From positions 1 through 64,000 of the IMG/VR virus record IMGVR_UViG_3300032163_000002: 64,000 nt of DNA; one strand, 5' to 3'. Position 1 is the first letter of the stretch, and each line of letters opens with the position of its first letter. Below are positions 1 through 64,000 of this stretch, piece after piece. The translations under genes were made by a program, and so were the position numbers. Source of the DNA: a virus. The notes below the pieces were generated by a model. That model saw only the letters and a list, made by a program, of their open reading frames with translations. It searched no databases and had not been told where the DNA came from.

Positions 1-515
1 GCCGCTGCTGGAAGAGCCCACTTCAAACCGAGCGCCTGAGTCGAATCGGCTGTGAGAACGTAAGCGTTCGTCCCGACCGGGATACGGTTCGCCGCCGTGT
101 CGTATCCCTGAAGATCACCCTTCGTCGTAACACTCACACTTGTTGGAGCAGCAGCCCATTTAATTCCTGTCGCTTGTGTGGAATCTGCTGTTAAAAGATA
201 CCCATTCGTTCCAACCCCGAGGCGTTGAGGTGCCGTATCATATGTTTGAATATCACCCTTTGTTGTGACAGAAAGAGTAGTTGCCGCTTGCCATGAAGGA
301 AGCGCGCTTGCGCCATTACTTTTCAAAACATATCCAGCTATCGAACCTGCGATTAAACAGACAGGCGTTCCAAGTGCATCATTTGATACAACAAGACCCC
401 CCTTGACACAAGCTATCCCGCCTCCTTTAAGTACCGCACGATCAAAAAGCGAAAATGGTTGTGCCAATGCAGGAAAAGCACACAGAAAAGCGAGAGCCAA
501 AAACAATTCTCTCAT
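1..515 (-). CDS. Tail-fibre protein with signal-peptide-like N-terminus (C-terminus beyond window)
   Basis: This gene starts with ATG at 515 and runs off the left edge, so about 171 codons are visible. GGGAG lies 7 nt before the start, 4 nt after the preceding fibre gene's stop. The first 18 residues look like a Sec signal peptide: a hydrophobic core followed by PALA and then QP. At least two tandem repeats of about 42 residues follow, of the form TTKGD-[IL]-Q-x-YDTA-x(6)-VGTN-x-Y-x-LTADSTQA-x-G-x-KWA. That repeat type is familiar from phage tail-fibre shafts. The fibre call rests on the repeats and on the neighbouring fibre gene. The signal peptide is odd for a virion protein. Confidence 0.75.
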   Translation of the reverse strand, partial: MRELFLALAFLCAFPALAQPFSLFDRAVLKGGGIACVKGGLVVSNDALGTPVCLIAGSIAGYVLKSNGASALPSWQAATTLSVTTKGDIQTYDTAPQRLGVGTNGYLLTADSTQATGIKWAAAPTSVSVTTKGDLQGYDTAANRIPVGTNAYVLTADSTQALGLKWALPAA

Positions 516-519
516 TAAA

Positions 520-2613
520 CTACTCCCACGTAGTCAATCTCCATCGGTCGAGGACAGTATTGATCGTCTGACCCCCCGTAATGGCAGCATTGAGTTCAAA
601 ATACACGGCCCACGCCGAAAGATCGGCGATATAGTTTCCCGAAGTTGCCTCCATCGCATAAAAGCCACCAGCCATGTCAATCGTTCCGGCCCACAGCATG
701 TCTTCCATTACCGGCCAGCCGCTTGCCCACGTCCCGTAATAAACGTCGATTCGATACGGGTTCCTCACGTAAAGGAGTGTGACGTTAAGTGCCGACGCGC
801 CGATGGTCTGATACGAAACCGTCCCGTTGCCGAATTGTCTTCCAAACGAGAGCCCCCCCGCTGCATTATTCGGAGCAGCCCACAGATTTTTCGCTCGGAC
901 CGCCCCGAAAAGATACGGGGCAGAACTGTAGAGACCGCCATATGTCCCGCCGCGTACACCCACAGCGAGATGGCATTCAGCAAATGACGTTGCATATGTA
1001 AAATCATAAGATGATCGGTACTGCCAGATTCCCCACGCGCCGCGCCGAAATCGGGTAGGTGTGACGAGATCGAAAATACTACCACTCGCCGCACCACCGG
1101 GATTGATTCGTAGCCATTGACGGGTCGAGCTTGCGTTACCCGTAAGGGTCAAACCCGAGCCATCAATGTTAATGGTATGTGTTCCACCCGCATTACTCCT
1201 ATAAATCTCATAAGAAATTCCATCGCCAAGCGCGTTGTAATTAGCGTAATCATCACCATCAAGATATCCATGTGACAACGCAGAAAAAACAGTCTCATGA
1301 AGTACTGCCAATGTAGGTGTCCACGGAGGCGTTACCGGGGGCACTTGAAAACTAGAATCTTCACGAAGATATTTTGTTGTACCGGGAGTTACACCCGGAT
1401 CTGGTACTAAACCTATTGCGTGTGAAGCACCAGAACCAACAAATACAGAAGAAGCAGGAGGTTCAACAAAAGTAGCGTCTTCACGAAGAAATCTCAATAT
1501 TCCGGCAACTGCACCGGGGTCTGGAACAGAACCAATCGAATGAGAAGGACCAGAAGCTCCGAACACAGGAGGAGTTGAGGAAATAGTCAACCCATGAATT
1601 ATGATAACACTGGAATTCGGTATGTAAGAAACCGTAAGTGTTAAATTATAGGCTGTTGCACCGGGGTCAAGAATTCCGTCTAGAAAAACAAGATCATTTG
1701 CCCCTAATCCCATTACCATCATATACGTAGTTGTTCCATTACCAGCCAGAACTTCTTTTGTGCCTCCACTACCTCCCGATGTCCACGCCAGCGGGTAATA
1801 CCCCGTCGGATAACTAATATTGTAGGGATCAAACCCAAGAACCATTCCAGCGGAAGGAGGAGTAGGAGGAAAAACAAGGTGTACATCAGCGGGAAGGGAA
1901 TCAGGAGCCACCAACCCTAAAACACTCGTTCCGTTGGCCGCAAGCTCTTTTAATTCAACCTGTCCCCCAGCTCCTGCGAGCGTACCCTGTGGAGGCACGA
2001 TCAGCGGCGTCAGGAGCCCGGCTGAAGGATTCGACCAGCGAAGAGGATACTTTCCCGGATAACCGGAGATCGTCGGGTCATAGACCAGCGCTGCCCCGGT
2101 AGCGGGGGCTGTAGAAGGAAGGATGTAGCGGAGATCAGCCACAAGACTGTCTGGAGCCAAGAAACTCGTGAAGTTCATCCCGTTAATTGCGAGTTCTCGT
2201 GCTCCGAATTCCCCTCCTTCACCTGCATCTACTCCTTGCGGGCTGATGTAAAGAGGAGTAGGAATTGACCAGCTACTTGAAATGAGAGGGATAAAAGCTT
2301 CCGTCAGATACTTGTTAGACAGATTCGGAGCTGAACCTCCCGGATAGCCTAGCAACGCTGCTTTTTGATCTGATGTTGGAGCAACCAATTCAAGTGCTGC
2401 AACCCGAGCCAAAAGTCCAGAGATGTCATCCCGCATTTTTTGAACAAGCGCGGGGTTGATTGCTCGATACAGATATTCGATATTCTCAGCGATGACTGGA
2501 ATAAGTGCCCCGTCAATTCTAGACAAGGCTCCTACACGGTCCCCACCAGACACCGAAGGATATAAGGGTATGTAAGAAACGGGAACGCTAGGATCGGGGG
2601 CTCTAGTCGGCAT
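520..2613 (-). CDS. Tail fibre / receptor-binding appendage protein
   Basis: This 697-residue protein has a modular repeat structure. Residues of about 110-200 and 200-290 are two copies of a unit containing PQG-x(4)-G-GG...A-NG...APDSL and ending in a YP-x-x-YPL-x-W segment. About residues 350-425 hold two copies of GSG-x-SH-x-IG-x-VPDPG...LRED-x-(S/T)-F-x-x-PP, a repeat typical of phage fibres. The C-terminal 250 residues are rich in Gly, Tyr and Trp and look like a globular tip domain. It sits downstream of a terminator and of the Ig-like gene and just upstream of a second fibre gene. Its exact position on the baseplate is not shown by the sequence. Confidence 0.75.
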   Translation of the reverse strand: MPTRAPDPSVPVSYIPLYPSVSGGDRVGALSRIDGALIPVIAENIEYLYRAINPALVQKMRDDISGLLARVAALELVAPTSDQKAALLGYPGGSAPNLSNKYLTEAFIPLISSSWSIPTPLYISPQGVDAGEGGEFGARELAINGMNFTSFLAPDSLVADLRYILPSTAPATGAALVYDPTISGYPGKYPLRWSNPSAGLLTPLIVPPQGTLAGAGGQVELKELAANGTSVLGLVAPDSLPADVHLVFPPTPPSAGMVLGFDPYNISYPTGYYPLAWTSGGSGGTKEVLAGNGTTTYMMVMGLGANDLVFLDGILDPGATAYNLTLTVSYIPNSSVIIIHGLTISSTPPVFGASGPSHSIGSVPDPGAVAGILRFLREDATFVEPPASSVFVGSGASHAIGLVPDPGVTPGTTKYLREDSSFQVPPVTPPWTPTLAVLHETVFSALSHGYLDGDDYANYNALGDGISYEIYRSNAGGTHTINIDGSGLTLTGNASSTRQWLRINPGGAASGSIFDLVTPTRFRRGAWGIWQYRSSYDFTYATSFAECHLAVGVRGGTYGGLYSSAPYLFGAVRAKNLWAAPNNAAGGLSFGRQFGNGTVSYQTIGASALNVTLLYVRNPYRIDVYYGTWASGWPVMEDMLWAGTIDMAGGFYAMEATSGNYIADLSAWAVYFELNAAITGGQTINTVLDRWRLTTWE

Positions 2614-2647
2614 TTACTCCCAACCTTCTCTCAAGATGATAGTTCTC

Positions 2648-2679
2648 TAAGAAAAAGGCCAGAGTTTCCTCTGGCCTTT
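2648..2679 (-). terminator. Rho-independent terminator after the Ig-like gene
   Basis: An 11-bp perfect stem (AAAGGCCAGAG paired with CTCTGGCCTTT) with a 4-nt loop is followed on the minus strand by a T-rich tract. It separates the Ig-like gene from the fibre gene, which would then need its own promoter. An ACTATC box lies between the hairpin and the fibre start. Confidence 0.85.
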
Positions 2680-2703
2680 GCTCCCGTTGACCTGTCAGAA
2701 AAA

Positions 2704-3027
2704 TTATCGCTGCTCGGGAGTACCAACCGCGAAATTCGCGGCAACGGCCTGCGAAGCGACAACCTGAAAACCCTGCACGCCAACGATCTCCGTAATACCG
2801 GGGCTGAGATCAGCATCAGCCTTTACAGAAATCTGAGCCGTACCGAGCGGGCCAACCGTCGAAACGACGGCAGAAAGCCCATCAGCAGCAGGCACTACGG
2901 TGAGAATTGCCGGGTCAGAAGAAGCCCATACCGGAGCGCCTTCCACAACAGCAGGATTACCCGCCGCATCAACAAAAGAGACTGCAACAGAAACCTTCTG
3001 TTCGTCGGTAAGAATGAAATCTGCCAT
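2704..3027 (-). CDS. Small Ig-like (BIG_2-type) protein
   Basis: The 107 residues form a single Ig-like fold candidate. The pattern WASSDPAILTV followed by G-x(2)-A-x-V-x-T-x-G-x-x-GTA-x-I-x-V-x-A is that of bacterial Ig-like group 2 domains. Such short proteins are common near phage tail and capsid genes, where they serve as decoration or adhesion modules. The start has AAGGAG 7 nt upstream. It is the last gene before a strong terminator. A virion role is inferred from fold and position only. Confidence 0.7.
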   Translation of the reverse strand: MADFILTDEQKVSVAVSFVDAAGNPAVVEGAPVWASSDPAILTVVPAADGLSAVVSTVGPLGTAQISVKADADLSPGITEIVGVQGFQVVASQAVAANFAVGTPEQR

Positions 3028-3057
3028 GATATTCTCCTTTTTATGTGAGGTTGAAAT

Positions 3058-3237
3058 TTAGCGCTTACTAACAGGTCCGACAGTAAATTTTGCCTTTATA
3101 CTCCTTTTTTTTGATTCTGTTGTCATATCGAGAAGAACTTTGAACATAAGAGTGAGCACGCCTAAACCAAACAAATATACGAGATAGTCGTACGTTTTCG
3201 GAGAGGGGTGCTCTTCGTTATCTTCAACAAATTTCAT
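3058..3237 (-). CDS. Small membrane protein (59 aa)
   Basis: This short gene encodes a single predicted membrane segment (about residues 18-37, YLVYLFGLGVLTLMFKVLL) flanked by an acidic N-terminus and a basic C-terminus. The start follows AAGGGGGTGAA, and its ATG overlaps the stop of the preceding small membrane gene, which suggests coupled translation. No family was recognised. A holin- or spanin-like role is possible but not supported by any motif. Confidence 0.65.
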   Translation of the reverse strand: MKFVEDNEEHPSPKTYDYLVYLFGLGVLTLMFKVLLDMTTESKKRSIKAKFTVGPVSKR

Positions 3238-3380
3238 TTCACCCCCTTACGAAATTCCACAGGCCCTATTTTCCACTTCATTGTGATATTTGGCGTTTCT
3301 GGTAACTTCTGATTTCGTTGTCCTATCAAAAATCCAGCCAGAAAAAAGACAACTGCTACGAGAAGGCCAAATAAAGTCAT
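3234..3380 (-). CDS. Small membrane protein (48 aa)
   Basis: An N-terminal hydrophobic helix (LLVAVVFFLAGFLIG, about residues 6-20) is followed by a polar tail. Its ATG overlaps the stop of the upstream gene, and its own stop overlaps the next start, so three genes are chained. Function is unknown. Confidence 0.6.
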   Translation of the reverse strand: MTLFGLLVAVVFFLAGFLIGQRNQKLPETPNITMKWKIGPVEFRKGVK

Positions 3381-3643
3381 AAATTGTCGAAAAATTCCTG
3401 TGGTTTCTCCTCTGCTTCTTCTCCACCAAGATAATTACTGATATGCTTCGAAGTCGTATTAGACCATTTCTTGTCAGTACGATAATACTTTCCACCAATG
3501 CGCGCTGCAACAGGCGTATCGTATGAAAAGAAAGTTTCATCTCCATTCGGCATCGTATGAACAAATTGGTTCGGCCCAAGAGTCTTTCCTTGTGCTTCAC
3601 CAATAAGAGCCTCAACAATTTTTTCGGTTGAATTTGATCTCAT
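3377..3643 (-). CDS. Unknown protein with N-terminal IVxxLIxE tag
   Basis: The protein of about 88 residues begins with a short helix reading EKIVEALIGE (residues 7-16), the segment shared with many genes of this module. A compact domain follows with GGKYYRTDKKWS and an acidic tail. The ATG at 3643 is favoured over the one at 3649 because AGG lies 9 nt upstream of it. No known family was recognised. The N-terminal tag fits a T4-like capsid-targeting sequence with a predicted cleavage after IGE. Confidence 0.65.
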   Translation of the reverse strand: MRSNSTEKIVEALIGEAQGKTLGPNQFVHTMPNGDETFFSYDTPVAARIGGKYYRTDKKWSNTTSKHISNYLGGEEAEEKPQEFFDNL

Positions 3644-3656
3644 TAGCATCTGCCTA

Positions 3657-3833
3657 TTATGGTGTCTTAGGTTTCTTTAAGGTATTAAACAACCATTCAA
3701 CACCTAAAATCATAACATAAATGACGAAAGCAAGCCCACCAAATGACCCTAACTTAAGAAGCCACGCAGGAGCAGTGAAAACAGCGAGGAAAAGAACTGA
3801 AAGCAAAAGAGCAATGACAGCTTCTAGTAACAT
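3657..3833 (-). CDS. Two-helix small membrane protein (58 aa), holin-like
   Basis: Two hydrophobic helices (about residues 3-24 and 31-49) are separated by a short turn and followed by a basic tail (NTLKKPKTP). The leader AAGGAGATATACC is an excellent ribosome-binding site. Size and topology are those of small holins, but no lysis enzyme is adjacent, so holin is only one possibility. Confidence 0.65.
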   Translation of the reverse strand: MLLEAVIALLLSVLFLAVFTAPAWLLKLGSFGGLAFVIYVMILGVEWLFNTLKKPKTP

Positions 3834-3845
3834 GGTATATCTCCT

Positions 3846-4211
3846 TTATCGAGTTCCAATCATTCCATGAGGCCCAAAATGCGCCCCCCACGAAGACGAA
3901 TCATTGACATTGCCACGAGTGAAATTCTTCGCCGGACCTTTCCAACTCGCAGGATACCAAATATCTCCTGTTGCCCGCTCGACGAAACAATAAACGCTCC
4001 TGCTAGAACCATCTGATTTGACAATTCTAATATATTTAGGCCCAATATCCGTACTAAATGTCGGTGGTTTTATATGCTCCGGAGGAGTTCGTCCTGACCA
4101 GTTAGACCCAAAATTGTCACCTGTTACTTTTTTCAGATGCTCAATGAACGCAGCAACACCATCCTCAACACTCTCTCGCAAGAGATTCTTGACGATGGCT
4201 TCAGCGTTCAC
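3846..4211 (-). CDS. Unknown protein with N-terminal IVxxLLxE tag
   Basis: This 121-residue protein starts at GTG overlapping the upstream stop (GTGA). Residues 4-13 (EAIVKNLLRE) match the recurring tag. The body contains PKYIRIVKSDGSSRSVYCFVE and GDIWYPASWKGPAKN, a short beta-rich domain like those of other small phage hypotheticals. Function is unknown. Confidence 0.65.
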   Translation of the reverse strand: MNAEAIVKNLLRESVEDGVAAFIEHLKKVTGDNFGSNWSGRTPPEHIKPPTFSTDIGPKYIRIVKSDGSSRSVYCFVERATGDIWYPASWKGPAKNFTRGNVNDSSSWGAHFGPHGMIGTR

Positions 4212-4546
4212 GGATTAAACTCGCTGATCCAACTGCTGATGATTTCGGCAAGCTGATCAAAATAAATGTCATCCACTTCCTTAAGCTTATTAACGCTCCC
4301 TACATTACCTAGCTTATAAAGAGCAACCGTATAAGTATCTGTCCCAGCGTCATATTTAATGGTGATTTTCCCACGCTTGCCGACACGAAACATTAGCGAA
4401 TCCGAAGACTTGATGAAGTCTCGCGCACCCCACCGAGATAGCCCACTTAACCCGCCGAAGCCGCTCGCGACACGAAGTTGCTGAAGAATCGTGTCAGCCA
4501 CGTCTTCATATAGAAGTTTTCTGATAATAATTTCAATTTGATTCAT
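4208..4546 (-). CDS. Unknown protein with N-terminal tag (RKLLYED)
   Basis: The 112-residue product opens with IEIIIRKLLYED, another version of the tag. Two or three beta strands follow (KRGKITIKYDAGTDTYTVALYKLG). ATG starts the gene, 14 nt inside the preceding gene's end. No family was identified. Confidence 0.65.
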   Translation of the reverse strand: MNQIEIIIRKLLYEDVADTILQQLRVASGFGGLSGLSRWGARDFIKSSDSLMFRVGKRGKITIKYDAGTDTYTVALYKLGNVGSVNKLKEVDDIYFDQLAEIISSWISEFNP

Positions 4547-4805
4547 ACTTGTCGCATGACCATCTCATGCTACCAACTTTGTTTCCGTTAACATCCCTGA
4601 GGTTAATTGAATCACCGGGGGCTAAGTCCTTGGCAGCAAGTTCGTGCAGAATACGCCGACACTCTTCCCACGGGTCATCTGTAAAAGCCTCATTATCTGT
4701 TTCGATCAAAATCGTAATCTGCTTTCCAGAAGAACCTATTTCCTTTAACGGAACCGCCGTCAACTCGGCAAAAAGTTTCTGGTGCATGTTCACACGTTCA
4801 GACAT
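4533..4805 (-). CDS. Hypothetical protein (90 aa)
   Basis: The central part reads as a compact alpha/beta domain: ITILIETDNEAF, then WEECRRILHELAAKD, then GDSINLRDVNGNKVGSM. This resembles a widespread small phage protein family of unknown function. The N-terminus (HQKLFAE) is a weak version of the tag. The ATG overlaps the previous stop as TAATG, and GGAG lies upstream. Confidence 0.65.
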   Translation of the reverse strand: MSERVNMHQKLFAELTAVPLKEIGSSGKQITILIETDNEAFTDDPWEECRRILHELAAKDLAPGDSINLRDVNGNKVGSMRWSCDKYESN

Positions 4806-5401
4806 TAGAATTCTCCATTAAATTCTTTGTGGCGAGAAGGATCAACCACGAAATTTTCACCACGCGTAGCATAATCTTTCTCCGGCACCAGAAAATACTT
4901 TTCTGGCCCACTACCTTCACGCCCACCCTTCTTAGCAACAACACCAACCATGCCCTTCGGAACCTTATCGTGCCAATCACCCCATGCCGCATACGAAATC
5001 CAATCATTTGCGTGCTGCTTGTAGAAAGCCCGCTGCCGAAGAACATGAGAATCTTCTGGTTTGACACTTTCCCCTGTTACTTTTTCATACTCATCAGGGT
5101 AATAATGTTTAAGGGCTTTCTTGGCTGAGTCAACCTTGCTGGAGTCAAAAATATTCGGGAAGGTTAAATGGACAATATTATAGTCCACATCTTCTTCATA
5201 CCATCCACCCTGTTTCCTCCATACCGAATTGACTTTCTGATTCATCGAAGGTTCCAGCTTATATCCGCCGTGAGTTGACGTACCAACAAAAACAATTCCC
5301 GGAGCTATTTGCTCTATGCTATCGGCTTTGCCCCACGGAGTTCGCATTCCCTCCCCGACTTCTCCGAGAAGGTTTTCAACAATCCGCTCAACTATGCTCA
5401 T
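4805..5401 (-). CDS. Unknown protein with clear N-terminal IVENLLGE tag
   Basis: The ATG at 5401 is chosen because GGGAG lies 9 nt upstream and because it places the tag (MSIVERIVENLLGEV) exactly at the N-terminus. The remaining 180 residues contain GGYKLEPSMNQKVNSVWRK, a Leu/Lys helix (AKKALKHYYPDEYEK) and GGREGSGPEKYFLVPEKDYATRG. It is one of the clearest examples of tag plus unique body. No enzymatic motif was seen. Confidence 0.7.
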   Translation of the reverse strand: MSIVERIVENLLGEVGEGMRTPWGKADSIEQIAPGIVFVGTSTHGGYKLEPSMNQKVNSVWRKQGGWYEEDVDYNIVHLTFPNIFDSSKVDSAKKALKHYYPDEYEKVTGESVKPEDSHVLRQRAFYKQHANDWISYAAWGDWHDKVPKGMVGVVAKKGGREGSGPEKYFLVPEKDYATRGENFVVDPSRHKEFNGEF

Positions 5402-5636
5402 CACTGAAAACTCCCGAGTCCATCGCATCTTCGGCGCAACCATCACACATATCCGTACCAGTCTCATCTTCCATGTCTATACGATAAAGTCTCTGTGTGG
5501 GCTTGGCTGAACACTTTTCACTGCCCTTATGAACCGGACAACCGGGATCGCCGCATTCACACGCGAAATTCGCGCTCTTCGAGTAGTCCCGCTCCAACAA
5601 CCTGCCGACGATTTTTTTGACCAGCGTGTTAGCCAT
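5388..5636 (-). CDS. Cys-rich zinc-binding protein with N-terminal tag
   Basis: The start at 5636 has GGAG 9 nt upstream. Residues 6-15 read VKKIVGRLLE. The body has a C-x-C-x(4)-C-x-V-H-x(5)-C cluster followed later by C-x-x-C, consistent with a small zinc-binding fold. Function is unknown. It overlaps both neighbours by a few bases. Confidence 0.65.
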   Translation of the reverse strand: MANTLVKKIVGRLLERDYSKSANFACECGDPGCPVHKGSEKCSAKPTQRLYRIDMEDETGTDMCDGCAEDAMDSGVFSDEHS

Positions 5637-6015
5637 AAATAACGTCTCCAAACAGGGCGTACTGAATGATGGCATCCGCGTCCCCAGCATCGAAGTCGAT
5701 TTCTTCCTCGCTCTCCTCCGAGCCGAGCATGTTCGCCGAGAACCTGCTACTTCCGGAAGAAGGCTGACCCTTCTGTAAGAACAGCGCCAGCCCCGTGTCG
5801 AACTTTTCACGGGTCAGGTCGTACCACTTGTCTTCTTCCGAATCATGGATCTTGGTCGGAAACTGCGTCCCTTTCATCGAGTCGGCCCAATAATTGATCC
5901 CGCCCTCCGCCGCCACGCTGAGGATATCCTTCGCAAGCTGGTCGCTGGCCTTGCCCTCGGCGAGCCTGCGGCGCGGGATGACGAGTGCTTTAGTGAGCCC
6001 GCTCTTGATTTTCAC
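5629..6015 (-). CDS. Conserved phage hypothetical protein
   Basis: A GTG at 6015 is preferred because AAGGAG stands 6 nt upstream; an in-frame ATG at 6030 lacks a ribosome site. The protein contains ILSVAAEGGINYWAD and ends in DAGDADAIIQYALFGDVIYG. Both motifs recall a family common in proteobacterial phages and plasmids, of unknown function. It is the first gene after the sheath terminator. No xIVxxLLxE tag is evident. Confidence 0.65.
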   Translation of the reverse strand: MKIKSGLTKALVIPRRRLAEGKASDQLAKDILSVAAEGGINYWADSMKGTQFPTKIHDSEEDKWYDLTREKFDTGLALFLQKGQPSSGSSRFSANMLGSEESEEEIDFDAGDADAIIQYALFGDVIYG

Positions 6016-6032
6016 TTCATACTCCTTCATGC

Positions 6033-6067
6033 AAAAGAGCAGGCCCCCTCTTTCAAGAGAGCCTGCT
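6033..6067 (-). terminator. Terminator after the tail sheath gene
   Basis: AGCAGGC pairs with GCCTGCT across a 16-nt loop that can extend the stem, followed by CTTTT on the minus strand. It lies between the sheath stop and the next start. Confidence 0.7.
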
Positions 6068-6082
6068 TCACAGATCAGCTAA

Positions 6083-8563
6083 TTAAAAGGTCATATCCGC
6101 GAAATTCGTGCCCGTGTTCGTCACAGCGAACTTGACCTCGATAAACTCAGCCGCCTTTGTCGGCTTAAGAGCAACTACTCCGTGCATTTCGCTCCGGTCG
6201 ATAGCATCTGGCGGGTTCGTATTCTTGTCACAAATAACCATGTAATCGTAAACACCCCGCTTCTGCTTGACCATCTCCATATAAGGCTGCACAAGATTGA
6301 CGAACGTGTGCCAAGTGATCGGGTCATTCGGCTCGAAAACGAGATAACGCACCGCTGTCGCTATAACCTTGCGAAGATAAAGAATGAGTCGAACAACGTT
6401 GACCCGATCAAGAGCAGAAGGCTTCCGCTGAAGTGACCGCTGACCAAAAATCGTAATACCGTCCTTACGGAAATTCACGATGGGGTTGACAGAGTTCTGG
6501 TTGCCGTAAAGGAGATCCCGCTCACCCTTATCAGGGTTATACTCCAACTTGAGGGGCTGAAGCAGGTGGCCTCGATTAAGACCAGCAGGAGCGTACCACG
6601 TCTCTGTCGTGTAATCCGTAAAAGCGTACACACCTGCGGCGAGACCAGAAGGCGGCACCCATACTTTCTGCTTATTCACAGCATCATAAATCTGGAGCCA
6701 CGACCAGTAAAGAGCACCGTAGAAAGTGTTAAACGCCTGATGATCGTTATAAGCATTCGCACCGTTATGCCAATCCGTGACCTGTTGAACGGTCAACCCA
6801 AGCGGCGGATCAATGATAGCCATGCAATCCCCACGGGTCGAGCAAATCAACAACATCTCGTTAATAACCGCCGCACTTGAAATACCCGGTACTGCAAGGA
6901 GGTTCAGATCAAAGTCTTCAGCATTGGCGAAAAGCTGAAGCCCCGTCTTAACCGGGGAAAGCTCGCCAATATACTCACTATCCGAAATATCAGAAATACC
7001 ATCATTGCCACCAGCAAGAGTCGAAGCAATAAACGCCGGAACTACAGAAGAAGACCCGTTATTTGTCACAGTGATATACGCCGAAATTTCGTTGATCTGT
7101 GTCTCGCAGAAGCTTGTACTCGCTGAATTCTTATTCAAGTTATCAAACGATTCGACGTAAGCATCTCCATCATAAACGAGAAGCTTGAAGGATGTACCTG
7201 CACCGTCAGCCGATACTGTTGCAATAACTCGCAAATTATTGCCGTGAGTGCCCTTCGTAGCCGCAGTAACCGTAATTGACGTAGTAGCGGTATTCCCAGC
7301 ACCGGAAACAGATGCCGTCGAAAAATTGAAGGCGTACTGACCTGTGCCACCCGAGTCAACCTGCACGGAACCTGACGATCCAGCTACCAGAGTGGCGATG
7401 GTAACACCCCCTGCTGTATTGACAGAGGCGATACCTTCGTTATACCCCGTTGAACCGATGACGACATTGATTGCGTCAACCGCCGCCTGCGCGCCAATAG
7501 CTCCATTCGAAAATGCAACAACACGAACGTTTCCACCATTAAAACGAAGATGCAGAGAATTATTAGCCCCGAGACTGAACGGACCCGCCACAGCACCCGC
7601 CGAAACGGCCTTCGTCGCTACCGTTCCAATATGAACACTCAGATCGAAGCCGAGAATACTCGTTGCGGTTGAAGAACCAAGAACCTGAACAGTCGAAGAC
7701 GTACCAGTTGTAGCAGAAATGACACGAACAACGTGATTCCCACCGTCAACCTGTGCCGAAGCCGTACCGTGAGAAGTAATAACGCCATTGATGCTGGTCG
7801 CAATATCCGTTGCCGCTTCATCTCCAGCGGTCAGCGTAACATTATAGATCGTTCCATCAATAGCAATATCCAATACATCATTTGAATTCTGAACGATCGT
7901 GTAAGGTTCATTAACCGCTACACCCTGAATCTTGCCAGCCGTAGCCGCAAGGCCATTTACCGCACCTGCCGTAAAACCAAGCGTTGTGTTCGCCGTTGAA
8001 CCATTTCCAATGGTGTCGATGGTCACAGCACCACCGCTACCGACAGTATTTGTAGTAATGGTAATAGTCTGATCCGGATTTACCGCTACGACGCATCCAG
8101 AGACAGCATTCGCAATCTCTGACGCCACCTGAGTCGCCGTGCGCACACCCTTTGTCAGTGTAACTGCGATGAATGAACCTGCGTCAATTTTGACACGAAG
8201 AACTTCATTTGCAGTTGACCGAATCGTGTAGGGTCCAGCTACGCCGGAAGACACGCTCGCTGTCGTAGTCTTCTCCTTGAGCGCCACCGCTGCCTGCGCT
8301 GCGCTGGCTCCTGCGACCCGAACGAAGAACATCTGACTGCCATAGCGGAGGAACTGAAGCGCCGCATAAGGAGCCATGTAGTTCGGATTCGGGTTTCCAA
8401 ACGAAGAAACGAACGACAACACGTTAGAAATATAAGTAGCCTCGTTGAGCGGGCCTTTAGATGCGGCCCCAACAATCCCGAGAATCGTCGTCGAAAGATT
8501 CGGGATATAAAGGCTCAGGTCTAGAATAGTTGTATAAACTCCCGGACTTATGTACGTGGGCAT
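6083..8563 (-). CDS. Contractile tail sheath protein
   Basis: This 826-residue protein starts PTYISPGVYTTILDLS and continues with TTILGIVGAASKGPLNEAT, the N-terminal signature of phage tail sheath proteins. The C-terminal third keeps the sheath core, with GDCMAIIDPP, YNDHQAFNTFYGALYWSWLQI, and the INFRKDGITIFGQRSLQ and LDRVNVVRLI...FEPNDP segments. This core forms the contracting tube-sheath lattice of myoviruses. Three repeated domains of about 100 residues are inserted between the N-terminal and core regions (about 107-200, 213-310, 322-415), making it larger than typical sheaths (about 400-660). Position between neck and fibre genes agrees with the call. Confidence 0.95.
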   Translation of the reverse strand: MPTYISPGVYTTILDLSLYIPNLSTTILGIVGAASKGPLNEATYISNVLSFVSSFGNPNPNYMAPYAALQFLRYGSQMFFVRVAGASAAQAAVALKEKTTTASVSSGVAGPYTIRSTANEVLRVKIDAGSFIAVTLTKGVRTATQVASEIANAVSGCVVAVNPDQTITITTNTVGSGGAVTIDTIGNGSTANTTLGFTAGAVNGLAATAGKIQGVAVNEPYTIVQNSNDVLDIAIDGTIYNVTLTAGDEAATDIATSINGVITSHGTASAQVDGGNHVVRVISATTGTSSTVQVLGSSTATSILGFDLSVHIGTVATKAVSAGAVAGPFSLGANNSLHLRFNGGNVRVVAFSNGAIGAQAAVDAINVVIGSTGYNEGIASVNTAGGVTIATLVAGSSGSVQVDSGGTGQYAFNFSTASVSGAGNTATTSITVTAATKGTHGNNLRVIATVSADGAGTSFKLLVYDGDAYVESFDNLNKNSASTSFCETQINEISAYITVTNNGSSSVVPAFIASTLAGGNDGISDISDSEYIGELSPVKTGLQLFANAEDFDLNLLAVPGISSAAVINEMLLICSTRGDCMAIIDPPLGLTVQQVTDWHNGANAYNDHQAFNTFYGALYWSWLQIYDAVNKQKVWVPPSGLAAGVYAFTDYTTETWYAPAGLNRGHLLQPLKLEYNPDKGERDLLYGNQNSVNPIVNFRKDGITIFGQRSLQRKPSALDRVNVVRLILYLRKVIATAVRYLVFEPNDPITWHTFVNLVQPYMEMVKQKRGVYDYMVICDKNTNPPDAIDRSEMHGVVALKPTKAAEFIEVKFAVTNTGTNFADMTF

Positions 8564-8612
8564 GTTTTTGTACCTCTTCTATCTAGATAGTTGTTATCGA
8601 CTTTTTTTGTCG

Positions 8613-8843
8613 TTACTTACTCGGAGCAGAAATAACAGGAACAACGGGTACTACAAACTCGTGAATTTCTGTGAACTCGACATAGCCCTTCACAGACTTA
8701 TCGAGTACGTCCTGAGACATTTCTTCAGCCGAAATTTCACGTTCAGCTAAAGCTGGAAGAAGCGCGCTGACATGCTTTCCAGATGTGGTCTTTAGGGTCA
8801 GGTTGATTCCCTGACGAGTTTTATTCTTAAGCAGATACTTCAT
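8613..8843 (-). CDS. Small hypothetical protein upstream of the sheath
   Basis: The 76 residues comprise short strands (INLTLKTTSGKHVSALLPALAEREISAEE) and a hydrophobic C-terminus ending VVPVVPVISAPSK. AGGAG lies 8 nt before ATG. The position just before the sheath suggests a virion or tail-associated protein, without sequence proof. Confidence 0.6.
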   Translation of the reverse strand: MKYLLKNKTRQGINLTLKTTSGKHVSALLPALAEREISAEEMSQDVLDKSVKGYVEFTEIHEFVVPVVPVISAPSK

Positions 8844-8855
8844 GACTTTTCTCCT

Positions 8856-9278
8856 TTAGTTTTTGTATTCGTTATCACATACGATATCTGTGCTATCACA
8901 TGCCGGACAATTCATCTTGGTTTTACAATGAGCCCCGCAGTTATTGCAGATGAATGGCGTCGCCGAACCTCTAAAATGACTGCGAAATTCTATGTGTGCT
9001 TTTGACATGGGCTCACCTGTGTCCTTGTAATATTCTGTTTCCCCGAGCAACGCCTCAACGATCTTGTTCGCGCGTACTCTACAAACTTCTTGATGGTCAT
9101 CATTCATGGCTGCCGCAACCCTTTCAGCATCCTCTTTGCTCAAATTACCTTTAATCAAAGCAGAATAATGCTGTTCAGCTTGATAAGTGGAAGCATAAAA
9201 CTTAGGAGTTTCTCCATGAAGTGCCTTAAAGACTCCCCATGTGTACCCTTCCCCTTTCTCAAAAAAATACTGTTTCAT
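8856..9278 (-). CDS. Two-domain protein: WGVF domain, internal IVEALLGE tag, zinc ribbon
   Basis: Residues 1-60 (TWGVFKA...FYAS...IKGNLSKEDAERVAAAMN) match the small protein at 26437-26658. Residues 72-80 carry the tag NKIVEALLGE. The C-terminal 55 residues hold a C-x2-C-x3-C-x4-C-x2-C zinc ribbon (ICNNCGAHCKTKMNCPACD). The tag thus joins two independent domains. The start overlaps the previous stop as ATGA. Function is unknown. Confidence 0.65.
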   Translation of the reverse strand: MKQYFFEKGEGYTWGVFKALHGETPKFYASTYQAEQHYSALIKGNLSKEDAERVAAAMNDDHQEVCRVRANKIVEALLGETEYYKDTGEPMSKAHIEFRSHFRGSATPFICNNCGAHCKTKMNCPACDSTDIVCDNEYKN

Positions 9279-10648
9279 GCTTTCGTCTCGTCAGGCTGGT
9301 CCATCGGATATCCAGCATTAGGTTTCTTTTCAAGCGTGTCCTTCTCGTCATCTTTTTCGTCATCATCATCGAGTTCCTGCTTTGGAGTCCGGAGATTCTT
9401 CGACGTGACCAACGTAGCGAGTAGATGATCAGCTTTAGCGAGCAAATTAACGACCTCGGCAATTTCGTCGTAAAGCTCCTCAGAATCTGCTGGGCTATTC
9501 GACGAAGCAATTCCTTCAATGGTCCCGATCAAATGCGGGATGTCATCTTTATAATGTGAAAGCCGATCAAGAAGCGATTGGTCAATTTCTTCTGTCAATG
9601 GCTTAGAAGCAGAATGCTTATTTTCCAGTTTTGACCTCTTCAGATCAATACTCGTGAAAGCCATTGTAGGAGTAGAATCATTCGGTGAAGGTGAAACAGC
9701 AAAAATTACAGGAGTTACGGCATGACATCCATGACAAAAAAGATCACCTTCCATTCCCCGTTTCTTTAATGTCATGATTGTTCCACCACACTTCGGACAT
9801 TCTGCACCATAAGAATCCGCTTTGTCAGTACTCCATTCAACGCCCTCATTCAATAATTGATTAACAATTTTTCGTACAGATTCCTTATTCCACACAATCT
9901 TAACCGGTATGCGTTCATCCGGCTTTGGCCTATTCTGCTGCCGAATCTTATTAAAGTCAATCTTCTGACCCGTACCTTCACATGACGGGCAATTATCCCG
10001 CTCAATACCGGGCTTGCAGGAACACCGCTCTCCGGTCTTTGGCTGATACCCTACTTCGTAAAACAGCTTACGGCTGCTCCGGTTCACAGCTTCGCTTTTT
10101 GTTCGACCAAACCCTCCGCAAGACGAGCACCCTGCACCCTTACACTGCGGGCATAGCCCCTTGAAGCCCATCGGAACGGTGGCAATATCTCCGCTCGTCG
10201 TGTCTTCGGTGCAATCCTTGAATTTCTTGTCCATGAAATCTTCAGCAGATTCCTTGTTAAAAGTGTCATCCCAAGTAGGAGAGTCATTTCCTGCCTTATA
10301 TTCCCGCTCCTTACCACCAATACCGGGGCGATGCAACCTGTCTAACGCAGCTTTCCGCCTCGCTGCACCGTCTTCGGCAGATTCTTCTTTTTCATCATCA
10401 CCCATTAAAGTCATACAAGTCTGACAAAGATCACTACCAGCTTTACGAGGGCTCTCCCCACAAGCGCTACAAAGAGGAGCTTCACCAGTCGGTGTACCTT
10501 CATCATCATCAGGCCCGAATTCGCCCTCCATCAAAGATTTCGTAATGCAAGGGTTTCTCACAAGCGTAGATTTTCGATTAAAAAAATTCTCAACCGGGCG
10601 CTCTTCTTCAGCGACTCTACCGGGCAAATGACGTAGGACATCTGACAT
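9275..10648 (-). CDS. Large multi-zinc-ribbon protein with internal tag
   Basis: Start at 10648 (MSDVLRHLPG) is chosen because GGGAG lies 7 nt upstream. The 457-residue protein holds four Cys4 clusters: LCSACG...LCQTC, LCPQCKGAGCSSCGG, CSCKPG...NCPSCEGTGQ, and ECPKCGG...FCHGC. The second and third resemble DnaJ-type CxxCxGxG repeats. The tag ESVRKIVNQLLNE sits near residue 260, and a partial one (SRKLFYE) near residue 195. The C-terminus is helical and highly charged. Low-complexity acidic linkers separate the modules. A structural or encapsidated role is inferred only from location and tags. Confidence 0.65.
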   Translation of the reverse strand: MSDVLRHLPGRVAEEERPVENFFNRKSTLVRNPCITKSLMEGEFGPDDDEGTPTGEAPLCSACGESPRKAGSDLCQTCMTLMGDDEKEESAEDGAARRKAALDRLHRPGIGGKEREYKAGNDSPTWDDTFNKESAEDFMDKKFKDCTEDTTSGDIATVPMGFKGLCPQCKGAGCSSCGGFGRTKSEAVNRSSRKLFYEVGYQPKTGERCSCKPGIERDNCPSCEGTGQKIDFNKIRQQNRPKPDERIPVKIVWNKESVRKIVNQLLNEGVEWSTDKADSYGAECPKCGGTIMTLKKRGMEGDLFCHGCHAVTPVIFAVSPSPNDSTPTMAFTSIDLKRSKLENKHSASKPLTEEIDQSLLDRLSHYKDDIPHLIGTIEGIASSNSPADSEELYDEIAEVVNLLAKADHLLATLVTSKNLRTPKQELDDDDEKDDEKDTLEKKPNAGYPMDQPDETKA

Positions 10649-10665
10649 TTTCAGTCTCCCCATTT

Positions 10666-10673
10666 AGATAGTT
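10666..10673 (-). repeat. ACTATCT box (representative of 12 copies)
   Basis: The heptamer ACTATC(T/C/A) on the minus strand recurs just upstream of starts. Plus-strand positions are 2638-2644, 8585-8592, 10666-10673, 12101-12107, 13929-13936, 18669-18676, 19566-19573, 26366-26373, 45954-45961, 46170-46177, 52337-52344 and 63065-63072. The usual distance to the start codon is 14-25 nt, with the ribosome site between. One copy (52337) lies only 4 nt away. It may be a late promoter core, a processing site or a cassette boundary. Confidence 0.5.
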
Positions 10674-11610
10674 ACTCTAGAAGACTATTTATAATTCTCT
10701 TAACAGATTCATTCTCTCCAGCAACCTTCTTCTTAAGCTTTATCCATCTGTCAACTGCGGCTCTTTTCTTTTGATCGGGAGTTGCATATTTCTGAAGATT
10801 AGCATCAACAGTGGAAGTACCAGATATTTCTTTATGACCTTTAATTCCAGACCCCGGACCACCTTCTACCAGATATCCTACGATCCGACTGACAGCTTCC
10901 GGAACTCCCCCAAGACTTCTATCTACACGCCCACCACGAGAACACGCACCACAGATGAACGTGTTCTTTTCCAAGCAGGGAGAAGCTCCGTGGGGAGGGT
11001 CCGTCGGCCTTCCAACACTCCGAGCAGGGCACAGCGCGCCTTCCTTGGCCCACCGAAGGCAGTCAGGATGCCCACAGAGCGGCTCAGCATCTTCTCTGAT
11101 GGACTCGTTCTTCTTACGGAGTGTTTCAATAGCGGCTGATCGTTCCTCGCGGGACATATCAGCGTACTTACCTCCGCCAACATAAGCGTCATAGGCATCT
11201 TTTTGGTCCTTCGGACTCCAGTCTTCTGTCCCGGCAATATGCCCCTTATCTTCTTCACAAATGGATTCATCCTTTCCAGCCGTGTCGATGTCATAAAAGG
11301 GTGCCCATTCCTTGACAGCCACACTATTTCGTCTTCCAGCACGCAGGTCTTCCTTGACAGCGTCTTCGACATAACGCTGACCATCACCTGTTAACGGGTT
11401 TTCTAGAAATTTATTGCAAGAATCACAATGCTGAGGAGAATCTGCTTCGCCTCCACCATCCGAATACGGCCCCTTCGGAAAATCGTCAGAATCATAAGTA
11501 TTTTCGTCATTCGGATCATCGGGAGCTTTTCCAGCACGGGTTAGTTCTTTTTTGACCTTTTCTCCACAAGGGCCACACAGAAGCGCGGCCTGATACATAT
11601 AAGCGTCCAT
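10672..11610 (-). CDS. Zinc-ribbon protein with two tags, one at the extreme C-terminus
   Basis: This 312-residue protein has Cys motifs LCGPCG, HCDSCNKF, CGHPDC...LCPA and FICGAC. A tag-like segment AVSRIVGYLVE (about 239-249) is followed by GGPGSGIKGH, a motif I recall from phage head-associated proteins. The last ten residues, VKRIINSLLE, are a second tag directly before the stop. GGAG precedes the ATG. The function is unknown. The double tag makes it a key case for the tag hypothesis. Confidence 0.65.
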   Translation of the reverse strand: MDAYMYQAALLCGPCGEKVKKELTRAGKAPDDPNDENTYDSDDFPKGPYSDGGGEADSPQHCDSCNKFLENPLTGDGQRYVEDAVKEDLRAGRRNSVAVKEWAPFYDIDTAGKDESICEEDKGHIAGTEDWSPKDQKDAYDAYVGGGKYADMSREERSAAIETLRKKNESIREDAEPLCGHPDCLRWAKEGALCPARSVGRPTDPPHGASPCLEKNTFICGACSRGGRVDRSLGGVPEAVSRIVGYLVEGGPGSGIKGHKEISGTSTVDANLQKYATPDQKKRAAVDRWIKLKKKVAGENESVKRIINSLLE

Positions 11611-11613
11611 CTG

Positions 11614-12084
11614 TTATTCTCCTTCGTTCGGATCGACGCCAACCGTCAGCGCCCCTTTACAGAAAGGACAAGCATCCTGTTCTTCATCATCCAGACGCCC
11701 ATCCGAATCCTTGTGGCCCCGCTCGTGTCCTTCAATAAACAAGTTGTAAAGATCAGCCTTCACGTAATCGAATTCACGTAGAAGTCTGTTCACAATATGC
11801 GGAACTTTTCCCTCATCACGAGAAGACCCTTGAGACTGATCTTCAATACCGTGATAGATTTCTGCGTAATATTGTATCAACGCTGTAATTGCTGCGTCGT
11901 TTTTGTGGTATTCTGCTATCGCTTGCTGGTAACTCTCAGGTTTTAATTGATAATCACGACCATGCGGAGAAACTTCCGACATAAGTTTTTTGGCTTCTTG
12001 AAGCACCTCATAAACATCTCGCACGTTATTTAGCAATGAACTACGAGATGTGCCATTCAAATTAACAGTAGGTATGGTTGCCAT
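11614..12084 (-). CDS. Unknown protein with central tag and C-terminal Cys pair
   Basis: The 156-residue protein is helical for its first 85 residues. It then carries VPHIVNRLLREFD (about 95-106) and continues as a helix with H-E-x-G-H (FIEGHERGHK). A single CPFC pair near the end could belong to a shared zinc site. No family was recognised. Confidence 0.6.
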   Translation of the reverse strand: MATIPTVNLNGTSRSSLLNNVRDVYEVLQEAKKLMSEVSPHGRDYQLKPESYQQAIAEYHKNDAAITALIQYYAEIYHGIEDQSQGSSRDEGKVPHIVNRLLREFDYVKADLYNLFIEGHERGHKDSDGRLDDEEQDACPFCKGALTVGVDPNEGE

Positions 12085-12098
12085 TACTACACCTTCTC

Positions 12099-12233
12099 TT
12101 AGATAGTCGTTTCAAGAAGACGAAAAACAATACGAAGATCATCAGGGAGCTGATCTGGAACAGAAAACGCCCCACGAAGCGTATTAAATTTACCCGCAAT
12201 AGGTGATTTTTTCTGCCAGTCTGAAAGAGTCAT
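12099..12233 (-). CDS. Small protein ending in a tag-like helix (44 aa)
   Basis: AGGAGGG stands 9 nt before ATG, which supports a real gene in this gap. The product begins TLSDWQKKSPIAGKFNTLRG and ends with LRIVFRLLETTI, a C-terminal form of the recurring segment. Its final codons overlap an ACTATCT box. Confidence 0.55.
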   Translation of the reverse strand: MTLSDWQKKSPIAGKFNTLRGAFSVPDQLPDDLRIVFRLLETTI

Positions 12234-12238
12234 GAGTT

Positions 12239-12907
12239 TCAGCCCTCCTCTATGATTTTTTCAAACGCCGTTGCATCAAAACCACGCGATTCGTCGTACC
12301 AAACAACATCTACGCGCTCGATAACCTTCCGCACAGTGCGCACATCGACAATAGGAAGAGGCAACCAAGCTTCTAATTCAAATGTGATGGTCATACGAAT
12401 TTCACGGTCCGATTCCATATCTGGCTCAAGTTCAGTAAGATCCTGTACACCCTTTTCAAAAAGGGCAACACGCTTTTTCCCCCATCCCTCCCCAAGATCA
12501 ACCGTCAAATACCGGCGCCTGCGAGGAAATTTCTGAAGCGTCAAAGCCGTCAGAATATTCGCATCGTCCCTGAATTTTGCCCAAATATCAAGCTGGTATC
12601 CAATATCGTAAGCCATAGGGTGTTGAGATTGTTTGACAAAATTCAGATCATCAGACCACGCCAATTTTCTGTGAACAACCGGATTATACCGCTCCTCGGA
12701 TCGAATCCAATTCAATCGAGTTACAACCATCGCTGGCAAACGTACAGTTTGATCCCCGCGAAAAGGCACCTCAGATTTGTTCTCTGGAAACATTTCTGAT
12801 TGTTTACCATATTCCCTGCGGGGCGTAGCAAAGCCAATCGGCACGAAGTCCTTTTCCAACGTGAGCCGAAGAAAATTAAAGACGGCAAAATCATATTTTC
12901 GAAGCAC
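12239..12907 (-). CDS. Tail-completion / sheath-terminator-like protein
   Basis: The 222-residue protein starts at GTG. It contains VTRLNWIRSEERYNPVVHRK, then HPMAYDIGYQLDIWAKFRDDAN, then a C-terminal beta region (IRMTITFELEAWLPLP). The middle segment (Y-x-I-x-Y-x-L-x-I-W followed by a helix) is the pattern seen in T4 gp15/gp3-like tail-completion proteins. These cap the tube and the last sheath ring. Placement between the neck genes and sheath supports this. The exact subfamily is inference. Confidence 0.6.
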   Translation of the reverse strand: MLRKYDFAVFNFLRLTLEKDFVPIGFATPRREYGKQSEMFPENKSEVPFRGDQTVRLPAMVVTRLNWIRSEERYNPVVHRKLAWSDDLNFVKQSQHPMAYDIGYQLDIWAKFRDDANILTALTLQKFPRRRRYLTVDLGEGWGKKRVALFEKGVQDLTELEPDMESDREIRMTITFELEAWLPLPIVDVRTVRKVIERVDVVWYDESRGFDATAFEKIIEEG

Positions 12908-12910
12908 AGA

Positions 12911-13465
12911 TTACTCGCCTGATTTCGCAGCCCTTAATGCCCGATTCGCTGCTCCAACAGGAGACGTTCCACTGTCATACCAGTCCCGCAAAGGAACATC
13001 TGGTAAATCGTGAATAGACATCCCCCCACGCTTCCATACAGCGTCATCCACCTGCTTCAGCCATTCCTCAAATGACAACTTTTGAGCTTCAGCCAGAAGT
13101 CGAGACACGATACGTTCAGTAGCTTCTTTTTTCTGCCAATCAACCGGAACAGGCATCCGTTGACCCGGAAGCTTCAAACCGGGGCAATCACATTTCGGTA
13201 AAGCACGACAAGAATCACCTATTCCTGTTGACCCATCCCAATCATTCTGTCCATGTATTACCGCAGCGTGACCACAATTAAGACACTTAAGGATACCTTC
13301 TGCCTCGTCCACATCTTCCCTTTCCTTTTTCAAAATACCAGTACCTTTATCTGCCTGATTGAATTCCTTTCCCACAGACTGAGGAATTCCCATCTTCTTT
13401 GCAAACGAAGCAGAATGGGCAACACCGGCCATTGTTCTAGCTTGCTTTTTTGAGACTGAAGGCAT
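12911..13465 (-). CDS. Fusion of three small phage domains joined by a tag
   Basis: Residues 1-45 (SKKQARTMAGVAHSASFAKK...GIPQSVGKEF) match a common small phage protein of unknown function. Residues 60-95 have Cys pairs (CLNCGH, CRALPKCDC). Residues 115-126 are the tag ATERIVSRLLAEA. The C-terminal 58 residues (FEEWLKQVDDAVWKRGG...HDLPDVPLRDWYDSG) resemble a second small phage family that I recall as DUF5419-like. Cleavage after LAE would release that last domain whole. Confidence 0.7.
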   Translation of the reverse strand: MPSVSKKQARTMAGVAHSASFAKKMGIPQSVGKEFNQADKGTGILKKEREDVDEAEGILKCLNCGHAAVIHGQNDWDGSTGIGDSCRALPKCDCPGLKLPGQRMPVPVDWQKKEATERIVSRLLAEAQKLSFEEWLKQVDDAVWKRGGMSIHDLPDVPLRDWYDSGTSPVGAANRALRAAKSGE

Positions 13466-13474
13466 GACCTACTC

Positions 13475-13912
13475 CTACTTATCCCCTTCGTAACGAGCAA
13501 AAATATTACCAGTGTGAGGATCACTCAAAACTGCGCGAATATGCCCTGTGGTCCACACCGTAGCGAGTTTTTCCTGCACAAATTTCTCAAGAGTATCCTC
13601 ATTGGCAGTACCATAATTTGACCACGGCTCTGAACCGCGATTTCCACTTGAAGTACGAAATTCCACTACAAAACGCTGCGTCTGTGCTGCGGCATCTTCC
13701 AACAAACTATTTACAATATCTCGCACACGCGCTTCATTAGTTCCAGCCCATACGTCCTTACCGATTTTTGTAGCTCGTTTATCTCCATCCTTCGGCTCAA
13801 ACCCACCCTTGCTCCGCCAATCCCAATAACCCTTCAAAAGTTCAAGAGTTGTATTCGGGTCTTCAGCGTTAAGAGCAGTTTCCGCGCGAGCCAAAGCAAT
13901 TTCGGGGTCCAT
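13475..13912 (-). CDS. Unknown protein with internal IVNSLLE tag
   Basis: ATG at 13912 has GAGGAG 7 nt upstream. The N-terminal 60 residues are helical (DPEIALARAETALNAEDPNTT). VRDIVNSLLED (about residues 63-73) leads into a beta-rich C-terminal domain (RFVVEFRTSSG...HIRAVLSDPHTG). The layout repeats the helix-tag-domain arrangement of its neighbour. Function is unknown. Confidence 0.6.
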   Translation of the reverse strand: MDPEIALARAETALNAEDPNTTLELLKGYWDWRSKGGFEPKDGDKRATKIGKDVWAGTNEARVRDIVNSLLEDAAAQTQRFVVEFRTSSGNRGSEPWSNYGTANEDTLEKFVQEKLATVWTTGHIRAVLSDPHTGNIFARYEGDK

Positions 13913-13934
13913 ATGTATCTCCTCACTAGGATAG

Positions 13935-14549
13935 TTAACCACGAGCTTGCTTCAAACGTTTTCGAATATCTTCCCGAATATCTTTGACAATTTCACGCCG
14001 AAGCGTTTTCATTTCAATTTTCCAACGCTTAATCGCAGGTCTCCAATGTGGACGTGGAGGCATTCCACCTTTTAACGTAACAGTACCTTTATACTTTCCA
14101 CCTCTCGGGCCACGTATGACAACTTTACGCTGTCGAGTACCATATTCAAGCCACTTAGCAAGCAAAGCATAAGAAAGTGTACGAATTTTGAAACCCTGCT
14201 TCGTCTTGATGACATCATAGCGCGTCTTCCGAGTCAACCCGATTATTGCCCCGAATTTGGTTTTTTCTACCCCAATAGCCCGGATATATTTCGTCGTGGC
14301 AATCAAAATACGCGGGTCCAACCCCTTACGAATTTTCCACCGCAAATATGCCGGAGAAAGCGGCATGTGGTGGAGACGTTGACTGTAAATGTCATTACGA
14401 AGCCCCTGCGCCATTTTCTTCGCAGAATCGTAAACTCGCCCCCTCACTCGAAGAACGAGCGGCCCCGGATTACCCGGTGTCCCAAATGCCTGCGCCACAA
14501 TATACGTAGGCCGAACTTTGGGCGCGATGACCTGCGCGCAGATTCTCAA
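13935..14549 (-). CDS. HK97 gp10-like tail-completion protein
   Basis: The 204-residue basic protein contains YALLAKWLEYGTRQRK and MPPRPHWRPAIKRWK near its C-terminus. This is the LA-x-x-x-EYGT ... MPPRP-x-x-RPA signature of gp10/gpG-like head-tail connection proteins. It would sit at the head-tail interface. The annotated start is TTG with a weak ribosome site, so the true N-terminus is uncertain. It lies among the neck genes, as expected. Confidence 0.75.
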   Translation of the reverse strand: MRICAQVIAPKVRPTYIVAQAFGTPGNPGPLVLRVRGRVYDSAKKMAQGLRNDIYSQRLHHMPLSPAYLRWKIRKGLDPRILIATTKYIRAIGVEKTKFGAIIGLTRKTRYDVIKTKQGFKIRTLSYALLAKWLEYGTRQRKVVIRGPRGGKYKGTVTLKGGMPPRPHWRPAIKRWKIEMKTLRREIVKDIREDIRKRLKQARG

Positions 14550-14551
14550 AG

Positions 14552-15205
14552 CTAGTTATTGCCACCGTGGATTTTTCCGTCATCCCCTACATAAAGATCG
14601 TAAGTTCCAAAAGATTTACAAGCATCAGAAAGCTTCTTGAATACCGGGTCATCACCCTCATCCCAAAAACCCGCGCCATGACCATTCCGGTTCAACCAGA
14701 AATCGTGTCCCGCGCGGTCATCTTTGAGCCCTGATTCTGCGAGATCCTTTTCATTTTTCTGTACGAACGAATTGCAATCATTTTTCATTTCAGAACGTGT
14801 AGCCGAATCAAGATCCTCCGGTCCATAATTTTTGTCGAGCGGTTCACCCCCGCTGGGTGTAGATTCATCCGTAGATGACCAAAGCGCGCATTCAATATAA
14901 GCATTAACGAACCGGTTGCTCGCTGACTCCGTCAGCTTCTCCCCTGCCGGACACCCTGACTCCCCATATTGCATACCAAAAATAGCCAAAAAACCGGGAC
15001 TCAACTGGTCGTATAAATCATCTGCTTTCTGCTTGTCTTCACTTGACATGGAAGCAGGATATGTAGGAATAGCTTTTCTCTTTGCCCACTTTACACCAAG
15101 CTTCTTCATAGAAGCATAAAGCTCTAAATCTTTATTATTCGGCTTGGTCTCAGCTTCTTTCACTTCCTCAAATAACTGCGTAAAATATTTTCCATGTAAA
15201 CTCAT
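14552..15205 (-). CDS. Conserved phage hypothetical protein in the neck module
   Basis: The C-terminal 130 residues read FVNAYIECALWSST, GGEPLDKNYGPEDLDS, AGHDFWLNRNGHGAGFWDEG and YDLYVGDDGKIHG. This is a family I recognise from many unrelated phages, of unknown function. The N-terminus (KYFTQLFEEVKEAE) is helical and resembles a capsid-targeting peptide more than that family. It overlaps the preceding gene by four bases. Accessory rather than structural seems more likely. Confidence 0.7.
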   Translation of the reverse strand: MSLHGKYFTQLFEEVKEAETKPNNKDLELYASMKKLGVKWAKRKAIPTYPASMSSEDKQKADDLYDQLSPGFLAIFGMQYGESGCPAGEKLTESASNRFVNAYIECALWSSTDESTPSGGEPLDKNYGPEDLDSATRSEMKNDCNSFVQKNEKDLAESGLKDDRAGHDFWLNRNGHGAGFWDEGDDPVFKKLSDACKSFGTYDLYVGDDGKIHGGNN

Positions 15206-15705
15206 TCTCCACCCCTTCTAAGCTGTGATACCGGATAAATGGCATCTTCCTGCACTGTGCGCGGCTTCGTCGTAATTGACTCAGGACGCACACGAATAAG
15301 TTCTACTTCAAAAGTCATCGGAATTTGACTATTAAAAAAATAGTCACGAGGGTTATCCTGCACGATCTTGTAGCATTCCTGCTCGACGACGATATGATCG
15401 CCAATGCTGGGGCGGACAACCCCCGCTTCTGCAAAAGAATCATAGAAGAAAAATGCTTTGAAGTTCCGCTTTTCATCAAGCCCGAATTTTGTCAGCTTCG
15501 CTTTCCACTCAGGAAGCTCAGGAAAATATGCAGCTATCTGATATGTTGGTATGTTCGTTGGCTTCATGTTTCCAAAAGTCTTGTCAAGATTCTCTCCATA
15601 AAGTTGATCGCCTGTCTGCTTATCATAAATATACACATCCACAATTTTCATGAACCGAGCATAAAGTTCCCTATTTATGCGTTTCCAATACGTCAAATCA
15701 CTCAC
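15202..15705 (-). CDS. Neck protein, T4 gp14-like
   Basis: GTG at 15705 has GGAGG 7 nt upstream. The 167 residues include YWKRINRELYARFMKIVDVYIYD, PELPEWKAKLTKFGLDEKRNF, RPSIGDHIVVEQECYKIVQDNPRDYFFN and a beta strand MTFEVELIRVRP. The size, the SIGDHI...YKI...F-x-N pattern and the position next to the gp13-like gene fit a gp14-type head-completion protein. No invariant motif proves it. Confidence 0.55.
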   Translation of the reverse strand: MSDLTYWKRINRELYARFMKIVDVYIYDKQTGDQLYGENLDKTFGNMKPTNIPTYQIAAYFPELPEWKAKLTKFGLDEKRNFKAFFFYDSFAEAGVVRPSIGDHIVVEQECYKIVQDNPRDYFFNSQIPMTFEVELIRVRPESITTKPRTVQEDAIYPVSQLRRGGE

Positions 15706-15872
15706 GAATCTACCTCCAATAAAGCCCGCATAGAAAAAACGGGTGCCTGTTCCGTGTCTTCCACAAGAGCAGGCAGAGGTAGCACAGAAAAAATCAAAGC
15801 AATCTCTTTCTCCTTCACCTCAACAGGTAAAGGCAGAAAAGAGAAAACCAAAACATTCGCATCAGAATTCAT
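15702..15872 (-). CDS. Small protein ending in LLEVDS (56 aa)
   Basis: This short gene overlaps both neighbours (TAATG upstream, GTGA downstream). The product has two hydrophobic strands (NVLVFSFLPLPVEV and IALIFSVLPLPALVED), an apparent internal duplication. It ends MRALLEVDS, again a tag-like helix. Function is unknown. Confidence 0.5.
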   Translation of the reverse strand: MNSDANVLVFSFLPLPVEVKEKEIALIFSVLPLPALVEDTEQAPVFSMRALLEVDS

Positions 15873-16468
15873 TATTTCCTTAAAATAGCTCTAACTCGTT
15901 CAACAAGAGTAGCAAAATTACGTTCCTCTTTTCGTTCCTGTTTTTCAATATGTGCTCGTAATGCTTCAAGCCCCTCAATACGTGTTTGTAATGCTTCAAC
16001 TCCTTCAAGAGGGACAGGATTAGCAGCACTCGTTATCGTTGGTTTTGGTTCAATTCTTATTTGAATAACTGGAGAATTTGTATCAAGTTGTAAAATAAGC
16101 GGTTTACACGTAGTCCGAGGCGGATCACAATCAAACGTTATGGTGTAGCTTCGTGTCGGAGGAAACGGCGTCGGCGTGACAGAGGGGACAGCCGGGGGCG
16201 GGGACGGTGTGAGAGACGTGGGGGCCGTAGGCGTTACGGTGGGAGTCAAGGAAGGCGTAGGTGTCGGCGTAGGAGTGGTAGCTGCCGTCGCCGTAGGCGG
16301 TAGGGTCGGGGTCGGCGTCCGGTAAGGCGTGGGCGTTTGCGTGGGGATCTTTACTGGCCCTCCTCGCAGAAACGCCTTCTTTTGTGGCACGTCTACACAC
16401 GAAATCATCATCCCGAAAATCAGACATAATCCTCCAAAAAAAGTCGCAACCTTTTTCTCCCACCGCAT
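15872..16468 (-). CDS. Putative lipoprotein with Thr-Pro-rich stalk
   Basis: ATG at 16468 gives MRWEKKVATFFGGLCLIFGMMISC, a lipoprotein-type signal with a possible lipobox ending at Cys. About 60 residues of TPTP/TPS low complexity follow. Next comes a small beta domain with two close Cys residues (FDCDPPRTTC) and a coiled-coil C-terminus (VEALQTRIEGLEALRAHIEKQ). An exported lipoprotein among neck genes is unexpected. Superinfection exclusion or a cell-surface role are possibilities. Confidence 0.6.
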   Translation of the reverse strand: MRWEKKVATFFGGLCLIFGMMISCVDVPQKKAFLRGGPVKIPTQTPTPYRTPTPTLPPTATAATTPTPTPTPSLTPTVTPTAPTSLTPSPPPAVPSVTPTPFPPTRSYTITFDCDPPRTTCKPLILQLDTNSPVIQIRIEPKPTITSAANPVPLEGVEALQTRIEGLEALRAHIEKQERKEERNFATLVERVRAILRK

Positions 16469-16476
16469 AATGCTCT

Positions 16477-17088
16477 CTACTCCCCGCCGCTCGGCTGTCC
16501 ACCGCCAGCCCACAATGTACTAACAAAGCGCGGAAAATCCCAACCAATATACCATGCTGCGACATATTGAGAATCTGCACCAAACGAAGACTGATAAAGC
16601 CCCTTAGTATGAAGGAAACCTGTCTTATAACCAACCGCCAGAATATCTGCGTCTACCAGCCCATTACCGGTTTCCCAAGTTTTCCGTCCATGAGCAATAT
16701 CATCAAGAATTTTAACCATCAGGTCTTCCGGCTTACCTTCGGAAACTAAACACATGGGGCCATTACCCGTAAGCTCGCCCTGAAAATCATATCCCTGCGA
16801 AGCATACTCGCTAACCTTATCCGGGTTAAGCGGCTTTGGGAGTTCAGGAAGTTTCTGCCCGTAAGACACTCCGTACTTTGTTTGAAATTCGGCAGGCGAT
16901 GTCGTATATTTCTTGATAAATGCCTGAGCGTCCAACTCATCAAGCTGCTCCTGAGTAGGAGCAGGTACAGGTATCGGAATTGGTACTGAAACAGCAGGTG
17001 TAACCTTCGAAGCAATATATGCAAGACCTGTTTTTGGATCTGTGAGAAGAGCAAGAATCTGAGCAAGCGGATCAGGGGTAGTAGGCAT
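16477..17088 (-). CDS. Unknown protein with Pro/Val hinge
   Basis: AAGGAG precedes ATG. After an N-terminal helix (DPLAQILALLTDPKTGLAYIASK) lies a hinge VPIPIPVPAPT. A domain follows with FIKKYTTSPAEFQTKYG and GRKTWETGNGLVDADILAVGYKTGFL. The hydrophobic-Pro hinge resembles linkers of virion proteins. No known family. It overlaps the lipoprotein reading frame upstream of that gene's true start. Confidence 0.6.
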   Translation of the reverse strand: MPTTPDPLAQILALLTDPKTGLAYIASKVTPAVSVPIPIPVPAPTQEQLDELDAQAFIKKYTTSPAEFQTKYGVSYGQKLPELPKPLNPDKVSEYASQGYDFQGELTGNGPMCLVSEGKPEDLMVKILDDIAHGRKTWETGNGLVDADILAVGYKTGFLHTKGLYQSSFGADSQYVAAWYIGWDFPRFVSTLWAGGGQPSGGE

Positions 17089-17155
17089 AATCTCTCCTTT
17101 TCTTTGGTTGATTGATGGATTAAGAAATATAGGACAATCTCAAGTTAGTCGCATC

Positions 17156-17965
17156 CTACGCAGTGAGAAATGGAAGCACATAAAGTAGCACAGGTAAAAC
17201 GAAAGGAAGAATTACAACCCCCCAACTCGGGGCTAAATCAGTTCGTGAAGCATGAAGCTCTGTTTCAAGTTTTTCTACAGCAGCTTCTGCCTCCGTAACC
17301 ATTGCGACACCATCAAGTTGAATATCCTTATTTGCACCAAGAACCATAGCAAATTTTCGCCGAACATATCCGAGTGTCAGCTTTGCTCTTGCCAACGTAT
17401 ATTTTCTTAACCACGGCTGATCCCACGAAGGCACGGTATCCGGATTCAAATGAGCCACAGTCACTACCATCATAACCTTTGCATCCGTTCCCGGCGCATA
17501 AATCCAAACCCCGGAATGATCATCGTCTTCGTGATAATCTGGCTCAGATGAAAGTTCGCGTGATGCTATTTTTGCCCACTGGCGCAAATATTCATAATAG
17601 CGGATGTCATACATCGGTGAGCGAACACCGTAATAAGCAAAAGCCCCCGAAAGCATTTGTCCTTCAATATTTGGAGATTGAAGCCCTTCCTGCGAAGGCT
17701 TAATTTGACATTCGTAAATACCCCGCACCCCCGGTGTAGTCCAAACATGATGAACAATACCCGGTGGAATTTCAAACGATTCCGTAATTCTACGCGGTTT
17801 CACTTTTGAATAAAATCCAAGCGCGTCCACAAGAGCATCTTTAATCTGGTCATCTGTCAATTCAACGTCAATAGTCGGCCAGCCAAGTTGACGCTTTACC
17901 CATGAAATATAATTCCCTTCGTCGAGTTTCTCTTGCTGTGAATCAACCGGATAAACAGCGCTCAT
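17156..17965 (-). CDS. Neck / head-completion protein, T4 gp13-like
   Basis: The 269-residue protein opens with NYISWVKRQLGWPTIDVELTDDQIKDALVDAL and carries PSWDQPWLRKYTLARAKLTLGYVRRKFAMVLG followed by QLDGVAMVTEAEAAVEKLE. The WLRKY-x-LA-x-AK-x-x-LG-x-x-R-x-K segment is the core pattern of gp13-like neck proteins. The C-terminus is unusually hydrophobic (WGVVILPFVLPVLLYVLPFLTA). The position after the capsid gene agrees with the T4 gene order. Confidence 0.7.
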   Translation of the reverse strand: MSAVYPVDSQQEKLDEGNYISWVKRQLGWPTIDVELTDDQIKDALVDALGFYSKVKPRRITESFEIPPGIVHHVWTTPGVRGIYECQIKPSQEGLQSPNIEGQMLSGAFAYYGVRSPMYDIRYYEYLRQWAKIASRELSSEPDYHEDDDHSGVWIYAPGTDAKVMMVVTVAHLNPDTVPSWDQPWLRKYTLARAKLTLGYVRRKFAMVLGANKDIQLDGVAMVTEAEAAVEKLETELHASRTDLAPSWGVVILPFVLPVLLYVLPFLTA

Positions 17966-17967
17966 TT

Positions 17968-18651
17968 TCAGTCTTTCGCCAGCGGCAGAAGCTTGTTAAG
18001 CATTTGCTGTCTAGAAAGCCCTGTAGTAGGAAGTTTAAGGCGTTCAAATACCTGCACAAGATCCTTATATTTCATAGCCTGAAGATGCCTCTTGGAAGGT
18101 AATGTTGGAGCCCCTACCGGAATACCGTGATGAGATTCCGCTGCCTTAACCTCGGCAAGGAACTTCGAGGAAGCTTCCGCCGCCGGGAGCGGACTACCAT
18201 CTGCCGTAGCCGGGCCAAAGTCCATGACCTCTTCAAAGACAGGAAGGGTTTTCGAAGGGGCAAAGATAGGGGCAGTGGGCCGGACAACGCCATAGGCTAC
18301 AGCCTCCATTTCGGTAATCGGGCGAAGAAGTTCTGTGATTTTGACCATTTCCTCAACGGGTTTCTGAACAACCTCTCTTGATGAAAATGAAAATACTTGT
18401 GGCACCGTCTTTCCGGACGTGTAAAGAATTGGTCCCGAATAATCAGCCCCAGCTTGCATCAAAATACGATTTTCAATGTATTGCTCGAACCCCGGTCCCC
18501 GAACAGCAGCACGACAGTTTCCTGCGAGGTTAATAAAATTCCCTTCCGGCGTGCGAATGAGCACAGCATATTGATTCATGTTGACCAGAATCGGCCCCGT
18601 TACAGCGGAATTAGCTTTCTCCACCTCTTCCAGAAGCTCGTTCATCTTCAT
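17968..18651 (-). CDS. Head-associated protein with C-terminal SAP-like motif
   Basis: The 227 residues begin MKMNELLEEVEKANSAV. A beta-rich middle follows (YAVLIRTPEGNFINLAGNC...ILYTSGKTVPQVFSF), then a Pro/Ala linker. The last 35 residues (MKYKDLVQVFERLKLPTTGLSRQQMLNKLLPL) have the helix-turn-helix spacing of SAP nucleic-acid-binding motifs. Location between capsid and neck genes suggests a virion protein touching DNA. That is inference. Confidence 0.55.
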   Translation of the reverse strand: MKMNELLEEVEKANSAVTGPILVNMNQYAVLIRTPEGNFINLAGNCRAAVRGPGFEQYIENRILMQAGADYSGPILYTSGKTVPQVFSFSSREVVQKPVEEMVKITELLRPITEMEAVAYGVVRPTAPIFAPSKTLPVFEEVMDFGPATADGSPLPAAEASSKFLAEVKAAESHHGIPVGAPTLPSKRHLQAMKYKDLVQVFERLKLPTTGLSRQQMLNKLLPLAKD

Positions 18652-19109
18652 ACGTTCTCTTCCTTATGAGATAGTTCATTTTCTTCTAAGGTAAGACAAA
18701 AGCAATTAACAATGCTGGCTAAAGTGAGAACGGAATATGTAATCATAGCCAAAGCTGCACCCCGCCAACCAGCTATGAACATTAAAAACGAAATAATTGC
18801 CAGTGTCATTACATCCAGTAGACAAACGATCTTCCGTGTAAGAAAATTCCCATGCCAAATCGTGCAAAATCCTGCGCTACCAACAAGAAAAAACCAGAAT
18901 CCCCAAGCCCATTCAGGAGCAAAGACAAGCAGATTTCTATGCGCAGGATTAACGCTCAAAATAGCTGGTGTACCGGGAATGATGAGCACCACACCCCATA
19001 GAAAAATAATGAGCGAAATAAAAAATATCCCAACTTCACTTCGCGCATAAAGAAGCGTTTTTATGAAACGCTCCAAATTTTGCCAGAAAAAGCGATTAAA
19101 GTACCGCAC
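18648..19109 (-). CDS. Polytopic membrane protein (paralogue of the next gene)
   Basis: Four or so hydrophobic segments follow TLLYARSEVG. They include the conserved stretches WGVVLIIPG, WAWGFWFFLVGSAG and WHGNFLTRKIVCLLD. The upstream frameshifted gene is a clear paralogue (LLYGRSEFG, WGICFLLVGSVG, WSGNVSLRKIVVML), so this is a tandem duplication. The start is uncertain; a GTG at 19109 overlapping the upstream gene is used. A membrane role in host takeover or exclusion is possible. Confidence 0.6.
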   Translation of the reverse strand: MRYFNRFFWQNLERFIKTLLYARSEVGIFFISLIIFLWGVVLIIPGTPAILSVNPAHRNLLVFAPEWAWGFWFFLVGSAGFCTIWHGNFLTRKIVCLLDVMTLAIISFLMFIAGWRGAALAMITYSVLTLASIVNCFCLTLEENELSHKEENV

Positions 19110-19550
19110 TTGATTTTTCTGCTTCAAAGACGAGACGAAAATAATTGACAATGGAAACAGCACAAAAAACAGCATTCATAATTATCGTGAGCACAGCCCC
19201 CGGCCACAAAGCCATTACTCTTAAAAAAGTAATCATCGCCCATAACACAATACTCAACATGACGACGATTTTTCGCAAAGAAACATTTCCAGACCAGATA
19301 GCGTAAAGTCCTACACTTCCAACAAGCAAAAAACAGATACCCCAAACACGTTCCGAAGCAAATTGAAGAAAATATTTGTAGGAGGGGTTATACCACAAAA
19401 TTTGGGGAATAAAAGGAGAAGTGAGAATAACCCCCCACAAAAAAAGGTAATAGATGAAATGAATTCCCCAAATTCACTGCGCCCATAAAGTAGCGCTTTC
19501 ATGAAATGAAACGTCATAATTTTCAGCAAAACTGATCTTAGAAGAACCAC
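19096..19550 (-). pseudogene. Frameshifted membrane protein paralogue
   Basis: The gene starts at GTG 19550 with GGAGGG upstream and reads LLYGRSEFGEFISSITFF. It then loses alignment to its paralogue at a run of seven T followed by GTGGGGGG (about 19431-19446). The continuation LWGVILTSPFIPQILW...VWGICFLLVGSVG lies in the -1 frame and ends at 19096. Reading through the T run with a one-base slip restores the full paralogue. It may be a real mutation, a sequencing indel or programmed slippage. Confidence 0.65.
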
Positions 19551-19580
19551 GTATACCCTCCATACAGATAGTTCCCCAAA

Positions 19581-19603
19581 ACGAAAAGCCGCCCGAAAGC
19601 GGC
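19581..19603 (-). terminator. Terminator after the HNH gene
   Basis: GCCGC pairs with GCGGC around a short loop, followed on the minus strand by TTTTCGTTTT. It closes the HNH transcription unit that begins at 20295. Confidence 0.75.
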
Positions 19604-19627
19604 ACTTAAGACCAGAATGAAAAAGGG

Positions 19628-20248
19628 TTAAACAGGTAGAGAAGAACCCTTCTTGCTATTGCAGAGCTGACAAGAAGGAATAATATTTCCTATGTCGTTC
19701 GACCCGCCCTTTGAAAGTGGAACGATATGATCTCTAGTCGCGGTCTTATCTGTTAAATGACGCCGACAATACGCACACCGGTATCCTGTAACCGCAAGAA
19801 GTTGCCACCACTCTTTTGCAGTGTGAAAACCAACCGCACCTTTAAGTCTAGCAATGCGATTTTGTTGGATCTGATTTACCTTATCGCGGTTATTCTTACG
19901 CCAAGCCACAATAACCTTTTTACGACGTTCTGGATCTGCTGCGTATGCCGCTTTAGCTGCCTGTTTCGTAATCTCTGCGTATTTTTTATTTGCATAGCGT
20001 TTCTTGTTCATCGCGCTAATCTTTTCTGGATGAGCAGCCCGATACTCGCGCATGCGCTGGTTGTATTCCTCCCGATGCTCCTCACGCCAACGCTGCATCG
20101 ACTCACGGTTGATTTCACGAGAACGCTCTCGATTATCCACACGCCAGCGCTGCATCGCTTCTTTGTTTTTGATCCGGAGCACATCCTGATTCTTCTCTCG
20201 CCACGCCTTATACGCAGCAGCTTTTTTCTTTGGGTCTTTGTAAGGCAT
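19628..20248 (-). CDS. HNH homing endonuclease
   Basis: ATG at 20248 has AGGAGG upstream. The 206-residue protein is strongly basic and helical for about 130 residues with repeats of the kind QRWR-x-x-(N/H)RE. It ends in a classical HNH nuclease: CAYCRRHLTDKTATRDHIVPLSKGG, then NIIPSCQLCNSKKG. Metal-binding CxxC pairs and the catalytic DH are intact. It has its own promoter and terminator and sits next to the capsid gene, the typical arrangement of a mobile free-standing nuclease cassette. Confidence 0.9.
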   Translation of the reverse strand: MPYKDPKKKAAAYKAWREKNQDVLRIKNKEAMQRWRVDNRERSREINRESMQRWREEHREEYNQRMREYRAAHPEKISAMNKKRYANKKYAEITKQAAKAAYAADPERRKKVIVAWRKNNRDKVNQIQQNRIARLKGAVGFHTAKEWWQLLAVTGYRCAYCRRHLTDKTATRDHIVPLSKGGSNDIGNIIPSCQLCNSKKGSSLPV

Positions 20249-20266
20249 ACGTGGCCTCCTACTGGA

Positions 20267-20295
20267 AACATAGACCCGTGTGCCCTTCATGTCAA
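20267..20295 (-). promoter_or_regulatory. Sigma70-type promoter of the HNH gene
   Basis: TTGACA (20290-20295) and TATGTT (20267-20272) are separated by 17 bp on the minus strand. The predicted start is about 12 nt before the ribosome-binding site. The spacer is unrelated to class A or B promoters elsewhere. Confidence 0.8.
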
Positions 20296-20328
20296 GTAAT
20301 GAGTCATAACGCCAAGAAGCCCGTAAAA

Positions 20329-20353
20329 GGAAAAGCCCCCCGAGTGGGGGGCT
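20329..20353 (-). terminator. Terminator after the major capsid gene
   Basis: An 8-bp GC-rich stem (AGCCCCCC with GGGGGGCT, 4-nt loop) is followed by TTTTCCTTTT on the minus strand. It lies directly downstream of the capsid stop. Confidence 0.9.
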
Positions 20354-20380
20354 TCTCTTATGCTAAGTTGTTAGTGCTGC

Positions 20381-21823
20381 TTAGGTAAGGCGAATCTTAC
20401 CGTAAAACAATCCGTTGACGGGTTTTTTAGCGTAGTGGGTCAGAAGTCCCTTCCGCCCCATGAAGTCATCGAGGTAAATCGTCGGTGTAGCGTAGAAAGG
20501 AATCCACGGGGCATACACGTACCCCGCATCAAGGAAAGAGTCACCCTTGTACCCAACAATGGCAGTATCCATGTCAAGGTAGGGGTCCATGAAGACCTTG
20601 AACATATTCTGAATCGTTCCAATATACTGAACGCCCGAGCCCTGTATCGTACCAGCAGACTGGAACTGCGCACCTTCCTGCCCCATGATGATGTTGGCAA
20701 CAGTGATACCGCAGAGAATCCAGTTTGCCCGATGCCGACGAGTAGCATGGAAAATCTTGTTCGATGCTTCAATCAGTGAGTAAATGAAAGACTGACGATG
20801 AAGATAAAGCGCAACGTTCGAAGGCGCAGACTTGGTAAACGTTGTCTCCGGAATTACCTGTGACGTGTTATTCGCGTTTGCCATCATCAAAAGATCGTTG
20901 ATGATCTCACGATCAACCTCGATCCGCATTTCGTTCGCCATATCCGTGACGATCTCAGTCTCAGCTTCCATGCCACGAACAGACTTCAACTGAGCCGCTG
21001 CTTCAATGCTCCACCGAGCGCGCAGCTTACGAGGCCGCGAAATAACCGGGATGCTCGTAAGCATGATATCGACCTGCGGAACAAGATCGCCAGCGCCTTC
21101 CGAGTTGTAATCGTACGTTCCCGTAATCGGCTGTGCATCCGGTCCCTTACCCGTAGCAAAAGTGAGAAGGATATAACCAGTCGAATAATTGACGCTGTTA
21201 CCAGAACTTTCGAGTTCACCAGCCGCACCAATGACTCCACCGACACCATCGTCCGTAAGTGTTTTGACAGCATGATCGGATGCCGTGTAAGAAATCACAA
21301 GAGAACCGGGACGGATAATAGTAAAAGCTGCCTTCGTACCGGGAGTTGTACCGAGAGGTGTAAGAGCAGCAGAACCCGCGCCAACACCAAGCGTCTCACC
21401 CTGCACGATCTCAGACGAATAATTGAAACCAGAAGCATCGTTCCAGCCCGTCCGAGCAGAGAAGAGTGAATCGCCCGCCTTCACTGCGCCCTTACTCGTG
21501 CCAAAGCGCGAGTCACGGAAGAAAATCAGGCTGGTAGGAGACTGCATCGGTTGGACCGATACAAGCTCCGTGCTAACAAGGTTCGGGTAAACGCCTTTAA
21601 TCATCGGGAAAATGAATTTCTCAAATGACCCGATATTAGCAACGCGCGTTTCCTCGTCAAGTCCCTCAAGCCATTTTCGCTGATTTTCCATGAGGAACGC
21701 TACGAGGGGTTTCTTATCTTCCGGAAGGCCCGCGACGAATTTCCTCCACGGACCTCGTGCAAGAGCCGCCGCCGTCTGATTCTGGCTTGAAAGAGCCAGA
21801 GCCGCTTCGTTGAGTTCAGCCAT
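20381..21823 (-). CDS. Major capsid protein, T4 gp23-like
   Basis: The 480-residue protein (start ATG 21823, AGGAG 9 nt upstream; a closer ATG at 21829 is too near the ribosome site) contains LVSVQPMQSPTSLIFFRDSRFG, matching the VQPM-x-x-PT-x-x-IF signature of T4 gp23. MRIEVDREIINDLL and ANWILCGITVANIIM are further gp23-like segments. It follows the protease-scaffold gene, as in T4. The first 60 residues are helical with several L-x-E sites (LNEA, FLMEN, GLDEE) that could be maturation cleavage points. It forms the icosahedral shell. Confidence 0.93.
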   Translation of the reverse strand: MAELNEAALALSSQNQTAAALARGPWRKFVAGLPEDKKPLVAFLMENQRKWLEGLDEETRVANIGSFEKFIFPMIKGVYPNLVSTELVSVQPMQSPTSLIFFRDSRFGTSKGAVKAGDSLFSARTGWNDASGFNYSSEIVQGETLGVGAGSAALTPLGTTPGTKAAFTIIRPGSLVISYTASDHAVKTLTDDGVGGVIGAAGELESSGNSVNYSTGYILLTFATGKGPDAQPITGTYDYNSEGAGDLVPQVDIMLTSIPVISRPRKLRARWSIEAAAQLKSVRGMEAETEIVTDMANEMRIEVDREIINDLLMMANANNTSQVIPETTFTKSAPSNVALYLHRQSFIYSLIEASNKIFHATRRHRANWILCGITVANIIMGQEGAQFQSAGTIQGSGVQYIGTIQNMFKVFMDPYLDMDTAIVGYKGDSFLDAGYVYAPWIPFYATPTIYLDDFMGRKGLLTHYAKKPVNGLFYGKIRLT

Positions 21824-21863
21824 TGTCATTCACTCCTTTTCTCTGGAATTTTTTTCAAGCCAA

Positions 21864-22847
21864 TTACTTAGCCGAAGGGACATTAAGAATAGATTTAGGC
21901 GCCATGCGCTTGTAAACCGCTTCAGAAAGTGCAAGCTGATGATCCAAGATTGTTTCGCCACTCTTCTTAGCCGGACCGCGTGAGCCAAAATCGCTATCTT
22001 CGGTGAGCGAACGAAGCGCACCGGGGGAAGCTACACGAACACCCGGAAGGGCACCATTGGCAAAATCAACCGCAGAAGATGCTGATCTATCCGCAGCTTC
22101 AGTAACAGCCCGCTTGGAGACAGCCACTTTATATTTCCGAATAAGAGACTCGATGACAGACGGAATAAGCCCCGACGGAATCCGCTGACCACGAATCTTG
22201 AAGGACACAACGCCACGCCGAATATTCCGAACCGCAGATTCGTACCGTTTGACAACTTTCGTCATGGTGGCGAGAGCATGCCCGGCAACGGCCTCCGTGA
22301 CTTTGCGCTGGTAACGGAGTTTCTTATTCTCAGCTACGAGCCTCCGAAGCATCTTGGCGAGCTTTGCCTCAAGCGGAGGAAGATCCTTCTCATCTTCAGG
22401 CTCTTCGTCAGCGTCAGCAAGATCCTCGGGCGGATCAGGAACCTCAAATTCTCCACCCTCTTCACGGAAAATAGATTCAAACGAAGGTGTGCCACCACCC
22501 GGTGATTTCATGAAATCCTTTTCCTCTTCTCCATCTTCAGGCTTCGGAATTTCAGATTCCGGAGGAGCGGCTTCGAGCGTCTCATCCTCATCCTCGTCGT
22601 CATTCTCACCACCTTTCTTGAAAGGAGGAGCCTTCTTCCCGCCAAAATCAGCGTCTTCCTTGAATCCCCGCAGGTAGCTCCGCGTGCTCCGAAGAAGGCG
22701 TGACTCACACTTCTTCACGGAATCTTTGACGGTCTTTTCCTTCGTTGCCTCGGGGTCGTCGTCAGCGTTAACCTCGGCATCCATCTCCCGAAGCAGCTTT
22801 TCGAGGCGCTTCGAGGAAGCTGCTCCGGCTTCCTGCATTTCCGCCAT
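21864..22847 (-). CDS. Nested scaffold product from internal start 2
   Basis: A second in-frame ATG (residue 340, MAEMQEAGAASSKRL) again has AGGAGG exactly 8 nt upstream (22856-22861). The predicted product is 327 residues of acidic coiled-coil. Two equally spaced perfect ribosome sites inside one coding frame are unlikely by chance. Confidence 0.6.
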   Translation of the reverse strand: MAEMQEAGAASSKRLEKLLREMDAEVNADDDPEATKEKTVKDSVKKCESRLLRSTRSYLRGFKEDADFGGKKAPPFKKGGENDDEDEDETLEAAPPESEIPKPEDGEEEKDFMKSPGGGTPSFESIFREEGGEFEVPDPPEDLADADEEPEDEKDLPPLEAKLAKMLRRLVAENKKLRYQRKVTEAVAGHALATMTKVVKRYESAVRNIRRGVVSFKIRGQRIPSGLIPSVIESLIRKYKVAVSKRAVTEAADRSASSAVDFANGALPGVRVASPGALRSLTEDSDFGSRGPAKKSGETILDHQLALSEAVYKRMAPKSILNVPSAK

Positions 22848-23243
22848 AGTCGTCTCCTCCTTTTTAGTTACTTTTTCGAGAGCGCCCGCCCCTTTTACGA
22901 CGGGGGGAACTTCATCCTTGGGAAGCTGTGTATTATCTTTGAATCCGGAAGCGCCAAGTTTCTTCAAAAGCTCAGGTGGCATATTGTTCGATGCACCTTC
23001 ACCAGTCTCAATAATAGAAGTGAAAAAGAGCTTTTTCATAGCCTGAAGCTCAGGAAGCAAACCAAAAACAAGAGGCTTCACATCCGGAGCTTCCTCTGCC
23101 AAAACATTTAGTCTGTAAATAAGATCCGTCACGGCATTTTCCGTGATAGACCGAACTTCCGAAGTTGCCTTCCGCACGTCAACACGCAGCATATCCTGTG
23201 CAGAGCGTTCCAGAAGTCTGTAAGTATCGAGGGAATTCGCCAT
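21864..23243 (-). CDS. Nested scaffold product from internal start 1
   Basis: Within the protease-scaffold gene an in-frame ATG (residue 208, MANSLDTYRLLERS) is preceded by AAAAAAGGAGGAGAAATAC, with AGGAGG 8 nt upstream. It would make a 459-residue scaffold lacking the protease, like the lambda C/Nu3 arrangement. It begins exactly where the protease homology ends. Confidence 0.7.
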   Translation of the reverse strand: MANSLDTYRLLERSAQDMLRVDVRKATSEVRSITENAVTDLIYRLNVLAEEAPDVKPLVFGLLPELQAMKKLFFTSIIETGEGASNNMPPELLKKLGASGFKDNTQLPKDEVPPVVKGAGALEKVTKKEETTMAEMQEAGAASSKRLEKLLREMDAEVNADDDPEATKEKTVKDSVKKCESRLLRSTRSYLRGFKEDADFGGKKAPPFKKGGENDDEDEDETLEAAPPESEIPKPEDGEEEKDFMKSPGGGTPSFESIFREEGGEFEVPDPPEDLADADEEPEDEKDLPPLEAKLAKMLRRLVAENKKLRYQRKVTEAVAGHALATMTKVVKRYESAVRNIRRGVVSFKIRGQRIPSGLIPSVIESLIRKYKVAVSKRAVTEAADRSASSAVDFANGALPGVRVASPGALRSLTEDSDFGSRGPAKKSGETILDHQLALSEAVYKRMAPKSILNVPSAK

Positions 23244-23864
23244 GTATTTCTCCTCCTTTTTTCCATTTGCATGCTCTTGCACAGGAGTCGGGTAAGCGCC
23301 ATGTGTCGAAGGATTGTGGACAAAATCGAAAGCTTCAAGCACGAAATCATCTTGTACGATATCGCGCCCACCTTCTTTAAGCACTTCGCCAGAACCCCGT
23401 GAGGAAGCTCCAACCTTAGTTCGAGCACGGAAAAGAGCTTCCGCTTCCCTACCATAAATCGTTGGCAAAATTTCAAATTCGGCCCATATTTCACCTGCCT
23501 CGTTCATGTTTAATGCAGTGACAATATGAGACGTACGCGAAAGCCGGGTTTGTCCATCGTCCGGATGATCCAATTCCCCATAAAATCCACGCTCTGTAAT
23601 CTTGGTCTGAGCGGGAGAGTCAGGGCGGATCTGTTTTTCCCATACCTTACGAGGATATATTCGGTTATTCTCGTTAACAGTATCTGAACGCTGAACAAGA
23701 CCCCGAACACGAAGCGGCTTGCCTTCTAACCCTGTACCTTCTACGATTTCGTATTTAAAATTCTCGATGACTTCGCAGAGAGGCTTCTTCTTTCCGCGAG
23801 TACTCCATGCCCCCATGAACGGGGGTGGCTTGATAGACGGCGAAGTAAGAAGATCCATAGGCAT
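21864..23864 (-). CDS. Prohead protease fused to scaffold (T4 gp21/gp22-like)
   Basis: Residues 1-190 form a gp21-type serine protease: GELDHPDDGQTRLSRTSHIV supplies the His region and VGASSRGSG the Ser region, with LEAFDFVHNPSTHGAYP completing the fold. Residues from about 208 on are acidic, helical and low-complexity, as in scaffold cores. They include ALSEAVYKRM near the end, a candidate L-x-E self-cleavage site. Two in-frame internal starts with strong ribosome sites could make scaffold-only products. Such proteases cut scaffold and head proteins after (L/I)-x-E during maturation. Confidence 0.85.
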   Translation of the reverse strand: MPMDLLTSPSIKPPPFMGAWSTRGKKKPLCEVIENFKYEIVEGTGLEGKPLRVRGLVQRSDTVNENNRIYPRKVWEKQIRPDSPAQTKITERGFYGELDHPDDGQTRLSRTSHIVTALNMNEAGEIWAEFEILPTIYGREAEALFRARTKVGASSRGSGEVLKEGGRDIVQDDFVLEAFDFVHNPSTHGAYPTPVQEHANGKKEEKYMANSLDTYRLLERSAQDMLRVDVRKATSEVRSITENAVTDLIYRLNVLAEEAPDVKPLVFGLLPELQAMKKLFFTSIIETGEGASNNMPPELLKKLGASGFKDNTQLPKDEVPPVVKGAGALEKVTKKEETTMAEMQEAGAASSKRLEKLLREMDAEVNADDDPEATKEKTVKDSVKKCESRLLRSTRSYLRGFKEDADFGGKKAPPFKKGGENDDEDEDETLEAAPPESEIPKPEDGEEEKDFMKSPGGGTPSFESIFREEGGEFEVPDPPEDLADADEEPEDEKDLPPLEAKLAKMLRRLVAENKKLRYQRKVTEAVAGHALATMTKVVKRYESAVRNIRRGVVSFKIRGQRIPSGLIPSVIESLIRKYKVAVSKRAVTEAADRSASSAVDFANGALPGVRVASPGALRSLTEDSDFGSRGPAKKSGETILDHQLALSEAVYKRMAPKSILNVPSAK

Positions 23865-24343
23865 TACCTGCTGCCAAGCGCTTCTTTAAGTAGTGACATA
23901 TCAGGAAGAGGCATCTCCCCATAAATAATTCGATCTACGTCATTAGGATGCGCAGGCCAACACTTTCCAGTTCGTGTGCTGAACAAAATATTCTTGAAAT
24001 TATAGACGTAGTTCAAAAATCTTTGCAGATCCAATTCATTGTCAAATCCGAACTTCTGGATCATCGGGGAGTGAAGAAGAGGCAACCCTCGCCATTTCAT
24101 GTCATTTCCCGGCATGGCGGAACGAACATTAAGAAGAGTGGCATCCTCATCCTCAAAAAAAACAAGAAGAAGGCCCCCAAGATCATCTGGCGTAAACCCC
24201 GGAGGCGGGGGGTCAACGGTCAGAGGGATGTCATACTGCGCGGCATTTTCAGCAATCGCCCGCTCAGAGCGATCACGCCAGAATTTTCCAGACCCGGAAA
24301 TCCGGTTCTGGAGCATGCCGAAGAGATGAGCAAAAGCCCCCAT
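23864..24343 (-). CDS. Hypothetical protein upstream of the prohead protease
   Basis: The 159 residues include SGKFWRDRSERAIAENAAQYDIPLTVDPPPPGF, DLGGLLLVFFEDED and LQRFLNYVYNFKNILFST. No family is recognised. In T4-like phages the portal and small head genes lie here. This protein is too short for a portal. It abuts the protease start. Confidence 0.6.
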   Translation of the reverse strand: MGAFAHLFGMLQNRISGSGKFWRDRSERAIAENAAQYDIPLTVDPPPPGFTPDDLGGLLLVFFEDEDATLLNVRSAMPGNDMKWRGLPLLHSPMIQKFGFDNELDLQRFLNYVYNFKNILFSTRTGKCWPAHPNDVDRIIYGEMPLPDMSLLKEALGSR

Positions 24344-24362
24344 GTCACTACTCTTTCGAAAC

Positions 24363-24644
24363 TTAGCCGTGAACGAGCGCTTTCAGATTTGCCAAAACTG
24401 TTTTTGCCCCTGCAAGTGCCGCATCTACGTCAGTCTTATAAGCAGCGCGGTTCGCTTCCAACCAATCTTCTGCCAGTATGTACGTACTCGCCGTAGCCCC
24501 GTCGCCATTGACAGAGTCAATCGCGGCAAGAATCATCTGCGTGAGCATGTAAGCCTGTTGAAGATTTCGAGCGACAGGTCCCGGTGAGTCGAGAGTGTCA
24601 AGGTTTCGAGTAAGAACCTGAATGTCGATTGCGGGCTGAGCCAT
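24363..24644 (-). CDS. Small helical protein (93 aa)
   Basis: ATG at 24644 is favoured because AGGAGG lies 8 nt upstream. The sequence AQPAIDIQVLTRNLDTLDSPGPVARNLQQ... and AEDWLEANRAAYKTDVDAALAGAKTVLANLKALV predicts a helical bundle. Position upstream of the head genes suggests a small head or scaffold-associated protein. That is inference. Confidence 0.6.
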   Translation of the reverse strand: MAQPAIDIQVLTRNLDTLDSPGPVARNLQQAYMLTQMILAAIDSVNGDGATASTYILAEDWLEANRAAYKTDVDAALAGAKTVLANLKALVHG

Positions 24645-24820
24645 CTTGAAGTCCTCCTTCTTTAGTCCTGTTAAAGTCTCGACTACCTCGCGGTAGTCCT
24701 TCATGAAGGTAGTTACCCCTTACTTTCAAAATTTTTCGTATAACCTCAACATTCAGGTAATTTTTACCCTCTTCAGAAGAACAACTTCCTTAAAAAAGAG
24801 AATTGTTATAACTGTAAGAT
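24645..24820 (-). other. Gene-free gap
   Basis: These 176 bases hold no supported gene. An AACTACC variant of the ACTATCT box lies at about 24713. An AT-rich stretch with TATAAC (about 24807) may be a weak -10, but no matching -35 is evident. Confidence 0.4.
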
Positions 24821-25057
24821 TCAAAGTTGAACGTTTGACGGAACAGGAATGACCCCACTATGCTCGCCAGATGCCCTCATGAACACCACGTAACGACCAG
24901 CAGAGCCCCCTTTTGCGACAACCAAGTAATCCCACACAGCTCCAGCTATTTTCTTACGTAAATCTTCTACCCGAGAAATCGTCAATCCACCGGGAAGCAT
25001 GTCCCCTGCCCTCGGAAGAGTCAACAGACGTTCAACAATAACCTCAGCCGCGTTCAT
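24821..25057 (-). CDS. Unknown protein with N-terminal IVERLL tag
   Basis: Start ATG 25057 (MNAAEVIVERLLTLPRAG) follows TAGGAAAGTA and overlaps the previous stop. The tag lacks the terminal Glu (LLTLP). The body is a small alpha/beta domain (RVEDLRKKIAGAVWDYLVVAKGG...RYVVFMRASG). It is closely similar at its N-terminus to the protein at 3846-4211. Confidence 0.6.
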   Translation of the reverse strand: MNAAEVIVERLLTLPRAGDMLPGGLTISRVEDLRKKIAGAVWDYLVVAKGGSAGRYVVFMRASGEHSGVIPVPSNVQL

Positions 25058-25464
25058 TACTTTCCTAACCAGTACCCCGAAAGCGCACCAAGCGTTCCGT
25101 AACTCCACTTTAGAGTTTCTTCCGGATACCGCTTGGACAAAATCACCCATAGAGAAGCGAGAAGCATGACTCCAGAAAATACCAAAACTGGTGTATGCTT
25201 CGAGTCATCCACAAAAGTACTGGAAACAGGTGCAGGAATAGGAGTTGGAGCAACCGAATATCTGATGCCACCTTTTGCTTCAGGTTTTATTTTCTCAAGA
25301 TTGATTGCTGCTGAAAATGGAGGCAGCAACGTAGGTGCTACATGATAACTATATTTTTCAAACAGCGCTGTACTAACACGAGGCTTTCGAAGCAAAACTT
25401 TTTCAGTAAACAACCCCAAGAGTGTCACCATAAAAAATATGAGCGCCAAATAACTTTTCTTCAT
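25057..25464 (-). CDS. Membrane protein with N- and C-terminal helices (135 aa)
   Basis: An N-terminal signal-anchor (SYLALIFFMVTLLGLF) is followed by a Pro-rich periplasmic-type stretch (SVAPTPIPAPVSS), a second membrane helix (VLVFSGVMLLASLWVIL) and a short tail. Function is unknown. It overlaps the Ig-like protein gene by four bases. Confidence 0.6.
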   Translation of the reverse strand: MKKSYLALIFFMVTLLGLFTEKVLLRKPRVSTALFEKYSYHVAPTLLPPFSAAINLEKIKPEAKGGIRYSVAPTPIPAPVSSTFVDDSKHTPVLVFSGVMLLASLWVILSKRYPEETLKWSYGTLGALSGYWLGK

Positions 25465-26351
25465 ACTGACGCCACTGCAAATGCACTCCAGTTGATCGAG
25501 CCATCATTCGGAAGTTTTCCTTTACGAGAATATCCAACCGTTTCACATTCAAGTGTAATATAAAGACCTCCTGCGCAAGAAATCTCAAAATGTCCATCTG
25601 CATCCGTAATCGCCGCAACAAAAGCTCTCGAAAATCCAACAGACTGCTTCATTTGAGGTGTATCCTTCAAACGCATTTTGACTTCGACACCCTGCGCAGC
25701 AACACCATTCGGATACAACACCCATCCATAAATTGTCACTTGTAAAATCGTGGGTACAACCGGCACAACAGCATCAGTTCCAGAAAAATTAAATGTCACT
25801 GCCGGACCACTGACAACAGTGAAAGTAGCAGGAAGATTAGGAAATATTGCAAACGCTTTGAAGAAATACGCCTGATAATTACCAACCGGAAGCGACATGA
25901 CAACTCTTCCAGAAACATTCGTGAGAAGCCCCGGAATGACAGCCTGCCCGGTAGAAGGATTCCAAATTGAAACCGTAACTCCTGAAATCGGAAGCGCGGA
26001 TAAAGCATCATAAAGACGAAGCGTAACAGGAATATTTCCAAGCACCGGAGCTAACGTTGCTTCAAGCGCTTTCACATCCGTCAAATCCGGCCATTCCTGA
26101 CGAAGATATACCACTGACGGATCAGAAGCACTCAGCACAACAAGCTCAACCGGCAGGTTATTAGGAGGATTCAAAAGCCCGGTAAGCCTGTACCACCCCA
26201 CCCCCAACTGCGTGCTCAAAGATTCAAGCGCGAGACTCGGGGAAGAAATTGGAGTAATCGGTGCAACGTCACGAGCATTGTAGAGGAGTGTAAAATCAGA
26301 AAGTTGAAGTCCAGCAGATCCTGCGTAAAAAGCTTGACTGCAAACCGACAT
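25461..26351 (-). CDS. Virion-type protein with carboxypeptidase-regulatory/Ig-like domains
   Basis: The 296-residue protein has three beta-sandwich-like segments. Residues about 105-190 (VTLRLYDALSALPISGVTVSIWNPSTGQAV...TNVSGRVVMSLPVGNYQAYFF) match a carboxypeptidase regulatory-like fold. A second lies near the C-terminus (VTIYGWVLYPNGVAAQGVEVKMRL...TDADGHFEISC). Such domains decorate capsids or tails. It is the first gene of the late unit, downstream of a terminator and an ACTATCT box. Confidence 0.65.
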   Translation of the reverse strand: MSVCSQAFYAGSAGLQLSDFTLLYNARDVAPITPISSPSLALESLSTQLGVGWYRLTGLLNPPNNLPVELVVLSASDPSVVYLRQEWPDLTDVKALEATLAPVLGNIPVTLRLYDALSALPISGVTVSIWNPSTGQAVIPGLLTNVSGRVVMSLPVGNYQAYFFKAFAIFPNLPATFTVVSGPAVTFNFSGTDAVVPVVPTILQVTIYGWVLYPNGVAAQGVEVKMRLKDTPQMKQSVGFSRAFVAAITDADGHFEISCAGGLYITLECETVGYSRKGKLPNDGSINWSAFAVASV

Positions 26352-26379
26352 GTCTGCACCTCACAAGATAGTCCTCTTC

Positions 26380-26407
26380 AAAAGAAAAAATCCTCTTGCG
26401 AGGATTT
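26380..26407 (-). terminator. Terminator at the accessory/late boundary
   Basis: AAATCCTC pairs with GAGGATTT around a 4-nt loop, followed by TTTTTTCTTTT on the minus strand. It separates the MazG-containing unit from the late genes. Confidence 0.85.
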
Positions 26408-26436
26408 CTCCAGTTTCTTTTTTACTTGATTGTGCT

Positions 26437-26658
26437 TTAACTCGTCCCGCGCATGGACTCTGCCAATTTTTCAGCTTCTTCCCTACTTAGATTCCCTTGA
26501 ACCATTGTAGGATAAGTCATTTCATGAAAATATTTCTCTATGTAAAAATTGGTTCCGTCTCTAAAAACACCCCATACATAAAAAGCAAGCGTTTCAGGCA
26601 ATGCAGGTGCGCTCGGTTTTCCATAACCAGAAGGATCTTTCTCGACTGGAAGTCTCAT
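26437..26658 (-). CDS. Small WGVF-domain protein
   Basis: The 73 residues read FYVWGVFRDGTNFYIEKYF...VQGNLSREEAEKLAESM, homologous to the N-terminal domain of the protein at 8856-9278. It overlaps the end of the MazG-like gene, so the two are co-transcribed. Function is unknown. Confidence 0.65.
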   Translation of the reverse strand: MRLPVEKDPSGYGKPSAPALPETLAFYVWGVFRDGTNFYIEKYFHEMTYPTMVQGNLSREEAEKLAESMRGTS

Positions 26659-27257
26659 GCTGGAGCCTTACCGGTTTCTCGGTTTTTCGTCCAATCCCTT
26701 TTTTTAACCACAGCCCACGTCTCACAAAGTACCGCAAGCATATCCATGTCATTCTCGACGCAGAAAGCCTCCAGCGTGGCAAGAAATGCACGCAAGGCAT
26801 GAACCAGCATGGCCCTATCACCCGGCTGTGCCGTATCACGGCCTCCAGAAGCAAAATACCCCGCAATCTGCCCGAGGTAGAAAACCATTCTCAGGAGCGG
26901 ACGCCGACCAACGAAAACAGGCTCCACATGCAAGCCCGGCCAAAGGTCGCTCATCCGAAGTTTCTGAAGCGAGCATACGTTCATCATGTAAATCAGTATG
27001 TCCCCGATGGCGTCCGGAATCTTTTCTCCGTGATGTTCATTCACACGAATTCCTTGAGACAACTTTAACAGTGCATGGAAAAGTTCTCCTGTCTCCTCGA
27101 CCATGCCATAGAAGGGGTGCTGCTCGTTCTGTTCCCCGAAATTATGAGAAACCCATGAAGCATGAGCGTTCTGAATCTCGTGAAGCTTCCGGTGCAAAAA
27201 CTCCTTCCGCGCCGTCTCCTCAGCAGACTGCGCCCGCGCGAGTACGTCAATGCTCAT
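26655..27257 (-). CDS. MazG-like nucleotide pyrophosphohydrolase
   Basis: The 200-residue protein has W35 and N39 of the first helix, EETGE at 54-58 and DAIGD at 82-86. This is the all-alpha MazG EExxE...D-x(3)-D metal site. MazG enzymes convert NTPs to NMPs plus pyrophosphate. Phage versions may lower ppGpp or, as MazZ, supply dGMP for 2-aminoadenine synthesis. GGAG lies upstream of ATG. A PurA/PurZ-family gene lies 27 kb away on the same strand. Substrate cannot be read from the motif. Confidence 0.85.
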   Translation of the reverse strand: MSIDVLARAQSAEETARKEFLHRKLHEIQNAHASWVSHNFGEQNEQHPFYGMVEETGELFHALLKLSQGIRVNEHHGEKIPDAIGDILIYMMNVCSLQKLRMSDLWPGLHVEPVFVGRRPLLRMVFYLGQIAGYFASGGRDTAQPGDRAMLVHALRAFLATLEAFCVENDMDMLAVLCETWAVVKKRDWTKNRETGKAPA

Positions 27258-27775
27258 CGCTCGTCTCCTATTTTGTGACCTATCCTATTTTTATCATAGG
27301 CCCGCTGCCAAACTCTAATTTTTTCCGTATTCTTCTTTCTCCATATCTTCACGTTCTCTACCTTACACCGTCTACATTGACGATGATTATAAAAAAATAG
27401 ATCCAAGAGATGACCTTTAGAGCAGTGGGTTTGTCGTGCCTGTATAGCAGAAAGATCATTACCACGAAGAATATTTTCACGACATGTCACAGGCTCAAGA
27501 TGCGCTGGATTTACACATGCTCTTAAACAAGGTGCATGACGAAAACCGGGATTCAAACGAAAATGATCTAAGGTGAACCCCTCTGGAATTAGACCAATCA
27601 GTAATTCATACGCCACCCGATGTGCTCGCAACAGCTTACCCCCGCGCTTTCCAGACTGAATTTGACCATACCCTTTGCTGTCTTTCGATGCGAGCCACAT
27701 CCAGCAATCATCCGAACTTCGACGATCTACCTTCAGCCAAAACCGTTCAGTCAATGGAACGCGGTTTTTTGGCAT
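27254..27775 (-). CDS. HNH endonuclease (HNH_3 type)
   Basis: The 173-residue protein has DDCWMWLASKDSKGYGQI, then AHRVAYELLIG, TLDHFRLNPGFRHAPCLRACVNPAHLEPVT and RENILRG, the HNH_3 fold of phage homing nucleases. A zinc site near the end (CSKGHLL...CRRCKVEN) may bind DNA. It overlaps genes on both sides. A second member of this type lies at 38299-38781. Confidence 0.9.
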   Translation of the reverse strand: MPKNRVPLTERFWLKVDRRSSDDCWMWLASKDSKGYGQIQSGKRGGKLLRAHRVAYELLIGLIPEGFTLDHFRLNPGFRHAPCLRACVNPAHLEPVTCRENILRGNDLSAIQARQTHCSKGHLLDLFFYNHRQCRRCKVENVKIWRKKNTEKIRVWQRAYDKNRIGHKIGDER

Positions 27776-28001
27776 CTTCCTGCTTCTTTCGAAATTCTGG
27801 TGTTCTCGGATCTGGCAGTTCAGGATACGCTTTCATGCATGCCTGCCGAATCAAATCAGCCTCAGAAATTCCCTTACCCTGTTCAATAAGAGCATTCCAC
27901 ACAGGAATCCACGCCCTAGGCATAAGATGCATTGCCCTGTACCCATTCACGATTTCTCGTGGTCGGCCACTCTCTGAAACGTGTTTTCTAGATTTGATCA
28001 T
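27747..28001 (-). CDS. Hypothetical protein (84 aa)
   Basis: A basic N-terminus (KSRKHVSESGRPREIVNG) precedes PRAWIPVWNALIEQGKGISEADLIRQACMKAYPE, a helical segment recalling small DNA-binding proteins. No family assigned. Its end overlaps the HNH gene start by 29 bases. Confidence 0.55.
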   Translation of the reverse strand: MIKSRKHVSESGRPREIVNGYRAMHLMPRAWIPVWNALIEQGKGISEADLIRQACMKAYPELPDPRTPEFRKKQEDAKKPRSID

Positions 28002-28018
28002 GATTCACGCCCAGCTTC

Positions 28019-28047
28019 AGCGTAGATTACTGCCATAAGAAAGTCAA
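28019..28047 (-). promoter_or_regulatory. Weak promoter-like site
   Basis: TTGACT (28042-28047) and TACGCT (28019-28024) are 17 bp apart. The -10 is poor and the spacer is not of class A or B. It lies at the end of the upstream gene, just ahead of the start at 28001. Confidence 0.35.
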
Positions 28048-28646
28048 CCGAAAAAGCTACAGATGCTGAATACGATGATCCAGACCACAAGGTACACTCC
28101 CACTTGCTGAAGCTTCTTCGCACGCTGGTACATATAAATCGGAAGAATCCAGAACCATCGCTCTAGCAAAGTGATGTCATGCCCGGCTTTACGAATCTTC
28201 ATTGCATCAACCAAACATAAAACACAGCTCACGAGAGCATAAATCCCCCACCGGTAAGGGGAGAGAAACTTGAAATGAAACGCTATCCACTCTGAGATAG
28301 ACCCCGCTGGAAAGGCTATGAAAATCGGCAGAAGCGCAATGATCCACATAAGCCAGCCATCAACTGCTGACTTACCTGTTAACGGCGGAGGTACAAAAAA
28401 GAACCCAGCCAGCTTCGTTTCCGCCGCAGGAATCCAACCCTGCATTCCAAACGTCCAGACCAGCGTTTCACGAAGAATATCTCCCTGCTGAATCAACACA
28501 GTCACCGCCGACTCTTGCATCGGGCCTTCCCGCACTCCGTTCTTCACAAAGAACCAGCCTGTTGAAACAGGAGGAGGAGAAACCGTCGGATGAACAGCAG
28601 GAAATTTCCCGAATTCTCCGGGATCGGTGGAGCATTGACTCGTCAT
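28044..28646 (-). CDS. GYF-domain membrane protein
   Basis: Start 28646 (MTSQCSTDPGEF) follows AAAGGAAAAATGTT. Residues about 28-75 (WFFVKNGVREGPMQ...LIQQGDILRETLVWTFGMQGWIPAAET) match the GYF_2 domain, a peptide-binding module. Several membrane helices follow (WLMWIIALLPIFIAFPAG, YALVSCVLCLVDAM, VYLVVWIIVFSIC). Bacterial relatives are membrane proteins of unknown role. Confidence 0.7.
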   Translation of the reverse strand: MTSQCSTDPGEFGKFPAVHPTVSPPPVSTGWFFVKNGVREGPMQESAVTVLIQQGDILRETLVWTFGMQGWIPAAETKLAGFFFVPPPLTGKSAVDGWLMWIIALLPIFIAFPAGSISEWIAFHFKFLSPYRWGIYALVSCVLCLVDAMKIRKAGHDITLLERWFWILPIYMYQRAKKLQQVGVYLVVWIIVFSICSFFG

Positions 28647-29026
28647 AACATTTTTCCTTTCTTTTCTCTCCGAAATTCCAATCTTTCGATCTGGCCTCGA
28701 AGCTTGAAATACTTCCGTGTCCACATCGAATCATTTTTGCGACATCCGATGCTGTTCACGTCGCAGGTATGTAACGTACACATGGGGCGCAAGTGAGGAG
28801 CAGCAACGCACCCCAACGGCCCCATAAGTGCAAGCTTCGAATGCCCGGTAGAAGCCAATATCATTCCCCACGATTTAGAGGCGTGCTCCATCGCCATTTC
28901 GCAATATTCTGGTGAACAGCAGCGAAATTCAGAAAATTTACCACAGTCAATACCACAAACAGGCGCCGTCAAATTGGACATCTGCTGATACAGGTCTATC
29001 AAGCGTTCGCGTGTATTTTCAGTCAT
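28643..29026 (-). CDS. Cys-rich conserved phage protein
   Basis: The pattern C-GIDC-GKFSEFRCC-x(4)-C-EMA, then LGCVAAPHLRPMCTLHTC, suggests bound metal, possibly zinc or an Fe-S centre. I recall similar phage proteins without assigned function. It overlaps the next gene. Confidence 0.65.
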   Translation of the reverse strand: MTENTRERLIDLYQQMSNLTAPVCGIDCGKFSEFRCCSPEYCEMAMEHASKSWGMILASTGHSKLALMGPLGCVAAPHLRPMCTLHTCDVNSIGCRKNDSMWTRKYFKLRGQIERLEFRREKKGKML

Positions 29027-29229
29027 GCTTTTTCCACAGGATAATTTTCAGGATGAGTCCAACCAGACTGACACGACTTGCACAAGCTGAGCTTGCGCTC
29101 CTCGTCAGAAAAAAGTGGCACTCCACATGGCCGTGTTTCCCATGTCGCTTCAGCATCCTCACTTTTTCCTGTGGTGATATTCAGCTCGAAATGTCTAATC
29201 CTCATCCGACGTAGCTTCGTGCAGTTCAT
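29023..29229 (-). CDS. Small Cys-pair protein (68 aa)
   Basis: ATG at 29229 has GAGGAG 7 nt upstream. The body reads RIRHFELNITTGKSEDAEA, then FSDEERKLSLCKSCQSGWTHPEN. The segment CKSCQSGW-x-HPEN occurs in other phage hypotheticals. Function unknown. Confidence 0.6.
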   Translation of the reverse strand: MNCTKLRRMRIRHFELNITTGKSEDAEATWETRPCGVPLFSDEERKLSLCKSCQSGWTHPENYPVEKA

Positions 29230-29239
29230 GGTTTTCTCC

Positions 29240-30454
29240 TCAAAAGGGGCACTCATCATTCTCGACGACCGCTGCTTCGACCTGTGCGGTCTCAACGCTC
29301 ACGTAGCCGAGCTTCGTATTCTTGATACCACGAAATTCATCGTGACCCTTGACCTTCGCCGTCACCGTATAAACCCGATGCTCGACCAGCTTGGGGTCAT
29401 CATTAGAAAACCACACAGCTTCGTAGCCGTCTTCGTTCTCGAAGCGCACGAGGTAATAAGTACCCTTAACCGTGATGATGAGAACCTTGAGTTTGAACTC
29501 CTCCCGCTTCCCGACTGTACCGAACCAACCAGACGACCGAGAAGCTCTCGCAACATCATCTTGCGCCCGTTTGTAGGCCACGATGATACTTCCCGCGTAT
29601 CCAGCCGGCCTGTACTCTACAGAGCCGAATCCAGCGATTACACGGACGTTGTGGAGGTAGTCGCTCTCAGCCTCTTCCGGAAGATTCTCAGCCCACTCCT
29701 GCGCCTTTTCCGCAATGATGCGATCCGCTGCATTCGGATTCGGACGCTCTCCCGGCACATGAGTAGCAGGGAAATATTTGTTCCATACGATATGCGCCGT
29801 AGAAACCCTTTCCTCCTCATGCGCCACTTTCCCGGAAACCCATCCATTCTCCCGAATTTCCTCTGCCGTAGCAGCAAGGAACTCGGCGAGATCAATGCTG
29901 TAGGTTTCCGCCCTGCTGCCGATACTGGTATACCAGTCTTTCGTTTCAGCAGCCTCCACCTCTTCACGAATTCTGAAGAGAAGATCAGCGTACTTGGCGA
30001 CGGACTCAGGACTCGAATGCCCGAGAAAATCCTTGAGGCAGGTCCGTCCGACCTGCTTGCTCTTGCCATCCTCATGAGTCAGAACGAACGTGTCGTTCCG
30101 CTTCCGAGAGAGGTTGCAGTGCTCCCACCGGGTCGGATCGGCCTCCCGGTATTCCTTCGGAAGCGTCTGGCCCGGAGCTGTCCGGATAACCGACTCCTCG
30201 CCGAGAATCTGAAGGGATGCCACGAAGGTCCAGCCGTTCAGCTTGGGGGCATCACCCTCGACGCTGATCTCAGCGTACCGAGTGACCTTACCCCGCTCCT
30301 CCTTGACGTTGACCCACTGAAGAATGTTCAGCGTAGGAGCCGGGAAACCGAGCTTCACGGCCTTTTTCCCGGCTTGTACCAGCTTCGCCTCGATGACAGG
30401 GAGCGCATCAGCTAGGACACGGAAAGTAGCGGGAAGGGTCGGCTGAGTCGTCAT
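29240..30454 (-). CDS. Large conserved protein with SSB-like acidic C-terminus
   Basis: The 404-residue protein has a small Cys/His segment (WEHCNLSRKRNDTFVL...CLKDFLGH) and a long helical middle. An OB-like beta region near the C-terminus (VYTVTAKVKGHDEFRGIKNTKLGYV) ends in ENDECPF. That tail resembles the acidic DIPF tip of single-stranded DNA-binding proteins. The gene is driven by promoter P1. A single-stranded nucleic-acid or replication-fork role is an inference from the tail and beta region. Confidence 0.55.
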   Translation of the reverse strand: MTTQPTLPATFRVLADALPVIEAKLVQAGKKAVKLGFPAPTLNILQWVNVKEERGKVTRYAEISVEGDAPKLNGWTFVASLQILGEESVIRTAPGQTLPKEYREADPTRWEHCNLSRKRNDTFVLTHEDGKSKQVGRTCLKDFLGHSSPESVAKYADLLFRIREEVEAAETKDWYTSIGSRAETYSIDLAEFLAATAEEIRENGWVSGKVAHEEERVSTAHIVWNKYFPATHVPGERPNPNAADRIIAEKAQEWAENLPEEAESDYLHNVRVIAGFGSVEYRPAGYAGSIIVAYKRAQDDVARASRSSGWFGTVGKREEFKLKVLIITVKGTYYLVRFENEDGYEAVWFSNDDPKLVEHRVYTVTAKVKGHDEFRGIKNTKLGYVSVETAQVEAAVVENDECPF

Positions 30455-30476
30455 ACTGGTTTCTCCTGACCCCTTA

Positions 30477-30505
30477 AATATAGGTTATTTATTACAGAAA
30501 GTCAA
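30477..30505 (-). promoter_or_regulatory. Class A promoter P1
   Basis: TTGACT (30500-30505) and TATATT (30477-30482), 17-bp spacer containing GTAATAAATAACC. It would start about 15 nt before the ATG at 30454, with CAGGAG between. Confidence 0.85.
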
Positions 30506-30535
30506 GAGGAACGTATCTTATTGCAGGAATTCCAT

Positions 30536-30730
30536 TTATGCGATTTTCCCGGTTTTCGGATCAAGCCCGAGCCTTTTCCGCAGATTCCTGATATCAGTCT
30601 TGATGTGCTCGATACGTGCCGCGCGGTAAATCGGGTTTACCGTTACGCTGGTAGAGGTATTTTCCAGCAGAGCGAGAACTTTCTCGTGCTGACGAAGCGC
30701 GTTCTTTCTTTTTTCTTCCTTGGTCTGCAT
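30536..30730 (-). CDS. Small basic coiled protein (64 aa)
   Basis: ATG at 30730 is chosen because of GGATAAGG upstream. The product reads QTKEEKRKNALRQHEKVLALLEN, then RAARIEHIKTDIRNLRKRLGLDP. Helical and basic. No family. Confidence 0.6.
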   Translation of the reverse strand: MQTKEEKRKNALRQHEKVLALLENTSTSVTVNPIYRAARIEHIKTDIRNLRKRLGLDPKTGKIA

Positions 30731-30734
30731 TTCC

Positions 30735-31031
30735 TTATCCTTTTTCAAGTTTTTCATCATAGTTACTAGCACGAATTTCAAGCCACTCGCAAAAGTTCGT
30801 TCGCCAGCCTCTACCACCTTGGCAGGCAAACCCGTAAGACCACAAAATAACAAACCGCCGCCAAGTCCGAACCGGAATAAGCTTGAGATCATGGCGTAGG
30901 CTAATCCAAAAAATATGACGATCAGCTTTGTCCAACAGGTTAAATTCAAAAGGTGGTTTCGCTGGCGCCAACCATAAGTGTTCATATGCCGTATCACGAA
31001 CCATATGCGGGTAGTGCCAAAAACGACGCAA
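30735..31031 (-). CDS. Hypothetical protein (98 aa, TTG start)
   Basis: Trp/Arg-rich sequence (RRFWHYPHMVRDTAYEHLWLAPAK and WISLRHDLKLIPVRTWRRFVILWSYGFACQGG). The start may be TTG 31031 or ATG 31004. It keeps tight spacing with neighbours. No family recognised. Confidence 0.5.
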   Translation of the reverse strand: MRRFWHYPHMVRDTAYEHLWLAPAKPPFEFNLLDKADRHIFWISLRHDLKLIPVRTWRRFVILWSYGFACQGGRGWRTNFCEWLEIRASNYDEKLEKG

Positions 31032-31045
31032 CTTCTACCAGAAAT

Positions 31046-31210
31046 TCATTTTTTGACTCTCTTCGGATACGCGAGCTTCGTTGGCTTTCCCTTGTCATTG
31101 AGCACGATGATCTTCATTTTCTCGGGATCTGGCATAGTAGATTCCGGGTGCTCCTTGGCGAGCCTCTTCAACATTTTCTCGAACTCAGACAAGAAAGCAT
31201 CTTCGTTCAT
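31046..31210 (-). CDS. Small charged protein (54 aa)
   Basis: ATG at 31210 overlaps the previous stop (ATGA). The product is an N-terminal helix (FLSEFEKMLKRLAKEHPE) plus KIIVLNDKGKPTKLAYPKR. Unknown function. Confidence 0.55.
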   Translation of the reverse strand: MNEDAFLSEFEKMLKRLAKEHPESTMPDPEKMKIIVLNDKGKPTKLAYPKRVKK

Positions 31211-31455
31211 GACTTTTTCTCAATGTAGTTCAGTGCCTCACGCTTGCTGAAGAACATTTTCGAACCCCTGTCTTTTCCGTTACGATCAAGCGGGCGAATC
31301 GCTACACCGAAAATTGGTTCATGCAAAAACCCTGTCCCTTCAGAAAACTCAACGTATCCAAATCCGCGACGAAGCTTGTAGTACCCGATAATTTCCGGAG
31401 TCATAAAATTCACGCCCCGAAAAACCCCCTGTGGTTTGTTGATTGACTTAAACAT
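31207..31455 (-). CDS. Conserved small phage protein (82 aa)
   Basis: The true start is probably ATG 31455, behind GGAGCTGTAG. YYKLRRGFGYVEFSEGTGFLHEPIFGVAIR and SKMFFSKREALNYIEKK are features of a short family seen in other phages, of unknown function. Confidence 0.65.
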   Translation of the reverse strand: MFKSINKPQGVFRGVNFMTPEIIGYYKLRRGFGYVEFSEGTGFLHEPIFGVAIRPLDRNGKDRGSKMFFSKREALNYIEKKS

Positions 31456-31456
31456 T

Positions 31457-31774
31457 CTACAGCTCCCGCCCGAGGCCGACGGCGGCAAGAGCGCAGGAGA
31501 AAGCCCGGCGAGCTTCGGTAACAGCGTAGACCTCAAGCGGATGTTTGACGCCATTGATCGCGTGATACTGCGCGACCTCGGCGTGATACTCGCGGGCGAT
31601 AGAATCCCGGATTGCCCGGACGGCGTTCGCGCCGTGCTCCACAGCCACGGCGGCCTCTTGCAGCCGGATGCCGGCGTATCGCGGGCGGTTCGCGGGGATG
31701 GGCGTGCGGGTGCGGACGAGATTCGCCCACAAGGCAAGAGCTTCGAGAGCTTCGAGTCTTTCGGTTTTCGTCAT
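31457..31774 (-). CDS. Hypothetical helical protein (105 aa)
   Basis: An Ala-rich helical protein (RLEALEALALWANLVR, AAVAVEHGANAVRAIRDSIAREYHAEVAQ). AGGAGG precedes ATG and promoter P2 lies just upstream. Higher GC than neighbours. Confidence 0.6.
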   Translation of the reverse strand: MTKTERLEALEALALWANLVRTRTPIPANRPRYAGIRLQEAAVAVEHGANAVRAIRDSIAREYHAEVAQYHAINGVKHPLEVYAVTEARRAFSCALAAVGLGREL

Positions 31775-31800
31775 ACTATTTTCCTCCTGTAACCACCTTC

Positions 31801-31829
31801 AATATAGGTTACTTATTACAGAAAGTCAA
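31801..31829 (-). promoter_or_regulatory. Class A promoter P2
   Basis: TTGACT (31824-31829), 17-bp spacer with GTAATAAGTAACC, TATATT (31801-31806). Drives the gene at 31774 and followers. Confidence 0.88.
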
Positions 31830-31844
31830 GGAAAATTTAAGTCC

Positions 31845-32138
31845 TTACAGGGCGATCACTTGACGGACTTTAGCCTCAGATAACAGCAGCTCTAGGCTGC
31901 TTTTCGCAGGCCATTCAAACGAAACAGCGGATCTATCAGATGAATCCTGTGGATGAAGCTTCACCGACACCTGCCCTCGAAGATCCCGAAGTTCCGACAA
32001 CACTGCAAGGATGGCCGAACACTCAGCACGTTCATAACTGACAGGCTCCTTGATCTTTTCGCGTGCTTCGATCTTTTCAAGTAGATGTTTAGCCCGACCT
32101 TCAAGCCGTAAGATATGAGGAGACAAGGCGAATTTCAT
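31845..32138 (-). CDS. Hypothetical protein (97 aa)
   Basis: ATG at 32138 follows AAGGAAGTTGGC. A helical N-terminus (LRLEGRAKHLLEKIEAREKIKEPVSYERAE) is followed by strands (GQVSVKLHPQDSSDRSAVSFEW). No family. Confidence 0.55.
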   Translation of the reverse strand: MKFALSPHILRLEGRAKHLLEKIEAREKIKEPVSYERAECSAILAVLSELRDLRGQVSVKLHPQDSSDRSAVSFEWPAKSSLELLLSEAKVRQVIAL

Positions 32139-32149
32139 GCCAACTTCCT

Positions 32150-32614
32150 TCATACCCGTTTCTTGCCCCAATAGGCTTCCGAAAAATGTACCGCTACCGG
32201 AGAATATTCCGGGTAATACTTGCGGATCAGATGGACACCCGCATGTTCCTCATTCGGTCGTGCAGCATCACCGGATTTCAAAATGTAGAGTTTGTCTACG
32301 AACCAACACTCGGGCTCGTGAAGCGTTGTGTTCCGATAGCAACCCCAAAAATATCCGATCACCTGTCGAATCCAATCCTGCACTTCTGGTGCATCGAGTG
32401 GAAGAGGCACCCACGAATCGAGCTTTGCTTTCGCGGCAGCTCGCGTAGCAGCATCGAGCCATTCACAATCGACAGCACCCGAAAGCGACATGCTTCCTCG
32501 ATTCTCAGGGCGCTGTCGAAGATCCGTCTCGATTGAATACTTGTGCTCTGGATGCCCCGGTGGATTAAGAAATCCCCCTGCCCCTGTATTAACGATGCGC
32601 CCCTTTTCGCTCAT
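32150..32614 (-). CDS. Conserved phage hypothetical (154 aa)
   Basis: Contains WIRQVIGYFWGCYRNTTLHEPECWF, then HAGVHLIRKYYPEYSPVAVHF. The HAGV-x-LIR-x-x-YP motif is recalled from other phage hypotheticals. Function unknown. Confidence 0.6.
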   Translation of the reverse strand: MSEKGRIVNTGAGGFLNPPGHPEHKYSIETDLRQRPENRGSMSLSGAVDCEWLDAATRAAAKAKLDSWVPLPLDAPEVQDWIRQVIGYFWGCYRNTTLHEPECWFVDKLYILKSGDAARPNEEHAGVHLIRKYYPEYSPVAVHFSEAYWGKKRV

Positions 32615-32653
32615 ATTCCTTTCCTTCTTCCTGTAAACAACAGGATTTATTTT

Positions 32654-32929
32654 TCACGCGACGATGAAACCGTCAGCCCTGATCCCTTTGACGATATCTT
32701 CGATATACCGATGCTCAACCACGTAGCTATCCCCCCAGCGCGTTGCGTCTTCCGGAAGATGCTCGACACACCATTCCAGAGCGTTCTCTGTCTTCGGCCA
32801 AAGGATAAACACCGTTCCCTCGTTCTGCACGATGAAATCAGGGATTTTTGCTTCTTTTTTTTCCCGCGCTTCACGAAGTTCTTTGAGACACTCTGCGATC
32901 AAGGTATCGTCGGGATACGGATAATTCAT
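32654..32929 (-). CDS. Conserved small phage protein (91 aa)
   Basis: ATG at 32929 has AGGGG upstream. The C-terminal part (TVFILWPKTENALEWCVEHLPEDATRWGDSYVVEHRYIEDIVKGIRADGF) matches a widespread short phage family of unknown function. Confidence 0.7.
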   Translation of the reverse strand: MNYPYPDDTLIAECLKELREAREKKEAKIPDFIVQNEGTVFILWPKTENALEWCVEHLPEDATRWGDSYVVEHRYIEDIVKGIRADGFIVA

Positions 32930-33594
32930 GACGTTTCCCCTTCTGACGGCTGCGCCGTCCACTTGTTTTCCAAAACTTTCTTAGCCATACCTTCGATAAC
33001 ACGCCACCTAGCAACCTGAATTCCAAGAATAACCGAAGCCCCAACCTCTTCCTGTTCTTTTCTCCACGCCACAATATTTTCAACGATGAGCTTAAGCACT
33101 TCCTCCTGAGCCTTCACCTTATCAAGCAATTTCATGGAAGTATCCATGACATCCAAAACAGCCTTCGATACCTGCTGTTCAAGGGTGCGGGTAATCTCCA
33201 CAGGAATTTCCGTAGGATGAACAATCACCATTGACACGACCTCAGCCTTTTCCACTTCAACCGGAACATTAACTGGTGGCTCAGGCTTCGGTGGCTCAGG
33301 CTTCGGTGGCTCAGGCTTCGGTGGCTCAGGCTTCGGTGGCTCAGGCTTCGGTGGCTCAGGCGTCCCCACGGCAGAGACACGCTGAATTTCCCGGACTAGC
33401 TGCTTGAGAGTAATTTCATGAAGCTTTCTACCGGGAGCCGTGGCTTTCCATCCTGTGCTCGTGCGAAAAATCTCGAACTTAAGCCAACCGGGATGCTGAT
33501 ACGTCGGCACCCCTTTGGCGTCTACACCAATCACATGCAGCAAGTCTCCCAAGACTAGCCGATGCGTATGAACAGTGCCCTTTTTTCGCCCCAT
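32926..33594 (-). CDS. Protein with PEPPK repeats and helical C-terminus
   Basis: The 222 residues comprise an N-terminal domain (DLLHVIGVDAKGVPTYQHPGWLKFEIFR...TGWKATAPG). Then comes a stalk of six PEPPK units encoded by a perfect 15-bp tandem repeat. A long helical region follows (TLEQQVSKAVLDVMDTSMKLLDKVKAQEEVLKLIVEN). The design of fold-stalk-coiled coil suggests a spacer between two interaction ends. Driven by P3. Confidence 0.6.
   Translation of the reverse strand: MGRKKGTVHTHRLVLGDLLHVIGVDAKGVPTYQHPGWLKFEIFRTSTGWKATAPGRKLHEITLKQLVREIQRVSAVGTPEPPKPEPPKPEPPKPEPPKPEPPKPEPPVNVPVEVEKAEVVSMVIVHPTEIPVEITRTLEQQVSKAVLDVMDTSMKLLDKVKAQEEVLKLIVENIVAWRKEQEEVGASVILGIQVARWRVIEGMAKKVLENKWTAQPSEGETS
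33275..33364 (-). repeat. 15-bp tandem repeat encoding PEPPK
   Basis: Six units of GGTGGCTCAGGCTTC on the plus strand, the last with one change. The unit keeps the reading frame, so copy number can change without frameshift. There are no spacers, so it is not a CRISPR array. Confidence 0.9.
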
Positions 33595-33632
33595 TTTTTT
33601 TCCCTTCTGTCACATCTCGCAGCCACGGTCAC

Positions 33633-33661
33633 AAGATAGGTTACTTATTACAAAAAGTCAA
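33633..33661 (-). promoter_or_regulatory. Class A promoter P3
   Basis: TTGACT (33656-33661), 17-bp spacer with GTAATAAGTAACC, TATCTT (33633-33638). The stop codon of the upstream HNH gene lies within the -35. Confidence 0.85.
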
Positions 33662-34335
33662 GAGCTTTTTTGAAGATATAAAACTGCCGCAAGAAGGCGT
33701 GAAACGTCCTCATTAAAAAGACCGATAGCTGAATTACAACGAGTGCATAGTAATCCGCGAAATCGCATAGTTATATGATTATGATCAAAGGTTAAACGAG
33801 TGAATCTTTTAGCTGTTTCTGGTTGACCGCAAATCTCACAGGCGGAACACGCCTTTAACTTCTCTAGTGCTAGGGCTAAATCCTCAGCAGAAAAGCCAAG
33901 CTTTTTACAAGCACGGCGCAGCCTTTGCGCATAAACCTTCTTTGGGTTTTCATTCTTACGATATTGCTGTTTTCGGGCTTTGCGCTCTTCGAGGGGGAGT
34001 TTTTGCCAGTAAGAGCGATTCATCACAGAATCACATTTCCGACACCAAGAACGAAGACTGTGTACCCTCTCCCCACTACGAGGGGAAAACTCCACAAAAG
34101 GAAACCATTTCTTACACCGGGAACACCGCTTTAGCTTACGCTGAATATCACGTACTTTTGACCCATGAATTCTGCGCACATGCTTACCCGAAGCTTCATC
34201 GCGCTGACTACGCTGAAGACTCTGGCAGACACGACAACGATACCGTCGAGCCTTTTTTCCATTCCTGCGTCGAAAGAAAGGAAAAGCATTAAGAGGCTTT
34301 TCAGTGCAACAGGCTAAGCAGTATCTAGTTCTCAC
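33658..34335 (-). CDS. Endonuclease VII-like HNH nuclease
   Basis: The 225-residue protein has an N-terminal Cys4 finger (YCLACCTEK...CRVCQ), a second (CSRCKKWFPF...CRKCDS), a basic helical middle and a C-terminal nuclease. That nuclease reads CEICGQPE, then LTFDHNHITMRFRGLLCTRCNSAIGLFNED, the recombination endonuclease VII fold. The GTG start overlaps the upstream stop. Resolvase and homing activities both fit; in this setting homing is more likely. Confidence 0.88.
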   Translation of the reverse strand: MRTRYCLACCTEKPLNAFPFFRRRNGKKARRYRCRVCQSLQRSQRDEASGKHVRRIHGSKVRDIQRKLKRCSRCKKWFPFVEFSPRSGERVHSLRSWCRKCDSVMNRSYWQKLPLEERKARKQQYRKNENPKKVYAQRLRRACKKLGFSAEDLALALEKLKACSACEICGQPETAKRFTRLTFDHNHITMRFRGLLCTRCNSAIGLFNEDVSRLLAAVLYLQKSS

Positions 34336-34808
34336 GCGATTCCAAGAATCTTAACACACTCGGGACCAATTCCATTGGCCCGATCAAGACTGGCGGGAAC
34401 CGTCAGGGTTTTCCCGCAGCGGCCACAGTGACCAGCATGGTAGACCTTGACCTGTACAGGCAGGTTGCCGTCAATCAGGTGCTTCCAGAACCACGCGAAG
34501 GCGATACAAGAAGGAGCCTTCTCGGTGATCCGCGACTTGAAAGACCGCTGGAATTTCGCGCCACCCTCGAAGAGCATCCCAAGAAATTCGTAGTGATAGT
34601 CGTTGTCGCAACCAGTCAAGACCGCCACGAAAAAGATCAGGTTCGTCGGGCCTTTCTGCTCTTTCGGAACAGAGATCCGATACGTGAAGCGATTCTTCGT
34701 TTCAGTGTTCAGGATCGTGAACTTGGCGCGACCCGCAAGACAGTAACTCTTGGAATCGACGACCGGACTGGCTGGAATCGGAGGAAGAGTGAGAAGCTGA
34801 CTCGTCAT
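34332..34808 (-). CDS. DUF6011-type zinc-ribbon phage protein
   Basis: ATG at 34808 follows AAGGAA. The protein has beta strands (GRAKFTILNTETKNRFTYRIS, YHYEFLGMLF) and ends CGRCGKTLTVPASLDRANGIGPEC, the zinc-binding segment I recall as DUF6011, present in many phages. Drives from P4. Function unknown. Confidence 0.75.
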   Translation of the reverse strand: MTSQLLTLPPIPASPVVDSKSYCLAGRAKFTILNTETKNRFTYRISVPKEQKGPTNLIFFVAVLTGCDNDYHYEFLGMLFEGGAKFQRSFKSRITEKAPSCIAFAWFWKHLIDGNLPVQVKVYHAGHCGRCGKTLTVPASLDRANGIGPECVKILGIA

Positions 34809-34845
34809 TTTCGATTTCCTTCTGCCGCTCTCTGCGGCCACCTAT

Positions 34846-34874
34846 AAGATAAGTTACTTATGCCAGAAAGTCAA
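34846..34874 (-). promoter_or_regulatory. Class A promoter P4
   Basis: TTGACT (34869-34874), 17-bp spacer with GCATAAGTAACT, TATCTT (34846-34851). A 5'-UTR hairpin (GCCGCAGAGAGCGGC) follows, closely like the one after P6. Confidence 0.82.
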
Positions 34875-34925
34875 GGGAATTTTTTAGTCCTTTGTTTTCA
34901 ATCACTTACAGATTTCTTTTCAGCT

Positions 34926-35363
34926 TCAGCCTGAGCTTTGAATTCCTCGGGAGAAGCAATTGAATTCCTCGGGAGAAGCAATCACGCTCAAGCAAAGCAT
35001 CGCGTTCTCAAGAAAACGCTCCATACCTAAGATATATTCCGGCATCGCGTCCTTCTCGTAGCTAAGCACTGAATTCTTGATGAGAAGGAGAAGCTCTTCT
35101 GGAGATTTCGGCTGTTGCACAGGTAATTTAACTGAAAAATGCTTGAGACCTTTCGTATAAAGCTCCCATGCACATGCTGCCATCATGATGTCTTTCAGAA
35201 GAAGATGCACTCCATGTAACTTGTCTGCGTGCTGCTTCTCGAATTTCCGCGCACGAACAGCTTCATCCCGAAGCTTCGGAACACACATATCAGCAAAACC
35301 ATGTAGAGCAAGATCCAGAAGTAATTGTTCCCACTCTTCATTCGTCATTCTTTTTTCGTCCAT
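34926..35363 (-). CDS. Helical protein with frameshifted C-terminus
   Basis: ATG at 35363 has GAGGAA upstream. The protein of about 145 residues is helical (TNEEWEQLLLDLALHGFADM, KLHGVHLLLKDIMMAACAWELYTKGLKHF, LLLIKNSVLSYEKD). Near the C-terminus a 22-bp tandem duplication changes the frame: IASPEEF is followed by NCFSRGIQSSG instead of a likely KAQAEAEKKSVSD tail that the other frame still encodes. Confidence 0.6.
   Translation of the reverse strand: MDEKRMTNEEWEQLLLDLALHGFADMCVPKLRDEAVRARKFEKQHADKLHGVHLLLKDIMMAACAWELYTKGLKHFSVKLPVQQPKSPEELLLLIKNSVLSYEKDAMPEYILGMERFLENAMLCLSVIASPEEFNCFSRGIQSSG
34939..34982 (-). repeat. 22-bp tandem duplication
   Basis: Two perfect copies of a 22-base unit (TGAATTCCTCGGGAGAAGCAAT on the plus strand is the unit; length not divisible by three). 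It shifts the reading frame of the gene it lies in. Confidence 0.9.
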
Positions 35364-35368
35364 CACCG

Positions 35369-35632
35369 CTAATTCCTCACAATCTTCAACCCGCAACGCG
35401 GACACACGAAATAAGCTGGCGGCTCCACACCAGACAAAATTATTGTCGCTGTGCATCGCGGACAATACACATAAGTCGTATCTCGCGCTTCAAGAGCATC
35501 CGCAAATCGACACGACGGTTCCGGACATTTTCCTTCAACTAGCGGAACAAGCTGATGATTATGTTGATGTATCAACCGCATCTGACAAACCAGCTCTTTG
35601 ATGCCCTTTTGACGAGTCTGCTCCGTAGTCAC
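35369..35632 (-). CDS. Two-zinc-ribbon small protein
   Basis: The 87 residues include CPEPSC, then YVYCPRCTATIILSGVEPPAYFVCPRCGLKI, a Cys4 ribbon. GTG start at 35632. Unknown function. Confidence 0.65.
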   Translation of the reverse strand: MTTEQTRQKGIKELVCQMRLIHQHNHQLVPLVEGKCPEPSCRFADALEARDTTYVYCPRCTATIILSGVEPPAYFVCPRCGLKIVRN

Positions 35633-35856
35633 GTTACACTCACCCCTTTCAAATCCGCAAGAGCCATCTCCTCTTCGATAATGGGAAGTTTCAATTTCTT
35701 TCGATTCGATATCCGGGTTTTAAGTGCGTGAATATTGAAAATCCACGACAAACGAAATTCTTTACCATCTCCAGCCACCCGCGCGAACCGCACCAATTTC
35801 GGAGCTTTATCCACAAGCCCCACATAAACGAGCGCATTCGGTACTTCCTCTTCCAT
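35629..35856 (-). CDS. Small hypothetical (75 aa)
   Basis: Three successive ATG codons follow AGGAG; the third gives the best spacing. Beta-rich (ALVYVGLVDKAPKLVRFARV) with a basic middle and VLADLKG tail. No family. Confidence 0.55.
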   Translation of the reverse strand: MEEEVPNALVYVGLVDKAPKLVRFARVAGDGKEFRLSWIFNIHALKTRISNRKKLKLPIIEEEMALADLKGVSVT

Positions 35857-35865
35857 CATCATCTC

Positions 35866-36285
35866 CTACTGAGGATGAGCGAGTATATATAGCCGCGTAT
35901 CCCGCTCTTCACGAACATGCTCTTCACTCGTAGCATCCGCTGCAATTTCAAAATAAACCTGACAAAGCTGATTTATCTCTTTCTGTTCTTCACGTAATCT
36001 GTACGCCTCATTCGCCTGCGTAACCAACGCATTTACATCGTTAATCACGTCAAGCGCTGTATGATCTTCAGGAACCGGATCATGCCGCGCCCCCGCGATA
36101 ATGAGTAGCACCTTACGCGCCGTCACTAGTTCAACGCGCGTCGTATCCCACTCACACTCCATGTTTGCCTTGTAACGATGCATTACCAGCAATGAAATCA
36201 AACCACCAAGGAAAACAGAAGAACCAATCCACACGATGACTATGAACGGCGTAGCGTTATCTATTACCTCAAAAAAATGAGTCAT
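35866..36285 (-). CDS. Single-pass membrane protein (139 aa)
   Basis: An N-terminal helix (FIVIVWIGSSVFLGGLISLLVM) is followed by a long helical cytoplasmic domain. AAGGA precedes ATG. Function unknown. Confidence 0.65.
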   Translation of the reverse strand: MTHFFEVIDNATPFIVIVWIGSSVFLGGLISLLVMHRYKANMECEWDTTRVELVTARKVLLIIAGARHDPVPEDHTALDVINDVNALVTQANEAYRLREEQKEINQLCQVYFEIAADATSEEHVREERDTRLYILAHPQ

Positions 36286-36773
36286 AATTTTTCCTTTTTC
36301 AACGTAGTAGCCGGACCAAGCAACGGGGGCACCTTCCCGGTTTTATATGCCTCAACAATATGATGCCCGACAGATTCTCCAACTGTGGAGCCGTCGGGGA
36401 GCATAATTTGTGCAAAAAATGCTTCGTCAAAAGTCTCAATATTGTCAGCAGCGCTCTGTAATTTCGCTTTGATCGCCAGCGCAAGCCCACGCCAGCGTGA
36501 GCGGCTCTCCTGCTCCCATGCCTTCTGCCAATCTCCCGGATTTCGTTTCGTACGACCCGTAGGTGTCTTTTTGAAGCATTGATCTTCCTTTACCGGAAGA
36601 GGCAAGATGAACTTGATTCGTCGATTTTGAAGCTCAAACTGAATAACCGCTGCGTCATTTTTCCAACCATAGACAAAAGCGGTTGCACCATATTTTGTCA
36701 GAAGCCCTTCGATTTCAGCGCGAGAGCGGTCAGAAGAAACAATCGTGGCAGCAGCGTAACGACGAAATCTCAT
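36282..36773 (-). CDS. Conserved phage hypothetical protein (163 aa)
   Basis: VQFELQNRRIKFILPLP, then RWRGLALAIKAKLQSAADNIETFDEAFFAQIMLPDGSTVGE and IVEAYKTGKVPPLL are the conserved features of a widely distributed phage protein whose function I do not know. Overlaps both neighbours. Confidence 0.75.
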   Translation of the reverse strand: MRFRRYAAATIVSSDRSRAEIEGLLTKYGATAFVYGWKNDAAVIQFELQNRRIKFILPLPVKEDQCFKKTPTGRTKRNPGDWQKAWEQESRSRWRGLALAIKAKLQSAADNIETFDEAFFAQIMLPDGSTVGESVGHHIVEAYKTGKVPPLLGPATTLKKEKL

Positions 36774-37117
36774 TTCTCAATCCTCGCACAAGCTGCCCGA
36801 ATTTCTTCAATACGCACGTTTACGACTATATACCCATCGCGCCGATATTCTTCCACTGCCTCAGCCACTTCATGTTCTCTCCCCCACCAACATTCACACC
36901 CCCACACAACATCTCCATTGTCAAGCCGAAGTTTAGGGTTCGAGACAGAACTTTCTACCAAAAGCTTCGCCATCCAACCACAAGCTGTTAGGGGAATTTC
37001 ATCACCTTCATAAACTCCATACCCAAGAAAACGCACGATTTTTTGCTCACCGCCAGCACCAAGAATCGCACCGATACGTTCACCTGCTTTTTTCACTTCA
37101 ATCCGCCTCGGCATCAT
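36770..37117 (-). CDS. Conserved small phage protein (115 aa)
   Basis: IVRFLGYGVYEGDEIP, then PKLRLDNGDVVWGCECWWG are typical of a widespread phage family, unknown in function. Two adjacent ATGs are possible starts. Confidence 0.72.
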   Translation of the reverse strand: MMPRRIEVKKAGERIGAILGAGGEQKIVRFLGYGVYEGDEIPLTACGWMAKLLVESSVSNPKLRLDNGDVVWGCECWWGREHEVAEAVEEYRRDGYIVVNVRIEEIRAACARIEK

Positions 37118-37415
37118 AAAACGGCCCGTTTGCTATAAAAGCCTTGTTTGCTTCAACCCAATGAGCCCCACGACGACCCTCTTCCGCCAAACGTTTTAGA
37201 GCAGCTTTTCCTTTCGTCCACCGAAGTATATCTTCAGCATCTTCATAACCGACCCTATTCACAGCCGCATCCAAAACCTGCATAGTTGCATAAAGCCCGA
37301 CACGAGCAAGGCGATCTTTCATCCGAACCAGATCCACGATAATCCGAACACGTTCTCGCTTCTCTTCCACGGTCAACGGTCGGCCTTTACCGGGAACCAA
37401 ATTTTCTTTTTTCAT
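37098..37415 (-). CDS. Hypothetical helical protein (105 aa)
   Basis: Mainly helical (VEEKRERVRIIVDLVRMKDRLARVG, WTKGKAALKRLAEEGRRGAHWVEANKAF). Overlaps the preceding gene by 20 bases. No family. Confidence 0.6.
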   Translation of the reverse strand: MKKENLVPGKGRPLTVEEKRERVRIIVDLVRMKDRLARVGLYATMQVLDAAVNRVGYEDAEDILRWTKGKAALKRLAEEGRRGAHWVEANKAFIANGPFYDAEAD

Positions 37416-37903
37416 GAAAGCTCATCCATGCCCGATGCCTGCTCTTCGTCTTCAACCTCACCGGAAATACCTTCAACGAAGACCTCTGCCGATTCCGAAG
37501 TCTGCCCCTCAACCTTCGGCGCGGAAATCATCTTTCCGAGCTTTCCACAGGAACAGGTAATGACGTAGTGGAGCACGAAACCATAGAACGACCGGCGATA
37601 TCGAGAAGGCGTTCCGGGCTTGCCGTCACTGCGCGACGTGCGTTCAGAATCGGTCTCCTCGACCGAAAGCTTGTGCTCCTCACCCTCCGGATACGTGCCC
37701 ACTGTGTGCCCCTTGCAGTCTTCGGCATGATCATTCTCAGGATTGAAGTTCGCTTCCGTCAATTCCGTGCCGCACTGGTCGCAAGCATTGACGATACACA
37801 CTTCAACGGTCACATGCCCGTCTTCGTCAATGTCGATAGAATTGATTTCGGGTTCCTGCTCTTCAAACCCGACAAACTTATTGCAATCACCACAGCGTGC
37901 CAT
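37412..37903 (-). CDS. Zinc-binding conserved phage protein
   Basis: MARCGDCNKFVGFE, then INSIDIDEDGHVTVEVCIVNACDQCGTEL match a phage family with two Cys pairs forming a ribbon. A third pair lies later (CSCGK). A long acidic tail follows. Function unknown. Confidence 0.75.
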   Translation of the reverse strand: MARCGDCNKFVGFEEQEPEINSIDIDEDGHVTVEVCIVNACDQCGTELTEANFNPENDHAEDCKGHTVGTYPEGEEHKLSVEETDSERTSRSDGKPGTPSRYRRSFYGFVLHYVITCSCGKLGKMISAPKVEGQTSESAEVFVEGISGEVEDEEQASGMDELS

Positions 37904-37918
37904 TTTATTTTCCTCCTC

Positions 37919-38092
37919 CTATTCTACGTTTTCCGACGGCGGAGGGGAAATACCCATCCGCCAGAGTTTCCACTTTGCCAGTGCAATCTCTTCCTTCAAG
38001 TCGCGCATTTCGATTTGCCTTTTTACGAGCTTTTCCCGTGCATGTGCGATAACAGCACGAAGCCATGCGATTTCTTCTTCACATTCACCCAC
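37919..38092 (-). CDS. Small coiled-coil protein (57 aa, GTG start)
   Basis: AGGAG lies 7 nt before GTG. The product (CEEEIAWLRAVIAHAREKLVKRQIEMRDLKEEIALAKWKL) is a coiled coil. Longer reading frames upstream lack a ribosome site. Confidence 0.55.
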   Translation of the reverse strand: MGECEEEIAWLRAVIAHAREKLVKRQIEMRDLKEEIALAKWKLWRMGISPPPSENVE

Positions 38093-38093
38093 G

Positions 38094-38315
38094 TCAATTC
38101 TCCTGAAAATTGAAATAGACGCGGGGCGCGTGCTTGAATATGAACGTCCCCTTCTTTCCGTCAGACTTTCGAATGACAACGACAAAGGGGGCCATAAATC
38201 CCTCAACATCATAATCACGGGTCAATTCTTCGGTCGAAATCCCTTCCGGCGTCTCGGGATTGCTGTTGATACTATTCACCATTACACGGCGAACATTTTC
38301 AGTCGGATCGCTCAC
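38094..38315 (-). CDS. Conserved small phage protein (73 aa)
   Basis: GGAGG precedes GTG. DYDVEGFMAPFVVVIRKSDGKKGTFIFKHAPRVYFNF is a distinctive short family seen across many phages. Function unknown. Confidence 0.72.
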   Translation of the reverse strand: MSDPTENVRRVMVNSINSNPETPEGISTEELTRDYDVEGFMAPFVVVIRKSDGKKGTFIFKHAPRVYFNFQEN

Positions 38316-38781
38316 TTCTCACCTCCGCTCTACAACGTTGATAGCTTGCCCGTGCTTCCATTGCATGACATGGACGACAACGACGTTTTTCATTAAGCAA
38401 ATGCCCACGCGGACAATGCGTTTTTCTCGCATTCCTTGCTGAGACCGTATCCCCACGCAGGAGATTTTCCCGTCGTGTTACTAATTCAAGGTGAGCAGGA
38501 TTCACACACGCCTTTGAACAAAGGGCTTGACGAAGACCGGGATTCAAACGAAAATGATCAAGTTCTTTTCCTTTCGGAATTGACCCTTTCAAATTTTCGT
38601 AAGCGAACCGATGAGTCAACACAGCACGATAAGACCCATCTGTTCTAGACCCCACACGAAAATACCCATATCCACTTCGAAGCAAAGCCCCGCGCCAAAG
38701 CCAACACCCGAAACTTGATTTCATTTCTACCATCCGAAAAAACCGATCAAGCGGAGGCTTAGGAATAGGCCCCTTTAACAT
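38299..38781 (-). CDS. HNH endonuclease (HNH_3 type)
   Basis: The 160 residues have FGCWLWRGALLRSGYGYF, HRFAYENLKG, LDHFRLNPGLRQALCSKACVNPAHLELVT and RRENLLRG. A C-terminal CPRGHLL...CRPC finger follows. It is a paralogue of 27254-27775 and overlaps genes on both sides. Confidence 0.9.
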   Translation of the reverse strand: MLKGPIPKPPLDRFFRMVEMKSSFGCWLWRGALLRSGYGYFRVGSRTDGSYRAVLTHRFAYENLKGSIPKGKELDHFRLNPGLRQALCSKACVNPAHLELVTRRENLLRGDTVSARNARKTHCPRGHLLNEKRRCRPCHAMEARASYQRCRAEVRSERSD

Positions 38782-39222
38782 TTCACAAACTCAAGTAATG
38801 GAACGACTTTTTCCGGCACAAAAATTATCGCTTCTTGAGTAGCATACGAGAATTCGTGCCACGAATCCGGCCCAGCTTTGTCAAGCGCTTTCTGAAGCTT
38901 CTCGCCTGAAGCATCCGTAAGCTTCATTCGAGTGCCAGAAGCGCCTACCCGAACCGCCACCCGAAAGCGCTTGATTTCCTTCGGAACGACTACTTCGACT
39001 TCGGCAGGGTCCGTGATATGCCTCGTGGGAATGCTCTGCGCCTGCCACGAAGGCTTTTGCACCACGTTCCCGTCCTTGTCCTTGGGCCGGGGTCGTCCAC
39101 GACTTGCTCGGGTCACACAGGTCAGCAGAGCCCCACACGAAGATGCCATCCCGATCTTTGAGCCAACCACGTACGATTTCAGCCGCCGCAGCCTTAATAC
39201 GATGAAGCCCCTGATTCGACAC
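38775..39222 (-). pseudogene. Frameshifted conserved phage protein
   Basis: From ATG 39222 (AGGAGG 7 nt upstream) the frame reads KAAAAEIVRGWLKDRDGIFVWGSADLCDPSKSWTTPA. At GGCCC (about 39084-39086) the homologous continuation KDKDGNVVQKPSWQAQSIPTRHITDP...EFVKC moves to the +1 frame and ends at 38775. I recall a phage family in which these two halves are continuous. A base insertion, sequencing error or programmed +1 shift would all explain it. Promoter P5 lies just upstream. Confidence 0.65.
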
Positions 39223-39246
39223 ATTCAGCTTCCTCCTGACAGCCTT

Positions 39247-39275
39247 AACTTACACTCGTAAGATCAAAAAGTCAA
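39247..39275 (-). promoter_or_regulatory. Class B promoter P5 with palindrome
   Basis: TTGACT (39270-39275), 17-bp spacer, TAAGTT (39247-39252). CTTAC-GAGT-GTAAG overlaps the -10. The upstream gene's TGA stop is inside the -35. Confidence 0.8.
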
Positions 39276-39931
39276 GGAGTATTTTCAGGCGAGGTTCCAT
39301 GACCTTTCCGAAGAAGACTTTCCCGCGCTTTTTTCAGCAGATCCTCCACCTTCGGCTTCCGCGCGGCCTTTACCTTCACCTTCAACGGAGCAATCTCCAG
39401 CATCCGGACTCGACGTTCATGGTATTTCACCGTTGCCTCCCACGTCTTGAGCTTCGTCTCGGTGAGCTTGAGCTTCGTGGTCCATCGCGCGACCTGAGCG
39501 CGCGCGTGCTGAAGCCGTGTACTAACCCGAATAGCGGGTGTGATTTTCTTGATGACAGGCACGCACTGGTCCAGTGGAAATGTGTTCAAGTAGGCGTAAT
39601 ACATATTCCAATTTCCAGAGTAGGAATATCGCGGACAGCCTTTCGTAACATCACGCCCAACTCCACAAATCATCCGCGCCATCGCCCACGCGAGCACCAC
39701 GCCAAATGGAGCCATATGAATAGAACGGTTGAATGTTCTTGGAAGACGCAGTCGGAGATACGCCCCCATGCCAGTCCTGCCTCCGCGACACTGAGGCCAA
39801 CGCCCACGAGTATAATCCACCCTGACTGCGAGCGCCTTCCGCTGAGCTGAGTTCAGTTCATCATCGGCCACACGTCGAATAATTGCCTTCAGGTGCTTCG
39901 TATCGTAGGTCGTCGCATTTACAATTTTCAT
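39272..39931 (-). CDS. Hypothetical protein, perhaps a decayed zincin-like phage protein
   Basis: The 219 residues begin KIVNATTYDTKHLKAIIRRVADDELN and contain RVDYTRGRWPQCRGG and LRLRLP. From memory, similar phage proteins then carry an HExxH helix; here the corresponding stretch is VVLAWAMARMICGVG, without the histidines. The C-terminus is a long charged helix. The link to metalloproteases is tentative. Confidence 0.55.
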   Translation of the reverse strand: MKIVNATTYDTKHLKAIIRRVADDELNSAQRKALAVRVDYTRGRWPQCRGGRTGMGAYLRLRLPRTFNRSIHMAPFGVVLAWAMARMICGVGRDVTKGCPRYSYSGNWNMYYAYLNTFPLDQCVPVIKKITPAIRVSTRLQHARAQVARWTTKLKLTETKLKTWEATVKYHERRVRMLEIAPLKVKVKAARKPKVEDLLKKARESLLRKGHGTSPENTP

Positions 39932-40257
39932 TTTTCATCATCCTTCAGCATGCGCCCCGGCTGATCGGTAGGAATCTTCCAACATTCCAGTCGCGTGAAA
40001 TACTTGTTGCCGTAATGATCCGCATGAGGAACATCCTCGTAATGATCCAGCTCCAGTTTACGAAAGTAGGTCCATACGTCACCTTCACGAAATCCATTCG
40101 TCTCGTCCACGGACTGCTGCCAGATGAACCGCGTGCCGCAATGCACACAAATGTTCTTGAAATCTTCGCCCCCAACCGGATAAAGAAAGAGAGCTGCGTC
40201 GATTGCAATCAAGTGGCCTTTCTCGCAGAGGAAATATTCCATGCCTTCGTACGACAT
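39928..40257 (-). CDS. Conserved zinc-ribbon phage protein (109 aa)
   Basis: YFLCEKGHLIAID, then ICVHCGTRFIWQQSVDETNGF form a Cys-pair ribbon typical of a phage family. The end is a mixed region with WTYFRKLELDHYE. Function unknown. Confidence 0.7.
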   Translation of the reverse strand: MSYEGMEYFLCEKGHLIAIDAALFLYPVGGEDFKNICVHCGTRFIWQQSVDETNGFREGDVWTYFRKLELDHYEDVPHADHYGNKYFTRLECWKIPTDQPGRMLKDDEK

Positions 40258-40260
40258 GCG

Positions 40261-40569
40261 CTACCTCTTTTTCGCCTTGAGGTTGAGCCCGGCCATGAGC
40301 CTGCGGTAGCTCCAACCGCAAAGCGAGCACCTGATGTCACTGGTTGCTTTCGAAGCGAACGCTTCGAGAATCGCGTCCGGCTTCACCCGAGCGCCCTTGA
40401 GTGCCCGCCTTGTGAGCGTCGCCTCTGCGCTGTACGGCCTCTGAAGCGACTTGCAGGGGACGACGATGGGAACGGTCAGGATGACTTCAAGCCTGCCCTG
40501 ACAGCCGGGAGTACCCCCAGCTTTTGAAATCCGTTTCGTTCTGGTTCTGTTCGGACACTTTACCGCCAT
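40261..40569 (-). CDS. Basic zinc-ribbon protein (102 aa)
   Basis: Two Cys pairs (CPNRTRTK...CQGR and CSLCGWSYRRLMAG) in a highly basic protein suggest nucleic-acid contact. Driven by P6. Confidence 0.6.
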   Translation of the reverse strand: MAVKCPNRTRTKRISKAGGTPGCQGRLEVILTVPIVVPCKSLQRPYSAEATLTRRALKGARVKPDAILEAFASKATSDIRCSLCGWSYRRLMAGLNLKAKKR

Positions 40570-40605
40570 CGCATTCTCTTTCTACCGCTTTCTGCGGCCA
40601 TCCTC

Positions 40606-40634
40606 AATATAGGTTATTTATTACAGAAAGTCAA
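40606..40634 (-). promoter_or_regulatory. Class A promoter P6
   Basis: TTGACT (40629-40634), 17-bp spacer with GTAATAAATAACC, TATATT (40606-40611). The leader contains GGCCGCAGAAAGCGG, the hairpin also found after P4. Confidence 0.85.
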
Positions 40635-40665
40635 GGAGAATTTTAACTTGTTTATTTTCAATGAG

Positions 40666-40995
40666 TTAAACCTGCTCGTCTTCAGGCTCCCCGGTCTCAA
40701 TCACCTTGATTTTCTTTTCGTCTCTCAGCAGCATCTCATATTGATGAATGGACTGCTGACATGACACGATTTTCCTGTGTGCCTGTTTTTTCACTCGCTC
40801 AATAGCTTCTGAAAGAGTGTGCCACCATTCAGCTTTCGGAATAAAAAGGCTTGTACCGAATGAACCTTCTTTCGAAAAATAAACTTCACCACGCTCCGTA
40901 TGCACGAAAGCACCACCTGAAACTTTCAGGATGCCTTTCGTCAGACCCCATTTCGTTATGTAAACTGGTTCTGTTGAGGGCTCTTCAGTTTGCAT
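40666..40995 (-). CDS. Hypothetical protein (109 aa)
   Basis: AAGGAGG precedes ATG 40995. YITKWGLTKGILKVSGGAFVHTERGEVYFSKEGSF, then HTLSEAIERVKKQAHRKI. Similar beta-then-helix proteins occur in phages. Unknown function. Confidence 0.65.
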   Translation of the reverse strand: MQTEEPSTEPVYITKWGLTKGILKVSGGAFVHTERGEVYFSKEGSFGTSLFIPKAEWWHTLSEAIERVKKQAHRKIVSCQQSIHQYEMLLRDEKKIKVIETGEPEDEQV

Positions 40996-41492
40996 CAGGA
41001 ACCTCCTTTTTGTTTTGGAGCATCCATCGGAAGAGCGACGAGAAGAATGACACCCTCGATATTTTCGAGATGTGCTCGCTTCCTCGTCGCCTTGAAATCC
41101 GGACCTGCATGGAAAGGAAGAAGCTCGATCTGCCAACCCGCCCACCCTGCCGGAATCGTCCAGTTACCGGGAAAAACAGACTCGAATGGAATCGAATTTT
41201 CGCTGATGATGCGACGGATCTTTTCCTCGTGCCGTTCATTCACGATCAAGTCGATGTCCTTCGCGTTCTTCTTACCTCGCGCGACGGAACCGACGACCAC
41301 GACGTAGGAGGCGATGGCTTCGAGGAAGGCACGGGCTCTAGGAGTGAAACGGCTATGCGAGCGCACCGTCTGCTGCATGCGCTCCCACGTTTCGAGATCA
41401 TGACCGTTCGTGCTCGGACAGGTCGCACGCTCTCGAAGCATGTTTTTCCATCCACGATGATCTGGAAAGGCGGCTCGAATCGTAATCGACAT
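40995..41492 (-). CDS. Nucleotidyltransferase-fold protein
   Basis: VVVVGSVARGKKNAKDIDLIV (residues about 67-87) is the GS-x-ARG...D-x-D core of Pol beta-type nucleotidyltransferases. IELLPFH follows and may supply the third carboxylate. The N-terminal part is helical. Promoter P7 puts its predicted transcription start at or next to the ATG, suggesting a leaderless message. Substrate unknown. Confidence 0.7.
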   Translation of the reverse strand: MSITIRAAFPDHRGWKNMLRERATCPSTNGHDLETWERMQQTVRSHSRFTPRARAFLEAIASYVVVVGSVARGKKNAKDIDLIVNERHEEKIRRIISENSIPFESVFPGNWTIPAGWAGWQIELLPFHAGPDFKATRKRAHLENIEGVILLVALPMDAPKQKGGS

Positions 41493-41498
41493 ACAGGT

Positions 41499-41527
41499 AG
41501 GATAGGTTACTTATTACAGAAAGTCAA
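41499..41527 (-). promoter_or_regulatory. Class A promoter P7 (leaderless)
   Basis: TTGACT (41522-41527), 17-bp spacer with GTAATAAGTAACC, TATCCT (41499-41504). Only six bases separate the -10 from the ATG. The upstream stop is inside the -35. Confidence 0.8.
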
Positions 41528-41922
41528 GCCCATTCTTTCAGTATTGCCTGCGCAGCAGCAACAGCGGACAGCTTCGGGGCGAGTTCTTGCGTGGCTGTTT
41601 CTAACGCCCTTCGCAGGGCTGCCTTCGGAGTCTTTCCATCTTCAACCCACCATTGACCGATATAAACAGTATAGGAATTACGACGTACGGAAATCTTCAA
41701 CCCACGACAACGAACCTCGTAATGCCAGCCAAGATCTTCCCATACACGAGGTTTCCACCCTGCTCCAAGTTTCGTCGATAACGAAACCGTTAAGAAGTTG
41801 ACGAGGCTCTGCGCGGCTTCCTTCGTTGCCTGATAATCTTTCCACAAGCACCCATAACCACACGCAGACGAACAGTAAATGTCACCTTTACGATGAGGGG
41901 TCCAGCTTAACCGCTTCTTCAT
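41524..41922 (-). CDS. Hypothetical protein (132 aa)
   Basis: YCSSACGYGCLWKDYQATKEAAQSLV, then WEDLGWHYEVRCRGLKISVRRNSYTVYIGQW and a C-terminal helix. No family identified. A small RNA gene lies just upstream. Confidence 0.65.
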   Translation of the reverse strand: MKKRLSWTPHRKGDIYCSSACGYGCLWKDYQATKEAAQSLVNFLTVSLSTKLGAGWKPRVWEDLGWHYEVRCRGLKISVRRNSYTVYIGQWWVEDGKTPKAALRRALETATQELAPKLSAVAAAQAILKEWA

Positions 41923-41943
41923 TGACTTTCACTTCTTCACGTT

Positions 41944-42079
41944 AAAAAAAGACTCACGCGACCGGTCCTGCCCCGGCTTCAGTGTGCAGCGAGGTTAGAT
42001 TTATGACCACCGGGACTGCGCACGCTCCCTCTGGTCTCATACTCGGCGCGTCATCTGGCCGTGCTGCGCGTGAGTCCAT
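41944..42079 (-). ncRNA. Putative phage small RNA
   Basis: A class B promoter (P8) is predicted to start transcription near 42079. The transcript's 5' end contains GACTCACGCG (42067-42076), complementary to CGCGTGAGTC (41951-41960), which is followed by TTTTTTT (41944-41950). The closed 10-bp stem plus T run makes a terminated RNA of about 130 nt. The interior is GC-rich with several possible hairpins and no credible reading frame. It is not tRNA-like in length. Confidence 0.65.
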
Positions 42080-42085
42080 ACGGGT

Positions 42086-42114
42086 AACTTACACCCGTAA
42101 GATCGAAAAGTCAA
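42086..42114 (-). promoter_or_regulatory. Class B promoter P8 (small RNA)
   Basis: TTGACT (42109-42114), 17-bp spacer, TAAGTT (42086-42091). The palindrome CTTAC-GGGT-GTAAG overlaps the -10. Confidence 0.82.
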
Positions 42115-42123
42115 GCCCCTCAC

Positions 42124-42166
42124 AAAAAAATTTCCCGGCAGACCGGAAATCGTTGAGCCTGCCGGG
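42124..42166 (-). terminator. Strong terminator
   Basis: CCCGGCAG pairs with CTGCCGGG across a long loop, followed by AAATTTTTTT on the minus strand. A second hairpin (GAACGTG with CACGTTC, 42173-42197) precedes it. It isolates P8 from upstream genes. Confidence 0.88.
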
Positions 42167-42207
42167 TAACGCGAACGTGTGCCTTTCGGCCACGTTCACA
42201 GATTTTC

Positions 42208-42303
42208 TTAAAGGAATGATATCAGGAAAAAAAGAAGGGCGATACAGAACCCGGCAGCAAAAATCAACGTAACCCGCATACCGGGCCGCTCGTACCATTC
42301 CAT
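42208..42303 (-). CDS. Small membrane peptide (31 aa)
   Basis: ATG 42303 has GGAG 8 nt upstream and overlaps the upstream stop. The product (MRVTLIFAAGFCIALLFFLISFL after a short head) is nearly all one membrane helix. Function unknown. Confidence 0.5.
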   Translation of the reverse strand: MEWYERPGMRVTLIFAAGFCIALLFFLISFL

Positions 42304-42767
42304 CAACGCGCTCCATGCATCGGAACACGCCCGCCTTTAGCGCCAAGGGATCTCCCGCAGACAGAGCAAAAACCGTGAGGATAAACGTAAGACCTGTCTA
42401 TTTCACCCTTCCATTCCTGCCCGGAACCGGAGCATTTTCCTTCAGGAACAGGCTTCTGTTCTTTCGGTCCCTTCTTGCAGCACGGATACGCCGTGATATC
42501 GCTCGGTGTCCATGAGCCTTCCTCGTGTCCACCGTCCACCAGATCCTTGATGACCCACCGCTTTGCCTCTTCAGCGGTCATCTCTCCCGGAAGCTCCGCG
42601 AGGTGATTCAGGGACTTCTCGGCTTTTTCCCGCGCGATATCCGAACACCCGGCAGCATGAATCGAAATCATGGTGTCATTACCATGCGTCATTCCACGGT
42701 AACAAGCCACGAGCTTGAAACGCTGGTCTTCCATCAGCCGGGGCAGAAGAATGGAACGAATTTTCAT
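42303..42767 (-). CDS. Zinc-binding protein with MK-type N-terminal tag
   Basis: The protein starts MKIRSILLPRLMED, the second version of the shared tag. Residues about 25-45 (TMISIHAAGCSDIAREKAEK) are like other phage proteins. The C-terminal half has CCKKG...KCSGSGQ...FCSVCGR, a zinc ribbon. Confidence 0.65.
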   Translation of the reverse strand: MKIRSILLPRLMEDQRFKLVACYRGMTHGNDTMISIHAAGCSDIAREKAEKSLNHLAELPGEMTAEEAKRWVIKDLVDGGHEEGSWTPSDITAYPCCKKGPKEQKPVPEGKCSGSGQEWKGEIDRSYVYPHGFCSVCGRSLGAKGGRVPMHGAR

Positions 42768-42768
42768 T

Positions 42769-43053
42769 TCAACCTATGATGCGAGATGAAACCAATAAGA
42801 GGAGCCATGCTACGCCAACCCCCCCGAAAGTAACCAGTGTATCTTCCCATGAATTCCCACGGACCTCATCAATCTCATATTTTGCGTCGTACCAGAATTC
42901 CTTTAGAAGTTCCAGTGCGATTGCAGCAAGCGTCACCCACAACAGCTTCAGCCCCATACCGTGAGTAAACAAAGCTGCGACGAGAATCACCGCAAGCCCG
43001 CTGAAGAAATGTGCAGACTGTGCAACCGTGTTAAAAGTTTTGTCGTCTATCAT
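42769..43053 (-). CDS. Two-helix membrane protein beside the protease
   Basis: ATG 43053 overlaps the protease stop. Helices: FFSGLAVILVAALFTHGM...LLWVTLAAIALELLKEFWYDA and TFGGVGVAWLLLLVSSRI. The size and topology would suit a holin. The adjacent papain-like enzyme is not a known lysin, so this stays tentative. Confidence 0.6.
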   Translation of the reverse strand: MIDDKTFNTVAQSAHFFSGLAVILVAALFTHGMGLKLLWVTLAAIALELLKEFWYDAKYEIDEVRGNSWEDTLVTFGGVGVAWLLLLVSSRIIG

Positions 43054-43829
43054 CGCGCGGTCCAATATTCATCTACGTACTGATTCGCATATGCATACGC
43101 TATTTTGAAAAAACCATTTAATCCCCAATCAGAGCCCCACGAGTTTTTCAGCCACAGCCAACCCCCACCTTTCCAATAACCGGGCTGAAATTTCGGTGTG
43201 TCAGTATACCCAACGAGAGTAACCGCGTGGCCTCCGAGCGACTCTGCTCCAAGAGGCGGAACAGAAACGATGCCTGTCTGCGCTGCCTGATCGGACTCCA
43301 TTTGATCGAAGACTTGCATTCCAATTACTACAGGATATCCTTGCGCCAAACATGCCTTGGCCGCGTTCAGACTCACGACACTCATGTATTTCGAAATCTT
43401 GAAATCAACCGCTTCTGTTACGGCAACCGGAGACGGCGGATTTTCAAAAGTGGAGATATCGTAAGGATCAAGGTCTTCTCGACAAACCCCGAGATGAAGC
43501 ATGCAATCCAACCCGTCCTTCAAACAAGCCCCGGAATCCTCCTTGATGGTGCCTTCTACCGAGCGCTCTTCGTAGTAAAGGAACAACCGAGAAAGGCGCG
43601 TTAGAGGCTTCCCTGCCTTCAGGAGCAAGAATTCACGAAGCCCGGATGCCAGCGCGTTAGCTGTGCAACTTCCTAAGTCTAGCTGGTCTACAACCGGCGA
43701 GCATTGCGCCCGCAGATCCACGGACGATGGAAGGGTATTCTTCTCGCTTGTGTAACGCTTCTCCGTAAACAAAAAATGCCTCGGGTCCGGAGGCGATTTG
43801 ACACAGTTGAAGATATGCTTGATAGACAC
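43050..43829 (-). CDS. Papain-like (C1A) cysteine protease
   Basis: Q49 and C55 (PVVDQLDLGSCTANAL), H201 (GGHAVTLVGY) and N229 (LKNSWGSDWGLNGFF) give the complete Gln-Cys-His-Asn set of C1A peptidases. There is no long propeptide or signal peptide, so it would act in the cytoplasm or be packaged. GTG start with AGGAG. Phage C1A peptidases are uncommon; target proteins are unknown. Confidence 0.88.
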   Translation of the reverse strand: MSIKHIFNCVKSPPDPRHFLFTEKRYTSEKNTLPSSVDLRAQCSPVVDQLDLGSCTANALASGLREFLLLKAGKPLTRLSRLFLYYEERSVEGTIKEDSGACLKDGLDCMLHLGVCREDLDPYDISTFENPPSPVAVTEAVDFKISKYMSVVSLNAAKACLAQGYPVVIGMQVFDQMESDQAAQTGIVSVPPLGAESLGGHAVTLVGYTDTPKFQPGYWKGGGWLWLKNSWGSDWGLNGFFKIAYAYANQYVDEYWTAR

Positions 43830-43832
43830 TTT

Positions 43833-44087
43833 CTACTCCTCTTTTGCAAGATGAACTAACATCTCTTCAAACGCTGGAGCAAGCTCCGGAAAATGTTCCC
43901 GAATCGTCGGAAAACGAAAAGATATACCCTCATAAGGCCCGCCATGCCCGCCCACAGGATTTTTTGAAGCCAGCCATGCAGCCTTCTTTTTCGTAATCCC
44001 ATCTTCCTCGTCTTCAGGCGGGATGATGACAGGTGGATTATCTGTCACCTGAATCAGCGCCTCGGGGAGTCGAGAGCGAACTTTCAT
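43833..44087 (-). CDS. Unknown protein with MKVRSxL tag
   Basis: Begins MKVRSRLPEALIQVTD. The rest contains KKKAAWLASKNPVGGHGGPYEGISFRFPTIREHFPELAPAFEEMLVHL. Small, function unknown. Confidence 0.6.
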   Translation of the reverse strand: MKVRSRLPEALIQVTDNPPVIIPPEDEEDGITKKKAAWLASKNPVGGHGGPYEGISFRFPTIREHFPELAPAFEEMLVHLAKEE

Positions 44088-44425
44088 ATCTTTTTCGACT
44101 TTTTACGGTAACTTCTTTTTTTCATAACCTTTTCGTTTGGCAATGAAGAAAAAGTAGGCTTCTTCCATTTCAAATCAGGAATACGCCCAATTTGTCTTAT
44201 GAAATCAAGCTCATCGCCTTTGTCTGTAGGCTGCTCAACAAGTAAGGGCTCAGAAACTGAGGGCTTCGGGGGGCTTTCTAATTTTTTTGGAAGCGATACA
44301 ACTGATGAATTGACATAGGATTCTTCACGCACAGATTGTTCTACCCCAAGATCCTCACGCCGTACAAACCACAAAATACCCCCTACAACGGCAGCAAGTA
44401 CAAATAGAACAATTACAACTATCAT
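44084..44425 (-). CDS. Single-pass membrane protein (113 aa)
   Basis: N-terminal helix IVVIVLFVLAAVVGGILWFV, then a polar region rich in Pro and Lys with a very basic end (KKRSYRKKSKKI). No family. Confidence 0.6.
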   Translation of the reverse strand: MIVVIVLFVLAAVVGGILWFVRREDLGVEQSVREESYVNSSVVSLPKKLESPPKPSVSEPLLVEQPTDKGDELDFIRQIGRIPDLKWKKPTFSSLPNEKVMKKRSYRKKSKKI

Positions 44426-44440
44426 AATAATTATCTTGTC

Positions 44441-44623
44441 CTATTTCTTGAAGCGCTTCTCGTATTCTACACGGGCCTGCTTCTCCGCTAAACTTACGTA
44501 AACCGGTGCGGGTTCAAGCACCGGAAGTTTAGAAACCAGCAGAGGCTCGCTCACAGGTTCAGGAACTGGAGTAACTGGAACTTCATGCTCCGGAGCTTTA
44601 CTAGGATCATGGAAAATAGGCAT
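44441..44623 (-). CDS. Small Pro-rich protein (60 aa)
   Basis: AAAGGAG precedes ATG 44623. The sequence PVTPVPEPVSEPLLVSKLPVLEPAPVYV, with a charged helical end, shares SEPLLV with the neighbour at 44084. Function unknown. Confidence 0.5.
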   Translation of the reverse strand: MPIFHDPSKAPEHEVPVTPVPEPVSEPLLVSKLPVLEPAPVYVSLAEKQARVEYEKRFKK

Positions 44624-44634
44624 TGTTTTCTCCT

Positions 44635-44826
44635 TTAGTCTTTCGGGTATTGACAAGTCATATGCCCTTTAATTTCACCGCGCTCCCCACAATCGGGGCA
44701 ACGAAACCTTTCATCATCCTCACCAGAAATTTCATCACCAGTTGTGATTTCAGGAGTCTCATCTTCCGCCGGATTTATCAACCCCGGACGAATGAGAGTT
44801 TCAGCCAGTTTACTTGTAATTTTCAC
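44635..44826 (-). CDS. Zinc-ribbon protein with MK-type tag
   Basis: GTG 44826 gives MKITSKLAETLIRPG, matching the tag. An acidic linker and FRCPDCGERGEIKGHMTC follow, a small ribbon. GAGGTGG lies upstream of the start. Confidence 0.6.
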   Translation of the reverse strand: MKITSKLAETLIRPGLINPAEDETPEITTGDEISGEDDERFRCPDCGERGEIKGHMTCQYPKD

Positions 44827-44876
44827 GGCTTCCACCTCATTTTTACTTTGCGAACCGCAAAGTTATTAGCGCCACA

Positions 44877-45101
44877 TCAACGGCCTTTCGATTCTCCCAC
44901 ATCATAGCGCTCATCAGACGTACTCATACGAGGCTCAGCCTGCTTCTGGTGCCCACAGGGACAACCTTCGAGCTGACAACCCTCGGAAGTGTGGATATTC
45001 AACGGATGTCCACAAGAACGACAACGCCCCGGTTCAAGCGACATTGAATAATCCGTCGGACTTTCGATAAGTTTTTCAGCTAATTCACTCTTGACTTTCA
45101 T
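44877..45101 (-). CDS. Zinc-finger protein with MK-type tag
   Basis: MKVKSELAEKLIESP at the N-terminus is the clearest MK-type tag. CRSCGHPLNIHTSEGCQLEGCPCGH, a Cys-rich small fold, follows. Confidence 0.65.
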   Translation of the reverse strand: MKVKSELAEKLIESPTDYSMSLEPGRCRSCGHPLNIHTSEGCQLEGCPCGHQKQAEPRMSTSDERYDVGESKGR

Positions 45102-45319
45102 TATAACCCCCTTGCGCGTAACGCAAAATTTGCTCGTTGAGCGATCTTTCCGCCTTTTTCAGCCGCCGCTCGCAAAGCCGATGTTGAAATAGGTTCATCT
45201 TCAGGAATTCCTAAATCACGATGGAGCTGACCCTTTTTCAACTCTGGAGAGATTTTAGACATCCATTTCGGATCATCAACCTCTAATATTCGACGTAAGA
45301 ACTGAGTAGTAACTTTCAC
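45101..45319 (-). CDS. Conserved small phage protein with MK-type tag
   Basis: MKVTTQFLRRILEVDD precedes MSKISPELKKGQLHRDLGIPEDEPISTSALRAAAEKGGKIAQRANFALRARGL, a family I recognise from other phages without the tag. The tag therefore looks like an added N-terminal module. Confidence 0.7.
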   Translation of the reverse strand: MKVTTQFLRRILEVDDPKWMSKISPELKKGQLHRDLGIPEDEPISTSALRAAAEKGGKIAQRANFALRARGL

Positions 45320-45320
45320 C

Positions 45321-45935
45321 TTACGCCCTCCGTTCTAAACGATAGTCTGGAATTCGCACTCGTTTAGTAAGATGTAAATGTGCTTCCGCATGATGTGTAG
45401 GGCAAAGAATACAGAGATTTTCAGGAGTATTGTGATCTCGAACCCTGTCACAATGATGTACGACAAGAATCTCCGGATACATATCATATCCGCAGACTTC
45501 ACATTTATTCCCACGTTCTTTTCGAATCACCTTTCGTAGCGTACACCATTCACCTTCTCCACGAAGAGCCCGTTTAGTCTCAAATGCCCGGCGACAAAAC
45601 ATAGAGCAAAAACGTCCACGTTGACCCCCAACATGACGTGAGATAGCTAGTACAAACGAGCGCGCGCAATATTCACAGACAAGCGTAGCTGTTTTCTGCA
45701 CAGTACAAAATTTGCCACGACAGCTTCGTGAGCAGAACATTTGAGTTTTACGGTGAGAAGACTTCGATACAAAGGGAATCTTACACCGCGCACAAATATT
45801 TACTATATCCGGCTTTTTTGAAGAAACACGAAAAGAGCTTCCTTTACGAAAATGATGCCCATGAACAAACTGCGAGCCTTTACCGCTTGGCATTTTTCCA
45901 CAACCACAACGGCAAAGGCTACTCATGATTTTCAC
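45321..45935 (-). CDS. HNH endonuclease with multiple zinc fingers
   Basis: The N-terminus (LCRCGCGKMPSG...HGHH, ICARCKIPF...FCSRSCRG, CEYCARSF...FCSMFCRR) has several Cys-pair fingers. CEVCGYDMYPEILVVHHCDRVRDHNTPENLCILCPTHHAEAH is the nuclease. GTG 45935 is used, with AGAGG upstream; an ATG at 45926 is also possible. An ACTATCT box precedes it. Confidence 0.88.
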   Translation of the reverse strand: MKIMSSLCRCGCGKMPSGKGSQFVHGHHFRKGSSFRVSSKKPDIVNICARCKIPFVSKSSHRKTQMFCSRSCRGKFCTVQKTATLVCEYCARSFVLAISRHVGGQRGRFCSMFCRRAFETKRALRGEGEWCTLRKVIRKERGNKCEVCGYDMYPEILVVHHCDRVRDHNTPENLCILCPTHHAEAHLHLTKRVRIPDYRLERRA

Positions 45936-45940
45936 GACAC

Positions 45941-46153
45941 CTACCTCTCAAAGAGATAGTCTCTCTGAGCTTTATGCATGAGCGCTCGCGTTTTTTCCTC
46001 AACTAATTCCATTTCGTAAATTGCCCGCCCGAATTCACCGAGCGGAGCTTTGAGAAGTGGTGATTTTATGGGCTGTGGTTGAGAAGGAAAAGTCACTTGT
46101 CCAGCGAGAAAATGCTCAACTATTTTCCGCACACGTCTCGTGTCGGTTCGCAA
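45941..46153 (-). CDS. Small protein with IVEHFL tag (TTG start)
   Basis: TTG 46153 follows AGGAGG by 7 nt. RRVRKIVEHFLAGQV at the N-terminus is a tag variant. The rest (EFGRAIYEMELVEEKTRALMHKAQRDYLFER) is helical. Confidence 0.6.
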   Translation of the reverse strand: MRTDTRRVRKIVEHFLAGQVTFPSQPQPIKSPLLKAPLGEFGRAIYEMELVEEKTRALMHKAQRDYLFER

Positions 46154-46178
46154 AACTCATCCTCCTGAAAGATAGTAG

Positions 46179-46454
46179 CTAAGAACGACAGGGGCAGAGT
46201 GAGCAGCCGCCTCCCAACAAATGATCTTCGAGAAGGTGCGGACAGCTTACACAGCGAAGCTCATCGTCAGGACTTACCAAAATAACAGCAGACTCCTTCG
46301 TTCGCGGTGGTTGTCGGTGTACCCTGCCGTGTTTTCTCGCGTGTTGTTCATCATAAGTAGCCGTAATTGGCGGGGCCTTGCCGAAAATTCTTTCCTGATA
46401 TTCACTTCCGTTACGGGCAAAAGCATGGGCGATTTTATTCTCATGCAACAGCAC
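46179..46454 (-). CDS. Small zinc-binding protein (91 aa)
   Basis: GTG 46454. IAHAFARNGSEYQERIFGK, then a basic middle and LRCVSCPHLLEDHLLGGGCSLCPC. Similar Cys-His ends occur in other proteins of this region. Confidence 0.6.
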   Translation of the reverse strand: MLLHENKIAHAFARNGSEYQERIFGKAPPITATYDEQHARKHGRVHRQPPRTKESAVILVSPDDELRCVSCPHLLEDHLLGGGCSLCPCRS

Positions 46455-46752
46455 GGTGCCTCTTTAATTCCGTCACATGGACGATTTCTTTAACACGCGC
46501 TTTCTGCTGATTTCGAAGAATACGCACACAGACGAGATTCTGGTCAATAGGAAAAGAAACCGCAGCAAAGAACTCAAAACATTCCGGAATGACCATAAAC
46601 CGAGATTTCCAGTCAGCTCCATAGACTTCATCGAGAGAACCTTCTACAATTACTGTTGGCTCCGCGACACCATATTTCTTCAAGAAATAAGCCCGGCGTG
46701 TCTTCTCACCACGAAGAACACAAATCTGCCCCGGCTTAAATCGAATAGTCAT
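46441..46752 (-). CDS. Hypothetical protein (103 aa)
   Basis: ATG 46752. Beta-rich (IRFKPGQICVLRGEKTRRAYFLKKYG...RILRNQQKARVKEIVHV). Overlaps its neighbours. No family. Confidence 0.55.
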   Translation of the reverse strand: MTIRFKPGQICVLRGEKTRRAYFLKKYGVAEPTVIVEGSLDEVYGADWKSRFMVIPECFEFFAAVSFPIDQNLVCVRILRNQQKARVKEIVHVTELKRHRAVA

Positions 46753-47059
46753 CAACACTTTCCACTGGAAGCGCTACCTCAATCGCCTGAGCCATAGGAC
46801 GTATTCCGATGTCGTGTAATCTCATCCACGAAATAGTTCCGCATGAAGGGCATGTCTTTCGTCCGGGCACCAAAGCAAAGACGTGATCTTCTGCGCACAA
46901 ACCAGCTTCCTTCAAGTCGATAGTAATAGAAGCTGCAATGATTTCGTCTTTAGTTGGTGAACTCACGAGCTTCAATTTCGCGTGCATCAATCCGATTTCT
47001 TTTTCTCGAACCTTAAAATCATAAGCGGCTACAAAAGCAGGCCGAGTAACGCTACTCAT
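46736..47059 (-). CDS. Zinc-pair protein (107 aa)
   Basis: An N-terminal domain (KEIGLMHAKLKLVSSPTKDEIIAASITIDLKEAG) and a CPSCGTISWMRLHD motif near the end. Function unknown. Confidence 0.55.
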   Translation of the reverse strand: MSSVTRPAFVAAYDFKVREKEIGLMHAKLKLVSSPTKDEIIAASITIDLKEAGLCAEDHVFALVPGRKTCPSCGTISWMRLHDIGIRPMAQAIEVALPVESVDDYSI

Positions 47060-47529
47060 TTTGCCACATACTCTTTATGTAATTCAAGCGTATCCAAATA
47101 GTCCAAATAGATATTATCCGGCCACGTTCGACGAAGCGTATCAATGACAGTGAGAAAAAGCAAATCCTTGAGCTTCTCCCGATCTGAAAGTTCCTCGTAA
47201 GGACACATATTTGGATGTGTTTTATTTGCTAGGTCTTTGATGAATCCGTAAGCCCACCCCTGTGCAGTCTTAAACTTCATCCACTCCTCGTGCATTTCTC
47301 TCGGAGAAGCATCAGGGTGCCTCAACGCATAGCGTATTCCAGAACGAACGCTGTCTCGCATTTTTTCTTCCGTCAAATCCCACACAGCAAGTGAATCGTC
47401 GCCATGTCCTTTATTGTATGTACGAATAACCTCGTGGCATAACCGTGCAGCAGCTTCAATAAATCGACTATTAGTAGCTTCATTATCAGGTGATTTGTCA
47501 TAATCATCAGACACTCGCATCGGTGACAT
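47056..47529 (-). CDS. RyR-domain protein
   Basis: FIEAAARLCHEVIRTYNKGHGDDSLAVWD, then ASPREMHEEWMKFKTAQGWAYGFIKDLANKTHPNMCPYEELSDREKLKDLLFLTVI match the RyR domain (CHEV-x-R-x-Y...H-x-x-W-x-x-x-K...GW-x-YG...K-x-HP-x-x-PY-x-EL). Phage members of this family are known, but their role is not. Confidence 0.85.
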   Translation of the reverse strand: MSPMRVSDDYDKSPDNEATNSRFIEAAARLCHEVIRTYNKGHGDDSLAVWDLTEEKMRDSVRSGIRYALRHPDASPREMHEEWMKFKTAQGWAYGFIKDLANKTHPNMCPYEELSDREKLKDLLFLTVIDTLRRTWPDNIYLDYLDTLELHKEYVAK

Positions 47530-47532
47530 TGT

Positions 47533-47652
47533 CTACCTCCCGAAAGAAAAATTCAAAAAAGTTTTGTTTGGATCATCCACGATCCAGACTATAAGAATCC
47601 AAAATACGACAAGAGCAACCATGAAAATAAATGTATCCTTGAGACATTTCAT
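47533..47652 (-). CDS. Small membrane peptide (39 aa)
   Basis: ATG 47652 has AAGG upstream. IFMVALVVFWILIVWIV is a clear membrane helix, with a polar tail. The stop is next to the RyR gene start. Confidence 0.5.
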   Translation of the reverse strand: MKCLKDTFIFMVALVVFWILIVWIVDDPNKTFLNFSFGR

Positions 47653-47692
47653 ACCATTGCCTTCATACTAATCAGCAGAAGCAGGGTTGTTT

Positions 47693-47986
47693 TCATTTTT
47701 TTGTGGCAGAAATAGAACTATAAGGTCCAATGCCAAGTGCCGCTTCTGCCCGGTCTTTTATAGCCATAACACTACCTGAACGCTCCTTTACAAGAACCGT
47801 TTCTGTATGAATATAACGAAGCGCCTCTTCCAGTTCTTCCACTTTATTGCAAGCTTTTTTATGAAGACGAAACATCTTCATTCCAGCGGAACGCCGTGCT
47901 TTGAGATCCGATGAACAAACAAGATGATCCAAAATCTGCCCCAGCTCACCACCCGTATTTACTGTTGGCGCGTCTTTCCTACTCAT
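47693..47986 (-). CDS. Hypothetical helical protein (97 aa)
   Basis: LGQILDHLVCSSDLKARRSAG, then VEELEEALRYIHTETVLVKERSG. No recognised family. Confidence 0.6.
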   Translation of the reverse strand: MSRKDAPTVNTGGELGQILDHLVCSSDLKARRSAGMKMFRLHKKACNKVEELEEALRYIHTETVLVKERSGSVMAIKDRAEAALGIGPYSSISATKK

Positions 47987-48010
47987 ATTTTCCTTCCTAA
48001 TTTGAACCTC

Positions 48011-48181
48011 TTAAACCGCAATCCACACTGCAACGCTCGTCCAGTACGCCAACCGTGATCGTAAAATTGGTGCGCAAAAAGTCACGCGCCCGTGCTCAAC
48101 GACAAACCCCGCACAGAGATAACGTGTTGTGACACGGTAAAGACCGTCTTTTTTCATTACTCCGATCACTTGACGCTCCAT
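48011..48181 (-). CDS. Conserved small phage protein (56 aa)
   Basis: GGAGAGGA precedes ATG 48181. LYRVTTRYLCAGFVVEHGRVTFCAPILRSRLAYW is a very characteristic short phage family. Overlaps the next gene by 16 bases. Function unknown. Confidence 0.75.
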   Translation of the reverse strand: MERQVIGVMKKDGLYRVTTRYLCAGFVVEHGRVTFCAPILRSRLAYWTSVAVWIAV

Positions 48182-48315
48182 TCCTCTCCAGCATTGATAT
48201 AAGCGTTGTGAAATATAACAACCAACATAAGACTAACCCAAAACACAGCTCGACATCGTTCACGCCAAGTCAAATCGCTCCATTCTGTAAACGACGCGGA
48301 TTTCTTAGCTTTCAT
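48166..48315 (-). CDS. Small membrane protein (49 aa)
   Basis: ATG 48315 overlaps the preceding stop. AVFWVSLMLVVIFHNAY is a membrane helix. Function unknown. Confidence 0.55.
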   Translation of the reverse strand: MKAKKSASFTEWSDLTWRERCRAVFWVSLMLVVIFHNAYINAGEEWSVK

Positions 48316-48590
48316 CGGCCCTCTCCCGGTCCAAATTTCGGCCCATTATAGCTTTCCAAGACGAGGAACTCATGCCAGCCGCAACCACGCACCGGATCAC
48401 ATCCCTTATCGTAGAGGAACGATGCAGTCACGGTGCCATCAGTTGCGACGGAATGAGCGGAGATCCCGATGAGCGCCCCGCAGTTGCAACGTATCAGAGG
48501 CTTGAGAGGCCGTCCGTCTGTGCTGGAAATTGCAATCCACCCAGCACCGGGGCGAAGGTCACGAGGATCATCGAGTTTTGGAATATTCAC
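48312..48590 (-). CDS. Conserved zinc-site phage protein (92 aa)
   Basis: GAGWIAISSTDG, then LIRCNCGALIGISAHSVATDGTVTASFLYDKGCDPVRGCGWHEFL. The Cys pattern suggests a small metal-binding fold. GTG start overlaps the upstream stop. Confidence 0.65.
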   Translation of the reverse strand: MNIPKLDDPRDLRPGAGWIAISSTDGRPLKPLIRCNCGALIGISAHSVATDGTVTASFLYDKGCDPVRGCGWHEFLVLESYNGPKFGPGEGR

Positions 48591-48805
48591 CGCGCCAGCT
48601 CCTGCAAGGCCATAAGCGCCGCGCGACGAGCAACCAAGCCACTTCTCGCCGTAATCCAGATCCTGACGAAATCGTGCTCGTCAAGCACCTCAACGAGTCG
48701 GTAATAGCCGTTTGCTGGGCTCCATCGCTCGTAAACAGTCCAACCCTTCGGCGCTGTGGCACGGACCATCGAAAGGGTGATAGGAACAGATTTCTTATTT
48801 GTCAC
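48587..48805 (-). CDS. Hypothetical protein (72 aa)
   Basis: TLSMVRATAPKGWTVYERWSPANGYYRLVEVLDEHDFVRIWIT and a final helix ALMALQELA. No family. Confidence 0.55.
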   Translation of the reverse strand: MTNKKSVPITLSMVRATAPKGWTVYERWSPANGYYRLVEVLDEHDFVRIWITARSGLVARRAALMALQELAR

Positions 48806-49047
48806 AACGTTTTTTCCACACGATACTTTTCCACCAGCATCGCAATTATGATTGCCTGTAACATTCCAGCACGTTCTGCGTTTTTCATCATCAATTTCTC
48901 AGCACTCTGTCGGTCACGCTTTTCCATGTTGAGGAACTCAAGTAATTCAGCGATATGCTGAGCCTGTTTTTCCAACTCTTTATGAACAGCCTGAGAATCT
49001 CTTTTCCAATCAGCTAGAGTGACAAGTTTATTCGGCTTTGACTTCAT
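48802..49047 (-). CDS. Hypothetical helical protein (81 aa)
   Basis: LADWKRDSQAVHKELEKQAQHIAELLEFLNMEKRDRQSAEKLMMKN and a hydrophobic C-terminus (LQAIIIAMLVEKY). Coiled-coil features. Unknown. Confidence 0.6.
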   Translation of the reverse strand: MKSKPNKLVTLADWKRDSQAVHKELEKQAQHIAELLEFLNMEKRDRQSAEKLMMKNAERAGMLQAIIIAMLVEKYRVEKTL

Positions 49048-49301
49048 GCTTCTTTGTCCTTTTCATCAGGCAAATCCCCCGGAAATCCTTCCGTCCCACC
49101 AAGAGCGCTCTGCACACTTAAGCCGGATTCAGAATACGACTCCACCAACTCAGGGGGCTCTAGATGACGTAGTAGCCGATCAACGGCTAACGCGTCAAAT
49201 GCCGAATAAACCGCCGTCGTGCTTTTCCCTTTTTCGAAGTAAAGATCCATGACGATTCCGTTTTCGACATTTTTGATTATCCCCCAATTTCTATTTTTCA
49301 T
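49044..49301 (-). CDS. Hypothetical protein (85 aa)
   Basis: ATG 49301 follows GAGGGAG. A beta hairpin (WGIIKNVENGIVMDLYFEKGKSTTAVYSAFDALAVDRLLRHLE) precedes an acidic tail. No family. Confidence 0.55.
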   Translation of the reverse strand: MKNRNWGIIKNVENGIVMDLYFEKGKSTTAVYSAFDALAVDRLLRHLEPPELVESYSESGLSVQSALGGTEGFPGDLPDEKDKEA

Positions 49302-49480
49302 TTCTTCTCCCTCACTTTCAACCAGCGTATACGAGCGCGCAAGAATTGACACACCGAACAACGTGGTGCTGTACATTTACCTAAAGCCGCTGTTGAATCC
49401 GCTGGCAACGCCACTATCGCCGCCACAAGCTCCCGCAATTCAGGAATGCAAATGCGGAGGTAACTTTTATTTTCACGCAA
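49298..49480 (-). CDS. Small Cys-pair protein (60 aa)
   Basis: GTG start overlaps the upstream stop. LRICIPELRELVAAIVALPAD, then APRCSVCQFLRARIRWLK. Function unknown. Confidence 0.5.
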   Translation of the reverse strand: MRENKSYLRICIPELRELVAAIVALPADSTAALGKCTAPRCSVCQFLRARIRWLKVREKK

Positions 49481-49724
49481 TACTCGTCTTCTTCACGAAA
49501 GGTTGACCATCAACTACAGCACGGCAAGCGCTACAAAAATCATCACTTATCATAACAGCGCATTGCTCTACTTCCGGAATATTTACAAGCGCCCACGAAC
49601 TTCTAGAACGTGAACCGCAAAGTCCACGCGAATATTCAAAGTCTTTCGCATCACGCACGATATGTATTTTCTGCTTGACATGCCCACTCGCTTTCACAGA
49701 AGCCTTGACAAATACCCGTTTCAT
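49473..49724 (-). CDS. Cys-rich small phage protein (83 aa)
   Basis: HIVRDAKDFEYSRGLCGSRSRSSWALVNIPEVEQCAVMISDDFCSACRAVVDG. The FC-x-x-C pair near the end is common in a phage family that carries a zinc site. Function unknown. Confidence 0.6.
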   Translation of the reverse strand: MKRVFVKASVKASGHVKQKIHIVRDAKDFEYSRGLCGSRSRSSWALVNIPEVEQCAVMISDDFCSACRAVVDGQPFVKKTSIA

Positions 49725-50111
49725 TCAATTCTCCGTTCGAGATGAAGGCCACGGGTGCGTAGGCTTCTTGACAAACGAAGACAATGCTTCCTTTTCTTTA
49801 GCTTCAATTTCCCGCTTGGCCTCTTCGACTTTATGGAAAATAGCATCATTAAGTGCTGCCTGTGCATCAATAGAACGTTGATTCTCTCTATACACCCGCG
49901 CATTCGCCTTATAAATACCAAGCATGAACGAGAGCACCATGAGCAAAGGTAGCAGCGCAAAAGGCACCGCAATATACCGCCACGAAATATTCAGTGTACC
50001 CGTGGATTTGAACCCTGCAAAAAAGACAACATACCAAAATATACCCGGAAAAACCAAGTTTTCTATGAAATGAAAAATGCGGTCCATGCCATCATCTTTT
50101 TCCTTTGCCAT
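49725..50111 (-). CDS. Two-helix membrane protein (128 aa)
   Basis: ATG 50111 follows GGAGAGAGGAC. Helices at about 22-40 (VFPGIFWYVVFFAGF) and 50-74 (IAVPFALLPLLMVLSFMLGI) precede a long coiled coil. Function unknown. Confidence 0.6.
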   Translation of the reverse strand: MAKEKDDGMDRIFHFIENLVFPGIFWYVVFFAGFKSTGTLNISWRYIAVPFALLPLLMVLSFMLGIYKANARVYRENQRSIDAQAALNDAIFHKVEEAKREIEAKEKEALSSFVKKPTHPWPSSRTEN

Positions 50112-50130
50112 GTCCTCTCTCCCCTCAAAA

Positions 50131-50463
50131 TCAGTGGGTGCCCTTCGACTCTGTCTCGTTCTGTTCTCGTATTGCCCAAAACCGATTAGCACCCTCCATC
50201 GCGTTAATCATGATATTAGTACCTCCAACCAGATTCATCGAATGAATTTCCCACGTCAATCGAGGGAGCCGCCCGAAATACGCAGCAGTTTCGATCCACC
50301 GAGCAACAAGCGTGCTATCTTCCTCTGGAAGCCCCAAACCATAGGCTAGCGAAATATGCGTCGTAGAGCCATCCATCAAAATCGAAATTGCCTCAGCCGC
50401 CGACCGCGCGTGGTAGTCAAAACTCGAAGGCATGGGTCTCATACTATCAAGCCACAGTTTCAA
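50131..50463 (-). CDS. Degenerate cyclic-phosphate receiver (cREC) protein
   Basis: TTG 50463 has GGAGGG 8 nt upstream. The frame KLWLDSMRPMPSSFDY...AAEAISILMDG...HISLAYGLG...LTWEIHSMNLVGGTNIMINAMEGA matches the phage cREC family, which normally reads LDD-x-R and SLD-x-DLG and ends IHS-x-NP. Here the acidic pairs are LDS and SLAYG, so metal binding is probably lost. A terminator overlaps upstream alternative starts. Confidence 0.6.
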   Translation of the reverse strand: MKLWLDSMRPMPSSFDYHARSAAEAISILMDGSTTHISLAYGLGLPEEDSTLVARWIETAAYFGRLPRLTWEIHSMNLVGGTNIMINAMEGANRFWAIREQNETESKGTH

Positions 50464-50487
50464 GATAATTTCCCTCCATTTCGAATT

Positions 50488-50519
50488 AAAAAACACAAGA
50501 GGAGCCACAAGCTCCCCTC
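50488..50519 (-). terminator. Terminator downstream of the 50552-50841 gap
   Basis: GAGGGGAGC pairs with GCTCCTC around TTGTG, followed by TTGTGTTTTTT on the minus strand. Confidence 0.75.
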
Positions 50520-50841
50520 ATTCAAGAATCGTCGTACCATTTACTATACATGATTTTCTCCTAAATTATTGTAAACTTTCAAATAAATACGTCTCTCCGC
50601 TGCCACGCCTCCGATTCATATTGACTAAATAATACAAATCGAGTGAAAGAGAATGATATCTTAACCCAATATAATAGGAAAACATCTTCTTCCACACTTC
50701 GAGGGCGTTCTCGACGACCTAGCTTCCACCGTCGCCGTGTCGAGGGGCTGGCTACCCTCCCTAATGAATTATCAAACAACAAAATTTATTTGACCTACCG
50801 GGTATACCTTCAACTAAACGGCGGATCTACATTTCTATAAT
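50520..50841. other. Gene-free region with GC-rich structured patch
   Basis: AT-rich sequence flanks a GC-rich patch at about 50693-50763 that can form hairpins (CGAG-GGCGTT-CTCG and GAGGG-GCTGGCTA-CCCTC). A plus-strand TATAAT lies at about 50672. A 9-codon frame behind TTAGGAG (50522-50551, minus) is the only short gene candidate. No tRNA fold is convincing. Confidence 0.4.
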
Positions 50842-51060
50842 TCATCGCCCATCACCTCCTTTCTCTTGAAGAGCAAGACGAATTATTTCCTTCATAGCCG
50901 TGATTGTTTCGGGGATGCTGTCTGTACGCACCCAGCAATCGGGAAAATCCTTGCAGGTAGCGACGACACCAAGCGTCTCGGTCACGTCAAGATCAAGGTA
51001 GAAGCGCTGCTCATCCACCTCAATTATCGCCATCGAAGACGTGCTTGGTATTGAACTCAT
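50842..51060 (-). CDS. HicB-like protein without a HicA partner
   Basis: The 72 residues read QRFYLDLDVTETLGVVATCKDFPDCWVRTDSIPETITAMKEIIRLALQE. This is the short partial RNase H-like fold of HicB antitoxins (A-x-x-x-DFP-x-x...T...A-x-x-x-I-x-x-AL). No HicA-type toxin with a catalytic His is adjacent. It may act as a phage antitoxin or regulator. Overlaps the upstream stop. Confidence 0.5.
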   Translation of the reverse strand: MSSIPSTSSMAIIEVDEQRFYLDLDVTETLGVVATCKDFPDCWVRTDSIPETITAMKEIIRLALQEKGGDGR

Positions 51061-51425
51061 TTCTGCTCAGTCACGATAACAGTAGGAGCTTCCGCCCCAG
51101 CTTTCAAATATTCAATCTTCTCGAAGAACTCATGAAGCATAAAAGCCACAGCCGCTTCTTTATGCTCGTGCTTCGGGTTAAACGAACCCATCATACAACG
51201 GATCATACGGAGCGCCTTGAGCGCATCAACGCCAGATCGAGGAACGACCTTGAGCCCGGAAATACCAGAAAAGAACCAGTCGTTGAAAAGTTTATTCTGA
51301 GAAGTATGCCCAGCGCCCCCTCTGATATGAAATTCCTCTGGAATTTTCGCCATCGGCGGCAAGAAATCTTCACAGTTCCCGAAAGCGATGTCAGCATCGG
51401 TGACTTCGTGAATCTTGAGTGTCAT
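51057..51425 (-). CDS. Conserved phage hypothetical protein (122 aa)
   Basis: NDWFFSGISGLKVVPRSGVDALKALRMIRCMMGSFNPKHEHKEAAVAFMLHEFFE is the conserved core of a common phage family of unknown function. P9 lies just upstream. Confidence 0.72.
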   Translation of the reverse strand: MTLKIHEVTDADIAFGNCEDFLPPMAKIPEEFHIRGGAGHTSQNKLFNDWFFSGISGLKVVPRSGVDALKALRMIRCMMGSFNPKHEHKEAAVAFMLHEFFEKIEYLKAGAEAPTVIVTEQK

Positions 51426-51446
51426 AGCTTTTTCTCTCTAGTAGAA

Positions 51447-51475
51447 AACTTACACTCGTAAAGTCAAAAAGTCAA
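51447..51475 (-). promoter_or_regulatory. Class B promoter P9
   Basis: TTGACT (51470-51475), 17-bp spacer, TAAGTT (51447-51452). Palindrome TTTAC-GAGT-GTAAG has one mismatch to the class consensus. Confidence 0.78.
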
Positions 51476-51526
51476 GGGCTTTCTGCGAAACTCCCTAAAG
51501 TGAAGACCAGCATCAAGTTACGTCGA

Positions 51527-51817
51527 TTATCTACGGACAGAGGTTCCAGAAAAATCCTTCGGCCTCGGTCCGCTATCCATGTGTGCCTGATCGTTTGCCG
51601 TAGACCAGATTGAGCCATCTCGACGAAAGCCAAGAAACCACCCCGCGTGCTCGTAGACTTCGACAAAGTTACAGGAAGAATGCGCTGCGAACCACTCTTC
51701 CGCCACCTTCCTCATTAGTTCGTTTCCGTACTCTTTATCTCCGAGATGAACGATATCGTAATCATCACCCTCATTTTTCTCAATGAGCTTCTCTACGAGC
51801 TGCGAAGTTGCTTTCAT
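51527..51817 (-). CDS. Conserved phage protein with MK-type tag
   Basis: MKATSQLVEKLIEKNEGDD is the tag. The remainder (AEEWFAAHSSCNFVEVYEHAGWFLGFRRDGSIWSTANDQA) belongs to a phage family that I recall without this N-terminus. AAGGAG precedes the start. Confidence 0.68.
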   Translation of the reverse strand: MKATSQLVEKLIEKNEGDDYDIVHLGDKEYGNELMRKVAEEWFAAHSSCNFVEVYEHAGWFLGFRRDGSIWSTANDQAHMDSGPRPKDFSGTSVRR

Positions 51818-51819
51818 CT

Positions 51820-52332
51820 TCACTCCTTTTCTTGAAGTAACTGCTCGACAATGCGCTCTACAGCTTCGAAACTGAATTTCTTGCCATGACGAACCTTCGT
51901 ATAATCAGTGCCTCGATTTACTGCATGAAAATCCCCAAGCACAGTAGGAGAGCCACCTTTCGGAAAAAGCAAAACAGCTTTTTCTTCGTATTCAGGACCA
52001 ACATACAGAATTGAATCCTGCTTATATTTCTTCCCTAGCGCCAAAGCTTTTTCCTTCGATAACCCCGGCACAATATAGGAAGGCTCGTCACTGCCTGTGT
52101 AGTTTCCCTGAGCATGGGAAAAGCCATACCCAAGTGAAGAAATGTCGTGCCCGAGCGCCTCCATGTCCAGTTTGTTCATATACCGGCCTGCGTCATGCGC
52201 TGACCGCGTTGTATCCACTGGCTCACGCTGCTGCTCCCATGCAGTCAGGATGGCAAAAGGACGCTCCCCAGCCTGCTTCCAAAGAGCATAGACGCGCGAG
52301 AGAGGTTCAGACTCGAAAAGCAACCACTTCAT
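51820..52332 (-). CDS. DUF3293-like protein with C-terminal tag
   Basis: FAILTAWEQQREPVD...NKLDMEALGHDISSLGYGFSHAQGNYTGSDEPSYIVPGLSKEKALALGKKYKQDSILYVG resembles DUF3293. The C-terminus FEAVERIVEQLLQEKE is a tag right before the stop. An ACTATCT box lies 4 nt before the ATG. Confidence 0.62.
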   Translation of the reverse strand: MKWLLFESEPLSRVYALWKQAGERPFAILTAWEQQREPVDTTRSAHDAGRYMNKLDMEALGHDISSLGYGFSHAQGNYTGSDEPSYIVPGLSKEKALALGKKYKQDSILYVGPEYEEKAVLLFPKGGSPTVLGDFHAVNRGTDYTKVRHGKKFSFEAVERIVEQLLQEKE

Positions 52333-52370
52333 GAAAAGATAGTTCTACTTGCCGCCATGATTCATGAAAG

Positions 52371-52619
52371 CTATAAATTCTTCCCCGTCCAAAGTGCAGC
52401 GCAACCTTTTTGATTTCGATAAATCAAGCACAAGTAAGGTTTTTTCGTAATAACGTCTTGAACGGTCCACCATTCTGCACCCTCAATTCCAACAGTCAAC
52501 CACTCCATGCATTTAGGTACAGCAGTATAAAAACTAAGAAGAATATGCTCGCAAGGTTCGCCGTCGTCACAATTTTGAAAAGTGACTTTCTCCCCCGGTT
52601 TGAAAATAAACTCAGACAT
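52371..52619 (-). CDS. Hypothetical protein (82 aa)
   Basis: EFIFKPGEKVTFQNCDDGEPCEHILLSFYTAVPKCMEWLTVGIEGAEWWTVQDVITKKPYLCLI. Beta-rich with several Cys. Start either 52619 or 52628. No family. Confidence 0.55.
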   Translation of the reverse strand: MSEFIFKPGEKVTFQNCDDGEPCEHILLSFYTAVPKCMEWLTVGIEGAEWWTVQDVITKKPYLCLIYRNQKGCAALWTGKNL

Positions 52620-52824
52620 TTTTTTCATCCGGCGGAGTCAGTCGCGCGTAAAAAGTGATAATACCATTTTCCATAGTTGACCACTTAGTAATTGACCAAC
52701 CCTCGGCCACCATCTGATGCACTCTTTCTTCTCCGAGTTCAAGAAGGTAATCTTCTATCTTTTGCCGAAGTGTCATGCAGATTTTTTCTACCAATTCCGC
52801 AGTAATATCAGCTACATCACGCAC
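52612..52824 (-). CDS. Small protein with N-terminal tag-like helix (GTG start)
   Basis: GTG 52824 has GGAG 8 nt upstream, giving MRDVADITAELVEKICMTLRQ. The tail (LLELGEERVHQMVAEGWSITKWSTMENGIITFYARLTPP) is a small beta domain. A later ATG at 52776 is less favoured. Confidence 0.5.
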   Translation of the reverse strand: MRDVADITAELVEKICMTLRQKIEDYLLELGEERVHQMVAEGWSITKWSTMENGIITFYARLTPPDEKNV

Positions 52825-53155
52825 TTTTCTTCTCCGAGTGATGCCCACACTTGCATTTTTCAGTAAGCCACTCGAAACAGAAATCAAAATGCTTGCCACA
52901 AGAAGTACAGGCATACACGTACATATAGGGATTTTTCACCCATTCAGGTATATGTTCGACCCCAACTTTTCCCCGGCACCAACGCTTCGTGTCTTTTTTG
53001 TGACTAGGGTACGAACGAACTTCCTCTTGCAGCGTTTCTACTTTTTTGACATCTTCTGCGGAAATTATTCGGTTCCCATCCCGCTTAAATCCCTTCGTTC
53101 CACAGCCACAAGCATGCTTGGGGTGACGCTTACACCTTTTCTTTTTGTAATTCAA
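52817..53155 (-). CDS. Basic Cys-rich phage protein (112 aa)
   Basis: TTG 53155 has AGGAG upstream. RCKRHPKHACGCGTKGFKRDG, then RWCRGKVGVEHIPEW, then ACTSCGKHFDFCFEWLTEKCKCGHH. Metal-binding is likely. The RWCRGKVGVEH motif recurs in other phages. Confidence 0.65.
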   Translation of the reverse strand: MNYKKKRCKRHPKHACGCGTKGFKRDGNRIISAEDVKKVETLQEEVRSYPSHKKDTKRWCRGKVGVEHIPEWVKNPYMYVYACTSCGKHFDFCFEWLTEKCKCGHHSEKKSA

Positions 53156-53523
53156 GGCTTCTCCTCAACAGCCACGAAACCATCCTGTTCTGTTACTATT
53201 TTCTGTTCTGTTACTATTTTCTGGAATGTCACATATTTCGGTTTAATGGTAAGTTTTGTGATCTTCCCCGTCGCAAGTTCAATAACAACTGCCGGACCAT
53301 GTACCCAGCCTCCTGTCCCTGATAAACCTTCATAAGGAGGCGATGATGCCGCTGCAACTTTCTTTGCCTCTTCAAGTGATATAACGAAAAACGTCACGAC
53401 ACGAGCTTTATCCGTAGGCTGTGCTGGTAAATATGTCATCGAATGAGGAGGAATTGTTGCTATGGTTGTCCAAACAATAGGATTTGCAATGACAAAAGTA
53501 ACAACGAGAATAAAGCCATTCAT
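53152..53523 (-). CDS. Exported or membrane-anchored protein (123 aa)
   Basis: An N-terminal hydrophobic segment (FILVVTFVIANPIVWTTIA) suggests export. The middle (DKARVVTFFVISLEEAKKVAAASS...VVIELATGKITKLTIKP) is alpha/beta. An 18-bp tandem duplication produces IVTEQKIVTEQ near the end. Confidence 0.55.
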   Translation of the reverse strand: MNGFILVVTFVIANPIVWTTIATIPPHSMTYLPAQPTDKARVVTFFVISLEEAKKVAAASSPPYEGLSGTGGWVHGPAVVIELATGKITKLTIKPKYVTFQKIVTEQKIVTEQDGFVAVEEKP

Positions 53524-53909
53524 GTCTCCTCCTCAATGTGCCACCACGGCAGAAGCATCCGGTCTGCTGGATCATCAGTTCGACCTAACGCAGAAACGAC
53601 AGGGACCCTCGGGATGACATCACCTTCAGGAGTTTTCTCTAGCGTGCCCTCGCAGGACAACACCAGATATCCGGGGCGTAAATCACTGAGTACTCCGGCG
53701 ACAATTTCTACACCTGCGGGTGTTCTCCGCGCGCTAATCACCTGCCCACATGTAGCACTTAAAAGATGGGATTTCTGTGGGAGAGCACTAAACTCCCAAA
53801 AGATAAACTTGCCGGGAAGCTGCCCCACGATGTCATCGAGAGCTTCCGATGCAAAGCGCCGTTTATTTTGTGTGAAATTCTCCGTGGCAACCAAAGCTCC
53901 GATTTTCAT
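53520..53909 (-). CDS. Hypothetical protein (129 aa)
   Basis: MKIGALVATENFTQNKRRFASEALDDIVGQLPG, then LSATCGQVISARRTPAGVEIVAGVLSDLRPGYLVLSCEGTL. Mixed alpha/beta. No family. Confidence 0.55.
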   Translation of the reverse strand: MKIGALVATENFTQNKRRFASEALDDIVGQLPGKFIFWEFSALPQKSHLLSATCGQVISARRTPAGVEIVAGVLSDLRPGYLVLSCEGTLEKTPEGDVIPRVPVVSALGRTDDPADRMLLPWWHIEEET

Positions 53910-54397
53910 GTTATTATTTCAGCTTGTCTAGTACGCGCTCGATAATCAAGCGTCAACAGTCGAGCCCCCTTCGGCAATTCGTGCTCGTCTTTCGCAGTTA
54001 CCTCAATCTCGTCAAACTTAAAATACAGTTCATTTCTCACGTCTTCTATGATGTATGGAGCGGTCACATCATTCACATTAAATTGTGTGTTCCCCAATGA
54101 AAGATTAAAGCTAGATATTTTCACTCCCTTGAACCAATAGCACCTCACCGGATCTCCAGCTTCCGACAGTAGCTCAACTTTGAACTCCCTGATTACACCA
54201 CTCAGATACATCCGGATCAACGCCAACCCATTTTCTTCCGTATGTATGAATTCTCGAAAAGAGATCCGACCATTCTTTTGCAGAAGGTCGATGTAGGCGC
54301 TCTCCACTGTCAAGCCAAAATATTCGCTGATGTATTTTGGCACATCCCACGGAATAGCGAATACGAAATTGAATGCTTTGATCGGCTCGAAATTCAT
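53906..54397 (-). CDS. Hypothetical protein, possibly tube-like (163 aa)
   Basis: A beta-rich protein (VIREFKVELLSEAGDPVRCYWFKGVKISSFNLSL, then NVNDVTAPYIIEDVRNELYFKFDEIEV) whose strands recall tail-tube-type folds, a weak resemblance only. Its last codons overlap the PurA/PurZ-like start. Confidence 0.45.
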   Translation of the reverse strand: MNFEPIKAFNFVFAIPWDVPKYISEYFGLTVESAYIDLLQKNGRISFREFIHTEENGLALIRMYLSGVIREFKVELLSEAGDPVRCYWFKGVKISSFNLSLGNTQFNVNDVTAPYIIEDVRNELYFKFDEIEVTAKDEHELPKGARLLTLDYRARTRQAEIIT

Positions 54398-55572
54398 AGG
54401 GCAAGCTCCTCCACGTTCTCCCGAGTAGGTCCGTAGCTCCTGTATTTGATAGGCAAGTGGATCTCCCTGAGTAAAGACTGCTGGATGAGACTGTCCGTTA
54501 TAATTGGTGAGCGTAATTGATCCAGACAGGTCACAGCCAGCGTAGGTGGTGCCAGTATGCTCCTCGGAATTTCCGAAGAATCCTTGTCAATGGCTGCCTT
54601 GATGAGAGGCATGTCCAAATGCCCAAAGCGTAACGTACCCTGAAAATCATTCGGAGCATTCGTTTCATCCGGGTAAGAAATACTAAGGTCTTCCGTGGGA
54701 AACGGTCCTGCGCCATGCCGAGTCATGTAACCTCTGAGCACGTACACGACATCCAGTTCGTAAATCTTGTTCTGTCGCAAGTAGGGAATTACGTTGGTCA
54801 AGCCAGTGCGACTTCGTGTGACGTGAGGAAAAAACTTATGCTGCTCATCAAGAAGAAGTCCTTGAGCGCCCTCGAAGAGCAGATGACCAAAACCTTTCGG
54901 CGTCTCGTTAACAGTCGCCGCCTCGTCAAGAAATTGCTCCATTGCCCACATGAAATTCGTCAGCAGATGCTCCGACCAAAAACGTGACTCAAACATATCC
55001 TGTAAAGATGTCTCAAATTTCGCCGAAAGCCTCGGCATTAGCGCCGTTGCCCGACCTGCCGAATAGTCTCTGGAAACTACAAGAAAATCTCGCAACCACT
55101 CACGGGATGAAGCCTGATACACATATCCCGGAAGGGTTTCGCTACGTGTCACCGTCTCGTTAATCCCCACACCGCAGGAGCCATGCCGGGCACTGTGGCG
55201 CTGCTTCTCAAGCTCCTGATTCAACAGCATGTCCCACGGCGTAGTGAAAATAGCTTTACCATCTACGAACACAGGAGGGATCACAGCCATGACCTTACGT
55301 AGCTCTTCGCACTCCTTCTGCCACAACAACGGATTCACAATAAATTTGGAAGAAAGATAGGTAGCAGCACCCGCAAAAGTGCCACTACCAATGTGAGAAA
55401 AAGCATGGCGGTGTCTTTCCGGATCTGGTGTAACCGCTGTATGCCCAGCTTGTGCTCCGCCATTATACCGAATTACAAGCGTGTGCTCTGCGTCCTTGGC
55501 AGCGAAAAAATCAGTAATTAAGCCTTTTCCTTCATCACCCCAGCAAGCTCCTATAACCGCTGTTGCTCTCAT
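54394..55572 (-). CDS. purA: Adenylosuccinate synthetase family protein (PurA/PurZ-like)
   Basis: ATG 55572 has GGAG 8 nt upstream; an earlier in-frame start lacks one. The 392-residue protein keeps WGDEGKG (D13), AGHT (H44), FEGAQGLLLD (234-241) and TRHGAGPFPTE (284-294). It differs from cellular PurA in HGSCGVGINET (130-140), TLRFGHLD instead of RRRRTG (313-320), VTCLD (347-351) instead of TKLD, and GPTRE near the end. PurA converts IMP plus Asp to adenylosuccinate with GTP. The phage homologue PurZ uses dGMP and ATP for 2-aminoadenine synthesis. Retained D13 speaks for PurA chemistry, the altered guanine-specifying TKLD against GTP use. Confidence 0.9.
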   Translation of the reverse strand: MRATAVIGACWGDEGKGLITDFFAAKDAEHTLVIRYNGGAQAGHTAVTPDPERHRHAFSHIGSGTFAGAATYLSSKFIVNPLLWQKECEELRKVMAVIPPVFVDGKAIFTTPWDMLLNQELEKQRHSARHGSCGVGINETVTRSETLPGYVYQASSREWLRDFLVVSRDYSAGRATALMPRLSAKFETSLQDMFESRFWSEHLLTNFMWAMEQFLDEAATVNETPKGFGHLLFEGAQGLLLDEQHKFFPHVTRSRTGLTNVIPYLRQNKIYELDVVYVLRGYMTRHGAGPFPTEDLSISYPDETNAPNDFQGTLRFGHLDMPLIKAAIDKDSSEIPRSILAPPTLAVTCLDQLRSPIITDSLIQQSLLREIHLPIKYRSYGPTRENVEELAL

Positions 55573-55600
55573 CGTCAAAACTCCATATCTGGAAAGACTT

Positions 55601-56482
55601 TTATTTTGCGCCTGCACTCACAAGCTGAGCCGTCACCGTACGAACAGCCAGCGCAGAATCTCCCTTCCAGCCATTCATCACGACATGAGGATCTCCACCC
55701 TCCACGAGCTGAATGATGGCAACGATGCCTTCTGCCAGCCGCTCGATATCCGGCACAAGAATAGCCCTCTCTCGTAAAAGAGCCTTCCAGTTCTTCTCAA
55801 CCTGCTGGTCTGTCACCGGACTTACGATGAGATGAAAAACATGCCAGTCCTTCTGCGTGTCAGCCAGAAGCACTTTGGAGTTCATGTCAGTTTCCGCTGA
55901 AACTCCAAGGAAATGCGTAAGCTGATCTTTCGTAAGCGTCGGGTGTGGGGACTCGTCACCAATAGTGAAAATGTAGCCCTTACGGTGGCGCTTCCGGATG
56001 GCGTCGCACTTCGTCTTGTAAGCAGCGAAAAACCACGCCAGCGAATAAGACTCTCCACCGTTGCCGCCGCCGTGCCCTTCAAGGTACATCTTGGCGATCT
56101 GGTCCACCATCGGCTCGACACTGGCTTCGAATTGCGTAACCTGTAGCGGAGCGCTATCGCAATTCGCATCCCCCAGCGCCATGCACATGATCTGAGGGTC
56201 AGTGACAGGCTTGCGCGCGTACAGTTCCTTCATGATGGTTCCGAGACTTCCCTTGATAATCGTCTCGGCGAGAATTCCCATCGACCCCGTCTCATCCGCG
56301 CCCAAGATGATCGGTGTCGCTTCAGGGTTAGCATCCGAATCCACAGCTTCCCGGAACTTGACCTTGGCCGGGTCCAGATCCGGATGAATATCTCTCTGTG
56401 TGAAAATCTGATCCCGGCTCTTGGCGCTGGTGGCATAAGCATGCCGGTTCCAATCAACATCTACGAATCGTGCGTTTCCCAT
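55601..56482 (-). CDS. VWA-domain protein
   Basis: IILGADETGSMGILAETII (about residues 57-76) is a MIDAS-like D-x-TGS motif. MCMALGDANCDSAPLQVTQFE and YIFTIGDESPHP give the other loops of a von Willebrand A fold. GGGAG precedes ATG. VWA proteins often pair with AAA ATPases; none is adjacent. It directly precedes the PurA/PurZ-like gene. Confidence 0.75.
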   Translation of the reverse strand: MGNARFVDVDWNRHAYATSAKSRDQIFTQRDIHPDLDPAKVKFREAVDSDANPEATPIILGADETGSMGILAETIIKGSLGTIMKELYARKPVTDPQIMCMALGDANCDSAPLQVTQFEASVEPMVDQIAKMYLEGHGGGNGGESYSLAWFFAAYKTKCDAIRKRHRKGYIFTIGDESPHPTLTKDQLTHFLGVSAETDMNSKVLLADTQKDWHVFHLIVSPVTDQQVEKNWKALLRERAILVPDIERLAEGIVAIIQLVEGGDPHVVMNGWKGDSALAVRTVTAQLVSAGAK

Positions 56483-56509
56483 GACTTCTCTCCCTTTGTG
56501 ATTAAAGCA

Positions 56510-56596
56510 TTAAACATTCATTATTTTGACGTTTATATTGGTACTTAAATCATCATACTTTTTCACTACCTCCACTTCATTCTTGACACAAAACAT
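56510..56596 (-). CDS. Possible 28-codon gene
   Basis: A short frame (FCVKNEVEVVKKYDDLSTNINVKIMNV) in the gap before the VWA gene; its ribosome site is weak (GATGAG). Could be spurious. Confidence 0.3.
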   Translation of the reverse strand: MFCVKNEVEVVKKYDDLSTNINVKIMNV

Positions 56597-56621
56597 TTTT
56601 ACTCATCAATTTATTTAGCGT

Positions 56622-56891
56622 TCATTCGACCTCTTTAGCTAAACCCCACAATTCATCATAAACCTTTTTCCAGTCTTCTCCAGCATTTACCCTGCGCTTA
56701 AGCTCATTATGTTTCTCTACATATTCATCGTAAACTTCTCCACCTTGTTCCCCATGAAGATCCACAAGAGCATCACGAATCAAGCGCCCTCTTTCTTCTT
56801 TATAAGATGTTGCCTTAAGCTGCTCTTCAAGTTCAGCAAAACGCTTTTCTAATTTCTTCAACCCTTCAGGTTTCTCAGGTGTAAATAGCAT
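56622..56891 (-). CDS. Hypothetical helical protein (89 aa)
   Basis: ATG 56891 follows GGAAAAACATTTG. KPEGLKKLEKRFAELEEQLKATSYKEERGRLIRDALVDLH, then EEYVEKHNELKRRV. Coiled. No family. Confidence 0.6.
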   Translation of the reverse strand: MLFTPEKPEGLKKLEKRFAELEEQLKATSYKEERGRLIRDALVDLHGEQGGEVYDEYVEKHNELKRRVNAGEDWKKVYDELWGLAKEVE

Positions 56892-56907
56892 CAAATGTTT
56901 TTCCTTT

Positions 56908-57495
56908 TTACACAATCTCGATATTCGGAATCACTTTCACAATAGCTTTACGATAAGAACGTAATGCAAGCGAATCAAAATACCCCACCGGAACGTATAC
57001 AAAACTAATTGGCTTGCCGTAAGACGAGCTGATGGCGTCATGGAAAACTTGCGGATCAAAAAGGTATGTGTCGTCCAACCCCTTTGGAAATGCATACGAC
57101 GATAGCAGACCATTAGCATAAACCAAAAGGTTATGTGTGTCCGGCATTAAATTCGCCCACACTGAAACCTTGTGAAGCTCGCAGGCGCGTTGAAGCAAAT
57201 GACGCTGAATTCCGTGAATGACAAAGCCCTTCACAACTGTAAACCAGCCATTAGATTCGTCGATGACTAGGCGCAACCCAACCATTGCACCTCCTCGGCT
57301 ACTAATGGCCTTCTTGAACGCACGGGTGTTCGTGGCATAACCCAACACGAGCGAGAAGGAAGAATTCTCGCCGTTGATAGAAACACCTTTCTGGTAAAGT
57401 CGAATAAGTGTATAATGGCTCAATAGCACAGAATCATTCACCGCCTTGCAAATGTCATGTGCCGTTATTTCTTGAAAGTCGGTACTCAACATCAT
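56908..57495 (-). CDS. Hypothetical protein (195 aa)
   Basis: N-terminus LSTDFQEITAHDICKAVNDS, then SFSLVLGYATNTRAFKKAISSRGGAMVGLRLVIDESNGWFTVVKGFV and a final beta region. Its start motif recurs in the next gene (LSTNFREIT). No family assigned. Confidence 0.6.
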   Translation of the reverse strand: MMLSTDFQEITAHDICKAVNDSVLLSHYTLIRLYQKGVSINGENSSFSLVLGYATNTRAFKKAISSRGGAMVGLRLVIDESNGWFTVVKGFVIHGIQRHLLQRACELHKVSVWANLMPDTHNLLVYANGLLSSYAFPKGLDDTYLFDPQVFHDAISSSYGKPISFVYVPVGYFDSLALRSYRKAIVKVIPNIEIV

Positions 57496-57526
57496 GACGA
57501 CCTTTTTTTCATTTAGACCCCTTCGA

Positions 57527-57769
57527 CTAAAAAACTGAAGGAGGAATAATACAGTAACGCAGATCAACCCACACGAGTTCTCCTGTTTTTGGTACTTTCA
57601 CTAATGCCATCCCTTCCGGCATTGAATTCCGAAGCGCTTCAAGGCAGTCTTGCAGTGGCAGAGAACAGGGTGAAGACAGTACACTCCTTTTAACCAAGAA
57701 AAAGCCTCCAAAGAAAACCATTAGAATTACTAGACGGATTGTGATTTCACGAAAATTTGTGCTTAACAC
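57527..57769 (-). CDS. Membrane-anchored small protein (80 aa)
   Basis: GTG 57769, AAGGAAGAATCGTT upstream. LSTNFREITIRLVILMVFFGGFFLV is an N-terminal helix preceded by the LST-x-F-x-EIT motif. LQDCLEALRNSMPEGMALVKVPKTGELVWVDL follows. Confidence 0.55.
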   Translation of the reverse strand: MLSTNFREITIRLVILMVFFGGFFLVKRSVLSSPCSLPLQDCLEALRNSMPEGMALVKVPKTGELVWVDLRYCIIPPSVF

Positions 57770-57782
57770 AACGATTCTTCCT

Positions 57783-58085
57783 TCAGAACCCCAACCTTTG
57801 CAGGTCTTCTTCCTCCTCTCCCGACAAGACAGAAATATCGGTAGCTCCTGATTTATAAGCTTTCACCAATCTGTCTTCCAACTCTTGAGACCAACGGCTT
57901 CTAGTTCGAAGATAAACGATATTTCCCACCTGTGCAACCGGAACCCCCAACTCTTCGGCTAGTTTACGCTCATAAATAACTGTTTCCTGTGTGAGTTGAT
58001 CCATCATCTCCTGAAATTCCTGCATTTTCTTTTCATCCTCCAAAGGAATTTCACAAGAAAAAGAAGTCATATCTTTATGACTCAT
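57783..58085 (-). CDS. Acidic hypothetical protein (100 aa)
   Basis: ATG 58085 with GAGGAA upstream. DEKKMQEFQEMMDQLTQETVIYERKLAEELGVPVAQVGNIVYLRTRSRWSQELEDRLVKAY. Possible helix-turn-helix in the middle. Function unknown. Confidence 0.6.
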   Translation of the reverse strand: MSHKDMTSFSCEIPLEDEKKMQEFQEMMDQLTQETVIYERKLAEELGVPVAQVGNIVYLRTRSRWSQELEDRLVKAYKSGATDISVLSGEEEEDLQRLGF

Positions 58086-58092
58086 GGATTCC

Positions 58093-58500
58093 TCACTTGA
58101 AGTCACCATCAGGCAGTTTATGCCACGGACGAGCATTATGAATTTCCTGCATCGTAGGAAAATTCTTTCCTTCAAATCTCCACGCGCGATCATCGAGGTA
58201 AATAAGGGCGGCAGGTTTTCTGTCAGTTACCTTGACTTCTTCGAACCCATGAATATCACCGTAAGTATCCCACATGATGTTGCCATATTTCTTCAGCCAA
58301 CGCCGCACCGCGCGCCGCCCCCTCCATGTTCGGCCTCGGGTCGTAAAGATCACTACAGCGAACTCCTGAAGAGTCTTATGAAGCCATTCGATAGCACCGG
58401 CTACCGGAGAGTCCGGAATGACATGCGGCGCGATCCACGGCGTGCTGTACTCATGAAGTACCCCATCCATGTCGCAGGCCACTGTATAGCGCCTTTTCAC
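58093..58500 (-). CDS. HAD-like phosphatase domain protein
   Basis: GTG 58500 has GGAGG 8 nt upstream. VACDMDGVLHEYS (motif I), VVIFTTRGR (motif II-like) and KPAALIYLDDRAWRFEGKNFP (motifs III-IV) mark a small HAD hydrolase, a family common in phages. The nucleophile Asp and the second Asp (DMD) are intact. Promoter P10 lies just upstream. Confidence 0.82.
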   Translation of the reverse strand: MKRRYTVACDMDGVLHEYSTPWIAPHVIPDSPVAGAIEWLHKTLQEFAVVIFTTRGRTWRGRRAVRRWLKKYGNIMWDTYGDIHGFEEVKVTDRKPAALIYLDDRAWRFEGKNFPTMQEIHNARPWHKLPDGDFK

Positions 58501-58520
58501 CGATTCCACCTCCAATCTAT

Positions 58521-58549
58521 AACTTACATCCGTAAGAAGCTCCTGTCAA
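58521..58549 (-). promoter_or_regulatory. Class B promoter P10
   Basis: TTGACA (58544-58549), 17-bp spacer, TAAGTT (58521-58526). Palindrome CTTAC-GGAT-GTAAG overlaps the -10. Confidence 0.82.
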
Positions 58550-58559
58550 GAGGCAGCGC

Positions 58560-58682
58560 TCATTTCTTTCTCCCCTTCGTCTTTACCAGACTCATCAATT
58601 CACTCAAACGCTGTAGCTCAGAAAAAATATCCGTCATAATATCGTGTGCGATTTTTTTTGCTATCGGCCCTAATATCAACAC
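58560..58682 (-). CDS. Possible small basic protein (40 aa)
   Basis: From GTG 58682 (KVLILGPIAKKIAHDIMTDIFSELQRLSELMSLVKTKGRKK). The start lacks a good ribosome site, so the gene is uncertain. A longer upstream extension overlaps the next gene in another frame. Confidence 0.35.
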   Translation of the reverse strand: MLILGPIAKKIAHDIMTDIFSELQRLSELMSLVKTKGRKK

Positions 58683-58686
58683 TTTT

Positions 58687-59220
58687 CTATTCGGGTTGTA
58701 CAGGCAGTATTTCCACCGGCAATGATTCGGGTTCACCGGACACCGCGCAGGTAGCTGCGCATGTTTTTGTTTTTTCAGCGCAGGCTTGGGACCGTCTAAT
58801 CTGTGCGTAGATTTTCGCTTTGCGTTTTTCACGTTTCTCCAAAGCTTTTATAAGGCGCTTCTCGGTCAGTCTCCGTTCACATGGATTCTGCTCGATAATT
58901 CCCTCTGAAGGCTTCACATCATCTTTCACGAAATTCAAACGAAGATTCTTGAACGGATCTTTTACAACTTTAGGTGTTGATGGTGAAATGAAATTTACTT
59001 TCGTTCCCTCTGGAATCACAGCCGCCTGTTCCTCTGATAATTCAGCGATAGCACGAAGTTGTTCCATGATTTCAGGAGGTGGTGCTGGAACAGAAAATAC
59101 TTCCTCTTGTCTCTTCTCTGCTAGAACACGAAGCTGCTCATTCACAGCTTCTACCCCTGAAGATGCTCCACCTTCATCAACAGATGCAACCGGCAATTCC
59201 TCGGATTTTTGCTCTTCCAT
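58687..59220 (-). CDS. Acidic/basic hypothetical protein (177 aa)
   Basis: ATG 59220 follows AAGGGGG. Pro/Glu-rich N-terminus (EEQKSEELPVASVDEGG), then a basic helix (CERRLTEKRLIKALEKREKRKAKIYAQIRR). Function unknown. Confidence 0.55.
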   Translation of the reverse strand: MEEQKSEELPVASVDEGGASSGVEAVNEQLRVLAEKRQEEVFSVPAPPPEIMEQLRAIAELSEEQAAVIPEGTKVNFISPSTPKVVKDPFKNLRLNFVKDDVKPSEGIIEQNPCERRLTEKRLIKALEKREKRKAKIYAQIRRSQACAEKTKTCAATCAVSGEPESLPVEILPVQPE

Positions 59221-59235
59221 ACTTTCCCCCTTCAC

Positions 59236-59375
59236 ACCCCCTTTTTGACAAAGGTTCTTGTTATAACTATGTCCTTACACCCCAAAAGGGTGCCCCCCTA
59301 CAAAATTCCCCGATTGTCATTAACATGCGTGCACCATATTTACGTACTTACGTTACCCCTGTAACCTTATCCACG
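59236..59375. other. Gene-free gap with small inverted repeats
   Basis: Contains GTTAC-CCCT-GTAAC (about 59353-59366), similar to the class B palindrome, and a hairpin CACCC-CAAAA-GGGTG. No -35/-10 pair fits well. Possibly an operator or diverged promoter. Confidence 0.35.
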
Positions 59376-59669
59376 TTAAGATTCCTTCTTTTTCTCCATA
59401 GATTTAACTTTCAACTGAACAAGCGCCTCATTCAAGTCAGCGATCAAAGCTCTGATCTCGTCTGGACCACCAATGAACCACTCCTGACAGGAATGAGGCA
59501 GGTAGGCCCCGTAGAAGCCCACACGTAAGGAATCCTTCAGATCATCCTTACGCCTAGCGTCCCCGACAAAATGCTCCCCATTCAAACGCGAACAAAAGCT
59601 CCCATCCGCAATACAGAGCATATCCCTACAATTTGTTGTGAGTTTAAGGTCGTCCTTGCAGTACGCCAT
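59376..59669 (-). CDS. Conserved phage hypothetical (97 aa)
   Basis: TTNCRDMLCIADGSFC, then EWFIGGPDEIRALIADLNEAL. The latter motif occurs in other phage proteins. Function unknown. Confidence 0.65.
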   Translation of the reverse strand: MAYCKDDLKLTTNCRDMLCIADGSFCSRLNGEHFVGDARRKDDLKDSLRVGFYGAYLPHSCQEWFIGGPDEIRALIADLNEALVQLKVKSMEKKKES

Positions 59670-59925
59670 GCTTTTTCTCTACTTTTTTCTTAGATTTGTT
59701 CTTGAAAATCTTCTTGATGGTCGGAACCGGAAAAGAGTCTATGAAAGTACCATAGGGGACAGGCTCAGCAGAAACCGGCTCATAAAGGCAGTTAAAAAAT
59801 GCCTGCCGAATACGCGCAAGGCCGCTAGGCATGAGTGCGATTCCAACGAGACTCACGAGGAAAACAAGCAAAGGAAGAAAATGAAAATCTATCTTCGCTG
59901 CGTACAGAGGTAAGCTACGTTCCAT
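59644..59925 (-). CDS. Membrane protein (93 aa)
   Basis: FHFLPLLVFLVSLVGIALMPSG is a membrane helix. The C-terminus is strongly basic (IKKIFKNKSKKKVEKKHG). Function unknown. Confidence 0.6.
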   Translation of the reverse strand: MERSLPLYAAKIDFHFLPLLVFLVSLVGIALMPSGLARIRQAFFNCLYEPVSAEPVPYGTFIDSFPVPTIKKIFKNKSKKKVEKKHGVLQGRP

Positions 59926-59938
59926 AAAAATTCTCCTC

Positions 59939-60631
59939 TTAAAGTTTCAAATGAATTATTGGATTTGGGTCATCCGGTTCTTCATTTAGGCGAGACAAAA
60001 TCTTGCCACGAAGAGCATCCAGAATCTCCTCTACGTTTTCCTCCTCCTTTTTCTTTTCTACTTGTATCTTTTTCTTGGCAGCTATTGATACTCCTGCCTT
60101 GGAATCAAAGCCAGCCATAAGATCGAGTTCCTTCTGCTCTTCCATCCACTCCATCACAAACTTGTCATCAAGATGCGCGGGGGGAAACGACCGTGTATTA
60201 TCAATCTGCGTAGAAAGCTTACCATGAATATATGCCCGAATTCCCTCGGGAGAAGCTGACTCCACGAATTTATGAAACAAGCCTGTATAAACTTCTACAC
60301 CCCTAGAAAACGCCTTTTCCACCATACTGCTTCTGGTCTTGATTCCACTTACATCCGTAAAACTGGAAGGCAGTGAAAATTTCGTAGATAAAATTGCAGT
60401 AGCACTTTTGGCTTCGCTGAGCGCGCTTTCCAGTCTTTCACGTTCACGATAAAGCCAGATAAGATCGAGCTTCAAACAAACGAGAAAAGAACGAAACTGC
60501 TCAGCATCCTTCAATTCACGAAACGTAATACGCTCCCCTTGCGGAGCCTTTAGACCATTGAGTAAATCCACAAAATTCTGATTCAGTTGAAGAACACGGC
60601 GCTCATCCACATGCAACTTTTTCTTACTCAT
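59939..60631 (-). CDS. Helical hypothetical protein (230 aa)
   Basis: LNQNFVDLLNGLKAPQGERITFRELKDAEQFRSFLVCLKLDLIWLYRERERLESALSE and a charged C-terminal helix (AAKKKIQVEKKKEEENVEEILDALRGK). Forms a run with the two genes upstream. No family. Confidence 0.6.
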   Translation of the reverse strand: MSKKKLHVDERRVLQLNQNFVDLLNGLKAPQGERITFRELKDAEQFRSFLVCLKLDLIWLYRERERLESALSEAKSATAILSTKFSLPSSFTDVSGIKTRSSMVEKAFSRGVEVYTGLFHKFVESASPEGIRAYIHGKLSTQIDNTRSFPPAHLDDKFVMEWMEEQKELDLMAGFDSKAGVSIAAKKKIQVEKKKEEENVEEILDALRGKILSRLNEEPDDPNPIIHLKL

Positions 60632-60633
60632 AA

Positions 60634-61137
60634 TTACATCCTGTCAGCGAGAATCTTCGCCCGAATGGCTGAGAAGTCTTTTTCGAAAGCTACAGCCTCC
60701 GTTTCCTGCTTGTTGAAAGGTGGTAATTCACCTACACATTCAAGGCGCAGATCCGCCAAAGTCGTATAATTGACCAATAAATGCGAGACGAAATCTGTCT
60801 GCACAGTCAATCCCTTAAGCGTAGGCAGAATTACAACATTTTCAGCGGCAAGCTTCAAGCCACCTTTTGCTCCAAATGTAAGCTTAGTGCCCATCCACCG
60901 AATTTCTACTGTGTTGATATTATGCATGGTATTCCGCAGATAAAGATGTACCTGACCATCACTTGCGACACTTGAAGCCGTAATGTGTGCCTCTATCGGA
61001 TGCTCATTGGTAACTTGATAAATTGGACGTGAACCCTCCAGCGAGAAAATCCCTGTAAACACGACAACTCGTTTGGAAGGCAATGAAACCGTTCCACGAG
61101 ACGCCCGTTTACTGGAATTCCTATGAATTCTTTTCAC
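60634..61137 (-). CDS. Beta-rich hypothetical protein (167 aa)
   Basis: RVVVFTGIFSLEGSRPIYQVTNEHPIEAHITASS, then HNINTVEIRWMGTKLTFGAKGG. GTG overlaps the previous stop. No family. Confidence 0.6.
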   Translation of the reverse strand: MKRIHRNSSKRASRGTVSLPSKRVVVFTGIFSLEGSRPIYQVTNEHPIEAHITASSVASDGQVHLYLRNTMHNINTVEIRWMGTKLTFGAKGGLKLAAENVVILPTLKGLTVQTDFVSHLLVNYTTLADLRLECVGELPPFNKQETEAVAFEKDFSAIRAKILADRM

Positions 61138-61907
61138 GCATTCCTCGCCAATAACTTTTCACGCGCCACCGCGAGTAAGTCTTCAACCTCACGTTCTTTG
61201 ATTTCTGCAACATACCGGGCAATACTCGGAAATGTAGGGAGACGAAGGCTGGACGTGACCCATGAAGAAGAAATAGCTGGTTGTATGCTCCGCGCCATCT
61301 TGAGATTTTTCTCAAACTCTGCACCGCAAACCGGAAGATACATTGATGTACCGTTGATAAATTCCATTCGCTGCTTTAGGAGCTGTGCTACGGTTGAAAA
61401 CCCAAGATCACTCGCAAAGAATTCAACTTCTGAAAGTGCGATGACACATTCCACCGCTATAACTTCCGTAGGTATCTTCTCTATTTCAGGATGTCTGGAA
61501 TAAAAAAGCTTCGCAAGCCCATGAACATAGGCGAGACTGATCTCCTGAATTTTGCCTTCCGGGGGTTTCTCTCCCCGATGCATGTCGTACAGCCCCATCA
61601 TTTTTTTACGAAGCTCGATGAGATTCTCTGTAGCAGAAACAGAAGGGGGGTTAAAGTCATTTGCAAAGTCACCCAGCTTTGGGTGCGATTTTTCAAGAGA
61701 AGAAGACTCCGTAGAAATCAAAGGAAGATACCCCCGGTCATCATCTTCTACGCCTCCATTGACCGCCGTAACTAGTTTCAATTCTTTAGTTACAGCTTCT
61801 ATCTCCGTGTCTGATTTTTTTTGATGAACTCCCGCAGCTTTATCCTGCTCGTTCATGAATTTCACAAACTCAGGATGAAGCGGCCTGCTACTGTGAAATT
61901 TATCCAT
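61134..61907 (-). CDS. Helical hypothetical protein (257 aa)
   Basis: ATG 61907 has AAGAGG 7 nt upstream. LIELRKKMMGLYDMHRGEKPP, LAYVHGLAKLFYSRHPEIEKIPTEVIAVECVIALSEVEFFASDLG. C-terminus (EREVEDLLAVAREKLLARNA). Function unknown. Confidence 0.6.
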   Translation of the reverse strand: MDKFHSSRPLHPEFVKFMNEQDKAAGVHQKKSDTEIEAVTKELKLVTAVNGGVEDDDRGYLPLISTESSSLEKSHPKLGDFANDFNPPSVSATENLIELRKKMMGLYDMHRGEKPPEGKIQEISLAYVHGLAKLFYSRHPEIEKIPTEVIAVECVIALSEVEFFASDLGFSTVAQLLKQRMEFINGTSMYLPVCGAEFEKNLKMARSIQPAISSSWVTSSLRLPTFPSIARYVAEIKEREVEDLLAVAREKLLARNA

Positions 61908-62067
61908 CGCCATGCCTCTTCACGGTATAGCGCTTGTCATGAAGCCACTTGTTCCACTTTCGAACCTGATGCCACTTCCACCATTTCAGCACCCAGCGCA
62001 TTACGAAACACCCGATGGAAAAACCGAGTAGAGTCCAGAGCACCCGAAGACCCCATATCTTCGTCAT
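61900..62067 (-). CDS. Small membrane protein, Trp-rich (55 aa)
   Basis: GGAG precedes ATG 62067. LWTLLGFSIGCFVMRWVLKWWKWHQVRKWNKWLHDK is one helix with an unusually Trp/Lys-rich face. Function unknown. Confidence 0.55.
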   Translation of the reverse strand: MTKIWGLRVLWTLLGFSIGCFVMRWVLKWWKWHQVRKWNKWLHDKRYTVKRHGDG

Positions 62068-62069
62068 GA

Positions 62070-62324
62070 TTACTCCGCCTCCATCTCCATGAGCAGGCCA
62101 CGCAGTAGCTTCAGCGCCGCTGTACGCTCGGAGGTTGCCGTGAGAGGGTAGGAAGGCAGGTACTTGCCGTTCGCGTCACGTAGCTCTCCGTGGACATGCA
62201 GAAGAGCCGAAGCTTCAGGGCTGACCTTCCAGATCAAACAGATAGGGGAAAAAAGCTTGGCGGAATCCGGCCAGACCGTATATCCGGCTTTTTGAAGCTC
62301 GCGGATAACCTCAACGCGATTCAT
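62070..62324 (-). CDS. Hypothetical protein (84 aa), possibly leaderless
   Basis: RVEVIRELQKAGYTVWPDSAKLF, then LHVHGELRDANGKYLPSYPLTATSERTAALKLLRGLLMEMEAE. P11 places the transcript start at about 62327, next to the start codon, without room for a ribosome site. Confidence 0.6.
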   Translation of the reverse strand: MNRVEVIRELQKAGYTVWPDSAKLFSPICLIWKVSPEASALLHVHGELRDANGKYLPSYPLTATSERTAALKLLRGLLMEMEAE

Positions 62325-62333
62325 CACCCTTAT

Positions 62334-62362
62334 AACTTACACCTGTAAGAATAAAAAGTCAA
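62334..62362 (-). promoter_or_regulatory. Class B promoter P11 (leaderless)
   Basis: TTGACT (62357-62362), 17-bp spacer, TAAGTT (62334-62339). CTTAC-AGGT-GTAAG overlaps the -10. Confidence 0.8.
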
Positions 62363-62402
62363 GGGAAAAAGAAAAGGGTAATAACCCACGAAACTGCTTA
62401 CT

Positions 62403-62609
62403 TTAGAAGGTTACTACCCCGTTTCCTTCTGCACGAACCGGGCCATATAGCCTGTGGGAAATTCTAGCGGGACGCTTCAAAGGGGGGACGAAGCGCTGCA
62501 TTTGATGGTGAGGCGTTATGGCAGGACGAAGAACAGACGCTCGCAGGGCGAGCATGAGAAGTCCGCTCGCGCAGATCGAAGAAAACACGAAAATCGAAAT
62601 ACGCCGCAT
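62403..62609 (-). CDS. Small exported or membrane protein (68 aa)
   Basis: ATG 62609 follows GGTGG. SIFVFSSICASGLLMLALRASVL is a signal or anchor helix, followed by a basic Pro-rich tail. Confidence 0.5.
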   Translation of the reverse strand: MRRISIFVFSSICASGLLMLALRASVLRPAITPHHQMQRFVPPLKRPARISHRLYGPVRAEGNGVVTF

Positions 62610-62610
62610 T

Positions 62611-63048
62611 CTATTTCCACCACCAGTTTTTTGTACCACTGAGAAGAATCGAGTTACCGTGATCAGAGATAGTGAAAACATTAGGCCAAAACTTGTCTTT
62701 ATCCATTTTTACTTTCAGTCCAAGCCGATCTCCAGTAAAGTACAACTTCCCGTACTGATACCAATGCTCGTCATCTCTACTAGCAATATCTCCACCTTCC
62801 TGATAAAATTCGTCTTCCTCTTCCTCACGGATGGATTCCTTTTTCGGTCCACCTCCACGCGCATAATTTATAGGTTCCGCATGAAGTTTATACCCCGGTT
62901 CAAGCTGCCTCTTGTCATCCTCAATGCACTTGTCACAATAATCCGATCCTTGATTCCACGGAACTTTACAGCACTTGCAACCTATGCACTGACGACTATT
63001 ATTATTTTTTTCCCTGATTTGCTTAAAGAGTTCGCTGAAAATTGTCAT
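62611..63048 (-). CDS. Cys-rich protein with tag-like N-terminus
   Basis: ATG 63048 follows AGGAG by 6 nt, giving MTIFSELFKQIREKNN, a tag-like helix. CIGCKCCKVPWNQGSDYCDKCIEDD is a zinc ribbon. LYFTGDRLGLKVKM...IS follow. An ACTATCT box lies upstream. Confidence 0.6.
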   Translation of the reverse strand: MTIFSELFKQIREKNNNSRQCIGCKCCKVPWNQGSDYCDKCIEDDKRQLEPGYKLHAEPINYARGGGPKKESIREEEEDEFYQEGGDIASRDDEHWYQYGKLYFTGDRLGLKVKMDKDKFWPNVFTISDHGNSILLSGTKNWWWK

Positions 63049-63082
63049 GACCATCTCCTGTCAAGATAGTCCATTTCAAAAG

Positions 63083-63364
63083 TCAATTCCAGTGATCATG
63101 AGCCCACTCGGTCCACAAAACATGAAGTACTTCTTTGATTTGTTCTCGGTTAGGCATATGCATCTCCACGTCATTACGAGACGCCAAAGGCGCGGCACAT
63201 TGCCCACAAAAGATTTCGGCATTCTTCTCCGCAACGATACACCTTCCTGTCGGAGCTATGAGAACCGGCTCCTTGCACTGGCTGCATATATCCATTGAAG
63301 TACCAGAAACGGACCCGAGAGCGTTTGATTTCCGTACGCAGACAAGTATATTTTTGTCGTTCAT
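63083..63364 (-). CDS. Zinc-ribbon phage protein (93 aa)
   Basis: DICSQCKEPVLIAPTGRCIVAEKNAEIFCGQCAAPL is a Cys4 ribbon of a type common in phages. Function unknown. Confidence 0.68.
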   Translation of the reverse strand: MNDKNILVCVRKSNALGSVSGTSMDICSQCKEPVLIAPTGRCIVAEKNAEIFCGQCAAPLASRNDVEMHMPNREQIKEVLHVLWTEWAHDHWN

Positions 63365-63957
63365 ACATCCTCTTTTAGATTTTCCGGTAGCGAAATTTGA
63401 AGTACAGCTTTCACAAACTCTTCCGGAGGAGCATACCCGTGAGCCTTGACATAATGGTAAATCATGTCCGGCGCCATGTAGACCACGCCCTCACCCACGA
63501 CGTAAATTTCCGATGCGCCCCCTTCGTCCTCATACCCCCACTGAACCGGATTCCGTATGCACTGCTTCAGTGCGATGAACGGACAAGGATGCCAGCCCAA
63601 CGTGTGATTGCAAGAAACGAGCCTCCAACCGTCACCCGTAGCACAAAGAAAATGGAGAGCGTTCAGAAATTCTTTGGACGGCGTAGCTGTAGGAATCGAG
63701 TGTTCTGCTGGATTCAGCCAGCCAATGTTCAGTGCCGGAAATTTCTTCAATTCCTCCCTGCGAAAACTCATAGGTGTCTTACCCTTGAGCCACTCCCACG
63801 ACACGGCCTTCTGCCAGTAAATCTCGTAGGGAGGATAGGGTTTGTCAGTATAAGGGGTAAGATCCGCAAAATAAGCCATCAGGCTTTCTCCTTCGCCGCA
63901 AAAAAACGCCAAAGCTTCCACCATACCCGAATAAATATGTTCACTTTTCTTCTCCAT
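63361..63957 (-). CDS. Conserved phage hypothetical (198 aa)
   Basis: AYFADLTPYTDKPYPPYEIYWQ, then ALNIGWLNPAEHSIPTATPSKEFLNALHFLC and LGWHPCPF. I recall a phage family with LN-x-GWL...P-x-x-F-x-x-x-L-x-x-L and a C-terminal HxCxFC site. Here the Cys pair is reduced to HPCPF. Upstream ribosome site is weak. Confidence 0.62.
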   Translation of the reverse strand: MEKKSEHIYSGMVEALAFFCGEGESLMAYFADLTPYTDKPYPPYEIYWQKAVSWEWLKGKTPMSFRREELKKFPALNIGWLNPAEHSIPTATPSKEFLNALHFLCATGDGWRLVSCNHTLGWHPCPFIALKQCIRNPVQWGYEDEGGASEIYVVGEGVVYMAPDMIYHYVKAHGYAPPEEFVKAVLQISLPENLKEDV

Positions 63958-64000
63958 ACACAATGCCCGACGCACACATAAGGATTACGGTAAATAAGTA

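Follow-up and report, generated by a model that had tools for sequence, protein, structure and literature searches.

A short capsid-targeting peptide (CTS) in phage T4 is found at the N-terminus of otherwise unrelated, diverse accessory proteins (IPI, IPII, IPIII, and Alt), and the cleavage site type of the T4 protease gp21 is L/I-x-E (PMC9026906). At least 10 Ip proteins have been reported in T-even phages (PMC12373910). In the very distant phages SPN3US and phiKZ, many inner-head and ejection proteins carry propeptides processed by the prohead protease, and two diverged paralogues, gp53 and gp54, are reported to have identical N-termini (PMC5694885). In phage P1, DarB has an N-terminal signal of <30 aa that brings this counter-restriction protein into the head and does the same for a reporter (PMC9024508).

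The segment described here, from a window of 64,000 nucleotides of viral DNA (the whole stretch that was analyzed), is best read as CTS-like in function, unrelated in sequence, and not confined to the N-terminus. Like the T4 CTS, it is found on otherwise unrelated, diverse accessory proteins and has an L/I-x-E-type end, and the same phage encodes an S77 protease and a gp23-type capsid protein. However, it has no similarity to MKTYQEFIAE, which an earlier note on this DNA had given as the start of T4 internal proteins and which was indeed seen in ipII and ipIII; neither of these was among the control matches of our profile. Fewer than half of the copies are N-terminal, the others being internal or C-terminal. 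Unlike in T4, Cys-rich proteins and a SAM-lyase-like protein are among the carriers, and T4 is only a distant relative of the phage. The likeness to the T4 peptide is partly supported: it holds for the type of end and not for the N-terminal position or the sequence, and a simple N-terminal propeptide does not describe six internal and three C-terminal copies (the latter in g017, g019, and g103). The SPN3US and phiKZ proteins are similar in that there are many carriers, with processing in our phage a prediction, but their propeptides are mostly long, from about 80 to over 120 aa; they are common to paralogues and not to unrelated proteins, and they are cut at another motif. The Dar proteins of P1 differ in having no common consensus and no link to an S77 protease site.

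Recurrence and protein-level conservation of the segment

A regular expression, [IV][IV]xxL[LIV](x)E, matched 16 times among the 212 called proteins of the phage (41,978 aa), compared to a mean of 1.60 and a maximum of 7 in 200 shuffles of these proteins. Seven control phage sets (~197,000 aa) gave three matches in total: two in the jumbo contig G001, one in contig G002, and none in T4 60-109 kb, the SP-15, LIS04, and phiXF1 parts, or the related phage L008. Thirteen of the 16 matches were in the late block (3.4 to 13.9 kb), the 14th was the C-terminal end of the SAM-lyase-like g103 (51.8 to 52.3 kb), and the other two are probably chance. The earlier note had counted at least 12 proteins in the late module, and we found 13 copies in 12 proteins between 3,377 and 13,912 (g005, g007, g008, g010, g011, g015, g016, g017, g018, g019, g021, and g022), with g017 the only double carrier; all six examples quoted there were recovered at their genes. 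The varied placement it described was also borne out, with five N-terminal, six internal, and three C-terminal copies among those of the block and g103. The copies and weaker candidates are as follows.

3596..3634 (-): NSTEKIVEALIGE, N-terminal, g005 (3377-3643); homologues lack the segment
4173..4208 (-): NAEAIVKNLLRE, N-terminal, g007 (3846-4211, DUF7717)
4505..4543 (-): NQIEIIIRKLLYE, N-terminal, g008 (4208-4546); phrog_9437 domain from residue 16
5360..5398 (-): SIVERIVENLLGE, N-terminal, g010 (4805-5401); DUF7007 is residues 18-131
5592..5630 (-): NTLVKKIVGRLLE, N-terminal, g011 (5388-5636), Cys-rich
9039..9077 (-): VRANKIVEALLGE, internal, g015 (8856-9278); C-terminal part Cys-rich
9845..9886 (-): KESVRKIVNQLLNE, internal, g016 (9275-10648); held-out match, 24.0 bits
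10864..10905 (-): VPEAVSRIVGYLVE, internal, g017 (10672-11610); followed by GGPGSGIKGHK
10675..10713 (-): NESVKRIINSLLE, C-terminal end of g017; held-out match, 15.3 bits
11773..11811 (-): GKVPHIVNRLLRE, internal, g018 (11614-12084); held-out match, 15.5 bits
12111..12140 (-): DLRIVFRLLE, C-terminal, g019 (12099-12233); regular-expression match
13088..13129 (-): KEATERIVSRLLAE, internal, g021 (12911-13465); phrog_519/DUF5419-like domain directly after
13697..13738 (-): NEARVRDIVNSLLE, internal, g022 (13475-13912)
15164..15199 (-): LHGKYFTQLFEE, possible N-terminal variant, g024 (14552-15205, phrog_1915); weak, by eye only
25019..25054 (-): NAAEVIVERLLT, degenerate (final Glu absent), N-terminal, g039 (24821-25057); 16.3 bits
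51829..51867 (-): EAVERIVEQLLQE, C-terminal, g103 (51820-52332), SAM-lyase family; 20.7 bits

The [LIV]-x-E tripeptide was present in all 14 copies of the block and g103, and the number of residues ahead of the Glu varied, giving LLxE or LLE (a shift of one residue in register). Codons also varied freely between copies (ATT, ATC, and ATA for Ile; GTT, GTC, GTA, and GTG for Val; all six Leu codons), which means that the segment is conserved at the protein level. The proposed amphipathic helix fits most copies, whose helical hydrophobic moments ranked toward the upper end of the proteome, but g005 reached only the 68th percentile. Single-sequence AlphaFold models were too poor for use (pLDDT 39 and 41).

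A profile built solely from the six earlier examples recovered the held-out g016, g103, g039, g018, and g017 at 15 to 24 bits, each with no more than 0.13 matches expected per shuffled proteome. In the search of all window proteins that the earlier note had suggested, matches were found in 9 of 22 block genes, six of which were the profile's own seeds, and in 2 of the 190 other genes (Fisher p=1e-8). The segment was not equally frequent in other phages: control proteins gave 2 matches in 513, compared to 5 in 206 for the held-out matches alone (p=0.02). The segment was also among the most widely shared in an unbiased all-against-all 12-mer search, together with low-complexity and zinc-ribbon stretches. 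The same search of T4 60-109 kb was dominated by homing endonucleases, and the internal-protein leaders were not among its top shared segments; the search therefore has little sensitivity for sets of only three.

The best control matches of the profile included T4 gp68, a jumbo-phage protein in the scaffold position, and the LIS04 protease-scaffold. The gp68 match, HELVLENVEALIPEAQG, had the top T4 score within 60-109 kb, a modest 12.7 bits; gp68 belongs to the prohead core and is not an accessory protein that is injected. In the jumbo contig G001, about six proteins were grouped into a looser family by eye only, and a stricter pattern kept one; the broad N-terminal pattern MKITxxQLxxIIxE had one match in this contig.

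Modular carriers and lineage-specific replacement of the segment

The carriers are small and diverse, several being Cys-rich, and the compact head-neck-sheath cluster of the relative L014 lacks counterparts of most of them. Profile, domain, and regular-expression searches agreed with the earlier view of a short segment, here of 10 to 20 aa, common to otherwise unrelated proteins. There is a natural pair with and without the tag: g005 consists of an 18-aa tag and a phrog_5643 domain, and in 12 other phages (3 annotated phages and 9 metagenomic contigs) this domain is untagged and begins with a Met of its own. The tag also lies outside the recognized domains DUF7007 (g010), phrog_9437 (g008), and the SAM-lyase domain (g103), and in g021 it occupies residues 113 to 126, with phrog_519 starting at residue 127. 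The tags of g007 and g010 may partly replace the normal N-terminus of the domain and not be added on to it. The remainder of the carriers contained 15 L/I-x-E sites compared to 18.4 in shuffles, whereas other proteins of the phage contained 466 compared to 382; this depletion is only suggestive.

The g103 protein matched PF23780 at 30.5 bits (curated cutoff, 28; 3.9e-7; residues 53-153), and PF11697 (DUF3293) was likewise above its cutoff. When g103 was aligned with T3 SAMase, using E68 of T3 SAMase and E69 of Svi3-3 as the catalytic-Glu reference, the DE of GSDEPSYIV fell near the pair in T3 TEEKTV; this is a two-sequence alignment of low identity. A phage-wide search for g103 relatives gave none.

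Relatives of the phage, obtained by scans of viral contigs with sheath, capsid, and g024 queries and by one genome scan, were few. A scan with the g010 query gave no relatives, and a near-identity DNA search of known phages gave no match. In L008, a related phage, another peptide, TPYFxxLxE, stands in place of the segment in the orthologue of g021 and is also carried by two neighbors. Its strict form has four copies in L008, none in 400 shuffles, and none in other phages. No tag family was seen in the examined DNA of the relatives L009, L014, and L006.

A protease and capsid protein of the cognate type

The gp21-like protease claimed earlier is encoded by g036 (21864-23864), an S77 (gp21-family) prohead protease fused to a scaffold-like region, and the alignment showed the conserved catalytic His and Ser (invariant His100 and Ser154/Ser155). 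The major capsid protein, g035, is of the gp23 type (PF07068, ~7e-56, above the cutoff).

23277..23741 (-): Peptidase_S77 domain, residues 42-196 of g036; PF03420 1.4e-10 (above the cutoff), phrog_207 1.2e-37
21635..21829 (-): first 65 residues of g035 (gene 20381-21829); contain four of its six L/I-x-E sites

Across seven related capsid proteins, L/I-x-E sites were eight times as dense over the first 65 residues as over the remainder (5.3 compared to 0.66 per 100 aa). Such crowding at the capsid N-terminus fits a T4-like cleavage by the protease there.

Proposed function and alternative explanations

We think it probable that the segment serves as a portable capsid-targeting peptide and doubles as a protease site on a set of internal proteins, and from the sequences we infer docking, packaging, cleavage, and injection of the carriers. 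A short amphipathic helix would dock the carrier on the prohead core, and the [LIV]-x-E end would be the site for the S77 prohead protease. The carriers would thus be built into the prohead, freed or trimmed during protease-driven head maturation, and injected with the DNA, where they may act on host defenses or physiology. At internal copies, the protease could split a multidomain carrier. The C-terminal copies would be docking tags only. Counted against a capsid tag are these three copies, where cutting after their own Glu would not free the carrier, as well as g039, which lacks the Glu, and the relatives L009 and L014, which show no tag family in the DNA examined.

Hydrophobic and charged helices are frequent in phage proteins, so similar peptides might come from compositional chance or from a DNA-level repeat such as a mobile element. 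This can hardly be the origin of the segment: chance was rejected on the shuffle and control counts (16 matches compared to 1.6, and 3 in ~197,000 aa) and a mobile element because the codons differ between copies. It is also very improbable that the internal copies are N-terminal tags of shorter products started within the genes. T4 genes 17 and 21 use internal starts, and candidate start codons precede some copies (g015 codon 58, g021 codon 104, and g016 codon 252), but no Shine-Dalgarno-like sequence was seen by eye in the 20 bases upstream of them, and for g018 and g017 no candidate start lies within 25 codons.

If the segment were solely a protease site in polyproteins, separating domains at head maturation while other parts of the carriers direct packaging, one would expect what is seen in the constancy of [LIV]-x-E despite the register shift and in the domain boundary at the g021 copy, and L/I-x-E suffices for the T4 protease. 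However, a three-residue site leaves about ten conserved residues (K/R-I-V-x-x-L-L) unexplained, and cleavage at the C-terminal copies of g017, g019, and g103 would remove nothing useful, making this explanation unlikely. In T4 IPIII, targeting was retained with an Asp at position 10 of the signal. It is rather unlikely that the segment is a docking helix for a partner outside the head (neck, tail tube, or a replication or host complex) and that the carriers are never packaged. A plain docking helix would suit the C-terminal and internal copies, the block is located among neck and sheath genes, and the tag is absent from close relatives that have this capsid type; yet the head is indicated by the invariant [LIV]-x-E, by the S77 protease, and by the prohead-core control matches, and delivery would fit a carrier that is a counter-restriction-type enzyme.

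If the segment is a capsid-targeting peptide, it would reveal from sequence which uncharacterized proteins of an uncultured phage enter the host with the DNA, and the tagged set would be expected to be rich in anti-defense functions. Capsid targeting would then widen from a few N-terminal T4 leaders to a position-independent tag, and a SAM lyase carried in the head would make a notable anti-defense arrangement. A broader and more tentative idea, possible but on the doubtful side, is that phages with T4-type heads each own a private packaging code, a lineage-specific short peptide that can stand at the beginning, in the interior, or at the end of nearly any protein and load it into the head. 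Here, it would load more than a dozen effectors, including a SAM-degrading enzyme that would counter SAM-dependent defenses during DNA entry, and internal copies would let the head protease release several effectors per precursor. A general search is suggested: for every phage with a T4-type head, one would look for a recurrent short peptide of its own with L/I-x-E at the end. A second related N-terminal set is present in our phage.

44049..45319 (-): MKVxSxLAExLIE, N-terminal in g078, g081, g082, and g083
51779-51817: further member of the MKVxSxLAExLIE set, g102

Recurrence of the segment in the late genes

Thirteen copies of the segment, a short helix-like peptide common to otherwise unrelated proteins, are spread over 12 proteins between positions 3,377 and 13,912, and one copy forms the C-terminus of a further protein, g103. 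(A simple script predicted 212 genes in the window, with approximate start codons; the names g001 onward were assigned in this analysis.) This agrees with an earlier note on this DNA, which had placed the segment in at least 12 late-module proteins at N-terminal, internal, and C-terminal locations, where we count five, six, and three copies, respectively. The profile search proposed there, seeded with its own six examples, retrieved held-out copies at 15-24 bits. Since these seeds were the earlier reader's choice, the enrichment in this block of late genes is partly circular, and the held-out test and a pattern test are the fairer measures of recurrence. The pattern [IV][IV]xxL[LIV](x)E, itself composed only after the copies had been seen, gave 16 matches compared to 1.6 expected and was almost missing in seven control phage sets; the matches in g095 and g140 are probably due to chance. 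The codons for the segment vary from copy to copy, and selection therefore acts at the peptide level. Copies finish either in LLxE or in LLE, a one-residue slip of the helix end; all of them nonetheless keep [LIV]-x-E, which suggests that this tripeptide is important in its own right.

Placement of the tag beside protein domains

Several of the proteins bearing this tag (the carriers) have a recognizable domain next to it. In g010, the segment lies upstream of DUF7007 (residues 18-131); in g008, it lies ahead of phrog_9437, which begins at residue 16; and in g021, a phrog_519/DUF5419-like domain (from residue 127) follows it directly. The phrog_5643 domain of g005 is preceded by the first 18 residues of the protein, whereas the homologues in Cronobacter phage GAP31, Prochlorococcus phage P-SSM2, and Achromobacter phage 2-1 begin at the domain, as do 9 of 10 metagenomic relatives, the remaining one having the domain inside a large protein. 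In the metagenomic phage L051, this domain is embedded in an open frame of 1172 residues, at about residue 982.

Two carriers show additional sequence features.

13343-13465, minus strand: N-terminus of g021; its first ~41 residues match small jumbo-phage structural or hypothetical proteins (PhiPA3 gp316 and 121Q gp50/51; 57-71% identity)
10672-11610, minus strand: g017; internal segment followed at once by GGPGSGIKGHK

A GGPGSG-like stretch is found in other phage head proteins.

The C-terminal copy of g103 is attached to a protein of the SAM-lyase family.

51820-52332, minus strand: g103; SAM-lyase family (PF23780 above cut-off, also DUF3293), tag C-terminal

Here the segment is placed after the SAM-lyase domain (residues 53-153) and, in a pairwise alignment, runs beyond the C-terminus of the T3 SAMase, a counter-restriction enzyme (PMC7877911). 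We regard g103 as a candidate packaged counter-restriction enzyme.

Probable link to the head and comparison with T4

The virus record is 141,027 bases long, the window being its first 64 kb, and by capsid protein its closest annotated phages are Bacillus SP-15 and Listeria LIS04 (about 33-35% identity). The structural genes are on the minus strand.

20,381-21,829, minus strand: g035, gp23-type major capsid protein (PF07068, 7e-56)
21,864-23,864, minus strand: g036, gp21-family protease fused to a scaffold-like region (Peptidase_S77, 1.4e-10; phrog_207, 1e-37)
Minus strand: g029, head-tail adaptor
Minus strand: g023, neck protein
Minus strand: g020, sheath stabiliser (PF16724)
Minus strand: g013, large, presumed tail sheath (judged by size and by context in relatives)

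The gp21-like protease that the earlier note had reported is thus encoded, as g036. The T4 protease site is L/I-x-E (PMC9026906). In seven capsid proteins of the group, the first 65 residues hold L/I-x-E at a density of 5.3 sites per 100 residues, compared to 0.66 beyond, a clustering as would be expected for a cleaved propeptide. The carriers give at most a hint of L/I-x-E depletion. The best control matches of the segment profile include T4 gp68 and two scaffold-type proteins.

A relative, L008, whose capsid protein shows 44% identity to that of the window phage, has a different repeated peptide, TPYFxxLxE, in its g021 orthologue and neighboring genes (four strict copies compared to none in 400 shuffles).

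L008:10176-11704: TPYFxxLxE peptide in three adjacent genes, one of them the g021 orthologue

Between lineages, then, the tag sequence changes and its place and L-x-E end stay the same, which fits a peptide co-evolving with a head component. A visible tag family was not found in L009, L014, and L006, among the few relatives recovered.

The most likely reading, which we favor with some confidence, is that the carriers would dock on the prohead core, would then undergo proteolysis, and would enter the host on infection. The existence of C-terminal copies indicates that docking, rather than removal, would be the constant function of the tag. In T4, the injected Ip1-Ip3 proteins inhibit type IV restriction enzymes and have only their leader in common (PMC12373910); the T4 leaders are N-terminal, 10-19 amino acids long, and have separate targeting and processing residues. 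The SAM-lyase-like carrier would suit the same anti-restriction theme, given the counter-restriction role of the T3 SAMase. The earlier note had likened the segment to the T4 capsid targeting sequence (CTS). The likeness stands for the L/I-x-E-type end, which is present in every copy, but on testing, the copies proved not to be confined to N-termini and to lack sequence similarity to the T4 CTS. For this reason, the segment is filed as one that may work like the T4 CTS and not as a member of the CTS family.

Other leader families and neighbors

A second set of leaders occurs on small proteins at 44-52 kb, next to a cysteine protease gene.

44049-45319 and 51779-51817, minus strand: N-terminal leader MKVxSxLAExLIE of g078, g081, g082, g083, and g102
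43050-43829, minus strand: g077, papain-family cysteine protease adjoining this set (Peptidase_C1, 4.7e-15)

These leaders resemble the first tag in [IL][AV]E[KAN]L[IL] and may be related to it. The Cys pattern of g082 is reminiscent of the zinc-ribbon-like part of g021. In the jumbo phage contig G001 (the contig of L013), about six unrelated proteins, picked out by eye only, may carry a third leader family of approximately MKxIxTExQxxxIxE.

G001 at 122264, 134569, 138124, 150695, 163488, and 212443: possible MKxIxTExQxxxIxE leaders
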